Shown here: piece after piece, positions 1 to 64,000 of the stretch
Numbering within the stretch: position 1 is the first letter of the stretch
How the letters are laid out: every line of letters starts with the position of its first letter
NCBI RefSeq assembly: GCF_030160075.1
Contig: NZ_BSNQ01000003.1
Location: 2,086,383-2,150,382, forward strand
Length of the DNA stretch: 64,000 nt
From: Dyella lipolytica
GTDB taxonomy: Bacteria; Pseudomonadota; Gammaproteobacteria; Xanthomonadales; Rhodanobacteraceae
Direction of reading: 5' to 3'
The notes under the pieces: model-generated
What the model saw: only the letters and a program-made list of their open reading frames with translations
Databases searched by the model: none
What the model was told of the DNA's origin: nothing
Translations under genes and position numbers: made by a program

Positions 1-484
1 ACACTTCGCCGGCAGGGAAAATGATCAGCGCCTCGCCACGATCGAGCGCGCGATAAACATTGCGCAAGCGCGACGCCGCGCCGCTTCCGAATACGTCCAC
101 CGGTAACAGCAAAGGACCGAGTTGCGGAACCGCCGCCAGCCAGTCGTTGCCGAGAATGCGCACGTCTTGACGCACCGATCCGACCAGTTGCAGCAACGCC
201 ATCGCATCGAGCATGCCAAGAGGATGATTGGCGACGATAAGCACGCCACCCTCGACGGGGATATTCTCCCGCTCGCGCTGGACGACGTGATAACTGCAGC
301 CGAGAAGATCCAGCACCTTGTCGACGAAGTCGAACCCTATCGTATCGGCAAGCCGTTCAAGTACGCGATTGAAACCCGACTCGTCGGCAAGCCGGCCAAG
401 CATGCCGGCCACCGGACGGCGGATCATCGGATGCTGTGCGAGCCACGGTAGACGTTCGGTAAGGGCCTGTTCAACGCGAAGCAT
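1..484 (-). CDS. Lysophospholipid/ornithine-type acyltransferase (partial, 3' end outside window)
   Basis: The first 161 residues are present; the gene runs off the left edge. The N-terminal 85 residues precede an acyltransferase core with NHPLGMLD at residues 86-93, the catalytic His-Asp motif in the variant form typical of the COG3176 'putative hemolysin'/OlsB-like acyltransferases, and FPAGEV at 156-161, the second conserved block of that family. Such proteins acylate a glycerolipid or amino-lipid at the inner membrane using acyl-ACP or acyl-CoA. The chosen ATG at 482-484 gives the natural N-terminus and no longer reading is needed. The gene stands alone, 194 bases downstream of the MarC-family gene on the same strand. 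Substrate cannot be decided from this fragment; a plain PlsC-type phospholipid acyltransferase is the alternative. Confidence 0.75.
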   Translation of the reverse strand, partial: MLRVEQALTERLPWLAQHPMIRRPVAGMLGRLADESGFNRVLERLADTIGFDFVDKVLDLLGCSYHVVQRERENIPVEGGVLIVANHPLGMLDAMALLQLVGSVRQDVRILGNDWLAAVPQLGPLLLPVDVFGSGAASRLRNVYRALDRGEALIIFPAGEV

Positions 485-678
485 GACCGCCTCCCTTGGG
501 TTTAGTCCATGTTGCCGATCAAGTGTGACAACTGCGCGAATTTATGCAGCCAAACTCGTCTCATTCGCAAGAATACACGATGGGCAATGGGCGATTCCTT
601 AAGCGCTTGTTTAAGACAAGGCGCCACGAAAACTCAATGCATCACGACTACTTGGCCGTCGGCCAGGAAATGGACGCC

Positions 679-1290
679 TCAGACGGTTAGATGCAGGTAC
701 GCCGCAATGCCCCCGAGGAACATCTGTACAGACAGGGCAATGAGCAACATGCCCATGACGCGTTCCAGCGCAGTGAGCACACTTTCGCCCAGCCAGCGGT
801 ACAGATAGGTGGAACTCAAAAGAATGACCGCCGTCGCCAGCCACGCGCACAACAAGGCGATCGCCCAATCGACGGTGCGGCCAGGCTCGGAGTTGGTCAA
901 CAACAGCAACGCTGCCATCGCCGACGGCCCCGCCACGCCAGGAATGGCCATCGGGACAATAAAAGGTTCGCCGTCGCCAGACTTGCCGAAAATGCCACCG
1001 CCGTCGGCGGGCGGAAACACCATGCGGATGCCGATCAGGAAAAGCACGATGCCGCCGGCAATGCTGATTGATTCTTCGCGCAGCTGCAGCAACCTGAGAA
1101 TCAACTGACCGCCCATCAGGAACATCAGCAGCACGGCCAGCGCAATCAACAACTCGCGCACCATCACGGCACGGCGACGCTTGGGTGCCACACCCTTCAG
1201 CAAGCTCAGGAAGATCGGGATATTGCCGAGCGGATCCATGATCAGGAACAGCAGGATCGCCGCCGACAATGTCGTCATCTGCGTTTCCAT
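679..1290 (-). CDS. MarC/YhgN-family inner-membrane protein
   Basis: A 203-residue, very hydrophobic protein with about six membrane segments. The N-terminal stretch LIMDPLGNIPIFLSLLKG and the following KRRRAVMVRELLIAL match the MarC family, in particular the E. coli YhgN branch, and the length is as expected (about 200 residues). The family is annotated as neutral-amino-acid-transporter-like, but no transport role is well proven in enteric bacteria, so the substrate is left open. The ATG at 1290 is preceded by AGGGG at a good distance; a second in-frame ATG lies four codons on. It is the first gene of no obvious operon; the SDR gene upstream ends 46 bases away on the same strand and could be co-transcribed. 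Confidence 0.88.
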   Translation of the reverse strand: METQMTTLSAAILLFLIMDPLGNIPIFLSLLKGVAPKRRRAVMVRELLIALAVLLMFLMGGQLILRLLQLREESISIAGGIVLFLIGIRMVFPPADGGGIFGKSGDGEPFIVPMAIPGVAGPSAMAALLLLTNSEPGRTVDWAIALLCAWLATAVILLSSTYLYRWLGESVLTALERVMGMLLIALSVQMFLGGIAAYLHLTV

Positions 1291-1336
1291 CGGATCCCCT
1301 TATGCAGATATCCGCGGCTGCCGCCGCCGGACGGCA

Positions 1337-2104
1337 TCATGCCACGCGCAGGTCGAGCACGGCGCCACGCGCAACGGCAGCTTCGGCACTCAAGAGATAG
1401 ACCGCAGCATCGGCGGTGGCATTCGGCAGCGGCTGCTGCAGCGTGTCCTCGCCGAAATAAGCCGTGCGGCGCAACGTGGTGCGCATCGGGCCGGGCAGCA
1501 AGGCGTGCACGCGGAACGTATCGCTATCGTGTTCTTCGTGAAGGATCGCTACGAAACGTTCCAACGCCGCCTTCGATACACCGTAAGCGCCCCAATGCGC
1601 GCGTCGCACAAGCTCTGGATTGTCGAGTACGAACACCGCCGCGCTATCGGGTGCCGCTGTTAGCAGCGGCAGACAGGCCTGGGTAAGCGCAAACGGTGCA
1701 GAGACATTTACATGCAGGGCGCGCAACCAAGCATCCGGCTTGTGCATCGCGATCGGCGTCAACCCGGCGAAGCTCGCTGCAGCGTGCACGATGCCATCCA
1801 GTCGACCCAGATCGCGTTGCAGGCCATCGGCCAAGGCTTCGTACTCACGTGGCGTGGCCGATTCCATATCAAGCGGATGGATCACCGGCTCAGGCAGACC
1901 TTCGGCAATCATCGCGTCATAAAGTTGTTCGAGCTGGCGCTTGCGCTTGCCTGTCATCACGACGGTCGCGCCGGCGCGTGCAGCGGCGCGTGCTACCGCG
2001 CTGCCCAATCCGCCGTATGCGCCGGTGACCAGCACGACCCGACCGTGCAGCACAGTGCCGGCAGGCGTCCATGCCGCGGGCAGACGGTGTAATGGCAGAT
2101 TCAT
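1337..2104 (-). CDS. Short-chain dehydrogenase/reductase (YciK-like)
   Basis: A 255-residue classical SDR. A Rossmann nucleotide-binding motif TGAYGGLGSA lies near residue 25, NVSAPF in the middle, and the catalytic YGVSK (YxxxK) is intact. The reading frame is open well upstream, but the start at 2104 is chosen because it overlaps the stop of the glutaredoxin gene as ATGA, a typical translational coupling, and because residues before it are shadow sequence. The family resembles E. coli YciK-type oxidoreductases, whose physiological substrate is uncertain. Co-expression with a CGFS glutaredoxin is clear from the overlap, but no shared pathway can be claimed. Confidence 0.85.
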   Translation of the reverse strand: MNLPLHRLPAAWTPAGTVLHGRVVLVTGAYGGLGSAVARAAARAGATVVMTGKRKRQLEQLYDAMIAEGLPEPVIHPLDMESATPREYEALADGLQRDLGRLDGIVHAAASFAGLTPIAMHKPDAWLRALHVNVSAPFALTQACLPLLTAAPDSAAVFVLDNPELVRRAHWGAYGVSKAALERFVAILHEEHDSDTFRVHALLPGPMRTTLRRTAYFGEDTLQQPLPNATADAAVYLLSAEAAVARGAVLDLRVA

Positions 2105-2427
2105 GCGTGATGCTCGCCCATAACGTCGTGCGCCATGCGCGCCAGTTCGCCGGAGGCTTTGAGATCCTCCACGATGTCGCAGCCGCCGATCAGTTCGCCC
2201 TGAATGAATAGCTGCGGGAAGGTCGGCCAATTGGCGTAGTGCGGCAACGCGGCGCGCACTTCGGCATCGGCCAGTACGTTCACCGCGTGAAACGTGGCCT
2301 GCGACTCGTCCAGCGCCTGCACTGCACGGCTGGAGAACCCGCACATCGGGAACTGCGGCGTGCCCTTCATGAAGAGCACGATGGGATGCTCGGCGAGCAC
2401 CGCCTTGATTCGCTCGTTGACGTCCAT
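2101..2427 (-). CDS. grxD: Monothiol glutaredoxin, CGFS type
   Basis: A 108-residue protein with the diagnostic active site CGFS (Cys29) preceded by the KGTP glutathione-binding stretch, then WPTFPQLF and GGCDIV. This is the Grx4/GrxD class, which binds a glutathione-ligated 2Fe-2S cluster as a homodimer or with BolA and delivers clusters to client proteins in the cytoplasm. The ATG at 2427 (MDVNERI) is preferred over the frame's upstream start because family members begin about here. It overlaps the downstream SDR by four bases. The divergent neighbour is iron superoxide dismutase, a functionally fitting pairing of iron and oxidative-stress genes around a shared 110-base upstream region. Confidence 0.93.
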   Translation of the reverse strand: MDVNERIKAVLAEHPIVLFMKGTPQFPMCGFSSRAVQALDESQATFHAVNVLADAEVRAALPHYANWPTFPQLFIQGELIGGCDIVEDLKASGELARMAHDVMGEHHA

Positions 2428-2538
2428 AACTTCAGATTCATCACTACAATGCAGCAAGATCGGTAGTGTACCAGCCGTTATGGCGACCCATACGGCCGCC
2501 GGAACCGTCTTCCTCAGCCAACGCCCCAGGAGTTACCC

Positions 2539-3120
2539 ATGGCGATCGAACTTCCCCCGCTGCCCTATGAAAAGAACGCGCTTGAGCCGCACATTTCGGC
2601 CGAAACGCTGGAGTTCCATTACGGCAAGCACCACCAGGCCTATGTGACCAACCTCAACAACCTGATCAAGGGCACCGAGTTCGAGAGCGCCTCGCTGGAA
2701 GACATCATCAAGAAGTCGTCCGGCGGCGTGTTCAACAACGCGGCGCAGATCTGGAACCACACCTTCTATTGGCACTCGATGCGCTCGCCGCGCGACGGCA
2801 ACGCTCCCAGCGGCAAGCTGGCCGATGCGATCACCAAGGCCTTCGGCTCGTTCGACAAGTTTAAGGAAGAGTTCGCCAAGTCGGCCACCGGCAACTTCGG
2901 CTCGGGCTGGACCTGGCTGGTGCAGCGCCCGGATGGTTCGCTGGGCATCGTCAACACGTCCAATGCCGCCACACCGATCACCGGCAGCGACAAGCCGCTG
3001 TTCACGGTCGACGTGTGGGAGCACGCTTATTACATCGATTACCGCAACGCGCGTCCGAAGTATCTGGAGTCGTTCTGGAATCTGGTGAACTGGGATTTCG
3101 CGGCGAAGAATCTCGCCTAA
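2539..3120 (+). CDS. sodB: Superoxide dismutase, Fe type
   Basis: A complete 193-residue Fe/Mn-family superoxide dismutase, converting superoxide to oxygen and hydrogen peroxide in the cytoplasm. The metal ligands are visible: His27 (FHYGKHHQ), His74 (NHTFYWH), Asp158 and His162 (DVWEHAYY). Gln70 in AAQIWNHTF is the residue that marks the iron-type enzymes (manganese enzymes carry Gln in a different place). No signal peptide. AGGAGT lies just before the ATG. The gene is transcribed away from grxD and converges on purK, with a palindromic repeat pair between them. Confidence 0.95.
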
Positions 3121-3142
3121 GAATGGCTCTTTGCGTTCGCCT

Positions 3143-3272
3143 CCTCTCCCCTTCGGGGAGAGGATTGAGGTGAGGGGCTGGGGCTTGCTCCGATCTTCAT
3201 CGAAGCACGCTTCGAATCAACTTCTCCGCAAGATTGGCCCCTCACCCCAGCCCTCTCCCCTTCGGGGAGAGG
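3143..3272. repeat. Pair of REP-like palindromes (BIME-like), sodB-purK intergenic
   Basis: Two copies of the hairpin CCTCTCCCC-TTC-GGGGAGAGG lie at 3143-3163 and 3252-3272. The first is followed by ATTGAGGTGAGGGG and the second is preceded by CCCCTCACCCCAGC, so the two asymmetric tails point at each other in inverted orientation. This is the build of extragenic palindromic repeats common in xanthomonad-type genomes. Lying between convergent sodB and purK, they probably also act as transcription terminators or mRNA 3' stabilisers for both. There is no protein-coding evidence inside. Confidence 0.85.
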
Positions 3273-3278
3273 GAGCTG

Positions 3279-4436
3279 CTATTTCGCCAGCAGATGCAAT
3301 GCAGAAGCGGCCTGCTCTTCGCGCCCCAACGTGCGGGCAACTTCACCGATTCGCGCAGCTAACACCTCAGGTTTTGCCGCACACACCGTCGCATGACCGA
3401 CCTTGCGTCCCAGCCGCGGCTGCTTGCCGTAGTCATGCCAATGCGCATCGACCGTGCTTAGCACCGGCGCGGCGTCGGGCAGTTCACCGATCCAGTTGAA
3501 CATGGCCGAAAAGCCGCGCGCCGATGTATCGCCGAGCGGCAGGCCCAGCACCGCGCGCACGTGATTTTCGAATTGACTGGTGATCGCGCCTTCGATGGTC
3601 CAGTGACCGGAGTTGTGCACGCGCGGTGCCATCTCGTTGCCCAGAAGCTGCCCATCCTTTACGAACAGCTCCAGCGCAAATACGCCTACATAGCCCAGGC
3701 GCTCGGCGAGGATGCGTGCCAGTTCTTCAGCGCGGGCTTGTAGCCCGCCCACCGCCGGCGCTGGTGCCAGGCTGAGACTGAGCACACCGTCGGTATGCCA
3801 GTTCTGGGTAAGCGGCCAGATGCGGAAATCGCCATCGCGCGCGCGCGCGGCCAGCACCGACAGCTCACGCTCGAACGGCACGAAGGCCTCGAGGATCAAG
3901 CCATGCGCACTGGCCTGTGTACCCAGTGCGGCCCAGGCGGCATCCGCGTCGGACAACTGCTTGATGCGGAACTGCCCTTTACCGTCGTAACCGAGGCGGC
4001 GGGTCTTCAGAATCGCTGGCGCGCCGATGGTAGCTAGTGCCCGCTCCAGATCGGCGCGGGTGTCGATGGCCTCGAACGCAGGCGTCTGCAAACCGCACTC
4101 GCGGAACAGGGTTTTCTCGGCCAGACGATCCTGCGCCACCGCCAAGGCACGCGGGTCAGGAAACACCGCAACCCGCTCGGCCAGCCAGTGGGCGGTTTCC
4201 GCTGGCACGTTCTCGAAGTCGAAGGTCACTACATCGACCTCGGCCGCAAATTTTTCCAGCGCAGCGTAGTCGGTCCAGTCGGCCAGCCTAAGCGGCGCAA
4301 CCTGGCCTGCGCAGGCGTCGGCGGCGCTGTCGACCACCAGCGTGTTGACACCAAGCGGAGCAGCGGCAAGAGCAAGCATTCTGGCCAGCTGACCGCCGCC
4401 CAAAATGCCCAAAACGGGCTGATGACGTGCAGTCAC
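3279..4436 (-). CDS. purK: N5-carboxyaminoimidazole ribonucleotide synthase
   Basis: A 385-residue ATP-grasp enzyme that uses ATP and bicarbonate to convert AIR to N5-CAIR in purine synthesis. The N-terminal nucleotide-binding turn [13 protein letters not shown], the ATP-grasp segment [13 protein letters not shown] and [14 protein letters not shown] are characteristic of PurK. The start is a GTG at 4436 that overlaps the purE stop (GTGA), so the two consecutive steps are translationally coupled. Its 3' end faces sodB across the REP pair. Confidence 0.95.
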
Positions 4437-4936
4437 GAGCGGGGATCCGGGTTATCCAGAACAGTTTGGGTTTGCCTGGCGCGATAGGCTTCGACCGCCT
4501 TCGCGAGCACGGGGTCGTGCAGGGCGAGCACGGAGGCAGCAAACAAGCCGGCGTTGACCGCACCCGCTTTGCCGATCGCCAGGGTGCCGACCGGTATGCC
4601 GGCAGGCATCTGGGCAATGGAGAGCAACGAATCCATGCCATTGAGGGCTTTGGATTGCACCGGCACCCCAAGCACCGGCAACCGTGTCTTGGCTGCCAGC
4701 ATGCCAGGCAAGTGGGCAGCGCCGCCGGCACCGGCGATGATGACCTGAATGCCCCGGCCCACCGCCTCTTCGGCATAGCGGAACAGCAGATCAGGGGTAC
4801 GGTGCGCCGAGACGACCCTTACCTCGTGGGGCACGCCCAGCTCTTGTAGCACCTCGGCCGCATGCGTCATGGTTTCCCAATCCGAACGCGATCCCATCAC
4901 CACACCCACTCGCGGTGCTGCAGCTGTTCCCGTCAT
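4433..4936 (-). CDS. purE: N5-carboxyaminoimidazole ribonucleotide mutase
   Basis: A 167-residue class I PurE, which rearranges N5-CAIR (the PurK product) to CAIR. Family motifs are clear: VVMGSRSDW near the N-terminus, SAHRTPD with the active-site His, and [12 protein letters not shown]. The frame also opens at a TTG five codons upstream (4951), but the ATG at 4936 is preferred. The last four bases overlap the GTG of purK. The gene is divergent from the Trm112-like gene, with about 65 bases between the starts. Confidence 0.95.
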
Positions 4937-5002
4937 GGTCCGGTCGTCCAAAAGGGGATATTGTACGAGCTTCCCTGCATTGCAACGATACCTGCCGACT
5001 CC

Positions 5003-5275
5003 ATGGACAAGCGCCTGCTAGACATCCTCTGTTGCCCGGTTAGCAAGACGCCGGTGCGCCCGCTCAACGCCAGCGAACTCAGTGCGCTGAACCGAGCGAT
5101 CGATGGCGGTCATTTGCTCAGCGTCGCCGGCACCCCGGTCCAGGGGCAACTGGCGGAGGGGCTGATCACGGTGGACCGCAAGGTGGTCTACCGGGTCGAG
5201 GACGGCATCCCCGTGATGCTGCCCGAGGAAGGTATCGGCACCACCCAGCTGACGGACTTCCCCTCGGCGGCGTAA
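5003..5275 (+). CDS. Trm112-family small zinc-ribbon-like protein
   Basis: A 90-residue protein beginning [12 protein letters not shown] and carrying VSKTPV, then [15 protein letters not shown] near the C-terminus. This layout (LLDIL-x-CP at the start, YP/YRI-DGIPVML at the end) is that of the Trm112/YcaR family (PF03966), small partners that in eukaryotes and archaea activate methyltransferases and in bacteria are of unproven function. Only the N-terminal Cys pair is present; a second CxxC is not seen, as in many bacterial members. The ATG at 5003 is the only start that gives the conserved N-terminus. Confidence 0.85.
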
Positions 5276-5399
5276 GAACCTGCCGTTTGGGCCCCGCCGA
5301 ACGGTAATACTCGAAATCATGACGCCCGGCATAGCGGCGAAACCCGTTTTCGCTTATGTTGAGTAAATCGGCAAGCAGACCGCACACAGGGGTGTGGCG

Positions 5400-7700
5400 A
5401 TGAAAGAAGCCAACGAGCCGTCTAAGATCGTCAACATCAGTCAGCGACTGGATCCGTCCAGTGGTCGCGGCGGCGATCTGTTGAATGCTGTCCGCAGCAT
5501 CGCTTCCCGTCGCCTGCAGCAATACATCGGCAACATGTTCGAACACGTCGACGACGCGCTGTTCGATCTCGCCGAGAAGGCCGAGAACAACGCCGCACAG
5601 ATGCATTACTTCGACGGCATGCGTGAAGTACGCAAACGTCGTCCGGTGATCGAGCGCAGTTTTCTCGCTCAGGTCTCGCGCGAATTGAATGATTTCGTCA
5701 CCGGCAATCACCCCACGACAACTCACACTAGTGTCGCGTCGCCGCTCGCCGGCTCCCCGGAATTGTCGCTGGTGGCCGATAACGAGCTGGAGGAATCGCT
5801 GGCGATCACCAGCCTGATCGGCAAGAACGAGACGCGACTGACGCGCGACCTGTTCGCGGTCAATCAGCGCTTGTCGGTCATCTGCGGTGGCACGCGTATC
5901 GACGATGCCACCAATCCGGTCGGCCCCGCCCTGCTGGCGCAAGCGTTCCGTCAGTCGATGCGCGAACTCAGCGCCGACATGCGCGTGAAGCTGATCATCT
6001 ACAAGCTGTTCGACCGCTACGTCATGACGTCGCTGGACGAGCTGTATCAGGAAATCAACGCCGAGCTGATGCGGGCTGGCGTGCTGCCGCAATTGCGTCA
6101 CGAAGTGGTACGCAACGCCGCTGGCGGCACTGGCGCCGCCGCAGGTGGAGCGGTGTCCGCCCAGGGTGACGCGGCTGCGCCGCTGCCCACGGACGACAGC
6201 GAGGCGTCGGCCGAGCTGCTGCAGACGCTGCGCACTTTGTTTGGAGCGCGCCGCGCACATCCCACGGTTCCGCTTTCGGCCATGACGCATGGGCCGCTAC
6301 CTACCGCCAACGAACTGATCGGCGCCTTGAGCGTGCTGCAGAGTCAGGCTGCCACCGTACAACCGGTGATACAGGCTGGCGCTGGCAGCGTGCTGGACAT
6401 CACCGAGCAAGTGCTGCACCTCAAAGAACAGCTGCTGTCGCAGCTCGGTTCTTTGCGTGGTCAGCGCCCGGGTCAGATCGCCACGATCGACGAAGACACC
6501 ATCGATCTGGTCGGCATGCTGTTCGAGTTCATCCTCGAAGACCGCAACCTGCCGGCACAGATGCAGGTGCTGCTGGCACGCCTGCAGATTCCGTACCTCA
6601 AGGCCGCGATCATCGATCGCAAGCTGTTCGCGCACCGCCAGCATCCGGCGCGCCGCTTGCTCGATGGCCTGGCCGATGCGGCCAAGAGCTGGTCGGAGGA
6701 ATCCGATCGCGACGGGCGCCTGCACGACACCATCAAGGCCATTGTCGATCGCCTGCTGCAGGAATTCGACGACGACATGACGATCTTCGATCGTCTGTCC
6801 GCCGAGTTGCAGCAGTTCCAGGACGCCAGCCGCCGCCGCGCCGAACTGGCGGAGCAGCGCGTTGCCGAATCCACCCGCGGTCGCGAAAAGCTGGAGCAGG
6901 CGCGCCGCCGCGCTGCACGCGAAATCCTCAATCGCATCGGCGACCATGCGCTGCCGCCGCTGGTGCACGGGGTGCTCTCGCGCGCCTGGGCGAACTACAT
7001 GGTGCTCACCATCCTGCGTAAGGGTGAGGAATCCACCGAATTCCGCGAAGCTTTGCGCTTCGTCGATGCCTTCATCGCCAGCACCAAGCCGGTGCGCACG
7101 CCTGAAGCCAAGCGCGATCTGCGTCAGCTGCTGCCCGGTATCGAGCGCGCACTGCGCAAGGGTCTGGCGCAGGTGGCGTTCCAGGAAGCCGATATCGAGC
7201 GATTGCTCGCTCAGCTGCATACCTACTATCGCCAGCAATTGGGCGAAGCCGTGCCAGCCGCCGAACTGCCGCAAACGGTTGAAGGTACGCCTGCCCCGCT
7301 GCCCATTCCGGAAAGCATTCAGCCCATCGCCGAGAGCATGGCCGATCTCGAAGACGAGTCGATCAACGCCGAACCCGAGGCTGCGGCGATCGCACCGGAA
7401 GTGCGCGGTGAACTGGAGCGCGTCAACGCGCTCAAACCCGGCACGTGGCTGGAATTCAGCAGCGAGAACGAGCATTTCGAGCGCGCCAAGCTGTCCTGGA
7501 TCAGCCCGATGAGCGGCCGCTACCTGTTCGTCAACCGCCGCGGCCTGAAAGTGGCGGACTACTCACCTTACGAGCTGGCCACCGTGATGGCGGACGGCCG
7601 TGCGCGAATCCTCGCCTCCAATGCACTGTTCGACCGCGCGATGGACGCCATCGTGGATCGACTCAGCCATGAGGATGGCCGAACCAGCGATACCGAATGA
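5400..7700 (+). CDS. DUF1631 domain protein
   Basis: A 766-residue cytoplasmic-looking protein without signal peptide or membrane segment, rich in charged helices. It matches the general build of the DUF1631 family (about 700-800 residues, gamma- and betaproteobacteria). The N-terminal part contains LLNAVRSIASRRLQQYIGNMFEHVDDALFDLAEKAE-type helices, the middle is helical, and the C-terminal 100 residues carry PGTWLEF and GRYLFVNRRGLKV, a small beta-rich module reminiscent of PilZ-like barrels. That likeness is my inference. An in-frame GTG lies at 5394, but AGGGG sits at the right distance for the ATG at 5400. The last four bases overlap nadC (ATGA), so they are co-translated. Function unknown. 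Confidence 0.85.
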   Translation: MKEANEPSKIVNISQRLDPSSGRGGDLLNAVRSIASRRLQQYIGNMFEHVDDALFDLAEKAENNAAQMHYFDGMREVRKRRPVIERSFLAQVSRELNDFVTGNHPTTTHTSVASPLAGSPELSLVADNELEESLAITSLIGKNETRLTRDLFAVNQRLSVICGGTRIDDATNPVGPALLAQAFRQSMRELSADMRVKLIIYKLFDRYVMTSLDELYQEINAELMRAGVLPQLRHEVVRNAAGGTGAAAGGAVSAQGDAAAPLPTDDSEASAELLQTLRTLFGARRAHPTVPLSAMTHGPLPTANELIGALSVLQSQAATVQPVIQAGAGSVLDITEQVLHLKEQLLSQLGSLRGQRPGQIATIDEDTIDLVGMLFEFILEDRNLPAQMQVLLARLQIPYLKAAIIDRKLFAHRQHPARRLLDGLADAAKSWSEESDRDGRLHDTIKAIVDRLLQEFDDDMTIFDRLSAELQQFQDASRRRAELAEQRVAESTRGREKLEQARRRAAREILNRIGDHALPPLVHGVLSRAWANYMVLTILRKGEESTEFREALRFVDAFIASTKPVRTPEAKRDLRQLLPGIERALRKGLAQVAFQEADIERLLAQLHTYYRQQLGEAVPAAELPQTVEGTPAPLPIPESIQPIAESMADLEDESINAEPEAAAIAPEVRGELERVNALKPGTWLEFSSENEHFERAKLSWISPMSGRYLFVNRRGLKVADYSPYELATVMADGRARILASNALFDRAMDAIVDRLSHEDGRTSDTE

Positions 7701-8554
7701 CATCAGCATTTCGCTTCAACCCACCCGATTCCGCCTTAATTGCATCCGACGTGGAACGCGCCTTTGCCGAAGACCTCGGCAGAGGCGACGCCACAGCCGA
7801 CCTTTTGCCGGCCGCTGCACAGGCCACCGCCCAGCTCACCTGCCGCGAGGATGCCGTCATCGCGGGCATCCCGTGGTTCGACGCGTGCGTGCACAAGCTG
7901 GATCCGAACGCGCGCATCGATTGGCACGTGAGCGACGGCGACCGAGCCGCGCCTGGCTCGGTGATCTGCGACATGCGTGGCAACGCACGCGCCCTAGTCA
8001 GTGCCGAACGCTCCGCCCTGAACTTCCTGCAGCTACTTTCCAGTACCGCGACGATCACAGCCGACTACGTGGCTGCCGTGGCCGGCACGAAGGTGCGCGT
8101 GCTCGATACCCGCAAGACCGTGCCGGGCCTGCGACTGGCGCAGAAATACGCCGTGCGCTGTGGAGGCGGCCACAATCACCGCATCGGCCTGTATGACGCG
8201 ATTCTGGTGAAAGAAAACCACATCATTGCGGCCGGCAGCATTGCCGCCGCCGTATCGGCCGCACGCAAGCTTCATCCGGCGCTGTTGCTTGAGGTTGAGG
8301 TGGAAACCCTCGACGAACTGCAGCAGGCACTGGATGCCGGTGTGGATCGCATCATGTTGGATAACTTCACTCCGCCGCTGATGCGCGAAGCGGTGTCTCA
8401 CACCGCAGGGCGCGTGCCGCTGGAGATTTCCGGCAACGTCGATTTGCAGACGATCGGCGAATATGCCCGTACCGGCGTGGACTACATCTCGGTCGGTGCG
8501 CTGACCAAGCACGTGCGGGCGATCGATCTTTCGCTGCGCTTGAAGATCGACTGA
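7697..8554 (+). CDS. nadC: Nicotinate-nucleotide pyrophosphorylase (quinolinate phosphoribosyltransferase)
   Basis: A 285-residue NadC, making nicotinate mononucleotide from quinolinate and PRPP in de novo NAD synthesis. EDLGRGDATA, SAERSALNFLQLLS, DTRKTVPGLR, KYAVRCGGGHNHR and VDYISVGALTKH are all family signatures, with the substrate-binding Arg, Lys and His residues in place. It overlaps the end of the DUF1631 gene by four bases. Confidence 0.95.
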   Translation: MTSAFRFNPPDSALIASDVERAFAEDLGRGDATADLLPAAAQATAQLTCREDAVIAGIPWFDACVHKLDPNARIDWHVSDGDRAAPGSVICDMRGNARALVSAERSALNFLQLLSSTATITADYVAAVAGTKVRVLDTRKTVPGLRLAQKYAVRCGGGHNHRIGLYDAILVKENHIIAAGSIAAAVSAARKLHPALLLEVEVETLDELQQALDAGVDRIMLDNFTPPLMREAVSHTAGRVPLEISGNVDLQTIGEYARTGVDYISVGALTKHVRAIDLSLRLKID

Positions 8555-8570
8555 CTTGCAGGTCTGGGGA

Positions 8571-8599
8571 GTCGCCCACACACTGTGGGAATGGGCGAC
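8571..8599 (+). promoter_or_regulatory. Stem-loop over the start of the DUF3301 gene
   Basis: GTCGCCCA (8571-8578) and TGGGCGAC (8592-8599) form a perfect eight-base stem with a 13-base loop. The stem's right arm covers the ATG at 8591 and sits just beyond the nadC stop. It could end part of the nadC transcript or hide the DUF3301 start from ribosomes. There is no T-run, so a classical terminator is unlikely. Confidence 0.4.
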
Positions 8600-9007
8600 T
8601 TGGCTACGCTACTGCTGCTTCTCATCCTGTTCGCTATCTCCGGTACATGGCTGACGTTGAGCCGTGCCCGCGACAAAGCCATCCAGGAAGCGCGCTCGCG
8701 CTGCCAGCAATATGGCCTGCAACTTCTGGACGAAACCGTCGGACTGAGCGGACTGCGCCTGCGTCGTCTCAGCGGCCGCCGTGTGCTGGAGCGGCGCTAC
8801 AGTTTCGAAGTAAGCATCGACGGCAATGACCGCGAAGCAGGCCATCTATGGATGATCGGTAACGCGCTGACGGCCCTGATCCTGCCTACGATCGAACTGT
8901 ATACGCCCGAACAAACCGATAACCCGCTGGAGCGAACACCGGTCCCGGAAGATGGCAATGTGTTGCCGTTTCGCCGTCGGTTCCGAGACCGGGATATTCG
9001 TCACTAG
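8585..9007 (+). CDS. DUF3301-like single-pass membrane protein
   Basis: A 140-residue protein with one N-terminal hydrophobic helix (LATLLLLLILFAISGTWL), then a basic segment (SRARDKAIQEARSRCQQYGLQLLDETVGLSGLRLRRL), a beta-rich core and a charged tail. The sequence from ARSRC to FEVSIDG matches the DUF3301 family, a short proteobacterial family of unknown function. Two starts are possible, GTG 8585 and ATG 8591; neither has a convincing ribosome-binding site, and a hairpin covers the second. It lies 30 bases after nadC and converges on sspB. Confidence 0.7.
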   Translation: MGMGDLATLLLLLILFAISGTWLTLSRARDKAIQEARSRCQQYGLQLLDETVGLSGLRLRRLSGRRVLERRYSFEVSIDGNDREAGHLWMIGNALTALILPTIELYTPEQTDNPLERTPVPEDGNVLPFRRRFRDRDIRH

Positions 9008-9035
9008 GACGATGCGCGCCAACCCACGGTGGAAA

Positions 9036-9485
9036 CTACTTGACGACGCGCAGGTGTGAGCCGCCGCGCTTTGGCTTGTCGCCGCCATCGCTGGGGGGTT
9101 CGGGTGTTGGCGGTGACGGCGGGGTATCCGTCGGCGGATCGCCACCCTCTTCTTCATCGGCCGGGAACATCATGCCCTGGCCGTTTTCTTGCGCGTACAA
9201 AGCCAGCACGGCAGGAATAGGAATCTGGATGCTGTGGCTGACGCCGGAGAAACGAGCCTGGAAGCTGATCCACTCGTTGCCGAGATCGAGGTTGGCCACG
9301 GCGCGCATGGCCAGATTGAGCACGACCTGCCCGTTCTTGATCACATGCGTCGGCACGCGCACACCGCTGCGCGAGGCATCGACCAGCATGTAGGGCGTGA
9401 GGTTGTTGTCGCTGATCCAGTCGTAGATCGCCCGCAGCAGATACGGGCGATTGGAGGTCATGCCATGAGGTTCTTGCGATGTCAC
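9036..9485 (-). CDS. sspB: ClpXP adaptor, stringent starvation protein B
   Basis: A 149-residue SspB, which tethers ssrA-tagged proteins to the ClpXP protease. The folded domain holds RPYLLRAIYDW, GVRVPTHVIKNGQVVLN and SFQARFSGV-type family blocks. A Pro/Asp-rich flexible linker follows, and the last residues HLRVVK form the ClpX-binding tail. The start is taken as GTG at 9485, which overlaps the sspA stop and has AAGG seven bases ahead. An internal ATG at 9461 would shorten the N-terminus by eight residues. Coupled to sspA as in E. coli. Confidence 0.92.
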   Translation of the reverse strand: MTSQEPHGMTSNRPYLLRAIYDWISDNNLTPYMLVDASRSGVRVPTHVIKNGQVVLNLAMRAVANLDLGNEWISFQARFSGVSHSIQIPIPAVLALYAQENGQGMMFPADEEEGGDPPTDTPPSPPTPEPPSDGGDKPKRGGSHLRVVK

Positions 9486-10102
9486 CGTAAAGCCTTTTCT
9501 TCTGCCGTCAAACTGCGAGCATAACCCTGACTGTGGAACAACCGCTCACCGTAATCCATGATCGGCTTGCCTTCGCGCCCCAAATCGACCCCCAGCGAGG
9601 GGAGCCGCCAGACCACCGGTGTCACCAGGCAATCGGCCAGGCTCATTTCCGGATTCAGGAAAAACTTCGACGCTTTAAACAAGGGCAGCGCAGATAGCAG
9701 CTGTTCGCGCAGCCGCTTACGTGCCGTATCTGCCGGACGCCCGCCGGCGTGGATGGTTGCCACCTCCGGTAACCAGTCGCGCTCGATGCGCACCGCCGCC
9801 AGTCGCAGCCGCGCGCGGGAAAGCGGGTCGATCGGCATCAGCGGCGGATGCGGGTAACGTTCGTCGAGGTACTCGCAGACCACCGAGGTGTCGTACAGCG
9901 TAAGGTCGCGATCGACCAGGGTGGGTAGCGTCCCGTAGGGGTTCAGATCGATCAGGTCCTCCGGCGGCTTGGCCGGGTCCACCTGGATCAAATCGTAGGT
10001 CACACCCTTCGCCGCCAGCACCAGCCGTACCCGATGACATTGGATGTCATCGGCAGCGGAATACATGGCGAGTACCGTCCGGGAACGAGCGTTCTGGACC
10101 AT
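9482..10102 (-). CDS. sspA: Stringent starvation protein A
   Basis: A 206-residue glutathione-S-transferase-fold protein. DDIQCHRVRLVLAAKG, DLNPYGTLPTLVDRDLTLYDT and YLDERYPHPPLMPIDP match SspA, the RNA-polymerase-associated regulator of stationary-phase genes, which lacks transferase activity. The ATG at 10102 is supported by GGGGAG seven bases ahead; the frame opens 12 codons further up without such support. sspAB follows petC on the same strand after 62 bases, the usual order in beta- and gammaproteobacteria. Confidence 0.92.
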   Translation of the reverse strand: MVQNARSRTVLAMYSAADDIQCHRVRLVLAAKGVTYDLIQVDPAKPPEDLIDLNPYGTLPTLVDRDLTLYDTSVVCEYLDERYPHPPLMPIDPLSRARLRLAAVRIERDWLPEVATIHAGGRPADTARKRLREQLLSALPLFKASKFFLNPEMSLADCLVTPVVWRLPSLGVDLGREGKPIMDYGERLFHSQGYARSLTAEEKALR

Positions 10103-10164
10103 GCACGATCTCCCCATCGAGATGACCGCCAGGGGCATCTACCCTCTGGCGGTCACAAGTCCGG

Positions 10165-10908
10165 TCAGTGGACGTCCTTCCAATATTCCTTCTTTAGCAA
10201 ATATGCGAGGAAGGTGAAAGCCAGCAGGAACAGAACGACCCAAATGCCGTAGTGCCGCCGTTGCAGGGCGGCCGGCTCGGAGACGTATTCGAGGAAGTTG
10301 GTCAGGTCGCGGGTGGCCTGCTGGTACTGCTCCGGCGTGAGGCGGCCCGGGTGCAAAAGCGTCAGCTTGTCGATCTGCGGGTCTTCGCCCGATTTGGCCG
10401 GCTTCATCACCGCAATCTGCTGGCCCTGTAGCTCCCACAACGGGAACGGCATGGCGGCGTTGGGCAGGATGGTGTTGTTCCAGCCGATCGGGCTCTTCGG
10501 ATCCAGATAGAAGCCGTTGAGGTAAGCGAACACCCAATCCGGGCCCTTGGCACTGACTTCCAGGGACAGATCCGGCGGCGCCTTGCCAAAGAACTTCTGC
10601 GCGTCGTCGGGCGGCATGTGCGAAATCACCGTGTCGCCGAACTTGGCGTCGGTGAAATTGAGGTTCTGCATCACGTCCTGCTCGGACAGGCCGAGATCGT
10701 CCGCGATGCGCTCATAGCGCACGTACTTCAGCGAGTGGCAACCCACGCAGTAGTTGAAGAACAGGTGGGCGCCGCGTTGCAGTGAAGCCTGGTCGCGCAA
10801 GTTGGTGCCGGCAGACGGTAGCTCCGGGCCTTCATCGGCCATCACCGCAGTCGTGCCAAGCAACAGGCCAAGTGCCAGCGCAATGGTGGAAATGTAGCGC
10901 TTAATCAT
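10165..10908 (-). CDS. petC: Ubiquinol-cytochrome c reductase, cytochrome c1
   Basis: A 247-residue c1 subunit of the bc1 complex. A signal peptide (about 24 residues ending AVMADE) exports it. CVGCH near residue 54 covalently binds haem, and the axial Met is expected near HMPPDD or MPFPLW. A C-terminal helix (GIWVVLFLLAFTFLAYLLKKEYWKDVH) anchors it in the inner membrane with the haem domain in the periplasm. It passes electrons from the Rieske protein to soluble cytochrome c. The start overlaps the petB stop by eight bases, completing the petABC operon. Confidence 0.95.
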   Translation of the reverse strand: MIKRYISTIALALGLLLGTTAVMADEGPELPSAGTNLRDQASLQRGAHLFFNYCVGCHSLKYVRYERIADDLGLSEQDVMQNLNFTDAKFGDTVISHMPPDDAQKFFGKAPPDLSLEVSAKGPDWVFAYLNGFYLDPKSPIGWNNTILPNAAMPFPLWELQGQQIAVMKPAKSGEDPQIDKLTLLHPGRLTPEQYQQATRDLTNFLEYVSEPAALQRRHYGIWVVLFLLAFTFLAYLLKKEYWKDVH

Positions 10909-12205
10909 GCGTCGTCACCCGCTCCGGAACCGGCTTGGTCTTTTCCCAGCCAAGATGCGTATACAGCCACAGGAACACGAAGAACCCGAAGTAGATCAGC
11001 GTCATCACACGACCGAATGCGTTGTCCCAGGCGGTGATGTCGATATCGCTGCCGAACAGTTTCGGGAAAAGTACGTCGGTGTAGTCCGTGCCGATCATGA
11101 CCAGCCCAAGGAAGGCCAGCACAAACATCGTCAGCGCCACCTTGTAACCCGTGCCGCGGTAACGCACCGACTTGACCTTGCCCGCGTCGATCCACGGCAG
11201 CAGGAACAGCAGCGCGATCGAGCCGAACATGCCCAGCACGCCCCACACCGCTGTACCGAGAGCCGAAGGAATCATGCGCACGATGGCGTAGAACGCGGTG
11301 AAGTACCACACCGGTTTGATCTGCGTCGGCGTCACCAGGTTGTTCGCAGCGATCGAGTTGTCGTGCTCAAGGAACCAGCCACCCAACGTCGGCTGGAAGA
11401 AGATGATGAACGCGGCAATGGCCAGGAAAAGGCCGACGCCCACCAGATCTTTCACCGTGTAATACGGGTGGAACGGAATGCCATCGGCGGGCTTGAGCGC
11501 ATCCCAGCGGTTGCCCTTGGGACCCTTCTTGATCTCCACGCCGTCGGGATTGTTCGAACCCACTTCATGCAACGCGGCCAGATGCAGCACCACCAGCAAC
11601 AACAGCACCAATGGCAGTGCGATCACGTGCAATGCGAAGAAGCGGTTGAGCGTGGCGTCGGCCGGCAGGAAGTCGCCCATGATCCACTCGACCAAGGTGC
11701 CGCCAATAACCGGGATCGTGCCAAACAACGAGACGATCACCTTGGCACCCCAGAACGACATATTGCCCCACGGCAACACGTAGCCCATGAAGGCCTCGGC
11801 CATCAGCACGAGGAAGATCAGCATGCCGAGCAGCCACACCAGCTCGCGCGGTTTCTTGTACGAGCCGTACATGATGCCGCGGAACATATGCAGGTAAATC
11901 ACCACGAAGAACAGCGACGCGCCCGTGGTGTGCATGTAGCGGATCAGCCAACCCCACTCCACGTCGCGCATGATGTACTGCACCGAGTCGAAGGCACCTG
12001 CCGCGCTCGGATCGTAGTTCATGGTGAGGAAGATGCCGGTGACGATCTGGTTGACCAGCACCAACAGGGCAAGCGACCCAAAGTAATACCAAAGATTGAA
12101 ATTCTTCGGCGCGTAGTACTCGGTCATGTGCTTGCGATACGTGGGTGCCAGATTCGGCGCACGATCGCTGACCCACTCGCCAATGCTCGAGAAGACGTTC
12201 GCCAT
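10901..12205 (-). CDS. petB: Ubiquinol-cytochrome c reductase, cytochrome b
   Basis: A 434-residue cytochrome b with eight membrane helices. It carries the two b haems (His pairs around MHTTGASLFF/LHMFRG and FALHVIALPL/LHLAALHE) and the quinone sites. The Qo-site loop reads PVWY (residues 298-301, 11303-11314) where mitochondria and many alphaproteobacteria have PEWY. It overlaps petA by one base (TAATG) and petC by eight, so the three subunits are translated together. The long antisense frame over this gene is a composition artefact. Confidence 0.96.
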   Translation of the reverse strand: MANVFSSIGEWVSDRAPNLAPTYRKHMTEYYAPKNFNLWYYFGSLALLVLVNQIVTGIFLTMNYDPSAAGAFDSVQYIMRDVEWGWLIRYMHTTGASLFFVVIYLHMFRGIMYGSYKKPRELVWLLGMLIFLVLMAEAFMGYVLPWGNMSFWGAKVIVSLFGTIPVIGGTLVEWIMGDFLPADATLNRFFALHVIALPLVLLLLVVLHLAALHEVGSNNPDGVEIKKGPKGNRWDALKPADGIPFHPYYTVKDLVGVGLFLAIAAFIIFFQPTLGGWFLEHDNSIAANNLVTPTQIKPVWYFTAFYAIVRMIPSALGTAVWGVLGMFGSIALLFLLPWIDAGKVKSVRYRGTGYKVALTMFVLAFLGLVMIGTDYTDVLFPKLFGSDIDITAWDNAFGRVMTLIYFGFFVFLWLYTHLGWEKTKPVPERVTTHD

Positions 12206-12810
12206 TACGCAGCCCCCTGAGGATCCACGCCGATCTGCACCGTCGTGTCATCGATAAAGTGATAGGGCGGAATCACCATGTTCTTCGGTGCCGGCACCCC
12301 CTGATAGACACGCCCGGCCATGTCGTAACGCGAGTGATGGCACGGACAGTAGTAACCGCCCTGCCAGTTCGGATCGAACGGCTCGGCCTTCATCTCGCCC
12401 ACATAGTCGGGCACGCAGCCCAGGTGCGTGCAGATGCCGACCATCACCAGCCACTCGGGCTTGATGGAACGGGTCGCGTTCTGTGCGTACTTCGGCTGCT
12501 GGTCGGAAGACGTACCGTTCGAGCCCGGATCGACCAGACGGGGATCCTGCTTCGGCAACGCCGCAAGCTGCGACGGCGACCGATTGACGATAAATACCGG
12601 AAGACTGCGCCAGGCCACGATCAACTGCTGGCCGGGCTCGATCTTTTTCAGCGACTGGGTAACTGGAGCACCGGCAGCCTTAGCTCTTGCACTGGGTTCC
12701 CACGACTTGATGAAAGGCACAACTGCCGCCACTACACCCACTCCCCCAACCACGGCCGTAGTCGCGGTGAGAAAGCGGCGGCGGCCTGGATCGACGACTT
12801 CGTTCGCCAT
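12205..12810 (-). CDS. petA: Ubiquinol-cytochrome c reductase, Rieske iron-sulfur subunit
   Basis: A 201-residue Rieske protein. The N-terminus RRRFLTATTAV followed by a hydrophobic helix is a twin-arginine (Tat) signal-anchor, so it is exported folded with its cluster. CTHLGC (127-132) and CPCHHS (155-160) are the two 2Fe-2S-binding boxes, each giving one Cys and one His ligand and one Cys to a disulfide. A Gly/Ser/Gln-rich insertion (residues 85-112) lies before the first box. First gene of petABC and divergent from the DegS-type protease, with 215 bases between the starts. Confidence 0.95.
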   Translation of the reverse strand: MANEVVDPGRRRFLTATTAVVGGVGVVAAVVPFIKSWEPSARAKAAGAPVTQSLKKIEPGQQLIVAWRSLPVFIVNRSPSQLAALPKQDPRLVDPGSNGTSSDQQPKYAQNATRSIKPEWLVMVGICTHLGCVPDYVGEMKAEPFDPNWQGGYYCPCHHSRYDMAGRVYQGVPAPKNMVIPPYHFIDDTTVQIGVDPQGAA

Positions 12811-13025
12811 CAGGCTCTCCGGTATTGCATGCCAAAAAGAATGCAGAAACCAGATTCTGCCATTGCGGACGAAAAAGATTGCGCTTCGCCGACCGCCCCA
12901 GGATCGTGCCCCTGCAAAAATCGCGTTAGTGTAGCCTCAGGTCTTGCACCCTACAATAAAACCGCACAGGCGGTCACGTCGCTCCGCCACACTCCTCGCA
13001 ACGGTTCCACGGATCGCACTACGAC

Positions 13026-14237
13026 ATGAAGCATGCCGCCGGCATCGTCGCTTTTATTGCCCGATTCGTGATACTGGGGCTGGCGCTTGCGTTCGTGATC
13101 AGCCTGATGTGGCCCGGGGTCGGCGATCGTCTGCGCGCGCGCTTCGGGCTGCAACACGCCCCTGCAGAAGCCAGCAGCGCTGCTGCTTCGCTCTCGACGC
13201 AGTCCACACCCAGCGCGCCCTTTTCTTATGCCGATGCGGTCGCCAAGGCGGCGCCTTCGGTGGTCAATATCTACGCAAATAAGATCGTCACCGAGCAGGC
13301 GGTGAGGATGTTCACTGATCCGCTCATGCAGCAACTGTTAGGCGGCACGCCCGCGGGAACGGTCAAACGGCGCGAGCAAAGCCTGGGTTCCGGTGTGGTC
13401 GTCAGTGCGGAAGGCTATGTGCTGACCAACAATCACGTGATCGCCAACGCCGACGACATCCAGGTGCTGCTGTACGACGGGCGCGTCGCCAAGGCCACGC
13501 TGGTCGGTTCCGATGAGGAAACCGACCTCGCGGTGCTGAAGATGAAGATCGACGCTGGCAGCCTGCCGGTGATCCAGATGGCCGACCCGAAAAAACTGCG
13601 CGTGGGCGACGTGGTGCTAGCCATCGGTAATCCGCTCGGCCTCAACCAGACCGTTACCATGGGCATCATCAGCGCGATCGGGCGGCAGCTAAGCAACAGC
13701 AGTCCGGAGGATTTCATCCAGACTGACGCGGCCATCAACTTGGGCAACTCCGGCGGCGCGCTGGTCAATAGCAACGGTGATCTGGTCGGCATCAACACCT
13801 TGCTGATCGGCAAAGCCGCCAACGCCGAAGGCATCGGTTTCGCCATTCCGGTCGATACCGCGACCAGCGTCCTGCGACAATTAATCGCAACCGGTCGTGT
13901 GATCCGCGGCTGGCTCGGCGCGAATTATGGCTTCGTGCCGGTGGAGGCAGATAGCGGATTGCCCGCGGCAGCACGTGGCGCGCAAGTCACCGATGTCATT
14001 CCCGGTGGCCCCGCAGCAACGGCCGGCATCCAGCTGCACGACATCGTGCTGCGCCTTGGCGATGACGACATTCGCGATCCGGCCGACCTGAGCCGGCGCG
14101 AAGCGGAGCTCAAGCCCGGCAGCCGCGTCGAGGTATCGGGTCTGCGCAACGGCGTACCGTTTCACCTGATGCTGACCGTGACGCGACGTCCGCCACAGAC
14201 ACCCACGGCACCTTCCGCACCAAGCAGCGTCGGCTAA
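13026..14237 (+). CDS. degS: DegS-type membrane-anchored trypsin-like serine protease with PDZ domain
   Basis: A 403-residue HtrA-family protease. One N-terminal membrane helix (residues 8-30) is not followed by a cleavage site, so the body sits in the periplasm on an anchor. The catalytic triad is visible as His137 (TNNHV), Asp167 (ETDLAVLK) and Ser242 (GNSGGAL). A single PDZ domain covers roughly residues 290-385. One PDZ and an anchor fit DegS/AlgW, the site-1 protease that cleaves the RseA/MucA anti-sigma factor; a role in a sigma-E pathway is inferred from family only. It overlaps the convergent lytic transglycosylase gene by four bases at the 3' end. Confidence 0.85.
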   Translation: MKHAAGIVAFIARFVILGLALAFVISLMWPGVGDRLRARFGLQHAPAEASSAAASLSTQSTPSAPFSYADAVAKAAPSVVNIYANKIVTEQAVRMFTDPLMQQLLGGTPAGTVKRREQSLGSGVVVSAEGYVLTNNHVIANADDIQVLLYDGRVAKATLVGSDEETDLAVLKMKIDAGSLPVIQMADPKKLRVGDVVLAIGNPLGLNQTVTMGIISAIGRQLSNSSPEDFIQTDAAINLGNSGGALVNSNGDLVGINTLLIGKAANAEGIGFAIPVDTATSVLRQLIATGRVIRGWLGANYGFVPVEADSGLPAAARGAQVTDVIPGGPAATAGIQLHDIVLRLGDDDIRDPADLSRREAELKPGSRVEVSGLRNGVPFHLMLTVTRRPPQTPTAPSAPSSVG

Positions 14238-15265
14238 AGCGTTGCGGCCAAGGGTGGGTGCAACGCCTTGTTGTAGCGCTGCAACAACTCAGCCACCCGT
14301 TGCACATACACCTGCGTCTCTGCGAAGGGCGGCACGCCGTTGTAGTGCTGCACCGCCGCCGGGCCTGCGTTGTAGGCTGCGGCAACAAGCCGCACGTCGC
14401 CCTTGAAATTTTTCGACAGCAAACCGAGGTAACGCGCACCGCCGCGAATGTTCTGTGCGGGATCGAAGGCATCGAGCACACCCATGTCGTTGGCCGTGCC
14501 CGGCATCAACTGCATCAGCCCCTGCGCCCCTTTAAGTGACATGGCGCGAGGATTGAAGGCGCTTTCGGCCTGGATGATGGCGCGGATAAAGGCTTCGTCG
14601 ACACCCGATTCCAGGCTCGCATTGCGGATCACCTCGGCGTAGTCGGTCAGATCCAGCCGCACGGTGCCCCAGTTGATCGGCGAGTGCAGATTGCACGCCA
14701 TGCAGGTCGCGATGTAGGTGAAGAGCCGCGTGACATTACGCGCCGATGCGCCACCTGGCGGAATATTGGTGTACTCCACGCTGCCGTCGCGATGTATCAC
14801 GCGATAGACCGCGCCGCGCAATATCCGGTTATCCGGAGAATCCGACGCGTCATTCGTTGCTAGCGCCGCCGGGAGCGCATCGTGCGATTCGCTATAGGTC
14901 CACTGCCCCGGCTTACCATTTGAAGCGGGTGGAGTCGGCACGGCGCGCGCCGTGGTCTCCACACCCCCTTCGACCTGGCTTAGCGACACCACCTGCGGCG
15001 CGATCGGCTGGGCGGTGGTGTCCGCCCAACCGGTGACCCACGCCAGAGAGGTGACTTCCTTCGACATCGCCCGTCGCGGCTCCGAACGCGGCTTGGCATT
15101 GGCGAACGAGGCCAACTGTTTGCAATCTTTGTAGCCTGCCGTGCTGCTGGTGAATACGGTCTCGCCCTGCGAACCGGCACAGCGATAAAGCGTGCCTGCA
15201 CGCGCTGGCGCCACGAGCAAGGCCAACAACAGGACACAGCCAGCCATGACCTGCACAAGGGTCAT
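14234..15265 (-). CDS. Lytic transglycosylase with DUF4124-like N-terminus
   Basis: A 343-residue secreted protein. The signal peptide (about residues 1-23, ending PARAG) is followed by a DUF4124-like segment (TLYRCAGSQGETVFTSS), a low-complexity linker, and a second similar segment (VYRVIHRDGSVEYTNIPPGG). The C-terminal SLT domain has the catalytic Glu234 in IIQAESAFNPRA, then GLMQLMPGTA and AAYNAGPAAV. It should cleave the glycan strand of murein with formation of 1,6-anhydromuramic acid in the periplasm. The frame is open further upstream, but the ATG at 15265 is chosen because it gives the signal peptide. Convergent with the degS-type gene. Confidence 0.85.
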   Translation of the reverse strand: MTLVQVMAGCVLLLALLVAPARAGTLYRCAGSQGETVFTSSTAGYKDCKQLASFANAKPRSEPRRAMSKEVTSLAWVTGWADTTAQPIAPQVVSLSQVEGGVETTARAVPTPPASNGKPGQWTYSESHDALPAALATNDASDSPDNRILRGAVYRVIHRDGSVEYTNIPPGGASARNVTRLFTYIATCMACNLHSPINWGTVRLDLTDYAEVIRNASLESGVDEAFIRAIIQAESAFNPRAMSLKGAQGLMQLMPGTANDMGVLDAFDPAQNIRGGARYLGLLSKNFKGDVRLVAAAYNAGPAAVQHYNGVPPFAETQVYVQRVAELLQRYNKALHPPLAATL

Positions 15266-15515
15266 TAAAAGCTCAGGGAGGCTGATTGCCTGGGAGCCGG
15301 CGCCTCCCCTTTGGCGTACGGCGACGGGCATGGCGGCAGTGTGCCTCCACACCGAGCCCGCGCCAAGCCCGATATACCGATTTCGTGCACCAGAACATGC
15401 CCGCAAGTGCTTGATCCGCCAATTGCTGTCAGTGGCGGGTGGGCCGGAGGGCTAGTAAACTGCACGGTTCGGCGCACCCGCCTGCGCACCTTCCGAATCC
15501 ACGGTACCGAACGCC

Positions 15516-16859
15516 ATGAGCGGCAAGCTTTTCATCAAGACCCACGGCTGCCAAATGAACGAGTACGACTCGGCCAAGATGGCCGACGTGCTGAAGGCGT
15601 CGCACGGCCTGGAATTGACCCAGGACGAGTCGGAGGCGGACGTCATCCTGATCAACACCTGCTCGATCCGCGAGAAGGCCCAGGAAAAGGTCTTCAGTCA
15701 GCTCGGCCGCTGGAAGGAACACAAACAGGGCGACAAGCCGGTACTGATCGGCGTGGGTGGCTGCGTGGCCTCGCAGGAAGGCGAGGCGATCATCAAGCGC
15801 GCGCCCTACGTGGATCTGGTATTCGGCCCGCAGACCCTGCACCGCCTGCCCGAGCTGATCGAGGCTAAGCGCGCCACCGGCAAACCTCAGGTCGACATCA
15901 GCTTCCCCGAGATCGAGAAATTCGACCGCCTGCCGGAGCCGCGCGCCGAAGGCCCCACCGCTTTCGTCTCGATCATGGAAGGCTGCTCCAAGTACTGCTC
16001 CTACTGCGTGGTGCCCTACACCCGCGGCGAGGAAATCAGCCGCCCGTTCGACGACGTGATCGTGGAAGTGGCGCAACTCGCCGAACAAGGCGTGCGCGAA
16101 GTGATCCTGCTCGGCCAGAACGTCAACGCCTATCGCGGCCCCACGCATGACGGCGGCATGGCGGATCTCGCCGTGCTGATCCACGCCATCGCGCAGATCG
16201 ACGGCATCGGCCGCATCCGCTTCACCACCTCGCATCCGCTGGAGTTCTCCGACTCGCTGATCGAGGCGTATGCCAACGTGCCGCAGCTCGCGAACTTCCT
16301 GCACCTGCCGGTGCAGGCCGGTTCCGATCGCATCCTCACCGCGATGAAGCGCGGCTACACGGCGCTGGAGTTCAAGCAGAAGATCCGCAAGCTGCGCGCG
16401 GTACGTCCGGACATCTGTATTTCCTCCGACTTCATCGTGGGTTTCCCCGGTGAAACCGACGAGGATTTCGAAAAGACCATGAAGCTGATCGACGATGTCG
16501 GCTTCGACCAGAGCTTTTCCTTCATCTTCTCCTCGCGTCCCGGCACGCCGGCAGCGAATCTCGCCGACGACACACCGGCTGCGGTGAAGCACGAGCGCCT
16601 TACGCGCTTGCAGGCTGTACTCAACGCCAACGCGAAGAAGATCAACGAAGCGATGATCGGTTCCGTGCAGCGCGTTCTGGTGGAAAAACCCAGCAAGAAG
16701 AATCCGAACGAACTCACCGGCCGCACCGAAAACATGCGCTACGTGAACTTCCCCGGCGCTGCCCGCCTGATCGGCCAGTTCGTGGATGTGGTGATTACCG
16801 AAGCGATGAGCAATTCGCTGCGCGGCCGCATCGCCGGCACGGACAGCCAAGCTGCGTGA
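15516..16859 (+). CDS. miaB: tRNA-2-methylthio-N6-dimethylallyladenosine synthase
   Basis: A 447-residue methylthiotransferase that adds a 2-methylthio group to i6A37 of tRNAs reading UNN codons. The N-terminal domain has Cys12, Cys49 and Cys83 for the auxiliary 4Fe-4S cluster. The radical SAM cluster is CSKYCSYC (Cys157, 161, 164), and a C-terminal TRAM domain begins around residue 375. All are intact and the length is standard. It starts the row miaB - acetyltransferase - phoH - ybeY - corC, an order conserved in many gammaproteobacteria. Confidence 0.96.
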
Positions 16860-16866
16860 CCTGCGC

Positions 16867-17397
16867 ATGAGCCCGGATGCGGCAAGCTCAGAAACCAGTA
16901 TCCGGTTGATGCCGTATCAACCTCGGCATTTCGAGGCGACGACGACGCTGATCGTTTCGATTCAACGCGACGAATTCGGTTTCGACATCGATCTGGAAAG
17001 GCAACCGGATCTCTCAGCCATCCCTGAGTTTTATCAACACGGTGCGGGTAATTTCTGGGTGGCATTGGATGGCGACACCGTCGTCGGCACCATCGCGCTA
17101 AAAGATATCGGCGAACACAACGTGGCATTGCGCAAGATGTTTGTGGCGGCCGATTACCGTGGTGCTGGATGGAACATCGCCGCAAATCTCCTGAAGACCG
17201 CAGTACGGTGGGCAGAACAACACGCGGTAAAGTGCATTTTTCTCGGTACGACGGAAAAATTCCGCGCTGCGCATCGCTTCTACGAAAAGCACGGTTTCAC
17301 CCTGATCGACAAAGCCTCCCTGCCCGCGAGTTTCCTGTTCATGCCGGTCGATACTCGCTTCTATCGACTCGACCCGGTCGCCGATCCAATCCGTTAA
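16867..17397 (+). CDS. GNAT-family N-acetyltransferase
   Basis: A 176-residue protein with a GNAT fold. IRLMPYQPRHFEATTTLI is the N-terminal strand-helix, VVGTIALKD the central strand, and FVAADYRGAGWNIAANLLKTA the acetyl-CoA pyrophosphate-binding loop (RGAGWN, a slightly relaxed RxxGxG/A). FRAAHRFYEKHGF is the family C-terminal element. It starts seven bases after miaB and ends 22 bases before phoH, so it is probably an accessory member of that operon. Substrate unknown; the context does not identify it. Confidence 0.82.
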   Translation: MSPDAASSETSIRLMPYQPRHFEATTTLIVSIQRDEFGFDIDLERQPDLSAIPEFYQHGAGNFWVALDGDTVVGTIALKDIGEHNVALRKMFVAADYRGAGWNIAANLLKTAVRWAEQHAVKCIFLGTTEKFRAAHRFYEKHGFTLIDKASLPASFLFMPVDTRFYRLDPVADPIR

Positions 17398-17419
17398 CCG
17401 AAGTAATCAACACCTATCC

Positions 17420-18418
17420 ATGACCAACGGCCTCAACCAACGCGACTTTGCCCTCGATCCGGAAGATAACGCCCGGCTCGCCAACCTCTGCGGCCCGTTT
17501 GACGAACATCTACGTCAGGTGGAACTTCGCCTGGGCGTGGAAATCGACCATCGCGGCAACCTGTTCCAGGTGATCGGCGAGGAGGGCGCCACGCGCGCAG
17601 GCGAAAAGGTGCTCAAGGCGCTTTACGCCGTTACGGGAAACGAATCGCTCACTGGGGCGAAGATCAATCTGCATCTGGCCGAATCGGGCATCGATGCGAT
17701 CACCGCGGATGCGGCTGAAGCCGCGCAGGACGTCGCGATCAAAGTAAAGCGCGGTGTGATCAAGGGCCGAGGCCCGAATCAGGCGCGCTACTTACACGCC
17801 ATCACCACGCACGACATCAGTTTCGGTGTCGGCCCGGCCGGCACCGGCAAGACCTATCTTGCCGTCGCCGCCGCGGTCGAAGCACTAGAAGCGAACCGGG
17901 TACAGCGCTTGTTGCTGGTACGCCCTGCTGTCGAAGCAGGCGAGAAGCTCGGCTTCCTGCCTGGCGATCTTTCGCAAAAGGTCGATCCCTATCTTCGCCC
18001 GCTGTACGACGCACTCTACGAAATGCTCGGCTTCGAAAAAGTCGCCAAGCTGATCGAACGCAACGTGATCGAGATCGCACCGCTGGCCTATATGCGCGGT
18101 CGCACGCTCAACGATTCTTATGTGATTCTCGACGAAGCGCAGAACACCACGGTCGAACAGATGAAGATGTTCCTCACCCGTATCGGCTTCGGCTCGGTCG
18201 CGGTGATCACCGGCGACGTCAGCCAGATCGACCTGCCCCGCCATGTGCGCTCCGGTTTACGCCATGCCGTTGAAGTACTGCGCGGCGTAGACGGTATCAG
18301 CTTCACTTTTTTCACCTCGCGCGATGTGGTGCGTCATCCGCTAGTGGCGAAGATCGTGCGCGCCTATGAAGCCTTTGAAGACGCCAACGATGGGAAACCC
18401 GGCGATGGCGCAAAGTAA
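17420..18418 (+). CDS. phoH: PhoH-family ATPase (YbeZ-like)
   Basis: A 332-residue PhoH/YbeZ protein. An N-terminal KH-like region precedes the Walker A motif GPAGTGKT (138-145), Walker B is in [11 protein letters not shown], and [16 protein letters not shown] is the family signature. Members act with the endoribonuclease YbeY in RNA and ribosome metabolism. The next gene, ybeY, begins inside its last 14 bases. Confidence 0.93.
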
Positions 18419-18884
18419 TCCGTCACCCGTTTCGCACATCGTCCACGTCAATTACGGCGTAGCGCGTGTCGGCTTGCCCTCTGCCCTTAGCTTCCGTCGC
18501 TGGGTGGATGCAGCCCTCGCCGGCGCACGGCGTCGCAAGGCCGCCGAACTGGCGATTCGCATCGTCGGCACGCGGGAAGGCCGCACCCTCAATCGCGACT
18601 ATCGCGGCAAGGACTACGCCACTAACGTGCTCTCGTTCCCGGTCGAGCTGCCGCCTGGCGTCAGCCTTCCCTTGTTGGGCGACATTGCTATCTGCGCTCC
18701 GGTCGTCGCACGCGAAGCTGCCGAACAGGGCAAGCCGGTTGCCTATCACTGGGCGCATCTCACGGTGCACGGGGTGTTGCATCTCATCGGTTATGACCAT
18801 ATCGCCGAAGCAGATGCGGTGCGGATGGAAGCACTGGAAACGCGCGTTCTCGCTGGTCTTGGGATTGCCGATCCCTACGCGTAA
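18405..18884 (+). CDS. ybeY: Endoribonuclease YbeY
   Basis: A 159-residue zinc-dependent endoribonuclease of rRNA maturation and ribosome quality control. The metal site HxxxHxxxxxH is seen in [15 protein letters not shown] near the C-terminus. [20 protein letters not shown] is the substrate-channel signature. Several in-frame ATGs exist; the one at 18405 is taken because GGGAAA lies at a suitable distance and it gives the shortest overlap with phoH. An ATG at 18390 would add five residues. Confidence 0.93.
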
Positions 18885-19051
18885 GCCATCGCAACTGCCC
18901 AGCCGCAAAGGAAAATGCCGGCGAACGCAGGTTGGCAGCAAGGGCCGCGAACCTCAGCCCCGCAGCAGTCCACTTTCCTTTAAGCACTGAATTGTCACGC
19001 TTTTTCCGCTAGACTGATTATTCCGCCCGAGTGGCCGTCTACCCAAAAGTA

Positions 19052-19891
19052 ATGAACGAGGACCCTGGCAGTACCAGCGGCCCGGTCCACCGAAAATGGT
19101 GGGATCGACTGGGCCATCTGTTTTCCGGCGAGCCACGCAACCGCGAGGAACTGATCGACGAGTTGCGAACCGCCCAGGCCAATGGCCTGCTTAGCGCCGA
19201 CACCCTTCCCATGCTGGAAGGCGCGCTGCGAGTCACCGAACTCAACGTCGACGACGTGATGGTGCCCCGCATGCAGATCGTGATGATCGATGTCGATGCA
19301 CCCCTTCCCGATATTCTCGCCGCCGTGGTCGAATCCGGGCACTCCCGCTTCCCGGTGCATGGCGAGGACAAAGACGACATCCTCGGCATCCTGCTCGCCA
19401 AGGATCTGCTCAAGTACTTCGGCAACGGTACGGATTTCGATCTGCGCACAATTCTGCGTCCGGCCGTGCTGATCCCCGAATCGATGCGCCTGAACGTGCT
19501 GCTGGCCGAATTCCGCCGTAGCCGCAACCACATGGCGCTGGTGGTGGACGAATACGGCGGTGTCGCTGGCTTGGTCACCATCGAAGACGTGCTGGAAGAA
19601 ATCGTCGGCGAGATCGACGACGAGCACGACGACGAGGAAGAACCCAACCTGATGCACGCCCAGGCCGAAGGCGAGTGGATCGTCGATGCGCTCACGCCCA
19701 TCGCCGACTTCAACGAGGAAATCGGCGCAGCCTTCTCCGACGAGGAGTACGACACCATCGGCGGCATGGCCACCTCTGAATTCGGTCACTTGCCCGAAGT
19801 GGGCGAACAAATCGCCATCGGCAACTTCGAATTCCAAGTCACCCAGGCCGACGATCGCCGCGTGCAGCAGTTCCGCGTGATCCGGCGCTGA
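19052..19891 (+). CDS. corC: CorC/HlyC-family CBS-domain protein
   Basis: A 279-residue cytoplasmic protein with no DUF21 membrane part. Two CBS domains (about residues 60-185, with VMVPRMQIVMID and VVDEYGGVAGLVTIEDVLEEIVGEI) are followed by an acidic stretch and the CorC_HlyC C-terminal domain. The family is linked to magnesium and cobalt efflux and in the phoH-ybeY-corC order usually precedes lnt. Here lnt is absent and a DUF4105 gene follows. The ATG at 19052 is preferred over the GTG at 19031. A true corA lies 3.5 kb away. Confidence 0.9.
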   Translation: MNEDPGSTSGPVHRKWWDRLGHLFSGEPRNREELIDELRTAQANGLLSADTLPMLEGALRVTELNVDDVMVPRMQIVMIDVDAPLPDILAAVVESGHSRFPVHGEDKDDILGILLAKDLLKYFGNGTDFDLRTILRPAVLIPESMRLNVLLAEFRRSRNHMALVVDEYGGVAGLVTIEDVLEEIVGEIDDEHDDEEEPNLMHAQAEGEWIVDALTPIADFNEEIGAAFSDEEYDTIGGMATSEFGHLPEVGEQIAIGNFEFQVTQADDRRVQQFRVIRR

Positions 19892-19978
19892 CCGAACCAC
19901 CGTGCGCCTGCCATGTCCGCCTTCGGCAGGTGCACGCTTCCCGATAAGCTACGCCCTTTCCTTTCAACGGTTCCGCCC

Positions 19979-21193
19979 ATGAAGCTCGCCGGCCGCTTGC
20001 TGCTGACCCTTGCATTGATCCTCTGCAGCGCGTGCCTACCTGCGCAGGCCGAAGTGGAAAATGCGCCAGGGGCAAACCTCGAAGTCTCACTGATCACCTA
20101 CGGCCCAGGCGACATCTATTGGGAGCGTTTCGGCCACGATGCGATCGAACTACGCGACACCGTCAGCGGCGAGGAAGTGGACTTCAACTACGGCGTCTTC
20201 AACTTCGACGAGAAAAATTTCTTCCTCAATTTCGCCCGCGGCCGCATGCACTACCTGATCGACGCCGAGGTCACCACCGATGAAGAAAACTTCTATAAGC
20301 AAGCTGGACGCTCCATCACCAAGCAGCAACTCGCACTGACACCGCAACAAGCTGCCGCCTTGCGCGACTTTCTGTTCTGGAACTTGCGTCCTGAAAACGC
20401 CGGCTACAATTACGACTACTACATCGACAACTGCACTACGCGAGTACGCGATGCACTCGACCGCGCACTCGGCGGTGCCATCAAAGCCCGCCTGACTAAA
20501 CTGCCAGGCGGCATGACCTACCGCCAGCAAACCGTGCGCCTGATGAGTGCGCAACCGTGGCTGATGCTGATACTCGACCTTGGTCTGGGCCCCTACGCAG
20601 ATCAACCACTCAATGCGTGGCAGGAGAGCTTTCTGCCCGAAAAGTTACAAGCCAACCTGAGCAGCGTCACTGCGATGGACGAGCATGGTGCACCTGCCGC
20701 GCTAGTGCAGAGCGAAGAGCTGCTCTCGCCGAACCACCTCAGTATGCCGCCGCCGCAGCCGCCGGACCTGCGTGTACCAATGGGTTTAGCTGGCCTGCTA
20801 ATCGCTGGATTGATCGCGCTTGCCGCACGCTGGTGGCTTCCCGGCTTCGCATTGTTTGGCTCGCTCTATCTATTAGCCGCAGGGCTGGTCGGCCTACTAC
20901 TACTGATTCTCTGGACGCTCACAGCACATCACTCGGCCTGGGCCAACGCGAACCTGCTGCTGTTCAACCCGTTGGCTTTATTGCTACTACCCGCAGTATG
21001 GCGGAAGCTCCGCGGTATCACTCCTTCGCACTTCACCGACGGCACCCTGTTGCTGCAACTGCTGGCGCTGATCGCGGCCATGTTGATGCACATGCTGCCC
21101 GGCACCGTGCAGCAGAACCAACCGTGGATTCTGTTCGCTCTACCTATATGGCTAGCGCTTGCTTGGGGCATGCGTCAGCGTTCACGACACTAG
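19979..21193 (+). CDS. DUF4105 membrane protein
   Basis: A 404-residue envelope protein. A signal peptide (residues 1-24, cut after PAQA) is followed by a DUF4105 domain with YGPGDIYWERFGHDAIELRD, FNYGVFNF, FLNFARGRMHYLID and NYDYYIDNCTTRVRDALD; the conserved His and Cys suggest a papain-like (NlpC/P60-related) fold, which is an inference from the spacing. The C-terminal 130 residues hold four or five membrane helices. The ATG at 19979 is chosen because it begins the signal peptide. The family is widespread in Bacteroidetes and gammaproteobacteria, with no settled function. It is followed after 102 bases by the first TMTC-like gene. Confidence 0.82.
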   Translation: MKLAGRLLLTLALILCSACLPAQAEVENAPGANLEVSLITYGPGDIYWERFGHDAIELRDTVSGEEVDFNYGVFNFDEKNFFLNFARGRMHYLIDAEVTTDEENFYKQAGRSITKQQLALTPQQAAALRDFLFWNLRPENAGYNYDYYIDNCTTRVRDALDRALGGAIKARLTKLPGGMTYRQQTVRLMSAQPWLMLILDLGLGPYADQPLNAWQESFLPEKLQANLSSVTAMDEHGAPAALVQSEELLSPNHLSMPPPQPPDLRVPMGLAGLLIAGLIALAARWWLPGFALFGSLYLLAAGLVGLLLLILWTLTAHHSAWANANLLLFNPLALLLLPAVWRKLRGITPSHFTDGTLLLQLLALIAAMLMHMLPGTVQQNQPWILFALPIWLALAWGMRQRSRH

Positions 21194-21295
21194 TCCGAAC
21201 AAATAGGCGTGATCACATGATCCCGTCAGGCGACAAAGCGCAGATCAGACTTGCTAGGGACTCATCAAATTTCGAGATCAATTAGGAACGCACTT

Positions 21296-23137
21296 ATGCC
21301 AGCATCCGCTCCAAAATCAGAAATTACTGGATACGGGATGCGTAATCGGTTGACCTGTGGCGTTGCAGTCATAGTGCTTATCGTAATTGGCGTCGTCTAT
21401 TGGCCTGTCATACATGCCGGATTTGTCTGGGACGATGTGCTCGACTTCGTCCAGATGGGGTGGCTCAGGCACGGAGATGAGTGGAAGCACTATATCTTCA
21501 AAGACTTCAACAACTGGCCAAATTACTTCAGACCGCTGGTCGTTGGGCTCTTTACGCTAGAGGTCCGCCTGTTCGATAGCAGCCCCGGTGCCATGCATGG
21601 CGTATCCCTCGCCATTCACCTGATCGACACGCTCCTTGTCGGCCTTTTGTCATGGCAGTGCAGCTCAGCGTTAGGAGATGATCTCAAACGAAGAACTTGT
21701 CTGCTCGCCATTTCAATGTTGCTCTATGGACTACATCCAGTATTGATCGAGCCGGTGACATGGATAGGCTGCCAGTTCGACCTCGCCGCAACAATGCTTA
21801 TGTTGCTGGGGTTGCTGGCAAACACTGTTATCCAGAATCACCTAACGCGCGCAACAGTCGTTGCAATCCTCTTTTTTCTTGCCGCCTGCTGCAAGGAATC
21901 GGCAGTCTCGTTTCCATTGATGATTGCAGTTTTTGATTGGGCCCTTATTCCAAGGCATTCGGAGGATGGGCGCCACCCTATCCGAACATTCATCAGGCGA
22001 AATTGGCAAACATATACCGCCATGTTTTTCGCCGGAATCATCTACCTTGCTTTCCGTCACTGGGCCCTGGGTCAAGTCCTCAACACGACCGGGGGCAGCT
22101 CAGCGTCCGCATTTGCGCGGCTGCAGGAAGTTTGCTTCATCTACCTGCATTACTGGCAGACGCTGTTCTGGCCCATGCATGGAATGAATCCCATCCATGA
22201 GATTGACGCCCAGCGATTTCAGACAACTTCCGCATCGTCCATCCTTATCGACGCGACAGCGATCTGCATCGTTGCTGCCGGCCTTTACTCAGCACTTAAA
22301 CACGCATCTCCGATGGGCTGCATCGTCATGATGATGACCGTCGCGCTGATTCCCGTACTGCACATCAGCTCAATAGCTTTCGCGGCCAGCCTTTACCACG
22401 AACGATATGTGATGACTTCTCTTGCGGGCATATGCGCAATGCTCCCGCTCATCCGCGCCCCCATCTATATCAGGCAACGTCAGTTGAAGTTTATTCCGTC
22501 ATCCGCAGTGATAGCCGGCTGTCTTTGGTTTGTACTTGCAGTAGTCGATATAAGGATGACGTTGCCACTATGGTCCAACAACGTGAGCTTTTGGCAATGG
22601 GCTCTCGCCGGCAATCCAGACTCCCTGGACGCAAAAGACAGCCTTCTCAGCGCTTACATTGATACTAAAGATTATGCCCATGCCCAACCGCTGGCGGATC
22701 AGCTCCTGACGGAACATGCTTCATGTGCCAATTGCATGTTGAATATCGCCATTCTAGCGGTCGCTAAAAACGATCCCGCACGCGCAGCGATTGCACTGGA
22801 GGAAGTGAGAAACTCCAAGGAAGTGGCTGCAGACGAACAAATGTACCGGATGTACCTCCTGACCACAGGCCAAATGTTGCTTTTGCAGGGCCATCCACAG
22901 GACGCTGACCAGATTTTTCGTGCCGCAATAGAACTGGATCCTCTGGATCCACAACCACAACTCTCGCTCGCCACTGCACTAGCGATGCAAGGCAAAGAAA
23001 GTGAGGCGCGATCGAGGGCTGAATCCGGGATCGCTTTGCTTTCGCCAGACATGCGTGACTCGGCACGCAGGGCGCTTAACAAAGCCATCGATTTAGACAT
23101 CAAGTTATCTCAACAAGTCAATCATTCAGAGAATTGA
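21296..23137 (+). CDS. TMTC-like GT-C membrane protein with C-terminal repeat domain (first of three)
   Basis: A 613-residue protein. About ten to twelve membrane helices cover residues 18-440, and a soluble alpha-helical tail with TPR-like units (DYAHAQPLADQLL, DPARAAIALEEV, DPQPQLSLATALAMQGK) fills the rest. Loop 1 carries YWPVIHAGFVWDDV with an acidic pair Asp46-Asp47, where GT-C glycosyltransferases keep their catalytic acid. GLHPVLIEPVTWIGCQFDLAATMLML and YHERYVMTSL match the HPxxxExVxWIxxRxDLL and R-x-x-Y blocks of TMTC-type O-mannosyltransferases. I infer a lipid-linked-sugar-dependent protein glycosyltransferase acting outside the inner membrane; target unknown. Codon use is AT-richer than in flanking genes. 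AGGA lies nine bases before the ATG. Confidence 0.75.
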   Translation: MPASAPKSEITGYGMRNRLTCGVAVIVLIVIGVVYWPVIHAGFVWDDVLDFVQMGWLRHGDEWKHYIFKDFNNWPNYFRPLVVGLFTLEVRLFDSSPGAMHGVSLAIHLIDTLLVGLLSWQCSSALGDDLKRRTCLLAISMLLYGLHPVLIEPVTWIGCQFDLAATMLMLLGLLANTVIQNHLTRATVVAILFFLAACCKESAVSFPLMIAVFDWALIPRHSEDGRHPIRTFIRRNWQTYTAMFFAGIIYLAFRHWALGQVLNTTGGSSASAFARLQEVCFIYLHYWQTLFWPMHGMNPIHEIDAQRFQTTSASSILIDATAICIVAAGLYSALKHASPMGCIVMMMTVALIPVLHISSIAFAASLYHERYVMTSLAGICAMLPLIRAPIYIRQRQLKFIPSSAVIAGCLWFVLAVVDIRMTLPLWSNNVSFWQWALAGNPDSLDAKDSLLSAYIDTKDYAHAQPLADQLLTEHASCANCMLNIAILAVAKNDPARAAIALEEVRNSKEVAADEQMYRMYLLTTGQMLLLQGHPQDADQIFRAAIELDPLDPQPQLSLATALAMQGKESEARSRAESGIALLSPDMRDSARRALNKAIDLDIKLSQQVNHSEN

Positions 23138-23376
23138 GGGAACGGATATTTTTGCATCAGTAGTATGGAAATCAAAAAAGCTCCAAAAAAAATACGCACC
23201 ATCCTAAACGCCGCCTGACGAGGGTCGACCCGTTAGCACGCGCATGTTCGACAAAATGGCAATTACTCTCAGACACTCGATATCTCAGCCATAGCCCGAC
23301 CGGATCGGCAATCAACCGTCACACTAGTCGAGGCCCTATTTGCGCGACATCAAGCAAACAGGGCATTATTTGACGT

Positions 23377-24396
23377 ATGTCGATACCCGTGCCCTCGGCC
23401 ATTGCGACAGCAACCACGCCATCCACGATGGTCGTAAGTTGTGTGGCTTACCATAACGATGGCCGTCGAGCTGGAGACATCGACCTTGACGCGATCAGCG
23501 ACGCACTGAAAGAACCCGATACTTTCGTCTGGGTCGGCTTGCACGAACCCGATCAAGCGCTGCTACTGAAGTTGCAGGAAGAATTCGACCTGCACGACTT
23601 GGCTGTTGAAGACGCTCAACAGGCACACCAGCGCACAAAAATCGAAACTTATGGCGAATCGCTGTTCATTGTGGTGCAGACCGCGCAATTGGTGAGCGGG
23701 CATATCGCTTTTGGCGAAACACATATATTCCTGGGCAAGCGCTACCTGATTACCGTGCGGCATGGTGCATCGATGTCGTACTCCCCAGCTCGACGCTCCT
23801 GCGAAATGTCACCAGAGTTGCTGGCGTATGGCCCAAGCTATGGGCTTTATGGTGTACTCGACTTTATCGTCGACAACCTGTCGCCCATCGTGCGCGACTT
23901 CCGCGAAGAACTTCATAAACTGGAAAAAGACATATTCGCTGACACGTTCGATCGGGGCACCATACGCCGTCTTTACGACATGCAACACGATCTCATGGCT
24001 CTTCGACTTGCAACAGCACCGATGCAGGATGTGATAAATCAGCTCGCGCGCCTGCATCCAACGTTGATACCCAAGGAACTGCGGGCATACTTCCGCGATG
24101 TATATGACCATGTATTCCGCGTCAACGAATCGATCGGCGCCATGCGCGAGATGCTCACCGCCGCCATCAACGTGAACCTGTCGCTAGTCACCTTCGGCCA
24201 GAACGAAGTGATGAAAAAGCTTGCCGGTTGGGCAGCCATGCTCGCGGCGCCCACCTTGATTACCAGCTGGTACGGCATGAACTTCACGCACATGCCCGAG
24301 CTAGAAAAACCCTGGGCGTATCCGGCCATCATGGGCTTGGTAGCATGCGTGGTAGCCGGCATCTACGTCATGCTCAAGCGGGCGAAATGGTTTTGA
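23377..24396 (+). CDS. corA: CorA-family magnesium/cobalt channel
   Basis: A 339-residue CorA channel. The long cytoplasmic N-terminal domain (alpha/beta then stalk helices) is followed by two C-terminal membrane helices, the first ending in the signature YGMNF that forms the periplasmic selectivity loop. The C-terminus MLKRAKWF is basic as usual. It should carry Mg2+ (also Co2+, Ni2+) inward down the membrane potential as a pentamer. The 239 bases before it contain no gene I can support. It converges on the S9 peptidase gene over a strong hairpin. Confidence 0.93.
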   Translation: MSIPVPSAIATATTPSTMVVSCVAYHNDGRRAGDIDLDAISDALKEPDTFVWVGLHEPDQALLLKLQEEFDLHDLAVEDAQQAHQRTKIETYGESLFIVVQTAQLVSGHIAFGETHIFLGKRYLITVRHGASMSYSPARRSCEMSPELLAYGPSYGLYGVLDFIVDNLSPIVRDFREELHKLEKDIFADTFDRGTIRRLYDMQHDLMALRLATAPMQDVINQLARLHPTLIPKELRAYFRDVYDHVFRVNESIGAMREMLTAAINVNLSLVTFGQNEVMKKLAGWAAMLAAPTLITSWYGMNFTHMPELEKPWAYPAIMGLVACVVAGIYVMLKRAKWF

Positions 24397-24424
24397 ACTA
24401 CACGCGCGGATCCACGTGAATAAA

Positions 24425-24457
24425 GAGGCGATGAGCGTTTATCACGATCATCGCCTC
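24425..24457. terminator. Bidirectional terminator hairpin between corA and the S9 peptidase gene
   Basis: GAGGCGATGA (24425-24434) and TCATCGCCTC (24448-24457) form a perfect ten-base stem with a 13-base loop. It lies 28 bases after the corA stop and 23 bases beyond the stop of the convergent peptidase gene. AAA precedes and GGAAATTTC follows, so neither side has a long T-run; termination of both transcripts is inferred from position and stem quality. Confidence 0.7.
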
Positions 24458-24480
24458 GGAAATTTCAACAAAGCTTCGAG

Positions 24481-26610
24481 TTATTGCGTATTTGACGGCG
24501 CACCTTCAGCCGTCCATTTCTTGAGCCACGCGTTCACTGTCTCATGCCATAGCACACTGTTCTGCGGCTTCAGCACCCAATGATTCTCATCGGGGAAGGT
24601 AAGGAATTCACTTGGAATACCCTGACGCTGCAAAGCCGTGAATGCGCCCAAGCCCTGTGTAATCGGTATGCGGAAATCGTCGCCCGAATGCACTACCAGC
24701 ATAGGCACGCGCCAATCTTTGACGTGATTGACCGGGTTGAATTTCTCGTAGTTCTCCGGCACATCGAACTGCCGGCCACCGTTTTCATGTTCTTCGAACC
24801 ACAATTCTTCGGTGGCGTAATACATCATGCGGGCATCGAACACACCGTCGTGATCGACCAGGCACTTCCACGGTTTATTCCACACGCCGGCGATCCAATA
24901 TGTCATGTAACCACCGTAGCTGGCACCGAGCGCGCAGGCTCGATCGCTGTCAAGGAACGAATACTTATCCAGCGCTGCCTGCCAGCCTAGCTTGAGATCT
25001 TCCAGCGGTTTGCCGCCCCAGTCACCGGAGATGGAATCGGTAAAGGCCTGACCATAGCCGGTGGAACCGTGGAAGTTGATGGTGACGACTGCAAAGCCCT
25101 GGCCCGCGTACGTTTGCGGATTCCAGCGATAACTCCAATCGTTATTCATCGCGCCCTGCGGACCGCCGTGAATGATGAAGGCGACCGGATATTTATGACC
25201 GGCTTTGTAACCCACCGGCTTTACAACGTAGCCCTGCACGATTTCGTTGTTCCAGCCTTTGAACGTGAAGAACTGAAAATCACCCATCCTGACGTTTTTC
25301 AGACGCTCGGCATTGAAATAAGTGACCTGACTGAGGTCACGACCATCGGCGTCGACGGTATACAAATCCGCCGGCCGCTTGAGATCGTCGCGTGCCAGTA
25401 GTATTCGCTGGCGCGCCAGCGTGTAGCCATTGACGGAACCGTCGCCGACCACCTGCTTCACCTTGCCGCTAGCGACGTCCACCGCAAACAGCGGACGTTG
25501 CCCGTTGTTGTCCGCAGTGACATAGAGCGTCTTGCCATTGGCAGAGATGCTCATATTTGCAGGCGAACGGTCCCAATCCGGATCGACTTCGTGCTTGGCT
25601 CCGGTAGCGAGATCCAGCGCCATGATCGCAAAGCGGTCGGCTTCGAAAGCAGGCGTCTTCATCGCCAGGTAGTACAGCGTCTTACCGTCCGGCGATGGCA
25701 CGGGATAGGCGTCCCACGCTTCGTTGCCGGAAGTGAGATCGGTCGGCGGCGCTGAACCGTCGGCCGGTACTTTGTAGACATCGAAGTTGGTCGACCAAGG
25801 CTCACTGGTGCTAGCAATGCGTACGTCGAAATAAACCGTCTTACCATCTGGTGAAAACGCGAATTCACTGTCATCGCCGAACGGTTTGCTCGGTACATCG
25901 CCATCGATGCCGCCGGTTAACAGGGTCGGCTCAGCCGGCAGCTGTCCGTCCGCGCCAAGGCGCGCGATATAGAGCTGGTTGCGGCGACCGTCGGCCCAGG
26001 TATCCCAATGTCGCACGAAGAGTTTGTCATAAAGCGTGCCGGTGGCTTTGTTCGCGGTGCGACCGTCGAGCCGCTCTTTGGTGCAAGCCAAGCCATGGCA
26101 ATCGGTGAACACGGCGTAGGACAGCAGCACACTCTTGCCGTCCGGCGACAACTTGTAGTTGTCGATATCCACCGGGCTGTGACTTATCTGCACTGGAGTC
26201 GACGCCACGCTCAGATCGAGATCAGGCTTGCCCGTACCGAAATCCAGTCGCCATAGCTGTGCCACCCCGGCCACTGGTGCCACGTAGTAGATGCTACGGC
26301 CATCCGCCGACCACCTTGGCGACGAAGCTCCCTTTTCCACCACCTTCACGGGTTTACCGCCGCGTGCCAGATCCAGCACTTCGAGCGCATTGACGCCCTT
26401 GTTGGCGGCATAGTCGGTACTGCGCACAGTGAAGGCTGCATAACGCCCATCGGGCGACAGCTGCGGGTCACTGACCCGGTCCATCATCACCAGATCGCGC
26501 ACGCCGAACGGGTGCGGCATGCCGCTTTCGACCGGCGTGCCGCCCACCAACGTATCCGCGACGGCCGGCACCGCCATCGCCAGCAATAGCGCGGCAAACA
26601 GAGGCTTCAT
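24481..26610 (-). CDS. Secreted S9-family prolyl-oligopeptidase-like peptidase (dipeptidyl-peptidase type)
   Basis: A 709-residue protein. The signal peptide (residues 1-18, cut before DT) is followed by a beta-propeller region with repeated SPDGK/SADGR blades (residues 40-430) and an alpha/beta-hydrolase domain. The catalytic residues are Ser564 in GASYGGYM, the Asp pair at 644-645 in HSGDDFRIP, and His677 in ENHW. This is the layout of dipeptidyl-peptidase 5/acylaminoacyl-peptidase relatives that release dipeptides or blocked residues from oligopeptides in the periplasm. The gene is monocistronic; its upstream region is shared with the divergent first pilin gene. Specificity cannot be read from the sequence. 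Confidence 0.88.
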   Translation of the reverse strand: MKPLFAALLLAMAVPAVADTLVGGTPVESGMPHPFGVRDLVMMDRVSDPQLSPDGRYAAFTVRSTDYAANKGVNALEVLDLARGGKPVKVVEKGASSPRWSADGRSIYYVAPVAGVAQLWRLDFGTGKPDLDLSVASTPVQISHSPVDIDNYKLSPDGKSVLLSYAVFTDCHGLACTKERLDGRTANKATGTLYDKLFVRHWDTWADGRRNQLYIARLGADGQLPAEPTLLTGGIDGDVPSKPFGDDSEFAFSPDGKTVYFDVRIASTSEPWSTNFDVYKVPADGSAPPTDLTSGNEAWDAYPVPSPDGKTLYYLAMKTPAFEADRFAIMALDLATGAKHEVDPDWDRSPANMSISANGKTLYVTADNNGQRPLFAVDVASGKVKQVVGDGSVNGYTLARQRILLARDDLKRPADLYTVDADGRDLSQVTYFNAERLKNVRMGDFQFFTFKGWNNEIVQGYVVKPVGYKAGHKYPVAFIIHGGPQGAMNNDWSYRWNPQTYAGQGFAVVTINFHGSTGYGQAFTDSISGDWGGKPLEDLKLGWQAALDKYSFLDSDRACALGASYGGYMTYWIAGVWNKPWKCLVDHDGVFDARMMYYATEELWFEEHENGGRQFDVPENYEKFNPVNHVKDWRVPMLVVHSGDDFRIPITQGLGAFTALQRQGIPSEFLTFPDENHWVLKPQNSVLWHETVNAWLKKWTAEGAPSNTQ

Positions 26611-26714
26611 AGTGAACTCCTTGTGAAGTGCAAAGGTGTGACGGTAAGGGGGCGTCTTGAAGGAAGCAAGTTTGGCGACAAACAGTGAAAAGCATCACAC
26701 CGCGGCCTGAGGCT

Positions 26715-26730
26715 TGGTACGGAACGTGCC
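26715..26730 (+). promoter_or_regulatory. Sigma-54 promoter of the first pilin gene
   Basis: TTGGTACGGAACGTGCC has GG at 26716-26717 and GC at 26728-26729, exactly ten bases apart, in a good -24/-12 context (YTGGYACG...TGC). Transcription would begin near 26741, a little over 20 bases before the ATG, with AAGGGGGAA as ribosome-binding site. Major pilin genes are RpoN/PilSR-controlled in Pseudomonas and xanthomonads, which supports the call. Confidence 0.7.
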
Positions 26731-26763
26731 TACTTTTTGGGGAAACCAAGGGGGAATACAACC

Positions 26764-27204
26764 ATGTTGCGCCAGCGCAAGGCCACCGGCTTTACTTTGA
26801 TTGAGCTGATGATTGTGGTGGCGATCATTGCCATCTTGGCCGCCATTGCCATTCCGGCCTATCAGAATTACCTGATTCGGGCACAAGTTTCTGAGGGCGT
26901 GATATTCGCCGATTCCGCTAAAACGGCGGAGTGGGATTTCGTTTCCAACACCGGACGCATACCCAAGAACAATGCGTCGGTCGGGCTGTCGAGCCCCGCC
27001 TCCATCGCTGGCAAATACGTATCGAGTGTGGATCTTGCGCCCAACGGACAGATCACAGTGACCTTTAACGGCCCTCAAGCGAACACAGCCATTAACGGCC
27101 AGACATTGGTGCTTTCGGCGATTACTTCATCCGAGAGCATCAATTGGTCCTGCACCAACAGCTCGCTTCCGGACAAATACCTGCCGACCCTCTGCAGGCA
27201 TTGA
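26764..27204 (+). CDS. pilA: Type IV pilin, first of a tandem pair
   Basis: A 146-residue type IVa prepilin. A nine-residue leader (MLRQRKATG) precedes the PilD site G-FTLIE, with Glu5 of the mature protein in place, then the hydrophobic assembly helix. The C-terminus has the Cys pair of the D-loop (SCTNSSLPDKYLPTLC). The mature N-terminal 40 residues are almost identical to those of the second pilin, but codons differ at many synonymous positions and the head domain has diverged, so this is not a recent duplication. Codon use is less biased than in the second pilin, suggesting lower expression or a specialised or minor role. It has its own sigma-54 promoter. Confidence 0.9.
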   Translation: MLRQRKATGFTLIELMIVVAIIAILAAIAIPAYQNYLIRAQVSEGVIFADSAKTAEWDFVSNTGRIPKNNASVGLSSPASIAGKYVSSVDLAPNGQITVTFNGPQANTAINGQTLVLSAITSSESINWSCTNSSLPDKYLPTLCRH

Positions 27205-27231
27205 ACCGTAAAGCCATGAAGTGACCAAAAG

Positions 27232-27246
27232 TGTCATTTGATGACA
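27232..27246. promoter_or_regulatory. Perfect palindrome TGTCAT-TTG-ATGACA, possible activator site
   Basis: Six-base arms with a three-base spacer, about 155 bases upstream of the -24 element of the second pilin promoter. That distance and the TGTC core are compatible with an enhancer site for a sigma-54 activator such as PilR, but the identity of the binding protein is a guess. Confidence 0.4.
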
Positions 27247-27387
27247 ATCCTTGACCAGACCCGATTCCTACGCGTTGGGTTTGCCCCGTCTGAACTCAAA
27301 TCCTTGACGTATTTGGCTTGTCGACATGCGTGACCCACTCCACAATGCCATTGCCCGATCCATCAGCCGATGCATCGACGGCAGAAG

Positions 27388-27403
27388 TGGCACATAAGCT
27401 GCT
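27388..27403 (+). promoter_or_regulatory. Sigma-54 promoter of the second pilin gene
   Basis: TGGCACATAAGCTGCT has GG at 27389-27390 and GC at 27401-27402 with ten bases between, a near-consensus RpoN promoter (TGGCAC-N5-TTGC-like). The predicted start near 27413 leaves a 120-base leader. This element is closer to consensus than that of the first pilin, matching the stronger codon bias of the second gene. Confidence 0.75.
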
Positions 27404-27532
27404 TCGATTCGACACGAGCGTCCTGGTCGTTCCTGACGGTAAATAAGGGGGTACCGGTCCCGCCTAGGGGGATTCGGGACTGGGGCTCGGGAAAGTACTA
27501 CTACGGTTAGCTAGCCAAACAGAGGAACCACC

Positions 27533-27979
27533 ATGAAGAGCATGCAGAAAGGCTTCACCCTGATCGAACTGATGATCGTGGTTGCGATCATCGCCATCCT
27601 GGCCGCCATTGCCATCCCGGCCTATCAGAACTATCTGATCCGCGCACAGGTTTCTGAAGGCGCCGTTCTTGGTAGCGCCGCCGAGACGTCGCTTGCTGAG
27701 TTCTACCAGAACACGGGGCACTTCCCCACTGTTCTCGCATCGTCCGGCTTGGCCACACCTGCCAGCGTTCAAGGTAAGTACGTGACAAGCGTTGATGGAA
27801 CCTCGACCGCGGGCGTAATCATCGCCGTATTCGGCAACCAGGCTAACTCTGCTATCAATGGTTCTCAGCTGGGCCTGTCTGCGATCACCTCCGGCGGTAC
27901 CGTTGCTTGGTCCTGCAACAACGCGCATACCACTGTCGCTGCCAAGTACCTGCCGACCTCTTGCCGCACCGGCGGCTGA
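27533..27979 (+). CDS. pilA: Type IV major pilin, second of a tandem pair
   Basis: A 148-residue type IVa prepilin with a seven-residue leader (MKSMQKG), cleavage at G-FTLIE, Glu5, the conserved N-terminal helix, and a C-terminal Cys pair ([18 protein letters not shown]). Codons end predominantly in C, as expected for a very highly expressed gene, so I take this to be the main fibre subunit. It has a good sigma-54 promoter upstream and a strong terminator 26 bases downstream that should insulate or dampen the TMTC-like genes that follow. The head is Ser/Thr-rich ([17 protein letters not shown]), which offers O-glycosylation sites; that is inference. Confidence 0.93.
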
Positions 27980-28004
27980 TACCAAGAAACTCCTCAGTAC
28001 TGCG

Positions 28005-28034
28005 AAGGGCCGCCACGTGCGGCCCTTCTTCTTT
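28005..28034 (+). terminator. Rho-independent terminator after the major pilin
   Basis: AAGGGCCGC (28005-28013) pairs with GCGGCCCTT (28019-28027) over a five-base loop, followed by CTTCTTT. It sits between the major pilin and the TMTC-like gene starting at 28045, the right place to let a little pilin transcript read through into the downstream genes. Confidence 0.85.
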
Positions 28035-28044
28035 CGGGTAGGCC

Positions 28045-30099
28045 ATGATGCAAAACCGCTTCACCGCGATGCCGCTTTTTCTGCTCTTGCTGCTTGCGTT
28101 TGTCTTTGCCGCCTATTGGCCTGGCCTACATGGCGGCTTCCTGTTCGACGATTTCGCCAACCTCCCGATACTGGGCGATACCGGCCCTATCGATAATTGG
28201 CCAGCATTCTGGCGCTATATCACTGCGGGAACAGCCGACCCGATAGGACGCCCACTAACACTGCTGAGCTTCCTACTCGACGCGCACAATTGGCCGGCGG
28301 ATCCACTCCCCTTCAAGCGCACCAACCTGATTTTGCATTTACTAAATGGTGCGTTGCTGACGTGGCTACTGCGGCGGCTGGGCCATATGCTCTTCCTGGA
28401 TACCGACCGTCGTCGCATCGACATGGCTGCGTTGCTCGGAGCCTCGCTATGGTTGGTGCATCCGCTGTTTGTTTCGACCACGCTTTACATCGTGCAGCGC
28501 GAAGCCATACTGCCAGCCACGTTTACGTTGCTTGGTCTCTTATCTTGGTTGCATGGACGTACAGCGCTCTTACATGGGCGCACGCTCTCAGGTTTAGCAT
28601 GGACTACGGTTGGATTGGGCGTTTGCACCTTGCTCGGGGTGCTTAGCAAGGCCAATGGCATTCTGCTGCCCGTCCTGGCACTGGTTATCGAATACACCTT
28701 ACTGCGCTCTGTCCCCCAAGACCCCCTTAGCAAAGGGAAGAATTCCGGCGTTTACCACAGGGCGATGCTCGCGCTTGCATGGCTGCCCGCGTCGATAGTC
28801 GCGGGTTATCTCCTGCAGCAAGGCGAGCATGGCCTTGTCCATGGCATTCCATCGATACGACCGTGGACATTGGGGCAGCGCTTGCTAACCGAACCGCGCG
28901 TATTGGTGGATTATCTCGATTTACTTTGGCTGCCGCGCCCGTTCACGCCGGGACTGTTCAACGACAATATCCAGGTCTCCACCTCGCTCTGGTCTCCCTA
29001 TACGACGCTACCCGCGTTACTCGTAGTGCTAGGGTTGATCGGATGTGCCCTGAAATTTCGCCGTCAGTTACCCGTACTGGCAGCAGCCACATTGTTCTAT
29101 TTCGTAGGTCAATCCATCGAGTCCAGCACCATTCCTTTGGAGCTTTATTTCGAACACCGCAATTACTTGCCGGCCATGCTTATGTTTTGGCCGCTGGCGT
29201 TGTGGTTGTGCAGCGTACGTCAGTCGAGGTTCACTGCCGCTCATACAGCAGCGGTATTCGCCAGCATAGCCCCCTCGATACGGCACAGGGCGAAGCTGGC
29301 ACTTGCGGTAGTGCTGTTGCTAGGCCTCGCCCTAATGACACATTCTAGTGCCGAATTGTGGGGCAATACACACGATCAGGCTTTGCTCTGGGCCGAGTTG
29401 AACCCTGACTCACCACGCGCGCAAGCCAATGCCGCGGTGGCAGAAAGAAACGCCGGTCACCCAGAGCATGCAGTTGTCCGCCTACAGCATTTACTCGTCA
29501 AGGATCCTAACCAAGTGCAACTGGCTTTGAACCTGTTCAATGCTGAGTGTCAAGTCGGCAGCATCGATCAAGCCACACTAACCGCCTCCCGAACCGCGTT
29601 ACGCACGGCCCGCGATACTGGCAGTCTGCTGGTGCATTGGTTTGAGAGAACCATGGAACAAGCCACTAACCCGCCTTGCCCCCAGTTGACCTTTCAGACC
29701 ATTGCAGACCTGCTGGATGCAGCTCAAGACAATAGGTATCTGGCAGATGTTCCGGGACGCCAGCAGGATCTCTACTACTTGCAAGGTCGGTTGGCGTTGA
29801 TGCAGAGCAATGCAAACGTCGCCCTCGCAGACTTTAATTATGCGTTAGACCTGAATGTACGTGCGCCAATAGCGCTTGAACAGGCGGCACTACTGGGCTC
29901 TATGGGTTATCAGCGCCAAGGGCTTGCGCATCTCGATCATTATGAAGCCGTACGGGATCGAACCGTTCCACCGAACATCGGTATGCCGCAGGTACACGCG
30001 TGGATACTGCAACATCAACAGTACTGGCCCAAAGAAATGGCACACTTGCGCACTACACTGAGTGAAGATGCTAGCAACCCACTGCTCGGTGGCAAATGA
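28045..30099 (+). CDS. TMTC-like GT-C membrane protein with C-terminal TPR-like domain (second of three)
   Basis: A 684-residue protein. About twelve membrane helices fill residues 8-435 and a soluble helical tail follows. The first external loop reads YWPGLHGGFLFDDFANL with acidic residues Asp35-Asp36. VHPLFVSTTLYIVQREAILPATFTLLG and EHRNYLPAMLM correspond to conserved TMTC blocks. The tail (NPDSPRAQANAAVAERNAGH, ALADFNYALDLNVRAPIALEQAALLG) is TPR-like. GT-C enzymes of this type use a polyprenyl-phosphate sugar donor and modify proteins or glycans on the outer face of the membrane. Position directly behind the major pilin makes pilin glycosylation the leading hypothesis. It overlaps the next paralogue by four bases (ATGA). 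Confidence 0.78.
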   Translation: MMQNRFTAMPLFLLLLLAFVFAAYWPGLHGGFLFDDFANLPILGDTGPIDNWPAFWRYITAGTADPIGRPLTLLSFLLDAHNWPADPLPFKRTNLILHLLNGALLTWLLRRLGHMLFLDTDRRRIDMAALLGASLWLVHPLFVSTTLYIVQREAILPATFTLLGLLSWLHGRTALLHGRTLSGLAWTTVGLGVCTLLGVLSKANGILLPVLALVIEYTLLRSVPQDPLSKGKNSGVYHRAMLALAWLPASIVAGYLLQQGEHGLVHGIPSIRPWTLGQRLLTEPRVLVDYLDLLWLPRPFTPGLFNDNIQVSTSLWSPYTTLPALLVVLGLIGCALKFRRQLPVLAAATLFYFVGQSIESSTIPLELYFEHRNYLPAMLMFWPLALWLCSVRQSRFTAAHTAAVFASIAPSIRHRAKLALAVVLLLGLALMTHSSAELWGNTHDQALLWAELNPDSPRAQANAAVAERNAGHPEHAVVRLQHLLVKDPNQVQLALNLFNAECQVGSIDQATLTASRTALRTARDTGSLLVHWFERTMEQATNPPCPQLTFQTIADLLDAAQDNRYLADVPGRQQDLYYLQGRLALMQSNANVALADFNYALDLNVRAPIALEQAALLGSMGYQRQGLAHLDHYEAVRDRTVPPNIGMPQVHAWILQHQQYWPKEMAHLRTTLSEDASNPLLGGK

Positions 30100-32156
30100 A
30101 TTTACTCAATACGATAAAGCCTGCGATGCAATTCAATCGGCCTGGATGGGCTCTGTTGCTTGCCGCACTTGCGCTGACCGTCGCCGTCTATTGGCCCGGA
30201 CTGACGGGAGCATGGTTTTTCGACGACTATCCGAACATCGTCGATAACCATGGTGTACAACCATCCAGTGCAAGCGTGCCATCGCTGATCAATGCGGCAC
30301 TCTCCTCTCCCTCCAGCGAATTCAAGCGCCCTCTCGCATCACTGAGCTTTGCTGCAAACTATCTCTTTACCGGGCTCACCCCTTACTGGATGAAGCTGAC
30401 CAATCTGGTCATCCACCTTTTGAACGGTTTATTGGTGTTTCTGCTTTCACGGCAGCTGTTGTTCGCTGCCACGACATTGAACTGGCGGAGTGATTCCAAG
30501 GGGACGATCACTTCTGATGTGCCGCGAAATGCGAGAGATAGAACGACTCAAGTAGAGCTGAATGCCGCACTTATTGCCACAGGCTGGATGCTGTTGCCGA
30601 TCAACCTGACGGCCGTGCTTTACATAGTGCAGCGCATGGAGAGCATGGCCAATCTGTTTGTCCTGCTGGGGTTAATGGGTTACGTCGCTAGCCGACAGCG
30701 AATGTTGGAATTCAATTGCAGCAGCGATGCCACGCTTTCCGAATCACTTTTCGGCCGCGCAAATGAAATGCGTATGAGTAGCATCATGCGATGTGCCGTC
30801 AGCATCATTATCCCGACCGCCATCGGTCTTCTCGCGAAGGAAACAGCGGTGATGCTGCCGCTATATGCCCTTCTGATTGAATGGGTACTATTTCGCTTCA
30901 AAACGTTATCTGGGAAATACGATTTAGGTATTACGGCGCTTTTTCTGCTCGTTCTTTTTTTACCCATGGTTGTCGGACTTACATGGTTGGTCCCAGGCCT
31001 ACTGAACCCACAAACCTGGGCCGCGCGTGATTTCACGCTGAGCACACGGCTTCTCAGCGAAGTGCGTATCGTAACGAACTACATCGCTTGGAGCCTGCTA
31101 CCCACACCTCAAGATCTATCGTTTTACCACGACGACTTCCGTATTTCGACTGGATTGCTTTCCCCTTGGACAACGCTCGCCAGCATGCTCGCGCTGATTG
31201 GTTTAATCGCCATAGCGATAACGCAGCGGTCTCGTCGCCCACTTGTAGCTCTTGGTATTGGGCTTTTTCTGGCTTGCCACCTTTTGACAGGCACCATTAT
31301 TCCGCTTGAGCTGATCTACGAGCATCGCAACTACTTTGCCAGCTTTGGATTGTTGCTGGCCGTGATACCCATGCTATCGGCGATCGCTCCAATGTCTTCG
31401 GAGAAATCAACACGATTTGTGCTATCTCGCCGAGTGCTACTCGTTGGCTTGTTATTGCTGTGGGGCAGCGAGACCGCCCTTACCTCGATCGCCTGGGGAA
31501 ATCCATTGCGACTTGCTGAAGAACTGGCCGCCCGCGCTCCCGATTCACCTCGTGCAGAGTATGAGCTGGGACGCACCTATATTATTTATTCAGACTACGA
31601 TCCGGCTTCGCCATTCACCAAGCTGGCCTATGCACCATTGGAGCGTGCAGCAGCGCTTCCAGGCGCATCGATTCTGGCCGAACAAGCGCTTATCTTCATG
31701 AACGCTCGCATGGACTTGCCGCTCAAGGACGCTTGGTGGGACAGCCTAATCGCAAAGCTCAAGGCGCATAAAACCACTGTGCAGGACGAAAGCTCGCTGG
31801 CCACATTGACTCAATGCGCTCGGGAGCACAGCTGCAACCTGCCCAAAGATCGCATGATGGCAGCTTTCATGGCCGCCCTCTCTCATCCAGATCCCGATGC
31901 GCGGCTACTCGCCAATTATGCGGATTACGCGTGGAACGTACTGGATGACAGGCCACTTGGTGAACGAATGGCCGAAGAAGCCGTAAAAGCAGATCCACGC
32001 GAGCCAGCTTATCGCATCACTTTGATCCGCATGCTGGCCGTTCAGGGTCGCAAAGCCGATGCGCTCGACGCCCTGCAAAAGCTAGAGTCGCTCAACATTG
32101 GTGGCCGGCTCAATAGTGATTTGGCCAAGCTTCATACGCTGCAGGGCTTGCAATGA
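30096..32156 (+). CDS. TMTC-like GT-C membrane protein with C-terminal TPR-like domain (third of three)
   Basis: A 686-residue paralogue of the preceding protein, translationally coupled to it. YWPGLTGAWFFDDYPNIVDN holds the acidic pair Asp43-Asp44. FKRPLASLSFAANY, MKLTNLVIHLLNGLLVFLL, LYIVQRMESMANLFVLLGLMGY and YEHRNYFASFG follow in the same order as in the other two members. A loop of about 40 polar residues (NWRSDSKGTITSDVPRN) is inserted between helices and is not seen in its neighbour. The C-terminal 180 residues are soluble and helical. Two adjacent but divergent paralogues suggest two acceptors or two successive sugars; this is inference. Confidence 0.78.
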   Translation: MNLLNTIKPAMQFNRPGWALLLAALALTVAVYWPGLTGAWFFDDYPNIVDNHGVQPSSASVPSLINAALSSPSSEFKRPLASLSFAANYLFTGLTPYWMKLTNLVIHLLNGLLVFLLSRQLLFAATTLNWRSDSKGTITSDVPRNARDRTTQVELNAALIATGWMLLPINLTAVLYIVQRMESMANLFVLLGLMGYVASRQRMLEFNCSSDATLSESLFGRANEMRMSSIMRCAVSIIIPTAIGLLAKETAVMLPLYALLIEWVLFRFKTLSGKYDLGITALFLLVLFLPMVVGLTWLVPGLLNPQTWAARDFTLSTRLLSEVRIVTNYIAWSLLPTPQDLSFYHDDFRISTGLLSPWTTLASMLALIGLIAIAITQRSRRPLVALGIGLFLACHLLTGTIIPLELIYEHRNYFASFGLLLAVIPMLSAIAPMSSEKSTRFVLSRRVLLVGLLLLWGSETALTSIAWGNPLRLAEELAARAPDSPRAEYELGRTYIIYSDYDPASPFTKLAYAPLERAAALPGASILAEQALIFMNARMDLPLKDAWWDSLIAKLKAHKTTVQDESSLATLTQCAREHSCNLPKDRMMAAFMAALSHPDPDARLLANYADYAWNVLDDRPLGERMAEEAVKADPREPAYRITLIRMLAVQGRKADALDALQKLESLNIGGRLNSDLAKLHTLQGLQ

Positions 32157-32237
32157 CCTTATCAAATAGATCCCCAGGGGCTGAATCAAGCCAGGCTGCG
32201 ATATATATCGCCAAACGCGATTGGACACAGTCCGACA

Positions 32238-33425
32238 ATGAATATTGATCAATCGCCAGGTACTTCAGACGCGACAAGTTCGCTCGAAGAAAACAATGGA
32301 GCGATCCGCGTTCTGTTACTGAGCACGTCCTATCCCCGTGACACTTCAGACTGGCGCGGGGTCTTTATGCGACATCTCGTCGGTGCACTTGGCCGCGCAG
32401 GTGAGTTGAAGCTTAGTGTTTGGGCGCCACCGGGCGAACTACCTGCCGCGGCGATACCGATTATGACGCCGCATGAGAATGCCTGGCTCCACCAATTGAT
32501 GGAGGCCGGAGGGGTTTCACACTTGATGCGTAGTCGCGGCAAGCACGCAATATCGGCCCCACTTAAGTTAATTCTAATGATTCGCGCGGTTTATCGCCGC
32601 CATGTTGATACAGACATTTATCACATCAATTGGCTGCAATGTGCTCTACCTTTGCCAAGCAACAACAAGCCTGCGCTAATTACTGTCTTAGGAAACGATC
32701 TTAAGCTTTTGCGCCTTCCATTCATGAAAAGCTTGCTCAGGCGAGTGGCTAAGAAACACAAAGCAGCGATATGCCCAAATGCCGAGTGGATGCACGCACC
32801 ACTTCACGCCGCATTCGGAGACGTAGCTAAAGTAATCCCCGTATCATTTGGAATCGACCCATGCTGGTACGCTATACAGCGCCACTTGTCATTAGAGAAA
32901 CCCAAGCACTGGCTTGCCGTCACACGCTTGACCGCTGACAAGCTCGGGCCTTTGTTCGATTGGTCACGCGACCTGTTCAGCGAAAGCGGCCGCGAGCTAC
33001 ACCTGTTCGGCCCGATGCAAGAGATGATTGCTGTTCCCCCATGGGTGCACTATCACGGCGCCGTGTCACCAGAACAGTTGGCGACAAAGTGGTTTCCCAG
33101 TGCACAGGGCCTAATCACGCTGAGTCGCCATGCAGAGGGGAGACCGCAAGTGATGCTTGAGGCAATGGCAGCAGGGCTACCCATCATTGCATCGCATATG
33201 CCGGCGCATGCGACGATTGTTGACGATGGAAATACGGGCATCCTTTGCGAGTCATACGAAGACTTTCAACTCGCTCTGAAGACACTGGAAGATAATACTA
33301 CTAACGTCCGTTTCGGCTCGGCCGCACGCGCTTGGGTAAGCCGTGAGATGGGCACATGGGATGATTGTGCCCAACGCTATATTCGAATATACCGATCGCT
33401 GCTTCGGAATGACACCAGTGAGTGA
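32238..33425 (+). CDS. GT4-type glycosyltransferase
   Basis: A 395-residue GT-B-fold glycosyltransferase. The N-terminal half has VLLLSTSYPRDTSDWRGVFMRHLVGAL and HINWLQCALPLP. The C-terminal half has LAVTRLTADKLG, LHLFGP and the donor-binding EGRPQVMLEAMAAG (E-x7-E), followed by HATIVDDGNTGILCESYED. It would add a hexose from a nucleotide sugar on the cytoplasmic side. The first 20 residues are poorly conserved and the true start may lie slightly inside. It overlaps the following epimerase gene by 17 bases. Acceptor and donor unknown. Confidence 0.82.
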   Translation: MNIDQSPGTSDATSSLEENNGAIRVLLLSTSYPRDTSDWRGVFMRHLVGALGRAGELKLSVWAPPGELPAAAIPIMTPHENAWLHQLMEAGGVSHLMRSRGKHAISAPLKLILMIRAVYRRHVDTDIYHINWLQCALPLPSNNKPALITVLGNDLKLLRLPFMKSLLRRVAKKHKAAICPNAEWMHAPLHAAFGDVAKVIPVSFGIDPCWYAIQRHLSLEKPKHWLAVTRLTADKLGPLFDWSRDLFSESGRELHLFGPMQEMIAVPPWVHYHGAVSPEQLATKWFPSAQGLITLSRHAEGRPQVMLEAMAAGLPIIASHMPAHATIVDDGNTGILCESYEDFQLALKTLEDNTTNVRFGSAARAWVSREMGTWDDCAQRYIRIYRSLLRNDTSE

Positions 33426-34344
33426 ACATATTCTTGTTTTTGGTGCCGGCGGTTTCGTGGGCCGCCATTTGGTGCGCGCACTGGTGGAACAAGGGCACAA
33501 GGTGATCGCCATCAGTCACCACCCAATAACCTTTGGCGAAGCAGGTGTCGAGACCGTAATTGGCGAACTGAACAAACCTGAGCAGTTCGCGCCATTGATT
33601 GACCGAAGCCGCGTAGTTGTACATCTCGCATCTCGGTCCACTCCCGGCAACTCCGCGGGTCGCGTAATGGCAGAGTTACAAAACAACCTTCAACCTACAT
33701 TCGCGTTGCTAGAAGCTCTGCAGGATAAGCCCAAGACAGAGCTACTTTACCTATCTTCAGGTGGAAGTCTGTACACAACGGCACCAACCGAGCTTACGAC
33801 GGAATCTGCAACCACGCATCCGCGCTCCTACCATGGCGCAGGCAAAGCCGCCGCCGAGCATTTCATATTTGCTTGGTGTAGTCAGTTCGGCGGTGCTGCT
33901 ACTGTATTGCGACCATCCAACATTTACGGCCCCGGCCAAACCGAGCGCGCCGGATTTGGCATCGTCCCAACCAGCTTCGGAAAGATTGTTCGCGGAGAAC
34001 ATCTTACCGTCTGGGGCGACGGCACAGCGATACGCGACTATCTTTACATTGATGACTTCCTATCGCTCTGCATGGCCATTCTCACCTCACCAATGCCACC
34101 TGGTATGCGTGTACTCAACGCGGCTAGCGGCATCGGGATCAGTCTTAATGACCTGTTCAAGGTCTTGGAGAATGTTACCGGACGACAACTGCCACGTATT
34201 TATGATGCGGGTCGTAAAGTTGACGCACTTCGAGTGGTTATGGATGTCGCCTTGGCCCATGAATATTATGGCTGGGAGCCGTTGACTTCATTACATGAGG
34301 GATTGAGACAGACATGGGACTGGTTCACCACTACCCAGCGCTGA
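33409..34344 (+). CDS. NAD-dependent sugar epimerase/dehydratase, unusual active site
   Basis: A 311-residue extended-SDR sugar-nucleotide enzyme. GAGGFVGRHLVRAL binds NAD, LYLSSGGSLY holds the catalytic Ser region, and RPSNIYGPGQ, WGDGTAIRDYLYIDDF are typical of UDP-glucose 4-epimerase relatives. The usual YGxxK reads SYHGAGK here, so the residue aligned with the catalytic Tyr appears to be His, with a Tyr one place earlier. It may be a modified epimerase or a poorly active enzyme. The start at 33409 overlaps the GT4 gene, and its 3' end overlaps the GT2 gene by 31 bases. Confidence 0.8.
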   Translation: MTPVSEHILVFGAGGFVGRHLVRALVEQGHKVIAISHHPITFGEAGVETVIGELNKPEQFAPLIDRSRVVVHLASRSTPGNSAGRVMAELQNNLQPTFALLEALQDKPKTELLYLSSGGSLYTTAPTELTTESATTHPRSYHGAGKAAAEHFIFAWCSQFGGAATVLRPSNIYGPGQTERAGFGIVPTSFGKIVRGEHLTVWGDGTAIRDYLYIDDFLSLCMAILTSPMPPGMRVLNAASGIGISLNDLFKVLENVTGRQLPRIYDAGRKVDALRVVMDVALAHEYYGWEPLTSLHEGLRQTWDWFTTTQR

Positions 34345-35363
34345 AACGCCTGCAGACCCCTACATGCTCGGTTTGTATAGCCAACTACAATGGCGATGCT
34401 TTGTTGGTCGATTGCTTGGACTCCGTTCTAGCCCAACAAGGGAGCGACTGCATTGAGATCATTGTGCATGATGATGCTTCGACTGACGGCTCAGTTCGAT
34501 TACTGCGCGAAAAATATCCTCAGGTTGAATTACTCGTAAGTGCAGAGAATGTCGGATTTTGTGTCAGCAACAATCGCATGGCAAACCATGCTCGCGGTGA
34601 ATACATATTGCTGCTGAACAATGACGCGGCCCTCTACAATGACGCACTTTCAACACTGCTGGAAAATGCACGCAAGCAACATGCCCCCGGCATTTTGACA
34701 CTTCCGCAGTATGACTGGATCACCGGCGCACTAGTTGATCGAGGCTGCCTGCTTGACCCTTTTTACAATCCCGTGCCAAATCTCGACCCTGAGCGGCACG
34801 ATGTCGCGATGGCGATAGGCGCATGTCTATTCCTATCGCGCAAACTTTGGATTGACCTAGAAGGATTCCCTGATTGGTTCCAATCCATCGGTGAGGACAT
34901 GTATTTGTGCTGCCTTGCGCGCCTACAAGGATTACCCGTGCAAGTTACTTCCAGCAGCGGATATCGACATCGTCAAGGAATCAGCTTTGGTGGAAACCGC
35001 GTCTCTTCAGGAACGCTCCAAACCAGCTTTCGTAGACGTCAACTAAGCGAACGAAACAAGTGCTCTACATTATTAATTTGCACACCCACCGCCATCGTGT
35101 GGCCACTGTGGCTGCTGCACCAACTTCTCTTGTTGCTGGAAGGTGGCATTTTGACTTTTCTTAAACACGATCGGCGCATATGGCTAGAAATCTACTGGCC
35201 GACCCTCAAGCACGTGCATGCTGCGATGCCCGCGCTAAAAGCACGGCGGCGTCAAGTACAATCGAAAAGACAAGCAACGCTAACAGACTACTTATCCGCC
35301 TTTGCTTCAGCGCCTCAAAAGCTCCGGCTCTTGTTGCGCCACGGCTTTCCCACGATTCGTTGA
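34314..35363 (+). CDS. GT2-family glycosyltransferase (rhamnosyltransferase-like)
   Basis: A 349-residue GT-A-fold enzyme. CSVCIANYNGDALLVDCLDSVLAQ, IIVHDDASTDGS, NVGFCVSNNRM and LLLNNDAALY are the ordered family blocks, with the metal-binding DxD-like motif as NDA. AIGACLFLSRKLW and GEDMYLCCLARLQG resemble the rhamnosyltransferase branch. A C-terminal hydrophobic stretch (WPLWLLHQLLLLLEGG) may dip into the membrane. It is last in the plus-strand set and converges on the flippase gene with 28 bases between. Confidence 0.83.
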   Translation: MGLVHHYPALKRLQTPTCSVCIANYNGDALLVDCLDSVLAQQGSDCIEIIVHDDASTDGSVRLLREKYPQVELLVSAENVGFCVSNNRMANHARGEYILLLNNDAALYNDALSTLLENARKQHAPGILTLPQYDWITGALVDRGCLLDPFYNPVPNLDPERHDVAMAIGACLFLSRKLWIDLEGFPDWFQSIGEDMYLCCLARLQGLPVQVTSSSGYRHRQGISFGGNRVSSGTLQTSFRRRQLSERNKCSTLLICTPTAIVWPLWLLHQLLLLLEGGILTFLKHDRRIWLEIYWPTLKHVHAAMPALKARRRQVQSKRQATLTDYLSAFASAPQKLRLLLRHGFPTIR

Positions 35364-35391
35364 CGCGTCAAGCGCAAACTCCGCTGAGTTC

Positions 35392-36909
35392 TCAGTCTAT
35401 CCAGCTGAGCATTTTGAGTGCGCGTGCTCGAATTATTGGCGCCGCGAGTGCAGCCACCGTCAAAAGTAATAAGGCATAGGAAAGAAGTGCCGCAACTTCT
35501 AGTCGTTGCCCTAAATGCGCTGGGGAAAGTAAGCGTAGCAACAACCCTGCTAGGACGGCTGCCGCAAGCGGCACTCCCACATCCCTTACGTACCAATGCC
35601 ATTTTTCGCGAGGCAGAAGTCTACGGTGCATGAGTGGTATCACTACTACGATGTAAGAAATATTCAAAACCAACCATACCCATGCAGCCGCCGTTACCCC
35701 ATACCTAGGAACGAGCATCAATAATGCCGGCACCACTACGACTAATGCCACTGCGTTAATGCGAACAGTCAAACCCGTCCAGCCATATGAAAGCTGAAGA
35801 TAGTAGGGAATCGTCATTAGTCCGTTAAACAGGCTGCCACAAGATAAAATTGCAGCAATTACATATATTCGATCAGATAACACTGCACTCTTTGTCCAAA
35901 CCTCTAAAAGCTCATGGCCAAACATGACGATAAAGACCGTTGCGGTTCCTAATAGCACAGTGATCAATTGTGCTGCCGAGTGATAGGCGTTAGCCAAGGC
36001 AGGCTGCTGGCCATTGCTATGCAATTGTGTGAAGCGAGGATAGAAAGCCTGTGCGATTGGGTTAACTAGGCCCAGCGGTGTCTGCGCCACGACAACCGCA
36101 AAAGCGTAGTAGCCAAATGTTTCCAGCGATAACAAACGAGAAAGTAAAATTTTATCCATATTGCTGAGTAGTAGCGAAATGCAGGTAATCGCCATCGTGC
36201 CCGCCGCGAAACGTCGAACACCCTGCAGCGCATTGAATGAAAATGATGCCGGCACCGCCTCATGTGGCAAAAGCGAATAGGTCGCCGCAGCAAGTGCGCC
36301 GATGCCTATCGCAGAAACAGTAAGCTGCCACAAAAAGAATGCCTGAATTGAGTTTGCGACCAACGCGAGAACTACAACTGCGCCGAGACCACGCAGCGTC
36401 GCCATTACACCAATAACCAAGTTCATGAGAACCTGCTTTTGCAAACCGATCATGGCGCTGCGATATACATTCTCAATAATGCGCAAACCCACCAGGCAAC
36501 CCATGATTACTAGTGCGTGCGCAACCGCATCTATAGAGAGATTTTTCGTCACAAACCAATCATTTGCCAACCATGAAGATGCTAACCAGAGACCCGTCAT
36601 CATCGCTAGCGCAATGCAAGTCGAGACAACTTCAACACTGCGCAGCAGAGTGCGAGCCGAGGAAGTGCTATCCGCACTACTATTTAAACGAGCCATCTCT
36701 CGGCTGATAGTTGGCGCCATGCCTAGATCTAGTAACGACAGCAATCCTTGAAGCATGGCAAAAACGCCGATCAGGCCATACGCCTCTATCCCGAGATATC
36801 GAATATAGAGCGGCACAAACGCCAAATTCATCAGCGCCGTCCAACCAGTGCCCAGATAGTTAGCAACAATATTTTGCTTCAAGCCCACTTCAAACACCCG
36901 CTCTCGCAT
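35392..36909 (-). CDS. wzx: Wzx-type polysaccharide/lipid-linked oligosaccharide flippase
   Basis: A 505-residue integral membrane protein with about 12-14 helices and the PF01943/MOP-superfamily start NIVANYLGTGWTALMNLAFVPLYIRYLGIEAYGLIGVF. Such proteins flip undecaprenyl-linked glycans to the periplasmic face. The ATG at 36909 is chosen; a GTG six codons upstream is possible. It is the last gene of the long minus-strand row that begins at 44.7 kb. In this context it would supply either an O-antigen unit or the donor for the TMTC-like enzymes. No Wzy polymerase or WaaL ligase is seen in the window. Confidence 0.85.
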   Translation of the reverse strand: MRERVFEVGLKQNIVANYLGTGWTALMNLAFVPLYIRYLGIEAYGLIGVFAMLQGLLSLLDLGMAPTISREMARLNSSADSTSSARTLLRSVEVVSTCIALAMMTGLWLASSWLANDWFVTKNLSIDAVAHALVIMGCLVGLRIIENVYRSAMIGLQKQVLMNLVIGVMATLRGLGAVVVLALVANSIQAFFLWQLTVSAIGIGALAAATYSLLPHEAVPASFSFNALQGVRRFAAGTMAITCISLLLSNMDKILLSRLLSLETFGYYAFAVVVAQTPLGLVNPIAQAFYPRFTQLHSNGQQPALANAYHSAAQLITVLLGTATVFIVMFGHELLEVWTKSAVLSDRIYVIAAILSCGSLFNGLMTIPYYLQLSYGWTGLTVRINAVALVVVVPALLMLVPRYGVTAAAWVWLVLNISYIVVVIPLMHRRLLPREKWHWYVRDVGVPLAAAVLAGLLLRLLSPAHLGQRLEVAALLSYALLLLTVAALAAPIIRARALKMLSWID

Positions 36910-36987
36910 GAAGACCCATACCGGCACGGCAAATACGAGTTTGGCTTGGAAGAGATCATACAGACCTGTATGGAGCCTCCCCTTCGC

Positions 36988-37752
36988 TCACTTGATTCGA
37001 CGCAAAAATGCGTTCGGCCAGTAAGTGACACGCTCGGTAATGTTTCCCTCATTGAACAGGAAGACAGGCTCTTCGAGAATGAAATCGCTACGTGCTTCAA
37101 GAAAGTCCTTGACTGCAGATTGTGGATTGTCTGATATCCATTCTGGTTTGGTACGCTCCGCACCTACTATTTCTTGCATTATCCCGTCGCAGGCGACGAT
37201 ATACGAACCCGGTGCCACCATATCTGCGTAAGCATGTAGTTCAGCTAGCACGTGCTCTCTCGAATGATTGGAATCGAGAATAACCATGCATCGATCTTCA
37301 GGTCTTACTAGATCATGGACCTTGTCGATGATCCCTGCGTCAATCGATGATCCTTCCAGCATCGTGATTCGCTCGAACATCTCGTGCGACTCGATAGCCT
37401 TCCGATTGTGGGGACGGATTTCAATGTCAACGCCGATAACACGACCGTGGCCCATAGCTTTCATCAAGCTCGCATAGAAGATAAGGCTACCGCCATGGGC
37501 GATTCCTGTCTCGATTACGACATCCGGCTTCACAGCATAGATTAGCTCTTGTATACGAAGCATATCTTCGGGCAATTGAATGATCGGACGCCCCATCCAA
37601 CTGAACCCGTACACGTATTTGGCATCCCATCCACTTCTAAGCCATGCGCGCGAAATCAAATGGAATGCCTCGGGAGAACCGATGGCAACGGTTCTAACCC
37701 CCTCTAATGAGTCTATGTGAACAACACCTTGCTCCAAATCAATCTTCAGCAT
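36988..37752 (-). CDS. CmcI-like cephalosporin-hydroxylase-family sugar O-methyltransferase
   Basis: A 254-residue protein of the RMNT/CmcI family (PF04989). VVIETGIAHGGSLIFYASLM is the SAM-binding glycine loop, VIGVDIEI the acidic strand end, and VILDSNHSREHVLAELHAY plus YIVACDGIM the metal and substrate region. Members O-methylate rhamnose and related sugars in bacterial glycans. Here it would methylate a sugar hydroxyl of the island glycan, perhaps capping the chain. It overlaps the following epimerase gene (its upstream neighbour on this strand) by seven bases. Confidence 0.82.
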   Translation of the reverse strand: MLKIDLEQGVVHIDSLEGVRTVAIGSPEAFHLISRAWLRSGWDAKYVYGFSWMGRPIIQLPEDMLRIQELIYAVKPDVVIETGIAHGGSLIFYASLMKAMGHGRVIGVDIEIRPHNRKAIESHEMFERITMLEGSSIDAGIIDKVHDLVRPEDRCMVILDSNHSREHVLAELHAYADMVAPGSYIVACDGIMQEIVGAERTKPEWISDNPQSAVKDFLEARSDFILEEPVFLFNEGNITERVTYWPNAFLRRIK

Positions 37753-38558
37753 CTTATTTGTTTCCTGTACTCGGTTACCAAGGCCGCCAAGATAGGCAGC
37801 ACCGAAGTTGGCTCAAACGAAAATTCGGTTTTCAACCGATCGATATTAATCGACGGCGAAGTATCGACAGGCGCACCCACTCGTACGGTTAGACTTGCGC
37901 CTGAGGCAGACTGTATTGGTTTCAATAGGTCTCTGTGCGAGATACTTCTACCTGATGCTACGTTATAGCAGTTGTATTTACCGCTAAGAGCGATCTTTGG
38001 AAGGATATCGACTACGTCATCAAGGTATATGTAGTCTTTACTAGAATCCAGCGAAGTCCGCAGTTCGATAATGCCTTTTTCGCATGCGTCCCGGATAATC
38101 TCGAACACAAAATTCTTTGAGCGAAAGTCACTCCCGAGCACATTGGCAAGCCGGGCTATGCGCACTCCTTGACGGCCGCTGGCATAACAAATCGCTTCAC
38201 CTGTGAGTTTTGTAAGATCATAGAGTTGATCTGGTTCGTCCGAACGCAATGAAATAGCAGCTGACTCTTGCCCATGACCGGCGTGTCGATATAGTCGCGT
38301 CGATGAAAGGTACAAAAACGAGTCGAAGTCGGCTTCCTTAAGGACGCGTGCTGCAACCGTGGTATTCGCGTCCAGAGTGTCGAATGGACGTTCACGAAAA
38401 TCTGCCGTCACACCCGCCGCGTAAATGATGTGCCCCGGCTTGCTAGGTAGCTCGATGGTGTCACGCGATGTCGTTAGAACTTCGAAACCCATAGCGCGCA
38501 TTTTTTTGACTAAAGCACCGCCAATGAAGCCCGTGGCCCCAATCACTGTAAACCTCAT
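37746..38558 (-). CDS. NAD-dependent epimerase/dehydratase, probable 4-ketoreductase
   Basis: A 270-residue extended SDR. MRFTVIGATGFIGGALV binds the cofactor, YLSSTRLY gives the catalytic Ser, and YDLTK is the intact YxxxK. DYIYLDDVVDILP resembles reductases that finish deoxysugar synthesis. In the order rfbF-rfbG-rfbC-C-methyltransferase-acetyltransferase-reductase it most likely reduces the 4-keto group of a CDP-6-deoxy-hexulose. The frame extends upstream, but the ATG at 38558 overlaps the acetyltransferase gene by four bases and begins the Rossmann fold. Confidence 0.8.
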   Translation of the reverse strand: MRFTVIGATGFIGGALVKKMRAMGFEVLTTSRDTIELPSKPGHIIYAAGVTADFRERPFDTLDANTTVAARVLKEADFDSFLYLSSTRLYRHAGHGQESAAISLRSDEPDQLYDLTKLTGEAICYASGRQGVRIARLANVLGSDFRSKNFVFEIIRDACEKGIIELRTSLDSSKDYIYLDDVVDILPKIALSGKYNCYNVASGRSISHRDLLKPIQSASGASLTVRVGAPVDTSPSINIDRLKTEFSFEPTSVLPILAALVTEYRKQIRC

Positions 38559-39043
38559 ACCCTCGTACCCAGCATACGCAGCGGATTGCCTCCATACACT
38601 CCATAGCTTTCGAGCACGCCTCTTATTACAGAGCCGGCTCCGATCACACATCCATTCCCGACCCTCGCTCCATCGAGGGCTACGCAATTAGCTCCGATCC
38701 ATACATCGTCACCGATTTCGATGCCCCCCTTACTGGGCCGAAAGCCTTGAGCGACAATTAGAACATCGCGCTTCAGGTATTCATGATTGACCGGCGCAAA
38801 TGTGCAATTTGCTGCAATCGCCACGTCCTTGCCGATGCGGATGCCGTTGCCGGTGTAGAACACGCAGCCTGAATTGACGACCGTGCCGGCACCGATCTCA
38901 AGATCACCGCTACCGCCAGCAGGCTTAATTTTGACGAATGCATCAATCGCAACACGCTCACATATTTTGATGCGCGTGCCTCGAATCGAGTCTTCGATAT
39001 CTGCTAGCGGAGAAATCTTGGCGGATGGGTCGATGATTAACAT
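38555..39043 (-). CDS. Hexapeptide-repeat acyltransferase
   Basis: A 162-residue left-handed beta-helix protein with repeated hexapeptides (IKICERVAIDAFVKI, LEIGAGTVVNSGCVFY, IRIGKDVAIAANC, IEIGDDVWIGANCVALDGARVGNGCVIGAGSVI). Active-site His is expected in FAPVNHEYL. WIGANCVAL and the ending VYGGNPLRMLG are typical of the sugar O-acetyltransferases of polysaccharide clusters. It presumably acetylates the deoxysugar or the finished glycan using acetyl-CoA. Coupled by overlaps to the genes on both sides. Confidence 0.85.
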   Translation of the reverse strand: MLIIDPSAKISPLADIEDSIRGTRIKICERVAIDAFVKIKPAGGSGDLEIGAGTVVNSGCVFYTGNGIRIGKDVAIAANCTFAPVNHEYLKRDVLIVAQGFRPSKGGIEIGDDVWIGANCVALDGARVGNGCVIGAGSVIRGVLESYGVYGGNPLRMLGTRV

Positions 39044-40272
39044 GCGGGTATAACGCTCAGCTGCGGCACAGCCGTAACGAAGGAACCTCCCCAGTTCCTG
39101 ATATAAGCCAGTTGCTGCATGATCTCACTTTTTAGATTCCAAGGAAAAATAACCACATAACTCGGCTTATGCTGCAACAGATGTTCTTCCGATACGATCG
39201 GAATCCGGCTACCTGGTAAATATTTACCCTGCTTTGCTGGGTTTTTGTCGACTACGAAAGCCAACAAATCACCCCGGACGCCGGCAAAATTCAGCAGCGT
39301 ATTTCCCTTTGCGGCGGCACCATAAGCCACCACCTCCTTACCCTCTCGCCTAGCCTTAAGCAAGAAGCCAAGGAACTCATTTTTGACGACCTCCGCTCTA
39401 GCTTGAAAATCCGCGTAGAAGGCAGGATTCCGGACACCAGCGCTTGCCTCCTGCTGTAGGAGACGTTCAACGCTGTCACGTATTGTGCGCCTCCCCGTAT
39501 CGCTACGTTGACAAAACACTCGCAAGCTACCTCCATGCGTCGGCAACTGCTGCACTTCATACGCAACCAAGCCATTGTCGGCAAAGATCTTATTGACGGC
39601 GGTCATCGAAAGATATGAAAAGTGCTCGTGATATACCGTGTCAAACTGATTTTCCGCCATCAGCTCAAGCAGGTGTGGAAATTCGAAAGTCACAACACCA
39701 TGCGGCTTTAGTAGTACGGCGAAGCCCGCCACAAAATCATTGATATCGGGTACATGCGCTAACACATTGTTAGCCACCATCAAATCAGCCTGCCTACCCT
39801 CTTCCAGGAGCGCTTTGGCCAATCGAACGCTAAAAAAGTCCTCAACTACAGGCAATCCTTTGGCACGAGCACTTTGCGCTGTACTGGCCGTTGGTTCAAT
39901 GCCCAGACAGGGAATCTTGTGTTGTTTGAAATACTGCAACAACGAGCCATCATTCGCAGCGACTTCGACGACGTGGCTGTCTGGCCCCAAGTCAAATCTC
40001 GCGATCATCGTTGTGACATATTGCTCGCAATGATTGAGCCAACTGATAGAAAAACCGCTGAAATAAGCATACTCGCGGTCAAAAAGTTCGCTCGCCTCAG
40101 AAAAATCTTCGGTCTGTGCCAACCAGCACTCGCGGCAAACAAGCACGGAAAGTGGAAACCACTTCTCAGGTCTCTTTAGCGAGTCAAGGGACAAATACGC
40201 ATTGGACGGGGGCGTGCTGCCGAGGTCCACTAACGATAGGTCCAGATGCGCGCCGCAATGTCGACAATTCAC
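39037..40272 (-). CDS. SAM-dependent sugar C-methyltransferase (TylCIII/NovU-like)
   Basis: A 411-residue, three-domain enzyme. The N-terminal zinc-binding part has CRHCG and VCRECWLAQT. The central Rossmann domain has VVEVAANDGSLLQYF and LMVANNVLAHVPDINDF, with the active-site HEHFSYLS. The C-terminal domain has VVAYGAAAKGNTLLNF and VVIFPWNLKSEI. This order (PF08421, PF13489, PF08484) defines the C-3 or C-5 methyltransferases of nucleotide-linked 4-keto-6-deoxysugars. Start is a GTG overlapping the rfbC stop (GTGA). With rfbF and rfbG it points to a CDP-linked branched 6-deoxyhexose. Confidence 0.87.
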   Translation of the reverse strand: MNCRHCGAHLDLSLVDLGSTPPSNAYLSLDSLKRPEKWFPLSVLVCRECWLAQTEDFSEASELFDREYAYFSGFSISWLNHCEQYVTTMIARFDLGPDSHVVEVAANDGSLLQYFKQHKIPCLGIEPTASTAQSARAKGLPVVEDFFSVRLAKALLEEGRQADLMVANNVLAHVPDINDFVAGFAVLLKPHGVVTFEFPHLLELMAENQFDTVYHEHFSYLSMTAVNKIFADNGLVAYEVQQLPTHGGSLRVFCQRSDTGRRTIRDSVERLLQQEASAGVRNPAFYADFQARAEVVKNEFLGFLLKARREGKEVVAYGAAAKGNTLLNFAGVRGDLLAFVVDKNPAKQGKYLPGSRIPIVSEEHLLQHKPSYVVIFPWNLKSEIMQQLAYIRNWGGSFVTAVPQLSVIPAC

Positions 40273-40832
40273 GCTTTAACTCCATCAAAAGCATCAGTTA
40301 ACTTTGGATGTGCCAGGTCGCGAGGTGAAAGTCCCGTTACGGGTTGCGGCCAATTGATGCCAATCCTGGGGTCTTCCGGATGCAACCCGCGCTCATGTGA
40401 TGGCTCATAGGTTTCTGTATGGACATAGAGCATCTCGCAATTTTCGACCAAAGTCTGAAATCCATGAGCGAACCCTTCAGGGATAAGCAGGGCCAGACCA
40501 TTCTCCGCACTGAGTGTCGCCGCATACCAATGGAGGAATGTTGGAGAACCTTGGCGCACGTCGACCGCAACGTCAAAAACACTCCCACGCAGGCAAGATA
40601 CGAGTTTAAGCTCTGCATACGGGGATAACTGGAAATGCATCCCTCTGACCGTGCCACGCTCTTGCGTCAGGGTTCGATTTATTTGCACGATCGTGCGCTG
40701 CCCAATTTGCTCGCGAAAGTCGTGCGCGTCGTAGATGCGCTCAAGGTAACCACGTTCGTCTCGGCGTTGCTTGCGCCGGATCAGCATTAACCCCGAAAGC
40801 GGCGTTTCATCTATATCGAAGCGCTCACTCAT
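40269..40832 (-). CDS. rfbC: dTDP-4-dehydrorhamnose 3,5-epimerase-family protein (RfbC-like)
   Basis: A 187-residue cupin-fold epimerase. RRDERGYLERIYD, VQINRTLTQERGTVRGMHFQ (with the catalytic His), KLVSCLRGSVFDVAVDVR and LLIPEGFAHGFQTL are the RmlC-family blocks. In this operon its substrate is more likely a CDP-4-keto-6-deoxyhexose than dTDP-sugar, because the adjoining genes are cytidylyl enzymes and no rmlA, rmlB or rmlD is present in the window. It overlaps rfbG by eight bases. Confidence 0.85.
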   Translation of the reverse strand: MSERFDIDETPLSGLMLIRRKQRRDERGYLERIYDAHDFREQIGQRTIVQINRTLTQERGTVRGMHFQLSPYAELKLVSCLRGSVFDVAVDVRQGSPTFLHWYAATLSAENGLALLIPEGFAHGFQTLVENCEMLYVHTETYEPSHERGLHPEDPRIGINWPQPVTGLSPRDLAHPKLTDAFDGVKA

Positions 40833-41898
40833 CTGGCTGCCCAGTCAAGTAGCTCTCAATCTGCGACTCACTGATCGATCGCATATCATTTCCTTCGATC
40901 CAATGACGCTGCCACGCAACCGTTTCTTTCAATGCTCGCGTCAGCGGCCAACGAGGCCTCCAACCAAGCAGTTTTTGAGCTCGACTGCTATCTAAACTGA
41001 GTGTTGCCGTTTCATGCGGATTGACTTCGGATGAACAGAGCTCCACGGAGGCATTCATTCCCCACATATCAGCCATGGCCTGAGCTACGTCCCCCACAGA
41101 TGCATCGTCGACCAAGTCCGGCCCAAAGTTCCATGCATCTGCATAGCGGCTCCCCTCCGAATTGGCCAGATGCTCTGCGAGACACATGTATCCGGACAGC
41201 GGCTCAAGCACGTGCTGCCATGGCCTAATTGCGGTTGGATAACGCAAACGCACTGGCTTTCTTTCCGCAAAAGCTCGCAGGCAATCGGGCACTAGTCGAT
41301 CAACAGCCCAATCACCACCTCCGATAACATTACCGGCACGTGCAGTCGCGATTCGTGGTGAATTATGCGTTGCAAAGAAACTAGCGCGATAGCTAGAGAC
41401 CACTAACTCTGCTGCAGCCTTGCTAGCGCTATAAGGATCTCTCCCGCCGAGCGCATCGCCTTCACGATGAGGATTTTCAGATTTGTCGTTCCCGTATACC
41501 TTGTCTGTGGTCACGACAACAATCGCCCGGATGGACTCGACGCCGCGCGAAGCTTCAAGCAGATTGGCAGTTCCCATGATATTAGTAGCGAATGTTTCCA
41601 GCGGATTCCGATAGCTTTCTCTCACTAAAGGTTGAGCCGCCAAATGAAAAATCACTTCGGGCTGCGCGCGTGCTATTGATAAGGCAAGCCGCTCGAAATC
41701 CGCCAGATCTGCGCGTGTATCTGAAGCAAGTGACGAACCCACCTGCGCAATGCGAAACAAAGAGGGATCCGTATTCGGGTCCAAAGCGTAGCCATGCACC
41801 TTAGCTCCAACTTTGTTTAGCCAAAGAGAAAGCCAACTACCCTTGAACCCAGTGTGCCCAGTAATAAAAACGGACCGTCCAGCCCAATATCCGGCCAT
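40825..41898 (-). CDS. rfbG: CDP-glucose 4,6-dehydratase
   Basis: A 357-residue extended SDR that makes CDP-4-keto-6-deoxyglucose from CDP-glucose. The diagnostic start SVFITGHTGFKGSWLSLWL, then VVVTTDKVYGN, the catalytic YSASKAAAE and RAGNVIGGGDWAVDRLVPD match RfbG rather than RmlB. An ATG three codons upstream (41907) overlaps rfbF, but GGAAGG is correctly spaced for the ATG at 41898. Second step of the pathway begun by rfbF. Confidence 0.92.
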   Translation of the reverse strand: MAGYWAGRSVFITGHTGFKGSWLSLWLNKVGAKVHGYALDPNTDPSLFRIAQVGSSLASDTRADLADFERLALSIARAQPEVIFHLAAQPLVRESYRNPLETFATNIMGTANLLEASRGVESIRAIVVVTTDKVYGNDKSENPHREGDALGGRDPYSASKAAAELVVSSYRASFFATHNSPRIATARAGNVIGGGDWAVDRLVPDCLRAFAERKPVRLRYPTAIRPWQHVLEPLSGYMCLAEHLANSEGSRYADAWNFGPDLVDDASVGDVAQAMADMWGMNASVELCSSEVNPHETATLSLDSSRAQKLLGWRPRWPLTRALKETVAWQRHWIEGNDMRSISESQIESYLTGQPDE

Positions 41899-41900
41899 AG

Positions 41901-42671
41901 TTACCATACCTTCCAAGGCGCCTTGCCGGACGCCCATAGATCTTCGAGTACATTCTTCTCGCGAAGAGTGTCCATGGCTTGCCAGTAGCCGCGATGCTCA
42001 AATGCCATCAGCTGCCCTTCGCTGGCTAGCTGGGTAAGCGGCCCTATCTCCCAACTGGTTTGATCATCCTTGATTAGATCCAGGCATTTGGGCGACAAGA
42101 CGAAAAAACCACCGTTTATTAATCCCCCATCTCCGCGAGGCTTTTCCGTAAATCCTGAGACTTTCGCCCCATTCATTTGCAAAGCACCATAACGTCCAGG
42201 GGGCTGCACCGCGGTGATCGTCGCCCATTTTCCATGCTTCCGATGGAACTCAATTTGCGCAGCCACATCAATGTCAGCAACACCATCGCCATAAGTGAAG
42301 CAAAAGGCCTCTTCTTCGCTGATGTGGGATGCAACACGCTTCAACCGCCCTCCCGTCATTGTCTCCTCGCCGGTGTCCACAAGGGTTACCCGCCATGGCT
42401 CAGCATGCTTTTCATGTACCTGCATCTGGTTGCTAGCCATATCGAAAGTTACGTCCGACATGTGGAGAAAATAGTTCGCGAAGTACTCTTTGATGACATA
42501 GCCTTTGTACCCGCAGCAGATAACGAATTCATTCACTCCATAGGCTGAATAAAGTTTCATGATGTGCCATAGGATCGGTTTACCACCGACCTCTATCATT
42601 GGCTTTGGTTTAAGGTGCGTCTCCTCAGAAATTCGAGTTCCCAGACCCCCTGCCAAAATCACAGCTTTCAT
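41901..42671 (-). CDS. rfbF: Glucose-1-phosphate cytidylyltransferase
   Basis: A 256-residue nucleotidyltransferase that makes CDP-glucose from CTP and glucose-1-phosphate. KAVILAGGLGTRISEETHLKPKPMIEVGGKPILWHIMK is the nucleotide-binding start, and FCFTYGDGVADID and GRYGALQ, FTEKPRGDGGLINGGFFV follow as in RfbF. It commits glucose to the CDP-sugar branch. Within 30 bases of the upstream GT2 gene on the same strand. Confidence 0.93.
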   Translation of the reverse strand: MKAVILAGGLGTRISEETHLKPKPMIEVGGKPILWHIMKLYSAYGVNEFVICCGYKGYVIKEYFANYFLHMSDVTFDMASNQMQVHEKHAEPWRVTLVDTGEETMTGGRLKRVASHISEEEAFCFTYGDGVADIDVAAQIEFHRKHGKWATITAVQPPGRYGALQMNGAKVSGFTEKPRGDGGLINGGFFVLSPKCLDLIKDDQTSWEIGPLTQLASEGQLMAFEHRGYWQAMDTLREKNVLEDLWASGKAPWKVW

Positions 42672-42698
42672 AAAGGTATCCCGTTAAGTCGGACAGAT

Positions 42699-43679
42699 TC
42701 AGCGACTTCTCGCGCGGCGTTTCTCGCGCCATGAAATGTACCGAGTGTAGCGTTGGCGAATTATCTTGAGAGTCCACAGGAAGATTCGCACCACTTTGAT
42801 CGCATCCAGCACACGCAGGAAACTCAAGGAAGTACGACCAAGCGCCGTTCTCACTTGACTGTGAATACATACATAGTCAAAGCCGACCTTGTCTGACGCC
42901 AGCATGATCGTCAAATTTCTTTTGAGCATTACCAAGGGAAGCCAGTATGGCGAGAATTCACCTCGGCGAGCCGCCTCGCTATAGAGCGAATATTCGCTGA
43001 TTGCTGTATTCACGACCAGGATGGGATCAAATCTCTGCAATGAAGACGCATTTTCACCATCGTTATTCCAGTGGCCAGTCACCCGTTTCGTAACATAGGC
43101 GTTGAATTTTGCGAATAGACATGTGAGTAGAAAGCCATCACCGGTATTACCTAACTCCGGCTGAAAGAAAAAGTCATGTCGCAGATCCGCCCTGAACAAA
43201 CAATTCGTGATCAGCGGATAGTGCCCCAGCAGGCATTTTATGACAGCAGTATTGGCTCTGTAGTATCCCTCATGCCAATAATCAAGCTGACTTTTCACAA
43301 AAACCCCATTAACTTTTGTCAAAGCGTTGCATGCGACAAATCCAATGTCCTTGTACTCAGCAAACAGGTCCATTGCAGTCTCAACAAAGCAAGGCTCGTA
43401 TTCATCATCGTCAGCCAGCACGGCAAAGTAATCACCGGAAACGTGCTCGGCAATCGAATTAAAATTGGGGATCATGCCTATGTTGCTTTCTCTCCTTACG
43501 TAGGAGATCCGCTTATCGATCGCCATCAACGACGCAACAACTTGTTCGGTGTTGTCAGTCGAGTGGTTATCAAGCACCACCACTCCCAGCGAATGCCAGG
43601 TTTGACCTAATACACTCAGAATCGCTTTTTTTAGTTTTTCGGCGCGATTGAATGTTGGGATAAATATCTGGATATTCAT
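42699..43679 (-). CDS. GT2-family glycosyltransferase
   Basis: A 326-residue GT-A enzyme. IQIFIPTFNRAEKLKKAILSVLGQ, VVVLDNHSTDNTEQVV, ESNIGMIPNFN and the metal-binding AVLADDDEYEP are in order. The C-terminal third is basic and amphipathic (RQRYTRYISWREKRRARSR), fitting peripheral membrane attachment. The frame continues 25 codons further up, but the ATG at 43679 begins the fold. It would add one sugar of the island glycan; donor unknown, a CDP- or dTDP-deoxysugar is conceivable. Confidence 0.82.
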   Translation of the reverse strand: MNIQIFIPTFNRAEKLKKAILSVLGQTWHSLGVVVLDNHSTDNTEQVVASLMAIDKRISYVRRESNIGMIPNFNSIAEHVSGDYFAVLADDDEYEPCFVETAMDLFAEYKDIGFVACNALTKVNGVFVKSQLDYWHEGYYRANTAVIKCLLGHYPLITNCLFRADLRHDFFFQPELGNTGDGFLLTCLFAKFNAYVTKRVTGHWNNDGENASSLQRFDPILVVNTAISEYSLYSEAARRGEFSPYWLPLVMLKRNLTIMLASDKVGFDYVCIHSQVRTALGRTSLSFLRVLDAIKVVRIFLWTLKIIRQRYTRYISWREKRRARSR

Positions 43680-43827
43680 CAACTCATGATCGTGTAATGC
43701 ATAACCGGCTGCAGCTAGCGCTGCTCGACAACCATGACCGATGGATATGCCCAACCTTAGGCGACTAGTCAGAACATCCGCAGTCGATCTACACGCAACC
43801 TATTTGATGTAGCACAACCACCTCGGT

Positions 43828-44688
43828 TCAAGACTCACGGCCTTTCATATATGTCAGCGCCGTAATCTGTTCCGATACCAACCCAATCAAGAACACGATA
43901 ACCGCGGCACTCCACATCAACGTACTCATATTGGTGAGCCTACCTTCGTGAATGAAGGTCCACGTATAGTTGATACAGCCTAGCAATAGAAATACCGCAC
44001 TTGCCGGCACAAAGAGCTTCAGTGGTGAATACAGCGTTGCAATCTTGAAGATAATCAGCAGGAAACGCAGCCCGTCACGCAAGGGCTTGATATGACTCTT
44101 GCCAATTCGCTCCGCAGCTTTGATGGGCACATAGGTCACAGGGTAAGCACTGCGGAAAAAAGCCATCGTACTGGTGGTTGGGTACGAGAATCCGTTAGGC
44201 AGCAGGTGAAGGAATTCGCAGAATTTGTCAGCTCGGGCAACACGAAATCCCGATGTCAAATCAGCCACAAAATGCCCAGTCATGCGCGATGCAAGCCAGT
44301 TGTAGAACGTATTGGCCACCCCCCGCCCAACACCAGCTTGGCTACCCCAGTCGCGCGCGCCGACTATCATGTCGTAGCCCTGATCCAACTTTTCCAGCAT
44401 GCGCGCAATATCCGCGGGATCATGCTGGCCATCGCCGTCCATGAAAACCAGGATGCTCCCTGTCGCGACGCGGGCTCCCCGCTTGATCGCCGCACCGTTG
44501 CCCATCGAGTAAGGTGAACTCAAGCATTGGATACCGTGTTGAGCACAAACGGCTCGAGTATCGTCCGTGGAACCGTCGTCTACGACGATAATCTCGGCGG
44601 TCGGCTGAGCGGCACGCAAACGCGGCAACAAACCGGCTAGCGCGGGTGCTTCGTTTTTGGCAGGCAGAATGATGCTGAGGCTGTTCAA
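43828..44688 (-). CDS. DPM1/GtrB-like polyprenyl-phosphate glycosyltransferase
   Basis: A 286-residue GT2 enzyme. LSIILPAKNEAPAL, IIVVDDGSTDDT (37-44) and FMDGDGQHDP (with the metal-binding Asp pair near 84-86) form the catalytic domain. Two C-terminal helices (LFVPASAVFLLLGCINYTWTF and MWSAAVIVFLIGLVSEQITALTYM) anchor it. This is the build of enzymes that transfer one sugar onto undecaprenyl or dolichyl phosphate. Its product would be the natural donor for GT-C enzymes such as the TMTC-like proteins in this locus. The start is a TTG at 44688. It is the first gene of the minus-strand row. Confidence 0.82.
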   Translation of the reverse strand: MNSLSIILPAKNEAPALAGLLPRLRAAQPTAEIIVVDDGSTDDTRAVCAQHGIQCLSSPYSMGNGAAIKRGARVATGSILVFMDGDGQHDPADIARMLEKLDQGYDMIVGARDWGSQAGVGRGVANTFYNWLASRMTGHFVADLTSGFRVARADKFCEFLHLLPNGFSYPTTSTMAFFRSAYPVTYVPIKAAERIGKSHIKPLRDGLRFLLIIFKIATLYSPLKLFVPASAVFLLLGCINYTWTFIHEGRLTNMSTLMWSAAVIVFLIGLVSEQITALTYMKGRES

Positions 44689-44973
44689 ACAGATGGCTTC
44701 CCCGTGAGAAAGCCGATCATAACGCGTGGAAGCCGCGTGACGAACGGCACCAGGCCGCCGCCAACGCCCGTCGGAGCGGAACTGCGGGCCAGGTCACCCG
44801 CGCAACGCTCCCGGGGCGCCTGAACGATCGTGTCCCCTGCTGGCGGGATCTAGCGCCCCCCCCGATGCCCGCGGCCATCCTCCCATGCTCATCCGGTCAC
44901 ATTTGACCGATAGCCTACCGACTCAATGTGCGCTAAATTCGAGATCAATCAGGGGTCTTAGGCAGGTTTTATC

Positions 44974-46695
44974 ATGTCATCGCAACCGCAGCCCACCGCG
45001 CTTGGCCTGTCGGGCATGGCCCGCCGTCTTGTTTCCGAAGGTCTGCTGCCCGAAGCGGATGTCCGCAAGGCGGTCACTGAGTCGGCTCAGCAGAAAAAAA
45101 CACTGACGGCCTGGCTGCTGGATCAAGGCTTGATCGATAACAGCCGCCTTACACAGATTGCGTCGGCCGAGTTCGGCATGCCGATGATGGACATCACTGC
45201 CGTAGCTCCCGCAAGCATGCCAATGAGCCTGATCAGTCAGGACCTGATCACCAAGCATCAGGTGCTGCCGTTGCTAAAACGCGGCAAACGGCTGTTCGTC
45301 GGTATCGCCGACCCCATGCAGCTGCAAGCGCTGGACGAGATCAAGTTCCACTCCAACTGCATGGTGGAGCCGATTCTGGTTGAGCGTGCTCAGCTGAGTC
45401 GGGCCATCGACAATGCGATGAACACGCTCAGCAACGCCACCCCCGATCTGGGCGGCGGCGATCTGGACGAATTGGCGCTGGAATCTGGCGACGACGAGGC
45501 TGAAAGTTCTGGTATCGATGCTACTGGCGGCGACGACGCCCCTGTGGTGAAGTTCGTCAACAAGATCCTGGTGGATGCCATCCGGCGCGGCGCATCGGAC
45601 ATCCACTTTGAGCCCTTCGAGACCCAGTACCGGGTGCGTTTACGCATGGATGGCATGCTGCGCGCCGTCGCCAGCCCTCCCATGAAACTGTCGGCTCGCA
45701 TTTCCTCGCGCCTGAAGGTGATGGCTGGGCTGGACATCGCCGAACGACGCGTGCCCCAGGACGGGCGCATCAAATTGAACCTGTCCAAGACTCACGCGAT
45801 GGACTTCCGCGTTAGCTCGCTACCCACTCTGTTCGGCGAAAAGATCGTACTTCGTATCCTGGATAGCTCGTCGGCCAAGCTAGGCATCGACAAGCTAGGC
45901 TATGAAGAGTCACAGAAACAGCTTTACATGGATGCGATCCACAAGCCCTACGGCATGGTGTTGGTCACCGGACCGACCGGCTCCGGTAAAACCGTATCCC
46001 TGTATACCGCGCTCAATATTCTCAATACCGCCGAACGCAACATCTCCACGGTAGAAGACCCGGTGGAAATTCGCGTCGAGGGTATCAACCAGGTACAGCA
46101 GAACGTAAAGCGCGGCATGACCTTCGCTGCCGCCTTGCGCTCCTTCCTGCGCCAGGATCCGGACGTGATCATGGTGGGCGAAATCCGCGACCTGGAAACG
46201 GCCGAAATCGCCATCAAGGCGGCCCAGACCGGTCATATGGTGCTTTCTACCCTGCATACGAACGATGCCCCACAGACCATTTCACGCCTGATGAATATGG
46301 GCATTGCGCCTTATAACATTACGTCGTCGGTGACTCTGGTCATCGCCCAGCGCTTGGCACGCCGCCTGCATAGCTGCAAGAAGCAGATGAACCTGCCGCC
46401 CAAGACGTTGCTGGACGCAGGTTTCACGCAGAAAGATATCGATGAAGGAATGACGATTTACGAAGCCGGCGGTTGCTCCGAGTGCAATGAAGGGTACAAA
46501 GGGCGCGTGGGCATCTACCAAGTGATGCCGATGGTCGAGGCCATCCAGAAGATCGTGCTGCAAGGCGGTAACGCGCTGCAGATCGCTGAGGTAGCCCGCA
46601 GCTTGGGTATCAACGACCTGCGTGCGTCGGCCTTGCTTAAGGTCAAGGCAGGTGTGACGAGCCTCGCGGAAATTGACCGCGTGACCAAAGACTGA
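44974..46695 (+). CDS. pilB: Type IV pilus assembly ATPase
   Basis: A 573-residue GspE/PilB hexameric ATPase that drives pilus extension from the cytoplasm. The N-terminal MshEN-type region (residues 10-160) is followed by an acidic linker, then VTGPTGSGKTVSLY (Walker A), the Asp box, DPDVIMVGEIRD (Walker B) and STLHTND (His box). The zinc-binding region near the C-terminus has HSC and GCSECN, so the usual CxxC...CxxC shows only three Cys with a His. AGGCAGG precedes the ATG. Upstream lie 285 gene-free bases that should carry its promoter. Confidence 0.95.
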   Translation: MSSQPQPTALGLSGMARRLVSEGLLPEADVRKAVTESAQQKKTLTAWLLDQGLIDNSRLTQIASAEFGMPMMDITAVAPASMPMSLISQDLITKHQVLPLLKRGKRLFVGIADPMQLQALDEIKFHSNCMVEPILVERAQLSRAIDNAMNTLSNATPDLGGGDLDELALESGDDEAESSGIDATGGDDAPVVKFVNKILVDAIRRGASDIHFEPFETQYRVRLRMDGMLRAVASPPMKLSARISSRLKVMAGLDIAERRVPQDGRIKLNLSKTHAMDFRVSSLPTLFGEKIVLRILDSSSAKLGIDKLGYEESQKQLYMDAIHKPYGMVLVTGPTGSGKTVSLYTALNILNTAERNISTVEDPVEIRVEGINQVQQNVKRGMTFAAALRSFLRQDPDVIMVGEIRDLETAEIAIKAAQTGHMVLSTLHTNDAPQTISRLMNMGIAPYNITSSVTLVIAQRLARRLHSCKKQMNLPPKTLLDAGFTQKDIDEGMTIYEAGGCSECNEGYKGRVGIYQVMPMVEAIQKIVLQGGNALQIAEVARSLGINDLRASALLKVKAGVTSLAEIDRVTKD

Positions 46696-46844
46696 CCATC
46701 GGGCCTGGCCCATTCGGGTCGTTTTCCTGCCGGACTTGCGTCCGGGACCACGAAAATGACCCTTCAAAGTAACGTAAGCTGCAGATTGTCCTGCCCGTAG
46801 CTCCCGCAACGGCGCCGGATCGGATCATTGGGGGGAAGATACGT

Positions 46845-48113
46845 ATGGCCACGGTTACCGCCGCAACCAAGAACACCCGACAACAGGCTGCCCAGCGCGC
46901 CCAGATCACTCAGATGCCCACCTATGAATGGGTGGCACTGGATAAGCGTGGCAAGCGCATGAAGGGCGTCATGCCGGCGAAGAACGCATCGCTGGTGAAA
47001 GCCGAATTACGCCGCCAGGGCATGAATCCGCAGACGGTGCGCGAACGCAGCAAGCCGCTGTTTGGCGGATCTGGCAGTACGGTCAAGCCGCGCGACGTGG
47101 CGATCTTCAGCCGTCAGATCGCCACGATGATGGCGTCGGGCGTGCCCATGGTGCAGGCCTTCGACATCATTGCCGATGGACAGAAGAACCCGCGCTTCAA
47201 GAACATGCTGGTCGATGTGAAGCAGGGCATCGAGGGTGGCTCCACGCTGCATGAGGCCCTTGGTCAGTACCCCGTCCAGTTTGATGAGCTGTACCGCAAT
47301 CTGGTGCGTGCAGGCGAATCGGCGGGCGTGCTGGACACGATTCTCGATACGGTTGCCACCTACAAAGAAAAAACCGAAAGCATCAAGGGCAAGATCAAGA
47401 AGGCGCTTTTCTATCCCATCATGGTGATGGTGGTTGCTATCGGCGTCATCATGATCATGTTGCTGTTCGTAGTGCCCGTTTTTGCCAAGACCTTTAAAGA
47501 CGCTGGCGCTGAACTGCCGGCCCCCACTCAGTTGCTTGTAAGCTTGTCGGGGTTCATGCAGCAGTACTGGTGGGTCGTTCTCGGCAGCATTGTCGGCGGT
47601 GTCGTGGCACTCATCATGGCCAAGAAACGCTCGGTCAAATTCGCTCATTTCCTCGATCGTCTAACGCTCAAATTACCCGTGATGGGCAATATCATGCGTC
47701 AGTCGGCCATTGCGCGGTTTGCACGCACACTGGGTGTTACCTTCCGCGCCGGCGTACCCCTGGTTGAGGCGATGGACGCCGTCGCCGGCGCGACCGGTAG
47801 CGTGGTGTACGGCGATGCCGTGCGCCAGATGCGCGACGACATCGCCGTGGGGCACCAACTGCAGCTAGCCATGCGACAGACCGGCCTATTCCCGAACATG
47901 GTCACCCAGATGGTGGCGATCGGCGAAGAATCCGGCGCGTTGGACCACATGCTGTTCAAGTGCGCTGAATTCTATGAAGAGGAAGTCAGCAACGCCGTCG
48001 ATTCGCTGGCGTCATTGCTCGAACCCTTGATGATGGTGATCCTGGGTACCTTGGTCGGCGGTATCGTGGTTGCGCTCTATCTGCCTATCTTCAAGCTCGC
48101 CGGCACGTTCTAA
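46845..48113 (+). CDS. pilC: Type IV pilus inner-membrane platform protein
   Basis: A 422-residue PilC with two T2SF domains (about 75-200 and 280-400). FSRQIATMMASGVPMVQAF and FARTLGVTFRAGVPLVEAMD are the paired signatures. Three membrane helices include MVMVVAIGVIMIMLLFVVPVFAKTF and the C-terminal MMVILGTLVGGIVVALYLPIFKL. It links PilB to the growing fibre. GGGGGAAG precedes the ATG. Confidence 0.95.
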   Translation: MATVTAATKNTRQQAAQRAQITQMPTYEWVALDKRGKRMKGVMPAKNASLVKAELRRQGMNPQTVRERSKPLFGGSGSTVKPRDVAIFSRQIATMMASGVPMVQAFDIIADGQKNPRFKNMLVDVKQGIEGGSTLHEALGQYPVQFDELYRNLVRAGESAGVLDTILDTVATYKEKTESIKGKIKKALFYPIMVMVVAIGVIMIMLLFVVPVFAKTFKDAGAELPAPTQLLVSLSGFMQQYWWVVLGSIVGGVVALIMAKKRSVKFAHFLDRLTLKLPVMGNIMRQSAIARFARTLGVTFRAGVPLVEAMDAVAGATGSVVYGDAVRQMRDDIAVGHQLQLAMRQTGLFPNMVTQMVAIGEESGALDHMLFKCAEFYEEEVSNAVDSLASLLEPLMMVILGTLVGGIVVALYLPIFKLAGTF

Positions 48114-48191
48114 TCCCGCTAATACCTGCGCGCCACATTCTTGTCGCCCTGCGACGATAATGTGGCGCGTTTTCATAACTAGGATCCGGGC

Positions 48192-49049
48192 ATGCCCGAT
48201 TTGCCGTTGACAGCTTGGATCGTTATCGCCGGCGTACTCGGCTTGCTGGTGGGCAGCTTTCTCAACGTCGTGATCCTGCGCTTGCCCGAACGCCTGGACG
48301 CTCTCTGGCGCCAGGAAGCACACGATGTGCTGGGTCTGGAGCACGCACAGCAAACGCTTCCACCGGGCATCGTGCGCGAGTCTTCGCACTGCCCGCATTG
48401 CAAGCATCCGCTGGCGGCCTACGACAATATCCCGCTCTTCAGCTGGCTCTGGCTCAAGGGCCGCTGTCGGTATTGTCAGGCGCCCATATCGATTCAGTAT
48501 CCATTGGTCGAACTGCTGACCGCGATTTTGAGCGCGATCGTCGTCTGGAAATTGGGCCCGACGTGGGTAGCATTGGCAGGACTGTTCTTTACCTGGTCGC
48601 TAGTTGCGCTATCGGGTATCGATCTGCGCACCCAGCTGCTGCCCGACCAGATCACCTTGCCACTGCTATGGGCTGGCCTGCTGCTTAGCTTGGGCCATCT
48701 TTTCGTCGAACCCAAATCAGCGATTCTCGGCGCGGCGATCGGCTATCTCAGCCTGTGGAGCGTGTACTGGCTGTTCAAGCTGTTAACGGGTAAAGAAGGC
48801 ATGGGTTTCGGCGATTTCAAATTGCTCGCCGCACTTGGCGCATGGATGGGGCCGGTCGCGTTGCTGCCGGTCATCCTGCTGTCTTCGTTTATCGGCGCGT
48901 TGATCGGCGGTGCGATGATCGCGCTTAGAAAACATGCGCGCGAAGTGCCGATGCCGTTTGGCCCCTTCATCGCTATGGCAGGATGGGTCTGGTTTATCGC
49001 GGGCGACTATCTATTGCACGCGTATCTTGGCCTGACCGGAATGGGATGA
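48192..49049 (+). CDS. pilD: Prepilin peptidase/N-methyltransferase
   Basis: A 285-residue PilD that cleaves prepilins after the G of G-FTLIE and methylates the new Phe. Two CxxC pairs (HCPHC and CRYC) bind zinc in the cytoplasmic domain. The catalytic aspartates are in GIDLRTQLLPD and GMGFGDFKLLAALG. Eight helices are expected. It serves both pilins upstream and any type II secretion pseudopilins elsewhere. It overlaps coaE by four bases. Confidence 0.95.
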   Translation: MPDLPLTAWIVIAGVLGLLVGSFLNVVILRLPERLDALWRQEAHDVLGLEHAQQTLPPGIVRESSHCPHCKHPLAAYDNIPLFSWLWLKGRCRYCQAPISIQYPLVELLTAILSAIVVWKLGPTWVALAGLFFTWSLVALSGIDLRTQLLPDQITLPLLWAGLLLSLGHLFVEPKSAILGAAIGYLSLWSVYWLFKLLTGKEGMGFGDFKLLAALGAWMGPVALLPVILLSSFIGALIGGAMIALRKHAREVPMPFGPFIAMAGWVWFIAGDYLLHAYLGLTGMG

Positions 49050-49666
49050 GCACGACCATGCCGTTCACAGTGGCGCTTACAGGCGGCATTGCCTCCGGCA
49101 AAAGTGCTGTCGAAAAGCGCTTCAGGATGCTCGGCGCGCATGTCTACGACGCCGACCACGCGGCGCGCGTGGTAGTAGAGCCCGGCAGTGATGGCCTGGC
49201 ATCGATCGTCGCCGCTTTCGGCGACGACGTGCTGGATGCCCACGGACGACTCGACCGTCCCGCCATGCGAAAGCGCGTTTTTGCCGATCCCACCGCGCGC
49301 AAGACGCTGGAGGCGATCGTGCATCCGCGCGTCAGGCAATGGATGCTGGAGCATGCACAGACCGACAAAGGGCCGTACGTGGTGCTGGCCATTCCCCTGT
49401 TGACCGAAAACATCGGGCATTACCGCTGGGTGGACCGAATCCTGGTGGCGGACGTACCGGAAGCCATCCAGATTCAAAGACTGGTTGCACGCGACGCTAT
49501 CGACGAAACTCTGGCCGCCCGCATCCTGGCCAGCCAGGCATCCCGCGATAGCCGCCTGGCGCTGGCTGACGATGTGATCGACAACGCCGGCCCGGAGGCT
49601 GATCTGGACGCGCAGGTTGAGACTCTGCATCAGCGTTACCTGGCATTGGCCGCCGCCCGGCGCTGA
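49046..49666 (+). CDS. coaE: Dephospho-CoA kinase
   Basis: A 206-residue kinase for the last step of coenzyme A synthesis. FTVALTGGIASGKSAVEKRF is the P-loop, VYDADHAAR binds dephospho-CoA, and VLAIPLLTENIGH is the family block. It is joined to pilD by an ATGA overlap, the conserved pilBCD-coaE arrangement; an internal ATG at 49058 is an alternative start. Confidence 0.94.
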   Translation: MSTTMPFTVALTGGIASGKSAVEKRFRMLGAHVYDADHAARVVVEPGSDGLASIVAAFGDDVLDAHGRLDRPAMRKRVFADPTARKTLEAIVHPRVRQWMLEHAQTDKGPYVVLAIPLLTENIGHYRWVDRILVADVPEAIQIQRLVARDAIDETLAARILASQASRDSRLALADDVIDNAGPEADLDAQVETLHQRYLALAAARR

Positions 49667-49753
49667 ATACCCTCGATCCGACCCGCGGTGTCGTAAATCC
49701 TTCAAGCGGTTAAACTTGGTGGTTCCCGCCACCCTCGTGCGAATCCTGACCCG

Positions 49754-51514
49754 ATGTCCACCGAATCCGTCGCCGCCAAGCCTGCCGTAACCCCCGAGAC
49801 CGATGCGCCGCGCGATTTCATCCGCCAGATCGTTCGCGAGGACCTAACGCGAGGCAAGCACCACGCGATCTGCACGCGCTTCCCGCCGGAACCCAACGGT
49901 TACCTGCATATCGGGCACGCCAAGGCGATCTGCCTGAACTTCGGCATCGCACGGGAATTCAGCGGCTGGTGCAACCTGCGCCTGGACGATACCAACCCCG
50001 GCAAGGAAGACCCCGAGTTCGTCGAGGGCATCAAGGACGACGTCCGCTGGCTGGGCTACGAGTGGCATGACTTGCGCCACGCGTCCGACTATTTCGAGGT
50101 GTTCTACCGTGCCGCGATCAAGCTGATCGAGGACGGACACGCCTACGTGGACGATCTGACCGCCGATGAGATGCGAGCTTATCGCGGTACGCTCACCGAA
50201 CCGGGTCGCAACTCGCCGTCCCGCGAACGCAGCGTGACGGAGAACCTGGACCTGTTCCGCCGCATGCGCGCGGGCGAGTTCGCCGATGGCAGCAAGACGC
50301 TGCGCGCGAAGATCGATATGACCTCGGGCAACATCAACATGCGCGATCCGGCGATCTACCGCATCCGCAAAGTCACGCACCAGAACACCGGCGATGTGTG
50401 GCCTATCTATCCGATGTACGACTACGCGCACTGCCTCTCCGACGCGCTGGAAGGCATCACTCATTCGTTGTGCACACTGGAGTTCGAGGATCACCGCCCG
50501 CTCTACGACTGGTTCGTGGACAACGTGGATCTGCCCAACCATCCGGAACTGTGGCAGCACATGCGTGACAACGGCTTCCGTACCGAGCCGGCCAAGCCGC
50601 GACAGATCGAGTTTTCGCGTCTCAACCTCACCTACTCCATCACTAGCAAGCGCAAGCTCGCGCAACTGGTGAGCGAAGGACTGGTCGGAGGTTGGGACGA
50701 TCCGCGCATGAACACGCTGCGCGGCCTGCGTCGTCGCGGCTTTACGCCGGGCGGCATCCGCCTGCTGATCGAACGGCTAGGTGTAAGCAAGCAGAACAGC
50801 GTGATCGACTACGCGATCTTCGAAAACTGCATCCGCGAAGACCTCGACACCAGCGCTGCCCGCCGCATGGCGGTGGTCGATCCATTGAAGCTGGTGATCA
50901 CCAATCTGCCCGAGGGTCACGAAGAAACACTGACCTTTCCCAATCACCCCAAGGACGAAAGCTTCGGCACTCGCCACGTACCGTTCTCACGCGAACTGTG
51001 GATCGAGCGCGAGGATTTCGCCGAAGTGCCACCCAAGGGTTTCCATCGCCTGAAGCCCGATGGCGAAGTGCGCCTGCGCGGCGTCGGCATCGTCAAGTGC
51101 GAGCAGGTGATCAAGGACGTCAACGGTGGCGTGATCGAGCTGCATTGCACACTCGATCCCGAATCGCGCTCGGGCATGCCAGGCGCCGACCGCAAAGTGA
51201 AGGGCACGATCCACTGGGTCAGCGCGCAGCATGGCGTTGCCGCCGAAATTCGCCTCTACGATCGCCTGTTCAACGTGCCCACACCGGACGACGAAAGCGA
51301 CGGCAAAACCTGGCTCGAGCACATCAATCCCGACGCCAAGCGCGTCGTGCGCGGCTGGCTGGAGCCCGCCGCCGCCGATGCCGCGCCGGAGCAGCGCTAC
51401 CAGTTCGAACGGCTGGGCTATTTCGTAGCCGATCGTGTGGACCATCGCGCCGAGGCACCCGTGTTCAACCGCACCGTGACTTTGCGCGACACCTGGGCCA
51501 AGCAGGCAGCCTGA
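49754..51514 (+). CDS. glnS: Glutaminyl-tRNA synthetase
   Basis: A 586-residue class I synthetase charging tRNA-Gln. [21 protein letters not shown] holds the HIGH motif, [12 protein letters not shown] the glutamine pocket, and [12 protein letters not shown] is the KMSKS equivalent. The two C-terminal beta-barrels that read the anticodon are present, so the length is complete. The presence of GlnRS means glutamine tRNA is charged directly, without GatCAB, as in most gammaproteobacteria. Confidence 0.96.
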
Positions 51515-51516
51515 GC

Positions 51517-52077
51517 ATGATGCTGCCGCTGCAGATCCACCTCACCCTGCCGCCCTGGATCGAAGAGGTTGCCGACGCTAGCCGGCGTTATCTCACCGAC
51601 GAGGAGCGCATGGAGCTGGCGATCGAGCTGTCACGGCGCAATATCCAGCACGGCAGCGGCGGCCCGTTTGGCGCCGCGGTGTTCGACGAGCATGGCCGGC
51701 TGATCGCCGCTGCAGCCAATCGGGTCGTGCCGCAAACCTGCTCTGTGGCCCATGCGGAAATGCTCGCCTACATGGCGGCACAGCAACGTCTGGCCAGCTA
51801 CCGTCTGAATGAACAGGGTGGCCACTACACTCTCGCCACCAGCTCACAACCTTGCTGCCAGTGCTATGGCGCCACGGTCTGGGCCGGCGTCGATACGCTA
51901 CTGATCGGCGCCCGCGCCGAAGACGTGGAAGAACTCACCGAGTTCGACGAAGGCCCGCTTCCCGCCGACTGGGTCGGTGAACTGGAACGCCGTGGCATTG
52001 CCGTACGACGCGACATTCTCCGCAATCAGGCACGCAGCGTACTGGCCGAATATGGCGCAACGGGGGAGAGCTATTGA
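51517..52077 (+). CDS. Cytidine/guanine-deaminase-like zinc hydrolase
   Basis: A 186-residue member of the CMP/dCMP-deaminase superfamily. GGPFGAAVFDE, the catalytic VAHAEM (zinc His and proton-shuttle Glu) and SSQPCCQCYGA (two zinc Cys) are intact. The order and spacing resemble guanine deaminases of the GuaD type more than tRNA adenosine deaminase TadA, but the base cannot be settled by eye. It starts three bases after glnS and ends in a four-base overlap (TTGA) with the next gene. Confidence 0.82.
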   Translation: MMLPLQIHLTLPPWIEEVADASRRYLTDEERMELAIELSRRNIQHGSGGPFGAAVFDEHGRLIAAAANRVVPQTCSVAHAEMLAYMAAQQRLASYRLNEQGGHYTLATSSQPCCQCYGATVWAGVDTLLIGARAEDVEELTEFDEGPLPADWVGELERRGIAVRRDILRNQARSVLAEYGATGESY

Positions 52078-52826
52078 ACCGCCTCCGCGCCTCACTGCCG
52101 CTGATCCTGCTGATCGTTGCGGGAATCGTGCTGGTTAGCTCCGGTATCTTCGACCGTTTCCATCCAGGGCATCTGGTCGCGCATCAGCAGCAAATCCATG
52201 CGCGCATCAATGCGGATCCTTGGCTGAGCCGTCTCGTTTATATCGGCCTGCTGACACTCGCGACATGTACCGGCATTCCTCTGACCATCGTATTGATTCT
52301 GGCAGGGGGGTTTGCCTTCGGTATCGTTGAAGGCACCATGTATTCCTCGATCGGGCTTACGCTGGGCTCGTTGATTCTGTTTCTCGCCAGTCGCTATGCC
52401 TTCGGCGAAGGCAGCAAACATCCGCCGGCGATTGCGGAAAAACTGCACCACGGCTTTGAACGCCATCCGGTGAGCTACACGCTGTTTTTGCGGTTGGTAC
52501 CTGTCGCTCCATTCGGCTTGCTGACGGTCGCGCTTGCATGGCTGCGTTGTCCGCTGTGGTTGTTCCTGGGCGCCACCTGGCTAGGCGGTACGCTGATGCT
52601 GGCGTTCGAGACCTCGGTGGGCGCCGGATTGAGCCAAGCCTTGAGCCACGGGCACCGACTCGGCGCGGATCTGTTCTTCGATCCCAGCATCATGTGGCCA
52701 TTGGGTGTGCTGGCGCTGCTGTCGCTGCTTCCGCTGCTGGTCGACTTTATCCGCACCAAGCGCCATGCCGCGGCGGAAAGCTCACAAGAAAAGCCGCCTT
52801 CGCGCGGAATCGGGCCCACCGGTTGA
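52074..52826 (+). CDS. TVP38/TMEM64 (DedA-superfamily) membrane protein
   Basis: A 250-residue protein with five or six membrane helices and the SNARE-associated/VTT core (GIPLTIVLILAGGFAFGIVEGTMYSSIGLTLGSLILFLASRYAFG, then FLRLVPVAPFGLLTVALAW). The superfamily includes lipid scramblases and undecaprenyl-phosphate flippases, though no function is shown for this branch. Start is TTG at 52074, overlapping the deaminase stop, with GGGGGAG six bases ahead. Confidence 0.85.
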   Translation: MNRLRASLPLILLIVAGIVLVSSGIFDRFHPGHLVAHQQQIHARINADPWLSRLVYIGLLTLATCTGIPLTIVLILAGGFAFGIVEGTMYSSIGLTLGSLILFLASRYAFGEGSKHPPAIAEKLHHGFERHPVSYTLFLRLVPVAPFGLLTVALAWLRCPLWLFLGATWLGGTLMLAFETSVGAGLSQALSHGHRLGADLFFDPSIMWPLGVLALLSLLPLLVDFIRTKRHAAAESSQEKPPSRGIGPTG

Positions 52827-52910
52827 CTTCAGCACCGTTGCGGCAACCGAACGATGCGGATTGCCCATGGACCGACAAGGACCAAGAGGCAAATCCGCAC
52901 CTCACCAGCA

Positions 52911-53147
52911 TCACTTGCTGCTGACTTCCTGCTTTTTTCGACGTTCGGCGACGGGCAATCCACCCCATCCGAAGTTTTCCATCTCGACCTCTTCAATCAC
53001 CACGAACGTGGCATCGAGTGGCTTGTTCAGAACATCCAGCAATAACTGACTACTCCCTTTGATAAGCGCCGCTTTCTCTTCTGCCGTGGCTGCCTTGCGG
53101 CCCGGGCCGGAACCTTCGCGGGTAATCTGGATAGTGACGATAGGCAT
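52911..53147 (-). CDS. 4-oxalocrotonate-tautomerase-family enzyme
   Basis: A 78-residue tautomerase with the catalytic Pro1 directly after the start Met (MPIVTIQITREG), ATAEEKAALIKGSSQLLLDVLNKP and FVVIEEVEMENFGWGG. These are marks of the 4-OT/YusQ subfamily, in which Trp-Gly-Gly near the end is typical. The protein is slightly longer than 4-OT (62) because of a basic tail. It lies on the minus strand with an SDR and a LysR regulator, possibly one small catabolic or stress unit. Substrate unknown. Confidence 0.87.
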   Translation of the reverse strand: MPIVTIQITREGSGPGRKAATAEEKAALIKGSSQLLLDVLNKPLDATFVVIEEVEMENFGWGGLPVAERRKKQEVSSK

Positions 53148-53199
53148 GTTCGTTCTCCTGGTTAGCGAAGGGCGGGCGATGTGCCCACCCCATGATTCG

Positions 53200-53910
53200 T
53201 CAGTGTCCGGCGCTCTGTCCGCCGTCGACGTGGAGGATCTCGCCCGTTACGAAGCCTGCGGAATCGAGATAGAGAATGGCGTCAACGATGTCTGAGATAT
53301 CGCCCATACGACCCACCGGATGCAGGCTGGCGAGAGCAGCATGCGTTTCCGGCGCGTGCATCGGCGTCTTGATGACGCCAGGCGCTACGGCGTTTACGCG
53401 AATCCCGCGCTTGGCATATTCAATAGCCAGCGACTTGGTAGCGGCGTTCAGCCCGCCCTTCGTCAACGATGCCAACACCGACGGCACACCATCGATCGCA
53501 TGATCGATGAGGCTCGTCGTGATATTGACGATATGGCCACTGCCCTGCTTCTCCATTTCCGGTATAGCGAGCTGCGTGATATGGAAGAAGCCGTCGAGGT
53601 TCACTGCCAACGTGCGGGCGTACTCTTCCTGGGTGTAATCGGTAAAAGGCTTGGCGAGAAAGATGCCGGCATTGTTCACCAGTGTGTCGATACGGCCGAA
53701 ACGGGACATGGCCTCGGACACAATGCGCTGGGCCACGGCGCGCTCCGAAATGTCACCCGGCACGGCGATGACGTCGGGATCGCTCGATGGTTTGATCGAA
53801 CGCGAGTTTGCAACCACGCGGTAATTGCTATCCCGAAAAGCCTTGACCAGGCTTGCGCCAATGCCTTGCGACGCACCGGTAACGACGGCGACTTTCTGTT
53901 GAATGTTCAT
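53200..53910 (-). CDS. SDR-family oxidoreductase lacking the catalytic Tyr
   Basis: A 236-residue SDR. VAVVTGASQGIGASLV binds the cofactor, NNAGIFLAKPF is canonical, and GIRVNAVAPGVIKTPM follows the active site. The expected YxxxK reads ASLTK (in SVLASLTKGGL), so the catalytic Tyr is replaced by Ala while the Lys is kept. The same arrangement is, to my knowledge, shared by a common proteobacterial SDR group, so this is probably not a sequencing fault. The LysR-type gene upstream on the same strand may regulate it. Confidence 0.85.
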   Translation of the reverse strand: MNIQQKVAVVTGASQGIGASLVKAFRDSNYRVVANSRSIKPSSDPDVIAVPGDISERAVAQRIVSEAMSRFGRIDTLVNNAGIFLAKPFTDYTQEEYARTLAVNLDGFFHITQLAIPEMEKQGSGHIVNITTSLIDHAIDGVPSVLASLTKGGLNAATKSLAIEYAKRGIRVNAVAPGVIKTPMHAPETHAALASLHPVGRMGDISDIVDAILYLDSAGFVTGEILHVDGGQSAGH

Positions 53911-54018
53911 GATGTGTGCCACTCGAAGATGAAAGGGGGGAGGTCGGCTTGATCCCGGTCGGATCAATACCGCCGACGCCCCAAATCTAGGCGCACACCA
54001 CGCATTAGCGAATCCCTG

Positions 54019-54990
54019 CTACCCGGCAGACATTCTTCCGCGCCGCGGTGGAATCGGCGGGTCGGCTGGCGCCTCAGCCTCCTTCGCCAGGCTCGCAAAC
54101 TGGGCACGCAACCGCGGAAGTGCGAAGTCGACAAATGCACGCACCTTCGGCACCAAGAGACGACCATGCGGTGACACGATATGCACGGGAAGGGGCGAAG
54201 GCTCGGCATCGGCAAGAACGATACGCAGCAACCCTTGCTTGATCTCCTTAGCCACGTGATAGGAGAGCAGACGCGTCACGCCATGACCTTCGACCGCCGA
54301 CTCCACGACAGCTCGTACGCTATTGATCACCAAGCGCGGCGTGAATGAAACGGAGCGAGGGACCGACGACCCCGCTAACGGCGGAAAGCTCCACGAGTCC
54401 AGTCCACCATGCGCCAGGGCGATGATCTGATGCTTTGCTAGGTCCGCGGGTTCCTCAATACGGGGGTGCGTTGCCAAATAACGTGGCGACGCTACGATGA
54501 CTCGCCGAACATCTCCAACGCGATGCGCGACAAGCGTGGAATCGGCCAGATGCACAATGCGCAGCGCCAGATCCATACCTTCATCGATCAGATTGACCGG
54601 CCGTTCCAACATGTGCATTCGAACGTTGACCGTCGGATATTGATCCATGAAGGCATCGACGATCGGCCGGAGCAATTCCACTCCAGAGAACACGGTTGAG
54701 GTAATGGTCAGCGTGCCACGGGGCACTGATCGCTCGCCTGCCGCGCTCCTATCCGCCTCCTCCAAATCCATGAGCAATTTCCTGCATGCCGCAGCGTACC
54801 GCTCGCCGGCTTCACTCAGCTTGATGGAGCGCGTGGTCCGATGCAGCAGCGGCACGCCCACATGTGTCTCGAGAAAAGCAACCGCCCTGCTCACCGCAGC
54901 CGCCGAACGGCCTGTCTTACGGCTGGCTCCCGCGAGGCTGCCTTCATCGAGCGCTGCGATGAAGACTTTCATGGCATCAATACGATCCAT
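54019..54990 (-). CDS. LysR-family transcriptional regulator
   Basis: A 323-residue LTTR. The winged helix-turn-helix is in residues 1-60 (MKVFIAALDEGSLAGASRKTGRSAAAVSRAVAFLETHVGVPLLHRTTRSIKLSEAG). The effector-binding domain begins near residue 90 (GTLTITSTVFSGVELLRPIVDAF) and carries MDLALRIVHLADSTLVAHRVGDVRRVIVASPRYL, as in the DsdC/CrgA-like LTTRs of oxidoreductase genes. The ATG at 54990 begins the fold. It is followed by the SDR and tautomerase genes on the same strand, its likely targets. Confidence 0.9.
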   Translation of the reverse strand: MDRIDAMKVFIAALDEGSLAGASRKTGRSAAAVSRAVAFLETHVGVPLLHRTTRSIKLSEAGERYAAACRKLLMDLEEADRSAAGERSVPRGTLTITSTVFSGVELLRPIVDAFMDQYPTVNVRMHMLERPVNLIDEGMDLALRIVHLADSTLVAHRVGDVRRVIVASPRYLATHPRIEEPADLAKHQIIALAHGGLDSWSFPPLAGSSVPRSVSFTPRLVINSVRAVVESAVEGHGVTRLLSYHVAKEIKQGLLRIVLADAEPSPLPVHIVSPHGRLLVPKVRAFVDFALPRLRAQFASLAKEAEAPADPPIPPRRGRMSAG

Positions 54991-55135
54991 TAGGAGCGCC
55001 TCGCTGATGTGCGTTAAAAACGTAAATACCGATGGTCGATCCGGCATTGTCTCGTATCGATGTGATCACTACACATGTTCCGTTGAGCCGGATCGGGTGT
55101 GAGTGGCAGCTGTCATTGTGCCCCTACGACTACTT

Positions 55136-55171
55136 ACAAAAAACCCGCAAGGCCGTGAGCTATGCGGGTTT
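55136..55171 (-). terminator. Rho-independent terminator, minus strand
   Basis: AAACCCGCA (55141-55149) pairs with TGCGGGTTT (55163-55171); read on the minus strand the stem is followed by a run of six T. It lies just beyond the tRNA-like remnant in the order expected for a tRNA transcript ending here. It does not serve the flavin-reductase gene directly, as that gene ends at 55302, 130 bases upstream on this strand, but it could catch its read-through. Confidence 0.75.
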
Positions 55172-55175
55172 GAAA

Positions 55176-55203
55176 TGGGTGGACCAGACGGATTCGAATC
55201 GTC
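55176..55203 (-). other. tRNA 3'-end-like remnant, putative attachment site
   Basis: Read on the minus strand the sequence gives a T-arm GACGA-TTCGAAT-CCGTC (four good pairs, one mismatch), then a seven-base acceptor strand TGGTCCA, one discriminator base and CCA, followed by a terminator. No matching 5' acceptor strand, D-arm or anticodon arm is found upstream, so this is not a working tRNA gene. Tyrosine recombinases of genomic islands use tRNA 3' ends as attachment sites and leave such copies; no integrase gene is in the window. Confidence 0.5.
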
Positions 55204-55301
55204 GTGCAATCCATTGAAAGTCTACGGCTAATTTCAATGAGTTACTGAATTCATAAAGTAACAAAACGTAATCCAGCGAAAGACGACAGACTTAGCGCGG
55301 G

Positions 55302-56225
55302 CTAGGCTTCCGCGAGCGGCATGTCCTGCCGGCGGCGATAGGCTTGATGAAAGCCTGCCGTGTGATGCAGTTGCGCGCCTTCCGCCAAATCTTCGTTGGA
55401 AACGATACGGCAGAGGAAAAACGTGTGCGAGCCGATCTCCTGACTATGCACGATGCTCAACTCTTGAATGCGCAGCGCTGCGGCAACGGCAGGAATGCCG
55501 AATTCTCGCGACTTTCGAACGGGAAACGGAAGCGCATTCCAGTCCCCGAGCGCATGCTTATGATGCTCGCTGAGCTTGTAAACGATCGCCTTCATCGCTG
55601 CAGGGATGTTGGACAGGGCAACCCGGCGCACTTCGCGCATGACTGGCATGGAAACGTTAGTGCTGCGTAGCGCGAGCGAAAAAAGTCCACTTCGCCCCAG
55701 CGGGCCAATCAAATCCATCGGGAAGATATTTTGATGGCCTGGTGCGCCGACAGAGACAAGAACGACCGGCCGCGGACACAGATAGGCGATCATAAGCTGC
55801 TGTACTCCAGCCGTCTCCATATTGAAGTGGTGCGACGAGCGATTTTTCAGCATCTGGCGGTTCTGAAGCCACGCATTCCACGAGCGCCGCGGCCAACCGA
55901 GGCAGCGGTGTTCGCCAGCTGCAACATGGTAGAGGGTGAGTGACGTCTCTTCGGTAGCTATGGACGCCGTCCGCACCAGATGCAAAGCGCCGAGAAGCTT
56001 TCCCGTGGCGCTATCGATGTACTCCAAGACGGGACGTTGGCCCGCATCAAGACTGGTCGCGATCACGAGTGGCTTGAGCGAAGCCACGGTATGGTCCCCC
56101 GTGACATCTACCGATTTACCGTCCCAGCGCAAGGTCGCGATGACCATCCGCTGCGGAGGAGCAACGGCGACCGTAGACCATTGCGGCAGTGGACGCAGGA
56201 ACGGTCTTATCCAGTCTTTCCACAT
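55302..56225 (-). CDS. Flavin-reductase-like FMN-binding split-barrel protein
   Basis: A 307-residue protein. The C-terminal 170 residues look like a flavin-reductase/split-barrel domain: LMIAYLCPRPVVLVSVG, NIFPMDLIGPLGRSGLFSLALRSTNVSMPVM, VALSNIP, and a late SHTFFLCRIV. An N-terminal part of about 130 residues (MWKDWIRPFLRPLPQWSTVAV, RMVIATLRWDGKSVDVTGDHTVASL) is additional to the core domain and not recognised. It may supply reduced flavin to, or itself act as, a tailoring oxidoreductase. The ATG at 56225 lies one base after the methyltransferase stop (TGACATG), so the two are coupled. Confidence 0.7.
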   Translation of the reverse strand: MWKDWIRPFLRPLPQWSTVAVAPPQRMVIATLRWDGKSVDVTGDHTVASLKPLVIATSLDAGQRPVLEYIDSATGKLLGALHLVRTASIATEETSLTLYHVAAGEHRCLGWPRRSWNAWLQNRQMLKNRSSHHFNMETAGVQQLMIAYLCPRPVVLVSVGAPGHQNIFPMDLIGPLGRSGLFSLALRSTNVSMPVMREVRRVALSNIPAAMKAIVYKLSEHHKHALGDWNALPFPVRKSREFGIPAVAAALRIQELSIVHSQEIGSHTFFLCRIVSNEDLAEGAQLHHTAGFHQAYRRRQDMPLAEA

Positions 56226-56226
56226 G

Positions 56227-56865
56227 TCATACCCGCCGAAATAGCAAAAACATGTATAGATCGGTGGCCCATCCGAAACCACGCGGAATGAAACGTTCCA
56301 GCCGGAAATACGGTGCTGCGGCGCGCGCCACGACGTGTGGTGTAAAACGATGGATGCGACTTTCACTGGGGATGGCGTAGTGACCACGTCGCACAAGATT
56401 CATGACGTTCGCCCGCCACCAGCCGTACCGCGCATCCCCGAGATAATAAGGATTGAGCATACTGGCCAGGACAAACCCGCCCCGATGAACCACGCGCGAC
56501 AGCTCTTCAAAAAGCAATGTGTGATCCGCGAAATGATTGAGCACGGCAAAGTTCGCCGTAACCGCCTGCACCTTGCAAGCGAGAGGCGACGTCACCGTGA
56601 CAATGGACTTGCGGGCGATTTCATCGCGACAGTACTGCGCCAAGTACTCGCACATCGCTCCTGAAGGTTCATACACGAAAGTCGGGTGTCCGTTAGCGGC
56701 ATAGTCCTTTGCATCAATGCCGGTACCCGCACCAAAATCGAGCACCGCCGCTCCCTCGGGCAGCAGATCCAGCGCCATCTTCTGAAACCTGTTGCGCACC
56801 ACCCGGTCCCGCCGCGAGGTCAGAATGAATGTGTGGTATTGCTCTCCAGTATGCACGTCGTCCAC
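56227..56865 (-). CDS. Class I SAM-dependent methyltransferase
   Basis: A 212-residue methyltransferase. AAVLDFGAGTGIDAKDYAANGH is motif I, FVYEPSGAMCEYLAQY the acidic motif, AVTANFAVLNHFADHTLLFEELSRVVHRGGFVLASMLNP motifs II-III. There is no visible substrate-specific domain. The frame starts at GTG 56865 close behind a GAGG; a GTG three codons on is also possible. The ABC transporter gene lies 109 bases upstream on the same strand. The substrate is presumably the cluster's own product. Confidence 0.82.
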   Translation of the reverse strand: MDDVHTGEQYHTFILTSRRDRVVRNRFQKMALDLLPEGAAVLDFGAGTGIDAKDYAANGHPTFVYEPSGAMCEYLAQYCRDEIARKSIVTVTSPLACKVQAVTANFAVLNHFADHTLLFEELSRVVHRGGFVLASMLNPYYLGDARYGWWRANVMNLVRRGHYAIPSESRIHRFTPHVVARAAAPYFRLERFIPRGFGWATDLYMFLLFRRV

Positions 56866-56974
56866 TACCTCAATGGAGCCTTGAGCTTCAATCCTATGTG
56901 AGTACCGGCTACGTCATGGAAAGTTGCGTTGAAACACGCGCAAGTCGCGAGCCCATGCCCATACGTGTCGCGGC

Positions 56975-58663
56975 TCACGCCACGCTTGCAACCACGCTGA
57001 GATCCTCTCCGATAACGAGGCGCTGATCGGCAATCGCCATCACATCGGGCCGATGCGAGACCACGATCAGGATCGTGTGCGGCAAGCGGTGTTTGAGTTG
57101 TGAAAGCACCATGATTTCCGAGGCGACATCCAGCGCGCTGGTTGCTTCGTCGAGCAGGGCCACGCGCGGTTGGCGGAGGATCACTTGCGCCAGCAATAAA
57201 CGTTGCAGTTCGCCGCCGGAAAGTTTGCTCGACGCATTGTCGATGGCGGAGTCGAGGCCTCGGCGTGATGCGGCCAATCGCTTGGCAAGCCCCACATCCT
57301 CCAGCGCGCTCGTCAGCATCTCGTCCGTGGCGCCGGGCGCAGCCCACAGCAGGCATTCGCGGATCGAACGCTGCCAGGGTCGAACACTCTGGCTGACGTA
57401 TGCGCCTCGTCGTACGAGTTGGCAGTACGTGTCGAAATCGATGGATTGTCCATCGATGCGCGCGGAAAATTCCTTGGGCGTTGCCATCCCTGCGAGTACA
57501 TCGACCAGGCTACTCTTGCCGATGCCGGAATCGCCTGAAATCAGGGTCAGTTCGCCGGGCATCAGCACGAGTTCGTCGATGTCGAGCGCGTCTAGCGGCG
57601 GCATCAGCCGTATATGCTCTACGTACAGCACGTCGCCGGACGCAACAGCACCTGGCGGTGCCGCAGATGAACGCGTCGGCTGCAGATACATGTATCGCCG
57701 CCAAAGTTCGAATGCGGGTACCGCGGAGCGCAACTGCTGGAAGCTTTGCCGCGTCGACACCAGATAAGGCAACAAACGCCCAAGCAAGAGGCACACTGCG
57801 ATGAGCGATGCCTGATCGACACCATGCAGGCGATAAGCAAGCATGAAAACAGCGGCAATACCCACCGCCGCCAACAGTTCCAACATCAGCCGCCCGGAGG
57901 CTATCAGCTCCAGCTGACGCTGATAACCATAGCCTAGGCGTTCTGAAATGGCGCCGTAACCATCTTTCTCCGCCTCCTCTTTCTCGAACGAACGCACATG
58001 GCGCAAGCGGCGAGGAAAGTCCTCGCTGTGCCAGAACAAACGCGTCAAGTCCGACACGTATTGCCGACTCACGAGCGATTGCTCGCGACTGCTGATGCGC
58101 GAAGCCATCAGCCCGAAACCTGCCAGCAGCGGCGCCACGAAGACCAGCGGCGGCGATACCCAGAGCGCAAAGCCAACGCTCACGATGGAGGTCACGCCGA
58201 CCACCAGCAACTGCAATAACGCGTTGAATCCCTGGGTGACGATTTCGATGTTGTGGGTGAGAACGTTGGCGATTTCCGCCGAAGTGGCATCGGCCAGCGA
58301 GGCCAAGGGTGCATCGATCAATTGTGCATGGACCATGCACCGCAGATTCATACCGTAGCGACCGACAAGGCGCGCACCCAGCCGTGCTGCCTGCCAGCGC
58401 AACAGAGCAAATGCGATGGCGGTACCCGCAAATACAGCTGAATGCAGGTCGATGCCGCCCTGTACGTCGAACAGACCGCCGCCCAGAGGGAGCGTGTGAC
58501 CCGGTTGTACCAGCGGCACCAGAAACACCGCCACGAGACTGCCGGCAAGGGCCGATCCCAAGGACAGCAACACGTAAATGATGACGCCGGTCAAGCCAAC
58601 GCTCTTTAGCGTGCGCGCAAACGCGCGCAGCACATCGTTCGGCAAGGTCGTTTTGCCAAGCAT
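56975..58663 (-). CDS. ABC exporter, fused membrane and ATP-binding domains
   Basis: A 562-residue half-transporter. Six membrane helices (about residues 20-320) precede a nucleotide-binding domain with Walker A GDSGIGKSS, signature LSGGELQRL, Walker B RVALLDEATSALD and the switch His in VVSHRP. This is the exporter type (MsbA/McjD-like), working as a homodimer. No C39 peptidase domain is fused, so it would export a mature product. GGGAGG is well placed before the ATG at 58663; the frame runs 29 codons further up without need. Context suggests export of the cluster product. Confidence 0.88.
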   Translation of the reverse strand: MLGKTTLPNDVLRAFARTLKSVGLTGVIIYVLLSLGSALAGSLVAVFLVPLVQPGHTLPLGGGLFDVQGGIDLHSAVFAGTAIAFALLRWQAARLGARLVGRYGMNLRCMVHAQLIDAPLASLADATSAEIANVLTHNIEIVTQGFNALLQLLVVGVTSIVSVGFALWVSPPLVFVAPLLAGFGLMASRISSREQSLVSRQYVSDLTRLFWHSEDFPRRLRHVRSFEKEEAEKDGYGAISERLGYGYQRQLELIASGRLMLELLAAVGIAAVFMLAYRLHGVDQASLIAVCLLLGRLLPYLVSTRQSFQQLRSAVPAFELWRRYMYLQPTRSSAAPPGAVASGDVLYVEHIRLMPPLDALDIDELVLMPGELTLISGDSGIGKSSLVDVLAGMATPKEFSARIDGQSIDFDTYCQLVRRGAYVSQSVRPWQRSIRECLLWAAPGATDEMLTSALEDVGLAKRLAASRRGLDSAIDNASSKLSGGELQRLLLAQVILRQPRVALLDEATSALDVASEIMVLSQLKHRLPHTILIVVSHRPDVMAIADQRLVIGEDLSVVASVA

Positions 58664-58665
58664 CG

Positions 58666-58833
58666 CTAACCTCCCTCGCGGCCGCCTGGCCAGGACGACC
58701 GCGACTTCATCGATATGTCGGCTCGATGCAGAACGCCTCTCCTGTTGCATGGCACATCGCCATGCCCGTAAGTGCGTTCTTCGGGGGCGCGGGTTGCACC
58801 CGCACCGTCATTGCGAGCGTTGGCGTTATTCAT
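58666..58833 (-). CDS. Small unassigned ORF between kinase and ABC exporter genes
   Basis: A 55-codon frame whose ATG overlaps the kinase stop (ATGAATAA) and whose TAG ends two bases before the exporter's ATG, so it fills the gap exactly as a coupled gene would. It starts MNNANARNDGAGATRAPEER. The second half uses rare codons (AGG, AGA, CGA, ATA), which speaks against it. A second frame in the same gap, 58707-58811 (34 codons, starting MTVRVQP and ending CIEPTYR, with two Cys), has a more coding-like third position but no ribosome-binding site. At most one is real; either could be a precursor peptide. Low confidence. Confidence 0.25.
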   Translation of the reverse strand: MNNANARNDGAGATRAPEERTYGHGDVPCNRRGVLHRADISMKSRSSWPGGREGG

Positions 58834-59848
58834 CGAGCAATTGCAGCAACGCATCGACGGATGCACGCGGATGACTTCCACGGCGCAGTTGGTAGACGCC
58901 GGTGCGCTTCAGTTGCTTCTCGAAATGCGACCAACCCGGTTGCCCTGCGGCATACGGCTGGTCGGTGACAAGTCGGGCGGCGATGTCTTGTTCCGGGATA
59001 GCGCGCAACAACACCCCCGCCTCGTCGGCCGGCTGACTGGACACGAACACTGCACCGACCACTTCCAGCGGTGTAGCAGCTGGCCGACCGTATCCCTGCC
59101 GGAGGTCGGCCTCGAATTTCTCCACGCCGCTGCGACGACGGATGACGGGCGATGCGCCGATCCAGCGGCGCATTCTTTCGTCTTCGACGAAGCGCAGGGC
59201 ATCGGCTTGCAGATGCAGATAATTCGCCACGCCGGTGGCGAACAGACTTTCCGGTTGCACAAACACTGCATCTTCGGCGAGAAAGTCCAGCCCATGCAGC
59301 ACGCTATGCAAGGCCAGCGTGGATTTTCCTGAACCGCTGGAACCCAGCAACAGCACGCCACGTCCGTTGCTTCCCACGCATGCGCCATGCAGCGGAACCA
59401 GGCCCAGCCCGCGCGATGCGAGCGTGAAGACCGCGAATTCGATCAGCTCGTAACGCAGATGGTAAGGACGCTGCAGCATGTCTTCCGACGCCACCACCAA
59501 CGCCTTGTTCTGTTCCGGCATCAGGATCGTGTAATTGCACGCGTCCATGATGCCGCAGAGCATGCCCGCACCGGATTGCGTCTGCACGGGCGGTGGCTCG
59601 TTCGCCATCGACGCGTTGCGCATCACTAGCCGCAATTCGATGTGAAATTCCGTCACCGGTACCGGCATCCGGTGCGGTGGCAAACGACCATAGGCCTGAT
59701 CGACCACCTGCAACAACGCAACGCTGTTGCTTTCGAACAGAAAGCTTCCGCCCAGGATCTGTTTGCGCGCGGAAAAGGGTGAACGCGATCGCTCGCGAAA
59801 AGGATCGTCGCTGACGTCGCGCGTGGCGGAGCTAGAAGTCAAAGCCAT
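58826..59848 (-). CDS. HPr-kinase-like serine kinase
   Basis: A 340-residue protein with the fold signs of HprK: PLHGACV (His154), a P-loop GSSGSGKSTLA (169-176 core), and LDFLAEDAVFV with the acidic residue of the catalytic pair. The N-terminal 140 residues (LGGSFLFESNSVALLQVVDQAYGRLPPHR) match the HprK-related kinases found in peptide-tailoring and HPr-rel-A-like gene sets rather than true phosphotransferase-system HprK, and no HPr gene is nearby. It could phosphorylate a serine on a precursor peptide. Paired here with a nucleotidyltransferase, as in some lasso-peptide tailoring sets; this parallel is inference. First gene of the minus-strand row and divergent from the radical SAM gene. Confidence 0.8.
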   Translation of the reverse strand: MALTSSSATRDVSDDPFRERSRSPFSARKQILGGSFLFESNSVALLQVVDQAYGRLPPHRMPVPVTEFHIELRLVMRNASMANEPPPVQTQSGAGMLCGIMDACNYTILMPEQNKALVVASEDMLQRPYHLRYELIEFAVFTLASRGLGLVPLHGACVGSNGRGVLLLGSSGSGKSTLALHSVLHGLDFLAEDAVFVQPESLFATGVANYLHLQADALRFVEDERMRRWIGASPVIRRRSGVEKFEADLRQGYGRPAATPLEVVGAVFVSSQPADEAGVLLRAIPEQDIAARLVTDQPYAAGQPGWSHFEKQLKRTGVYQLRRGSHPRASVDALLQLLDE

Positions 59849-59900
59849 AAGGTGTCAGCCGATTCGAGTCCGGCCCTAGGTAGCGCGGCACTAGATCCAT
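59832..59900 (-). CDS. Tiny ORF overlapping the kinase start, coding status doubtful
   Basis: A 22-codon frame beginning MDLVPRYLG and ending RLTPYGFDF, overlapping the kinase start by 17 bases. The frame stays open for about 36 more codons upstream (containing FRWYAVLTGKSVW) but with no ATG, GTG or TTG there. The composition is protein-like, so it may be a small peptide gene, the end of a decayed gene, or chance. It lies in the 285-base divergent region 59849-60133 that must also hold the promoters of the kinase and radical SAM genes. Confidence 0.25.
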   Translation of the reverse strand: MDLVPRYLGPDSNRLTPYGFDF

Positions 59901-60133
59901 CCAGACGGATTTGCCAGTGAGTACCGCATACCACCTGAAAGGTTGCGGCCTTCTCTCGCCATAGCGCGGCTGCGAGATGCAATCGCTTGCTGCCGCAACT
60001 ATTTTTCCAAGTCAGGCAACCACACGCCCAAAGCGGAGCACTCACGACCAAGCAGCGTCAAACGACGGCACCGACACGCCGGCACCCGCGCTTCTGCAGC
60101 TTATCCCGCGGTAACGATCGAGGCCCCTTTCAG

Positions 60134-61645
60134 ATGCTTAAGATCCAGGTAGCCCACTCCTACTTCCTGACATACGATCGGAAACAGTGGGAGCGCGGCA
60201 AGCCTTACCCTCCCCTTGCCACCTTGCATGTCGCCGCACTCCTGCGGGAGATGGGGCACGAGATTACGCTGTTCGATGCGATGCTGGCCGATAGCGTCGA
60301 TGACTACGATGCATCGCTGTACGGCGCGCAACCGGACGTCGTCGTCATCTATGAAGACAACTTCAATTTCCTGACCAAGATGTGCCTGGCGCGCATGCGC
60401 GAGGCTGCGTGCCAGATGATCACCGAAGCCCGCGCCTATGGCGCGCGCGTCATTGTTGCCGGCTCCGATGCCTCCGATCAGCCCGACGCGTTTCTTGCGG
60501 CCGGCGCGCATGCCGTGTTGATCGGCGAAGGCGTCGCGGCGCTGGTCGAATTGATCGAGCGGTTGAAACAGAATGCGGGCATCGATACCGAGACCTGGAC
60601 GTCGGGCATCGCGGGTGTCGCCACGCTGGTGAGCGAGCGCACGCACGTAACGCGCATCGGCGTGCAACCGCCGGATCCGCGCCTGACGATTCATCCCGCT
60701 TGGGATCTCGTCGACATCGAACGCTACCGCACGATGTGGCTCGCGCGTCACGGCTATTTCAGCCTCAATATGGCGGCCTCACGCGGCTGCCCCTTCCGCT
60801 GCAACTGGTGCGCCAAGCCGATCTGGGGCAACCACTACAAGCAACGCAGCGCGCAGGATATGGCCGCGGAAATGACCTACCTGAAGCGGATGTTCAAGCC
60901 CGATCGCATCTGGATGGCCGACGATATCTTCGGCTTTCATGTCGATTGGGTCGTGGAATTCGCCGAACATCTAGATGCCGCCGATGGCTCGATACCCTTC
61001 ACCATCCAGACGCGCGCCGATCTGATCAGCGAGCGCATGGCTGCCGCACTGAAACAGGCGGGATGTGCCGAAGCGTGGATCGGCGCGGAAAGCGGTAGTC
61101 AACGCGTACTGGATGCCATGACCAAGGGCACGAAGGTCGCGGAACTTATCGCCGCACGCGAACGATTGGGCAAACACGGCATACGCGTAGGTTTCTTCAT
61201 CCAGCTCGGCTACCTGGGCGAGCAGCTCATCGATCTGCTGGCAACGCGCGAGCTGATCACGACGGCGGCGCCGGATGACATCGGCGTCAGTGTTTCCTAT
61301 CCGCTTCCGGGCACCAAGTTCTACGAACAGGTGAAGGCCCAGCTGGGCGAAAAGACGCATTGGCAGGACAGTGCCGACCTCGCCATGATGTTTCGCGGTG
61401 CCTACGATTCCGACTTCTACCGGCGCGTGCGCGATCTGATGCACGAGCAGATCACCATCCAGCAATCGATGAAAGCCGAGCCACCGGAACGCCTCCGCGA
61501 AGCGCTCGCCACCCTCGATGCGCAATGGAATGCGCTACTCGCTATCGAACAGCAGCATCGCACCGAACATGCGACCCCGCCACTCGCGACAACCTCAACC
61601 CTCGTTCGACTGCCACGCCATGTTGCCTCCGCTCAAAACCGTTAA
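60134..61645 (+). CDS. B12-binding-type radical SAM protein
   Basis: A 503-residue class B-like radical SAM enzyme. The N-terminal 150 residues form a cobalamin-binding-like Rossmann domain (ATLHVAALLREMGHEITLFDAM, VIVAGSDASDQPDAFLAAGAHAVLIGEG) without a DxHxxG motif. The 4Fe-4S motif is RGCPFRCNWC (Cys219, 223, 226), followed by WMADDIFGFHVDWV, GAESGSQRVLDAMTKGT and the barrel end VSYPLPGTKFY. Family members perform methylations, ring contractions or C-C bond chemistry on lipids, peptides and sugars. It overlaps the nucleotidyltransferase gene by 26 bases and is coupled to it. The substrate is unknown. Confidence 0.85.
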   Translation: MLKIQVAHSYFLTYDRKQWERGKPYPPLATLHVAALLREMGHEITLFDAMLADSVDDYDASLYGAQPDVVVIYEDNFNFLTKMCLARMREAACQMITEARAYGARVIVAGSDASDQPDAFLAAGAHAVLIGEGVAALVELIERLKQNAGIDTETWTSGIAGVATLVSERTHVTRIGVQPPDPRLTIHPAWDLVDIERYRTMWLARHGYFSLNMAASRGCPFRCNWCAKPIWGNHYKQRSAQDMAAEMTYLKRMFKPDRIWMADDIFGFHVDWVVEFAEHLDAADGSIPFTIQTRADLISERMAAALKQAGCAEAWIGAESGSQRVLDAMTKGTKVAELIAARERLGKHGIRVGFFIQLGYLGEQLIDLLATRELITTAAPDDIGVSVSYPLPGTKFYEQVKAQLGEKTHWQDSADLAMMFRGAYDSDFYRRVRDLMHEQITIQQSMKAEPPERLREALATLDAQWNALLAIEQQHRTEHATPPLATTSTLVRLPRHVASAQNR

Positions 61646-62843
61646 GGCCGGCTTATATCGCACCACCGAAGCGCTCGCTCACGAGTTGGCGCTTGCGCGG
61701 CCGGGCACGACGACGCCCGCGTGGAGCGATCTCGAATGGCGATTGGCCTCGGCCGCGGCGGTCGCGCATGGTGTGTCGCCGCTGCTTTCTCGGTTCTCCT
61801 ATTGGCAAAACGCCGGCTGGAAGCATTTTCTCGCCGAACAGCGCGAGCACGTGGAACTTCGCTACCAACGCATCGCATCGCTGCTGGCGCGCATCGACAC
61901 CGAAGCGCGCGAAGCCGGACTGGCCATCGTGCCCTTGAAGGGTTCGGCGCTTCACGCCATCGGGCTTTATGCGGCGGGCGATCGTCCCATGGCCGATATC
62001 GACTTGCTGGTGCGCGACGTGGATACGGAGCGGGCGGCCGCATTGTTGGAAGAACTCGGCTACGTCGAGTCGTTCGTGCAATGGAAGCATCGGGTATTCA
62101 AACCATCGACCGGCGAAGCGTTTGCCGGCCTTGGCGAGCATCGCGATACCCCGATCAATATCGAACTGCATACGCGCATCCAGGAACGGTTGCCGATCTC
62201 CACCGTCGACATCACCGCACGCATTTACCCACGGAAACCTCGCCCCGGGTTGAATCCCTACCCGTCCTCGGGCGCATTGATGAGCCACCTGCTGCTGCAT
62301 GCCGCTGGCAATATCTGCGGCCGCAGCCTTCGCCTGATCCACTTGAACGACATCTCCCTGCTGGCCACGCGCATGACCGCCAACGATTGGGAGGCGCTAT
62401 GGGATGAACACGCCACCGATTCGCCCTGGTGGGCGTTGCCGCCCCTGCGCCTGGTCGCACGTTACTACCGTGGAGCGATTCCCCGTTCGGTACTCGCGCG
62501 TGTCGAGCGGGATTGCCATGCTCCGCTACGCATGGTCTCGCGCCGCCAGACGCTGACACAGGTTTCGTGTTCCGCGCTTTGGCTCAATGCATTGCCGGGC
62601 ATCGAATGGTCGCGCTCGGTCGGCGAAGCCGGCCACTGCATCCGCAACCGCATCAGACCCACCGACGAAGCCGTCAAGGAACGCGCTGACATGGTGCGCA
62701 CGCAAGTGTGGTTGCAGGGGCAAAGCTGGGTCACGTTGAATCACGGCCGTCGCATCCTGACCTGGCTGACGAACCCGGTGCCGCGCATGGATACCTTGTA
62801 CGTGGTGCGCGCGGCGCTGGAGTCGACTACGCTCGCTGTTTAA
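61620..62843 (+). CDS. Nucleotidyltransferase family protein (PF14907-like)
   Basis: A 407-residue protein. The core is IVPLKGSALHAIGLYAAGDRPMADIDLLVRDVD: KG at 107-108 and RPMADIDLLV at 122-131 with the two catalytic aspartates. This is the MNT/NTP_transf_5 type common beside HprK-like kinases and PqqD-like proteins. The second half is helical, with HLLLHAAGNICG and LIHLNDISLL. It would transfer an NMP group to a small-molecule or peptide hydroxyl. The ATG at 61620 lies inside the end of the radical SAM gene. It converges on the GT4 gene with a four-base overlap. Confidence 0.8.
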   Translation: MLPPLKTVKAGLYRTTEALAHELALARPGTTTPAWSDLEWRLASAAAVAHGVSPLLSRFSYWQNAGWKHFLAEQREHVELRYQRIASLLARIDTEAREAGLAIVPLKGSALHAIGLYAAGDRPMADIDLLVRDVDTERAAALLEELGYVESFVQWKHRVFKPSTGEAFAGLGEHRDTPINIELHTRIQERLPISTVDITARIYPRKPRPGLNPYPSSGALMSHLLLHAAGNICGRSLRLIHLNDISLLATRMTANDWEALWDEHATDSPWWALPPLRLVARYYRGAIPRSVLARVERDCHAPLRMVSRRQTLTQVSCSALWLNALPGIEWSRSVGEAGHCIRNRIRPTDEAVKERADMVRTQVWLQGQSWVTLNHGRRILTWLTNPVPRMDTLYVVRAALESTTLAV

Positions 62844-63970
62844 CGCGCGACGTCCCAGCCGTCGTGGCAGCGGGCCGCCAGCAGCTGGCGATAAAGCGCT
62901 TCGAACATGCCCGCGGTGTAGTCCGCATCCTCGGCAATGGCGCGACGCTGCGCTTCGCTCGCCAGATGAAGCCGTAGCTCTTCGTGCGCAAGCACGTGCT
63001 GGATGGTACGCGCCAATGCTTGCCAATCGCCCACCGGAACGGCGCACGCGGCCTGCGGCGACCATTCGGCGATATGCCCGACCGCCGTTCCGACCGTGGG
63101 CACACCCAGCACGGCGGCTTCTAGCAAAACGAGCGGCCCCGCTTCGTGCAGCGACGACATCACCAGCAGATCCGCCGATGCCATGATCGGCCGCAGTTCG
63201 CGTTGCGTCTTGAAACCGAGGAAACGAACGTGCGACGCCAGCCCAAGCTGTTGGGCGAGTCGCTCGGTCTCACCTTGCAAGGTATCGACACCGACGATAT
63301 CCATCTGGAATGCCACGCCTGCATTCATCAGTGCAGCCAGCGCGCGGAGCAACGTCGGCTGATCTTTGACGCGGTTGAGACTGGCGACATGGATAAGACG
63401 CGCCTGCGCATGGTTGCGGCCGCGCGGCGACATCGGCGGCCACCGCTTGAGGTCGACGCCGAGCGAGATGCGCTCCGCATGCAAGCCGAGATCGCGTAGT
63501 GAATCGATAATCGGCACGCTTGCCGCTGTGATCGCATCGGCGGCGCGCAGCACCAACGCTTCGCGCAATCGCCCTTTCCAACGCTGCCGCCCGCCATAGC
63601 CGATCTCGTGCAGCGCGACGAGCTCGCCGCCGGCAATGTGCACCACGCTAGGCAATCGCAATGACTTCGCCGCCGCCACGGCGACGAAGCTGCAGGAGCC
63701 CGAAAAGATCGCGTGCACGAGATCGAAGGGAACTTGTTGGTGTTCGGCGCGGATGGCTTTGATGGCGCGAAGACGCGGCCATCCGTCACCGATGTTGTGA
63801 ATGGTGGCGCCGGCGAGTTCCCACCGGCCAGGCTCGGCTTCCTGCCGCAAGGCAAAGACATGCACTTCATGCACGCGTGCCAGCCGCTCGATCAACGCCA
63901 GCAGTACGGGTATTACCCGGAATTCTCCGGTGCGATCTACCCCGCCTGGAACGACCAGCGCCAGCTTCAT
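62840..63970 (-). CDS. GT4-type glycosyltransferase
   Basis: A 376-residue GT-B enzyme. KLALVVPGGVDRTGEFRVIPVLLALIERLA is the N-terminal acceptor half, HIAGGELVALHEIGYGG follows, and the donor half has LIHVASLNRVKDQPTLLRAL, VRFLGFKTQRELRPIMASADLLVMSS and EAGPLVLLEAAVLGVP (E-x7-E). It is a retaining glycosyltransferase of unknown sugar. GGAG lies before the ATG at 63970, which overlaps the end of another minus-strand gene (ATGA). The cluster may therefore make a glycosylated product. Confidence 0.85.
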   Translation of the reverse strand: MKLALVVPGGVDRTGEFRVIPVLLALIERLARVHEVHVFALRQEAEPGRWELAGATIHNIGDGWPRLRAIKAIRAEHQQVPFDLVHAIFSGSCSFVAVAAAKSLRLPSVVHIAGGELVALHEIGYGGRQRWKGRLREALVLRAADAITAASVPIIDSLRDLGLHAERISLGVDLKRWPPMSPRGRNHAQARLIHVASLNRVKDQPTLLRALAALMNAGVAFQMDIVGVDTLQGETERLAQQLGLASHVRFLGFKTQRELRPIMASADLLVMSSLHEAGPLVLLEAAVLGVPTVGTAVGHIAEWSPQAACAVPVGDWQALARTIQHVLAHEELRLHLASEAQRRAIAEDADYTAGMFEALYRQLLAARCHDGWDVAR

Positions 63971-63999
63971 CGCACACTCCGTGGCTGGCTGCCGAGTAC
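63967..63999 (-). CDS. C-terminal end of an unidentified gene (partial)
   Basis: A frame open from the right edge ends in VLGSQPRSVR and a TGA that overlaps the ATG of the GT4 gene as ATGA. The same type of coupling is used throughout the region, so a real gene continues beyond the window. Ten residues are too few to identify it. Confidence 0.45.
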   Translation of the reverse strand, partial: VLGSQPRSVR

Positions 64000-64000
64000 T

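Follow-up and report, generated by a model that had tools for sequence, protein, structure and literature searches.

In the 64,000-nucleotide stretch of Dyella lipolytica DNA analysed here (contig NZ_BSNQ01000003.1, further called the window), two coupled membrane proteins, T1 (P0001) and T2 (P0002), are encoded behind type IV pilin genes. Gene content, linkage, co-occurrence, predicted fold, motif conservation and T1-pilin covariation point to a pilin-dedicated, lipid-phosphate-sugar-dependent GT-C glycosyltransferase system consisting of T1, T2 and the GT2-type protein GT2c, which would modify the pilin encoded upstream (probability about 0.78). Pilin glycosylation had been proposed in an earlier note on this DNA. 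From that proposal the GT-C fold, the TPR tail and the pilin linkage were retained, while TMTC/PF08409 membership, mannose as the sugar, substrate recognition by the TPR tail and a pilin role for a third protein found no support. New here are the polyprenyl-phosphate-sugar-synthase-like partner gene, the correspondence between T1 and pilin types, the loss of a glutamate in most T1 proteins and the candidate acceptor Ser63.

Gene layout and predicted architecture

Two pilin genes are followed by a terminator-like hairpin and by T1 and T2, which share an ATGA start/stop overlap (Table 1). The coupling of the two genes and their position downstream of the PF00114 pilin agree with the earlier note, but there are two pilin genes, either of which may be the 'major' one. 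Seven terminator-like sites were found in the window versus 5.9 expected from shuffles, the hairpin before T1 having the longest stem. T1 shows the layout of a pilin accessory cassette, a gene directly 3' of the pilin, as in the other genomes surveyed, with a terminator in between, as observed in the window. Behind T2 lies a sugar island, in which GT2c, adjoining pilB, is the conserved gene; the CDP-glucose 4,6-dehydratase and the glucose-1-phosphate cytidylyltransferase exceed the NCBIfam cut-offs.

Table 1. Position of the pilin, transferase and sugar island features in the window.
Feature	Position	Strand	Remarks
P0003/T3, distant third relative	21251..23137	+	KES, HERY; TPR over Pfam cut-off; TTG start, inner ATG 21338 looks likelier
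Second pilin gene	26764..27204	+	Prepilin motif and similarity; ORF opens at 26737 (TTG), ATG 26764 likelier; mature Ser63 present (NASVGL)
Pilin gene, PF00114 (E 4.5e-21)	27533..27979	+	Top-scoring solved relatives are Neisseria PilE
Codon for mature Ser63 (LASSGL), candidate acceptor	27740..27742	+	Aligned with PilE Ser63; putative acceptor role
Intrinsic-terminator-like hairpin between pilin and T1	28004..28028	+	10-pair stem
T1 (P0001), membrane protein	28045..30099	+	684 aa; GT-C (~1-450) and TPR (~454-680)
T2 (P0002), architecture as T1	30096..32156	+	686 aa; KE motif intact (K248 E249)
GT4-type glycosyltransferase	32238..33425	+	Variable island gene
NAD-dependent sugar epimerase/dehydratase family protein	33343..34344	+	
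GT2-type glycosyltransferase	34314..35363	+	
MOP/Wzx-type flippase-like protein	35392..36927	-	
CmcI-type methyltransferase, epimerase, C-methyltransferase, RmlC-like epimerase, CDP-glucose 4,6-dehydratase, glucose-1-phosphate cytidylyltransferase	36988..42671	-	
GT2-type glycosyltransferase	42699..43754	-	
GT2c, GT2 resembling polyprenyl-phosphate-sugar synthases	43828..44688	-	Two C-terminal hydrophobic segments; below NCBIfam cut-offs

AlphaFold models of T1 and T2 (pLDDT 90.5 and 90.7) consist of a GT-C core and a C-terminal TPR solenoid, bearing out the fold and tail that had been expected from the sequence. Plain Foldseek returned no row at E <= 0.001 and ranked TPR chains first; a second look at its candidates with VIA-align matched both models to the GT-C enzymes OST, PMT, ArnT and PglB over ~305-360 residues. 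By this predicted fold and the acidic pair in the first external loop, T1 and T2 are placed in the GT-C superfamily. At the sequence level, HMMER profile comparisons with PDB, Pfam and NCBIfam gave only TPR or chance matches, and the membrane parts of P0001-P0003 remained unmatched by any Pfam or NCBIfam model.

The order of a GT-C domain followed by TPR repeats, typical for TMTC proteins, is present in T1 and T2 according to the AlphaFold models and TPR profile matches. Membership of the TMTC family itself was rejected: PF08409 (DUF1736) had no match at the T loci (E <= 10, D. lipolytica genome) and none among P0001-P0003 in the Pfam search. 'TMTC-like' is therefore a description of the build of these proteins rather than a shown family membership.

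A search of the D. lipolytica genome with P0001 retrieved the protein itself, P0002 (32%) and P0003, the latter over residues 2-175 only (25%, E 3.3e-7). Of the sequence blocks said to be shared by the three proteins, YWP..DD and HER/EHRNY occur in all of them, but the literal 'HPxxxExVxWI' is confined to P0003 (..LYIVQR in P0001 and P0002). The gene for P0003 is located 3.6 kb from the pilins in the window, corA and a gene for an S9 peptidase lying between, and is only loosely linked to them.

Distribution, covariation and conserved residues

Relatives of T1 and T2 (T proteins) were present in 160/197 genomes of the family and 83/274 of the class; plasmid records contained no match to P0002. 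Regions were chosen from the listed matches, covering 40 of the 160 positive family genomes, a set of 35, and the best-scoring 60 of the 83 positive class genomes, and pilins in the flanks were recognised by a prepilin-motif pattern rather than a family model. The T genes usually adjoin a pilin gene, so the proposed pilA neighbourhood survey revealed strong linkage; among the 60 class regions, six were without a pilin although not truncated. A GT2 resembling polyprenyl-phosphate-sugar synthases, the counterpart of GT2c, was found near T in 44/60 class regions. T and GT2c were discordant in presence in 11/197 genomes, including two at 100% completeness (G059 and G157). This co-occurrence gives genomic hints of a lipid-phosphate-sugar donor for T1 and T2.

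Divergence was compared in Mantel sets of loci with at least two T genes plus the control gene, identical first T proteins being removed. The first-position T tracks the pilin type (r 0.76-0.80), a trend almost missing from T2, GT2c and PilB. Taken within a T1 type, the second T is no worse than T1 at tracking the pilin, and the pairing is therefore a between-type effect that could be due to cassette co-transfer. For T2 as a possible donor-specific partner of GT2c, r was 0.743 (37 loci), and after controls 0.288 (p 0.125, n 15) and 0.299 (p 0.026, n 27). The TPR tail, previously suggested to recognise the substrate, was rejected as the pilin-tracking part: its divergence follows the pilin, given the GT-C part, at 0.226 (59 pairs; 0.151, p 0.076 and 0.091, p 0.247 within the two T1 types), no better than that of the GT-C part given the TPR (0.403; 0.289 and 0.404 within the two types).

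These data bear on the possibility that T1 and T2 are periplasmic GT-C enzymes of the Gtr/three-component type decorating surface polysaccharide or LPS, whose position near pilA would follow from the island being a polysaccharide locus. The island does carry deoxysugar, glycosyltransferase and flippase genes, and O antigen is an established target of three-component GT-C systems (PMC11127046). However, a pilin gene still adjoins T in other families and class-wide, where the flanking sugar genes differ, the first T type tracks the pilin type, and GT2c is missing from the five T-less control genomes, which retain pilins and PilB. We consider this explanation improbable.

The motif residues of T1 are DD35/36, R69-P70, Q151-R152, K202, D307 and E370-H-R-N-Y, with Ala at the Glu position of the KE motif. 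The DD pair is conserved in 74/74 T1 and 120/120 T2 proteins and in 68/72 class-wide (three gapped), the KE motif in 119/120 T2 and 70/72 class-wide but in only 20/74 T1. Class-wide counts cover T ORFs of 560-760 aa (72), leaving out X letters; those for T1 and T2 were not deduplicated, so that some loci come from the same species (L090 and L120 are one contig). The Glu is retained in 16/17 single-transferase loci, and 46 of 47 Glu-less T1 loci (counted by distinct pilins) encode a KE-bearing T2 alongside. On these grounds the specificity role may fall to T1 and catalysis to T2.

The loss of this Glu in 54/74 T1 proteins would also fit GT-C-shaped, non-catalytic assembly accessories like TfpY, and TfpY-type accessories likewise sit behind a pilin and a terminator (PMC11841053). 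Such a role is very unlikely, as DD, R-P, QR, K and EHRNY are retained almost throughout and a polyprenyl-phosphate-sugar-synthase-like gene travels with T1 and T2; according to that source, TfpY-like proteins have three segments, and one of them is 244 aa long.

Candidate acceptor and proposed mechanism

PglL glycosylates Neisseria PilE at Ser63 (PMC3643930), a site that aligns with Ser63 of the window pilin. Counted over distinct pilin sequences, Ser occupied this site in 40/47 pilins beside Glu-less T1 and in 1/30 T-less pilins, the latter set containing distant types as well as multiple pilins from one genome; class-wide it was found in 7/20 motif-matched pilins. It is absent from both pilins of locus L060 and from the single pilin seen in L144. 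Judged from this alignment, Ser63 in the alpha-beta loop is perhaps the acceptor in paired systems. Ser/Thr content beyond residue 30 was not useful (0.228 in 68 pilins with T versus 0.197 in eight without).

A Wzy_C-type ligase from another locus could instead glycosylate the pilin, T1 and T2 only adding to or trimming the glycan, and three Wzy_C proteins exceed the cut-off in the D. lipolytica genome. None of the three is encoded within the window, and a genome-wide search for PglL_A at E <= 0.01 gave nothing; we give this explanation little credence, although TfpO and TfpM also have no PglL_A (PMC12645811) and its absence is therefore not decisive.

Dedicated pilin glycosyltransferases remain the likeliest role of T1 and T2, because of the GT-C fold, the TPR tail and the strong pilin linkage elsewhere. 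For reaction, donor, membrane side, acceptor, order of events and division of labour we infer the following. T1 and T2 would be inner-membrane GT-C enzymes that project their TPR tails into the periplasm and are devoted to the type IV pilin of the adjoining upstream gene. On the cytoplasmic face, GT2c would attach a sugar to polyprenyl phosphate; the island glycosyltransferases may lengthen the lipid-linked sugar and a flippase would move the glycan to the periplasm. There T1 and T2 would transfer it to a pilin Ser/Thr, in paired systems perhaps Ser63, before filament assembly, with T2 (full motif set) the likelier catalytic and T1 (paired with pilin type) the likelier specificity partner.

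A wider version is tentative and rather doubtful: a large, so far unrecognised pilin glycosylation system in Gammaproteobacteria, in which the pilin shares a cassette with a GT-C/TPR transferase of TMTC architecture and a polyprenyl-monophosphate sugar synthase. Duplication in the Lysobacterales would have led to a heterodimer of a Glu-less T1 specificity subunit and a catalytic T2, acting on Ser63 where present and moving a variable oligosaccharide en bloc from a monophosphate carrier.

Relation to known systems and significance

A GT-C pilin transferase is already known, TfpW, which adds D-arabinofuranose; it is not known to carry a TPR tail or to be encoded as a tandem pair. Like T1 and T2, this arabinosyltransferase of Pseudomonas Pa5196/PA7 is encoded behind the pilin gene, and it modifies the pilin as they would (PMC12369383), a likeness by description. 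The eukaryotic O-mannosyltransferases TMTC1-4 similarly join an N-terminal GT-C and a C-terminal TPR part on a single chain, and their described motifs (DD in loop 1, R-P, KE(T/Q) and an E-x-x-x-Y block; PMC7801869) were mapped to T1 and T2 in this analysis, the KE Glu being absent from most T1; T1 and T2 differ in the unmatched PF08409 and in the pilin as linked target. The Pgf system of Streptococcus mutans (PgfS, PgfM1, PgfE, PgfM2) also places a GT2-type synthase, a PMT-type membrane protein and an epimerase beside the modified adhesin, but is Gram-positive, targets Cnm and is described without mention of TPR in the relevant passages of PMC5856776. The O-OTases PglL, PglS, TfpO/PilO and TfpM glycosylate pilins in the periplasm and several are encoded beside the pilin; they resemble WaaL/O-antigen ligases (PMC12645811), whereas P0001-P0003 have no Wzy_C match in Pfam at E <= 1. 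Gtr/GT136 systems combine a polyprenyl-phosphate-sugar synthase, a flippase and a GT-C enzyme, as predicted here, and differ by their O antigen acceptor (PMC11127046). No description of a GT-C/TPR pilin transferase was found in the open-licence papers surveyed; variable pilA types are reported for Xanthomonas vasicola in PMC4235730, in the consulted parts of which the word 'tetratricopeptide' is absent.

Pilin glycans shield Pseudomonas from some pilus-specific phages (PMC11841053, PMC12369383). If the proposed function is true, a TPR-bearing GT-C class, common among the sampled genomes, would join the pilin-modifying enzymes and offer bacterial, easily deleted counterparts to the TMTC architecture, as well as a natural test of TPR-tail function on a GT-C enzyme. 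It would also account for the variable sugar islands that members of this family carry between pilA and pilB.

Organisation of the pilin locus and its conservation

The window comes from a genome of 4.05 Mb. The gene order from corC to pilBCD is an Lnb-like gene, the gene of P0003 (T3, a distant third relative of the transferases), corA, an S9 peptidase gene, two pilin genes, the genes of the predicted GT-C/TPR membrane proteins T1 and T2, and a sugar island. This island consists of three sugar genes on the plus strand, a minus-strand block of deoxysugar, flippase and glycosyltransferase (GT) genes, and GT2c, a GT2 resembling polyprenyl-phosphate-sugar synthases and located beside pilB. The G+C content is about 0.60–0.65 over the first 20 kb versus 0.48–0.54 over 30–44 kb. 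The gap between pilin and T1 contains a terminator-like hairpin whose stem is 10 pairs long, although such sites showed no excess over shuffles in the region overall. A terminator arrangement is likewise described for Pseudomonas pilin-accessory cassettes (PMC11841053).

Features of the pilin locus in the window
Feature	Position	Strand	Remark
Lnb-like lipoprotein N-acyltransferase	19913-21193	+	directly 3' of corC; NCBIfam 174 bits (cut-off 550)
T3 (P0003)	21251-23137		not directly upstream of the pilins
T1 (P0001)	28045-30099		3' of the pilin
T2 (P0002)	30096-32156		
CDP-glucose 4,6-dehydratase and glucose-1-phosphate cytidylyltransferase	40825-42671	-	both above NCBIfam cut-offs
GT2c	43828-44688	-	beside pilB

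The usual place of lnt is behind corC; two LNT_N proteins are also present elsewhere in this genome. The CDP-sugar gene pair adjoins genes for a C-methyltransferase and a CmcI-type methyltransferase, and this group probably uses CDP-sugars to make a deoxysugar that is methylated or branched. Unlike in the window, a T3-type protein is encoded directly 5' of the pilins in several Dyella (L034, L036, L080, L086 and L089, with L036 and L089 representing one species).

Within the family, 160/197 genomes contained a match to T1 (E ≤ 1e-10), and 38 of the 40 regions examined, none longer than 20 kb, had a pilin close 5' of the first T (either transferase type). The two exceptions were L049, which ends inside a pilin, and L071, where no pilin is visible. 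For named contigs a pilin close upstream was seen in 65/79. At the level of the order, family included, 160/299 genomes matched the T profile (E ≤ 1e-20). Regions from its other families had a pilin within 1 kb of T in 30/35, two more had T next to pilins but encoded on the other strand, and three, of which two are 7-kb contigs, had no pilin. In the class, T matches (E ≤ 1e-30) occurred in 83/274 genomes; a pilin was located within 1 kb in 37/60 regions and elsewhere in the region in four, 13 were cut by contig ends, and six uncut regions lacked a pilin. Six loci of proteobacterial MAGs (L135, L137, L141, L143, L149 and L155) have the order T2, T1, GT2c by best match, followed by a GT4 gene in L135, L149 and L155; no pilin was seen in L149 and L155.

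GT2c as candidate donor gene

GT2c scored 113 bits against AglJ (cut-off 325) and 68, 64 and 58 bits against PpgS, dolichyl-phosphate hexose transferase and PgfS, all below cut-off, a family-level resemblance which hints at a lipid-phosphate-sugar synthase without assigning one. Its C-terminus has two hydrophobic segments. With GT2c counted as present at E ≤ 1e-70, the 197 family genomes were divided into 155 with T and GT2c, five with T only, six with GT2c only and 31 with neither (Fisher p 5e-25, kinship ignored). The 11 discordant genomes include G059, which has T only, and G157, which has GT2c only, both with a listed completeness of 100%. GT2c was also present in all 21 family regions showing pilB. 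In the class, 44/60 regions contained a GT2c-like gene (>45% identity), 40 of them no more than 300 bp downstream of a T, the typical order being pilin, T, GT2c. In L186 (G056), GT2c lies beside pilB with no T in the approximately 18 kb read upstream.

pilB was searched in 20 of the 37 T-less family genomes and matched in 17; 11 regions with PilB of at least 65% identity were examined. The pilA-pilB interval was visible in five (L179-L183). Four of these have pilins at most 250 bp from pilB; in L181 the distance is about 3 kb, and unassigned ORFs intervene. Neither T nor GT2c was found in these intervals, GT2c matched in 0/5 of the genomes, and the three within the order sample gave no T profile match. 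Contig ends truncate the regions L176-L178, L184 and L185; GT2c is present in L176 and L185, and L184 has GT2c-like and T2 fragments.

Conserved motifs and pairing of the first transferase with pilin

Motifs were counted in 74 T1-clade and 120 T2-clade proteins from 104 loci, not deduplicated, with approximate clade labels (supports 0.893 and 0.627). DD and QR were invariant, R-P and EHRNY nearly so. For the Lys-Glu (KE) motif, a TMTC modelling paper gives metal binding for Glu and phosphate binding for Lys (PMC7801869). T2 has KE in 119/120, while T1 reads KA (49), KP (3), KG (2) or KE (20). Since class-wide T proteins have KE in 70/72, the loss of Glu in T1 is probably derived. Several KE proteins at first position group within the T2 clade. 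Among 17 single-transferase loci, Glu-less T1 stands alone in one, L060, which argues that Glu-less T1 can work without T2, or that the L060 system has decayed. Both pilins of L060 lack Ser63 (mature numbering).

Distances between first-T proteins correlated with the distances between their nearest pilins (r 0.775, 0.756 and 0.804; n 37, 15 and 54; p 0.001 in all three sets). The second T (r 0.062, -0.087 and 0.175, p 0.03 for the last), GT2c (0.006), PilB (-0.105) and S9 (0.107) tracked pilin hardly or not at all. Inside the Glu-less group both T1 parts (0.44, 0.37) and T2 parts (0.50, 0.52) track pilin, as do first-T (0.64, 0.54) and second-T parts (0.64, 0.63) inside the KE group. The first-T pairing is thus a between-type effect, explained by exchange of pilin and T1 as a cassette. 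Physical linkage is a possible reason; functional matching is preferred.

Candidate acceptor site and proposed mechanism

Aligned to Neisseria PilE (best PDB rows), mature Ser63 of the window pilin meets PilE Ser63, the O-glycan site within Asn-Thr-Ser-Ala-Gly (PMC3643930). Ser occupies this site in 40/47 Glu-less T1 loci, 8/19 KE T1 loci, 6/29 loci with T2-like proteins only and 1/30 T-less pilins, counts for which the alignment of distant pilins is uncertain. With N-x-x-(A)-G required, the fractions are 36/43, 4/4, 4/7 and 0/5 (Glu-less T1 versus T-less, Fisher p 0.0005, kinship ignored). Five of the seven Glu-less exceptions have a second pilin with Ser; L060 and L144 do not. Because Ser is found in just 7/20 class-wide motif matches, Ser63 cannot be the universal acceptor of the T family.

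A GT-C pilin transferase encoded behind pilA is already known (TfpW, PMC12369383), and a 2025 review presents four O-OTase classes, all WaaL-like (PMC12645811). Nearest in logic is the Pgf system, described with a GT2 synthase and a PMT-type membrane protein beside the modified adhesin (PMC5856776). T1/T2 differ in their fusion to TPR repeats, in often occurring as a tandem pair, and in belonging to a cassette of pilin, T and GT2c.

The analysis shows how the genes are organised, which fold is predicted, which polar residues are conserved, and that the genes co-occur and pair by type. Beyond this, we propose a mechanism in which a polyprenyl-phosphate sugar would be the donor and a single sugar or a whole glycan would be transferred to pilin on the periplasmic side. 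T1 may act as specificity partner and T2 as catalytic partner, with Ser63 as putative acceptor in paired systems. A constant GT2c with variable other GTs would fit a glycan with an invariant first sugar.
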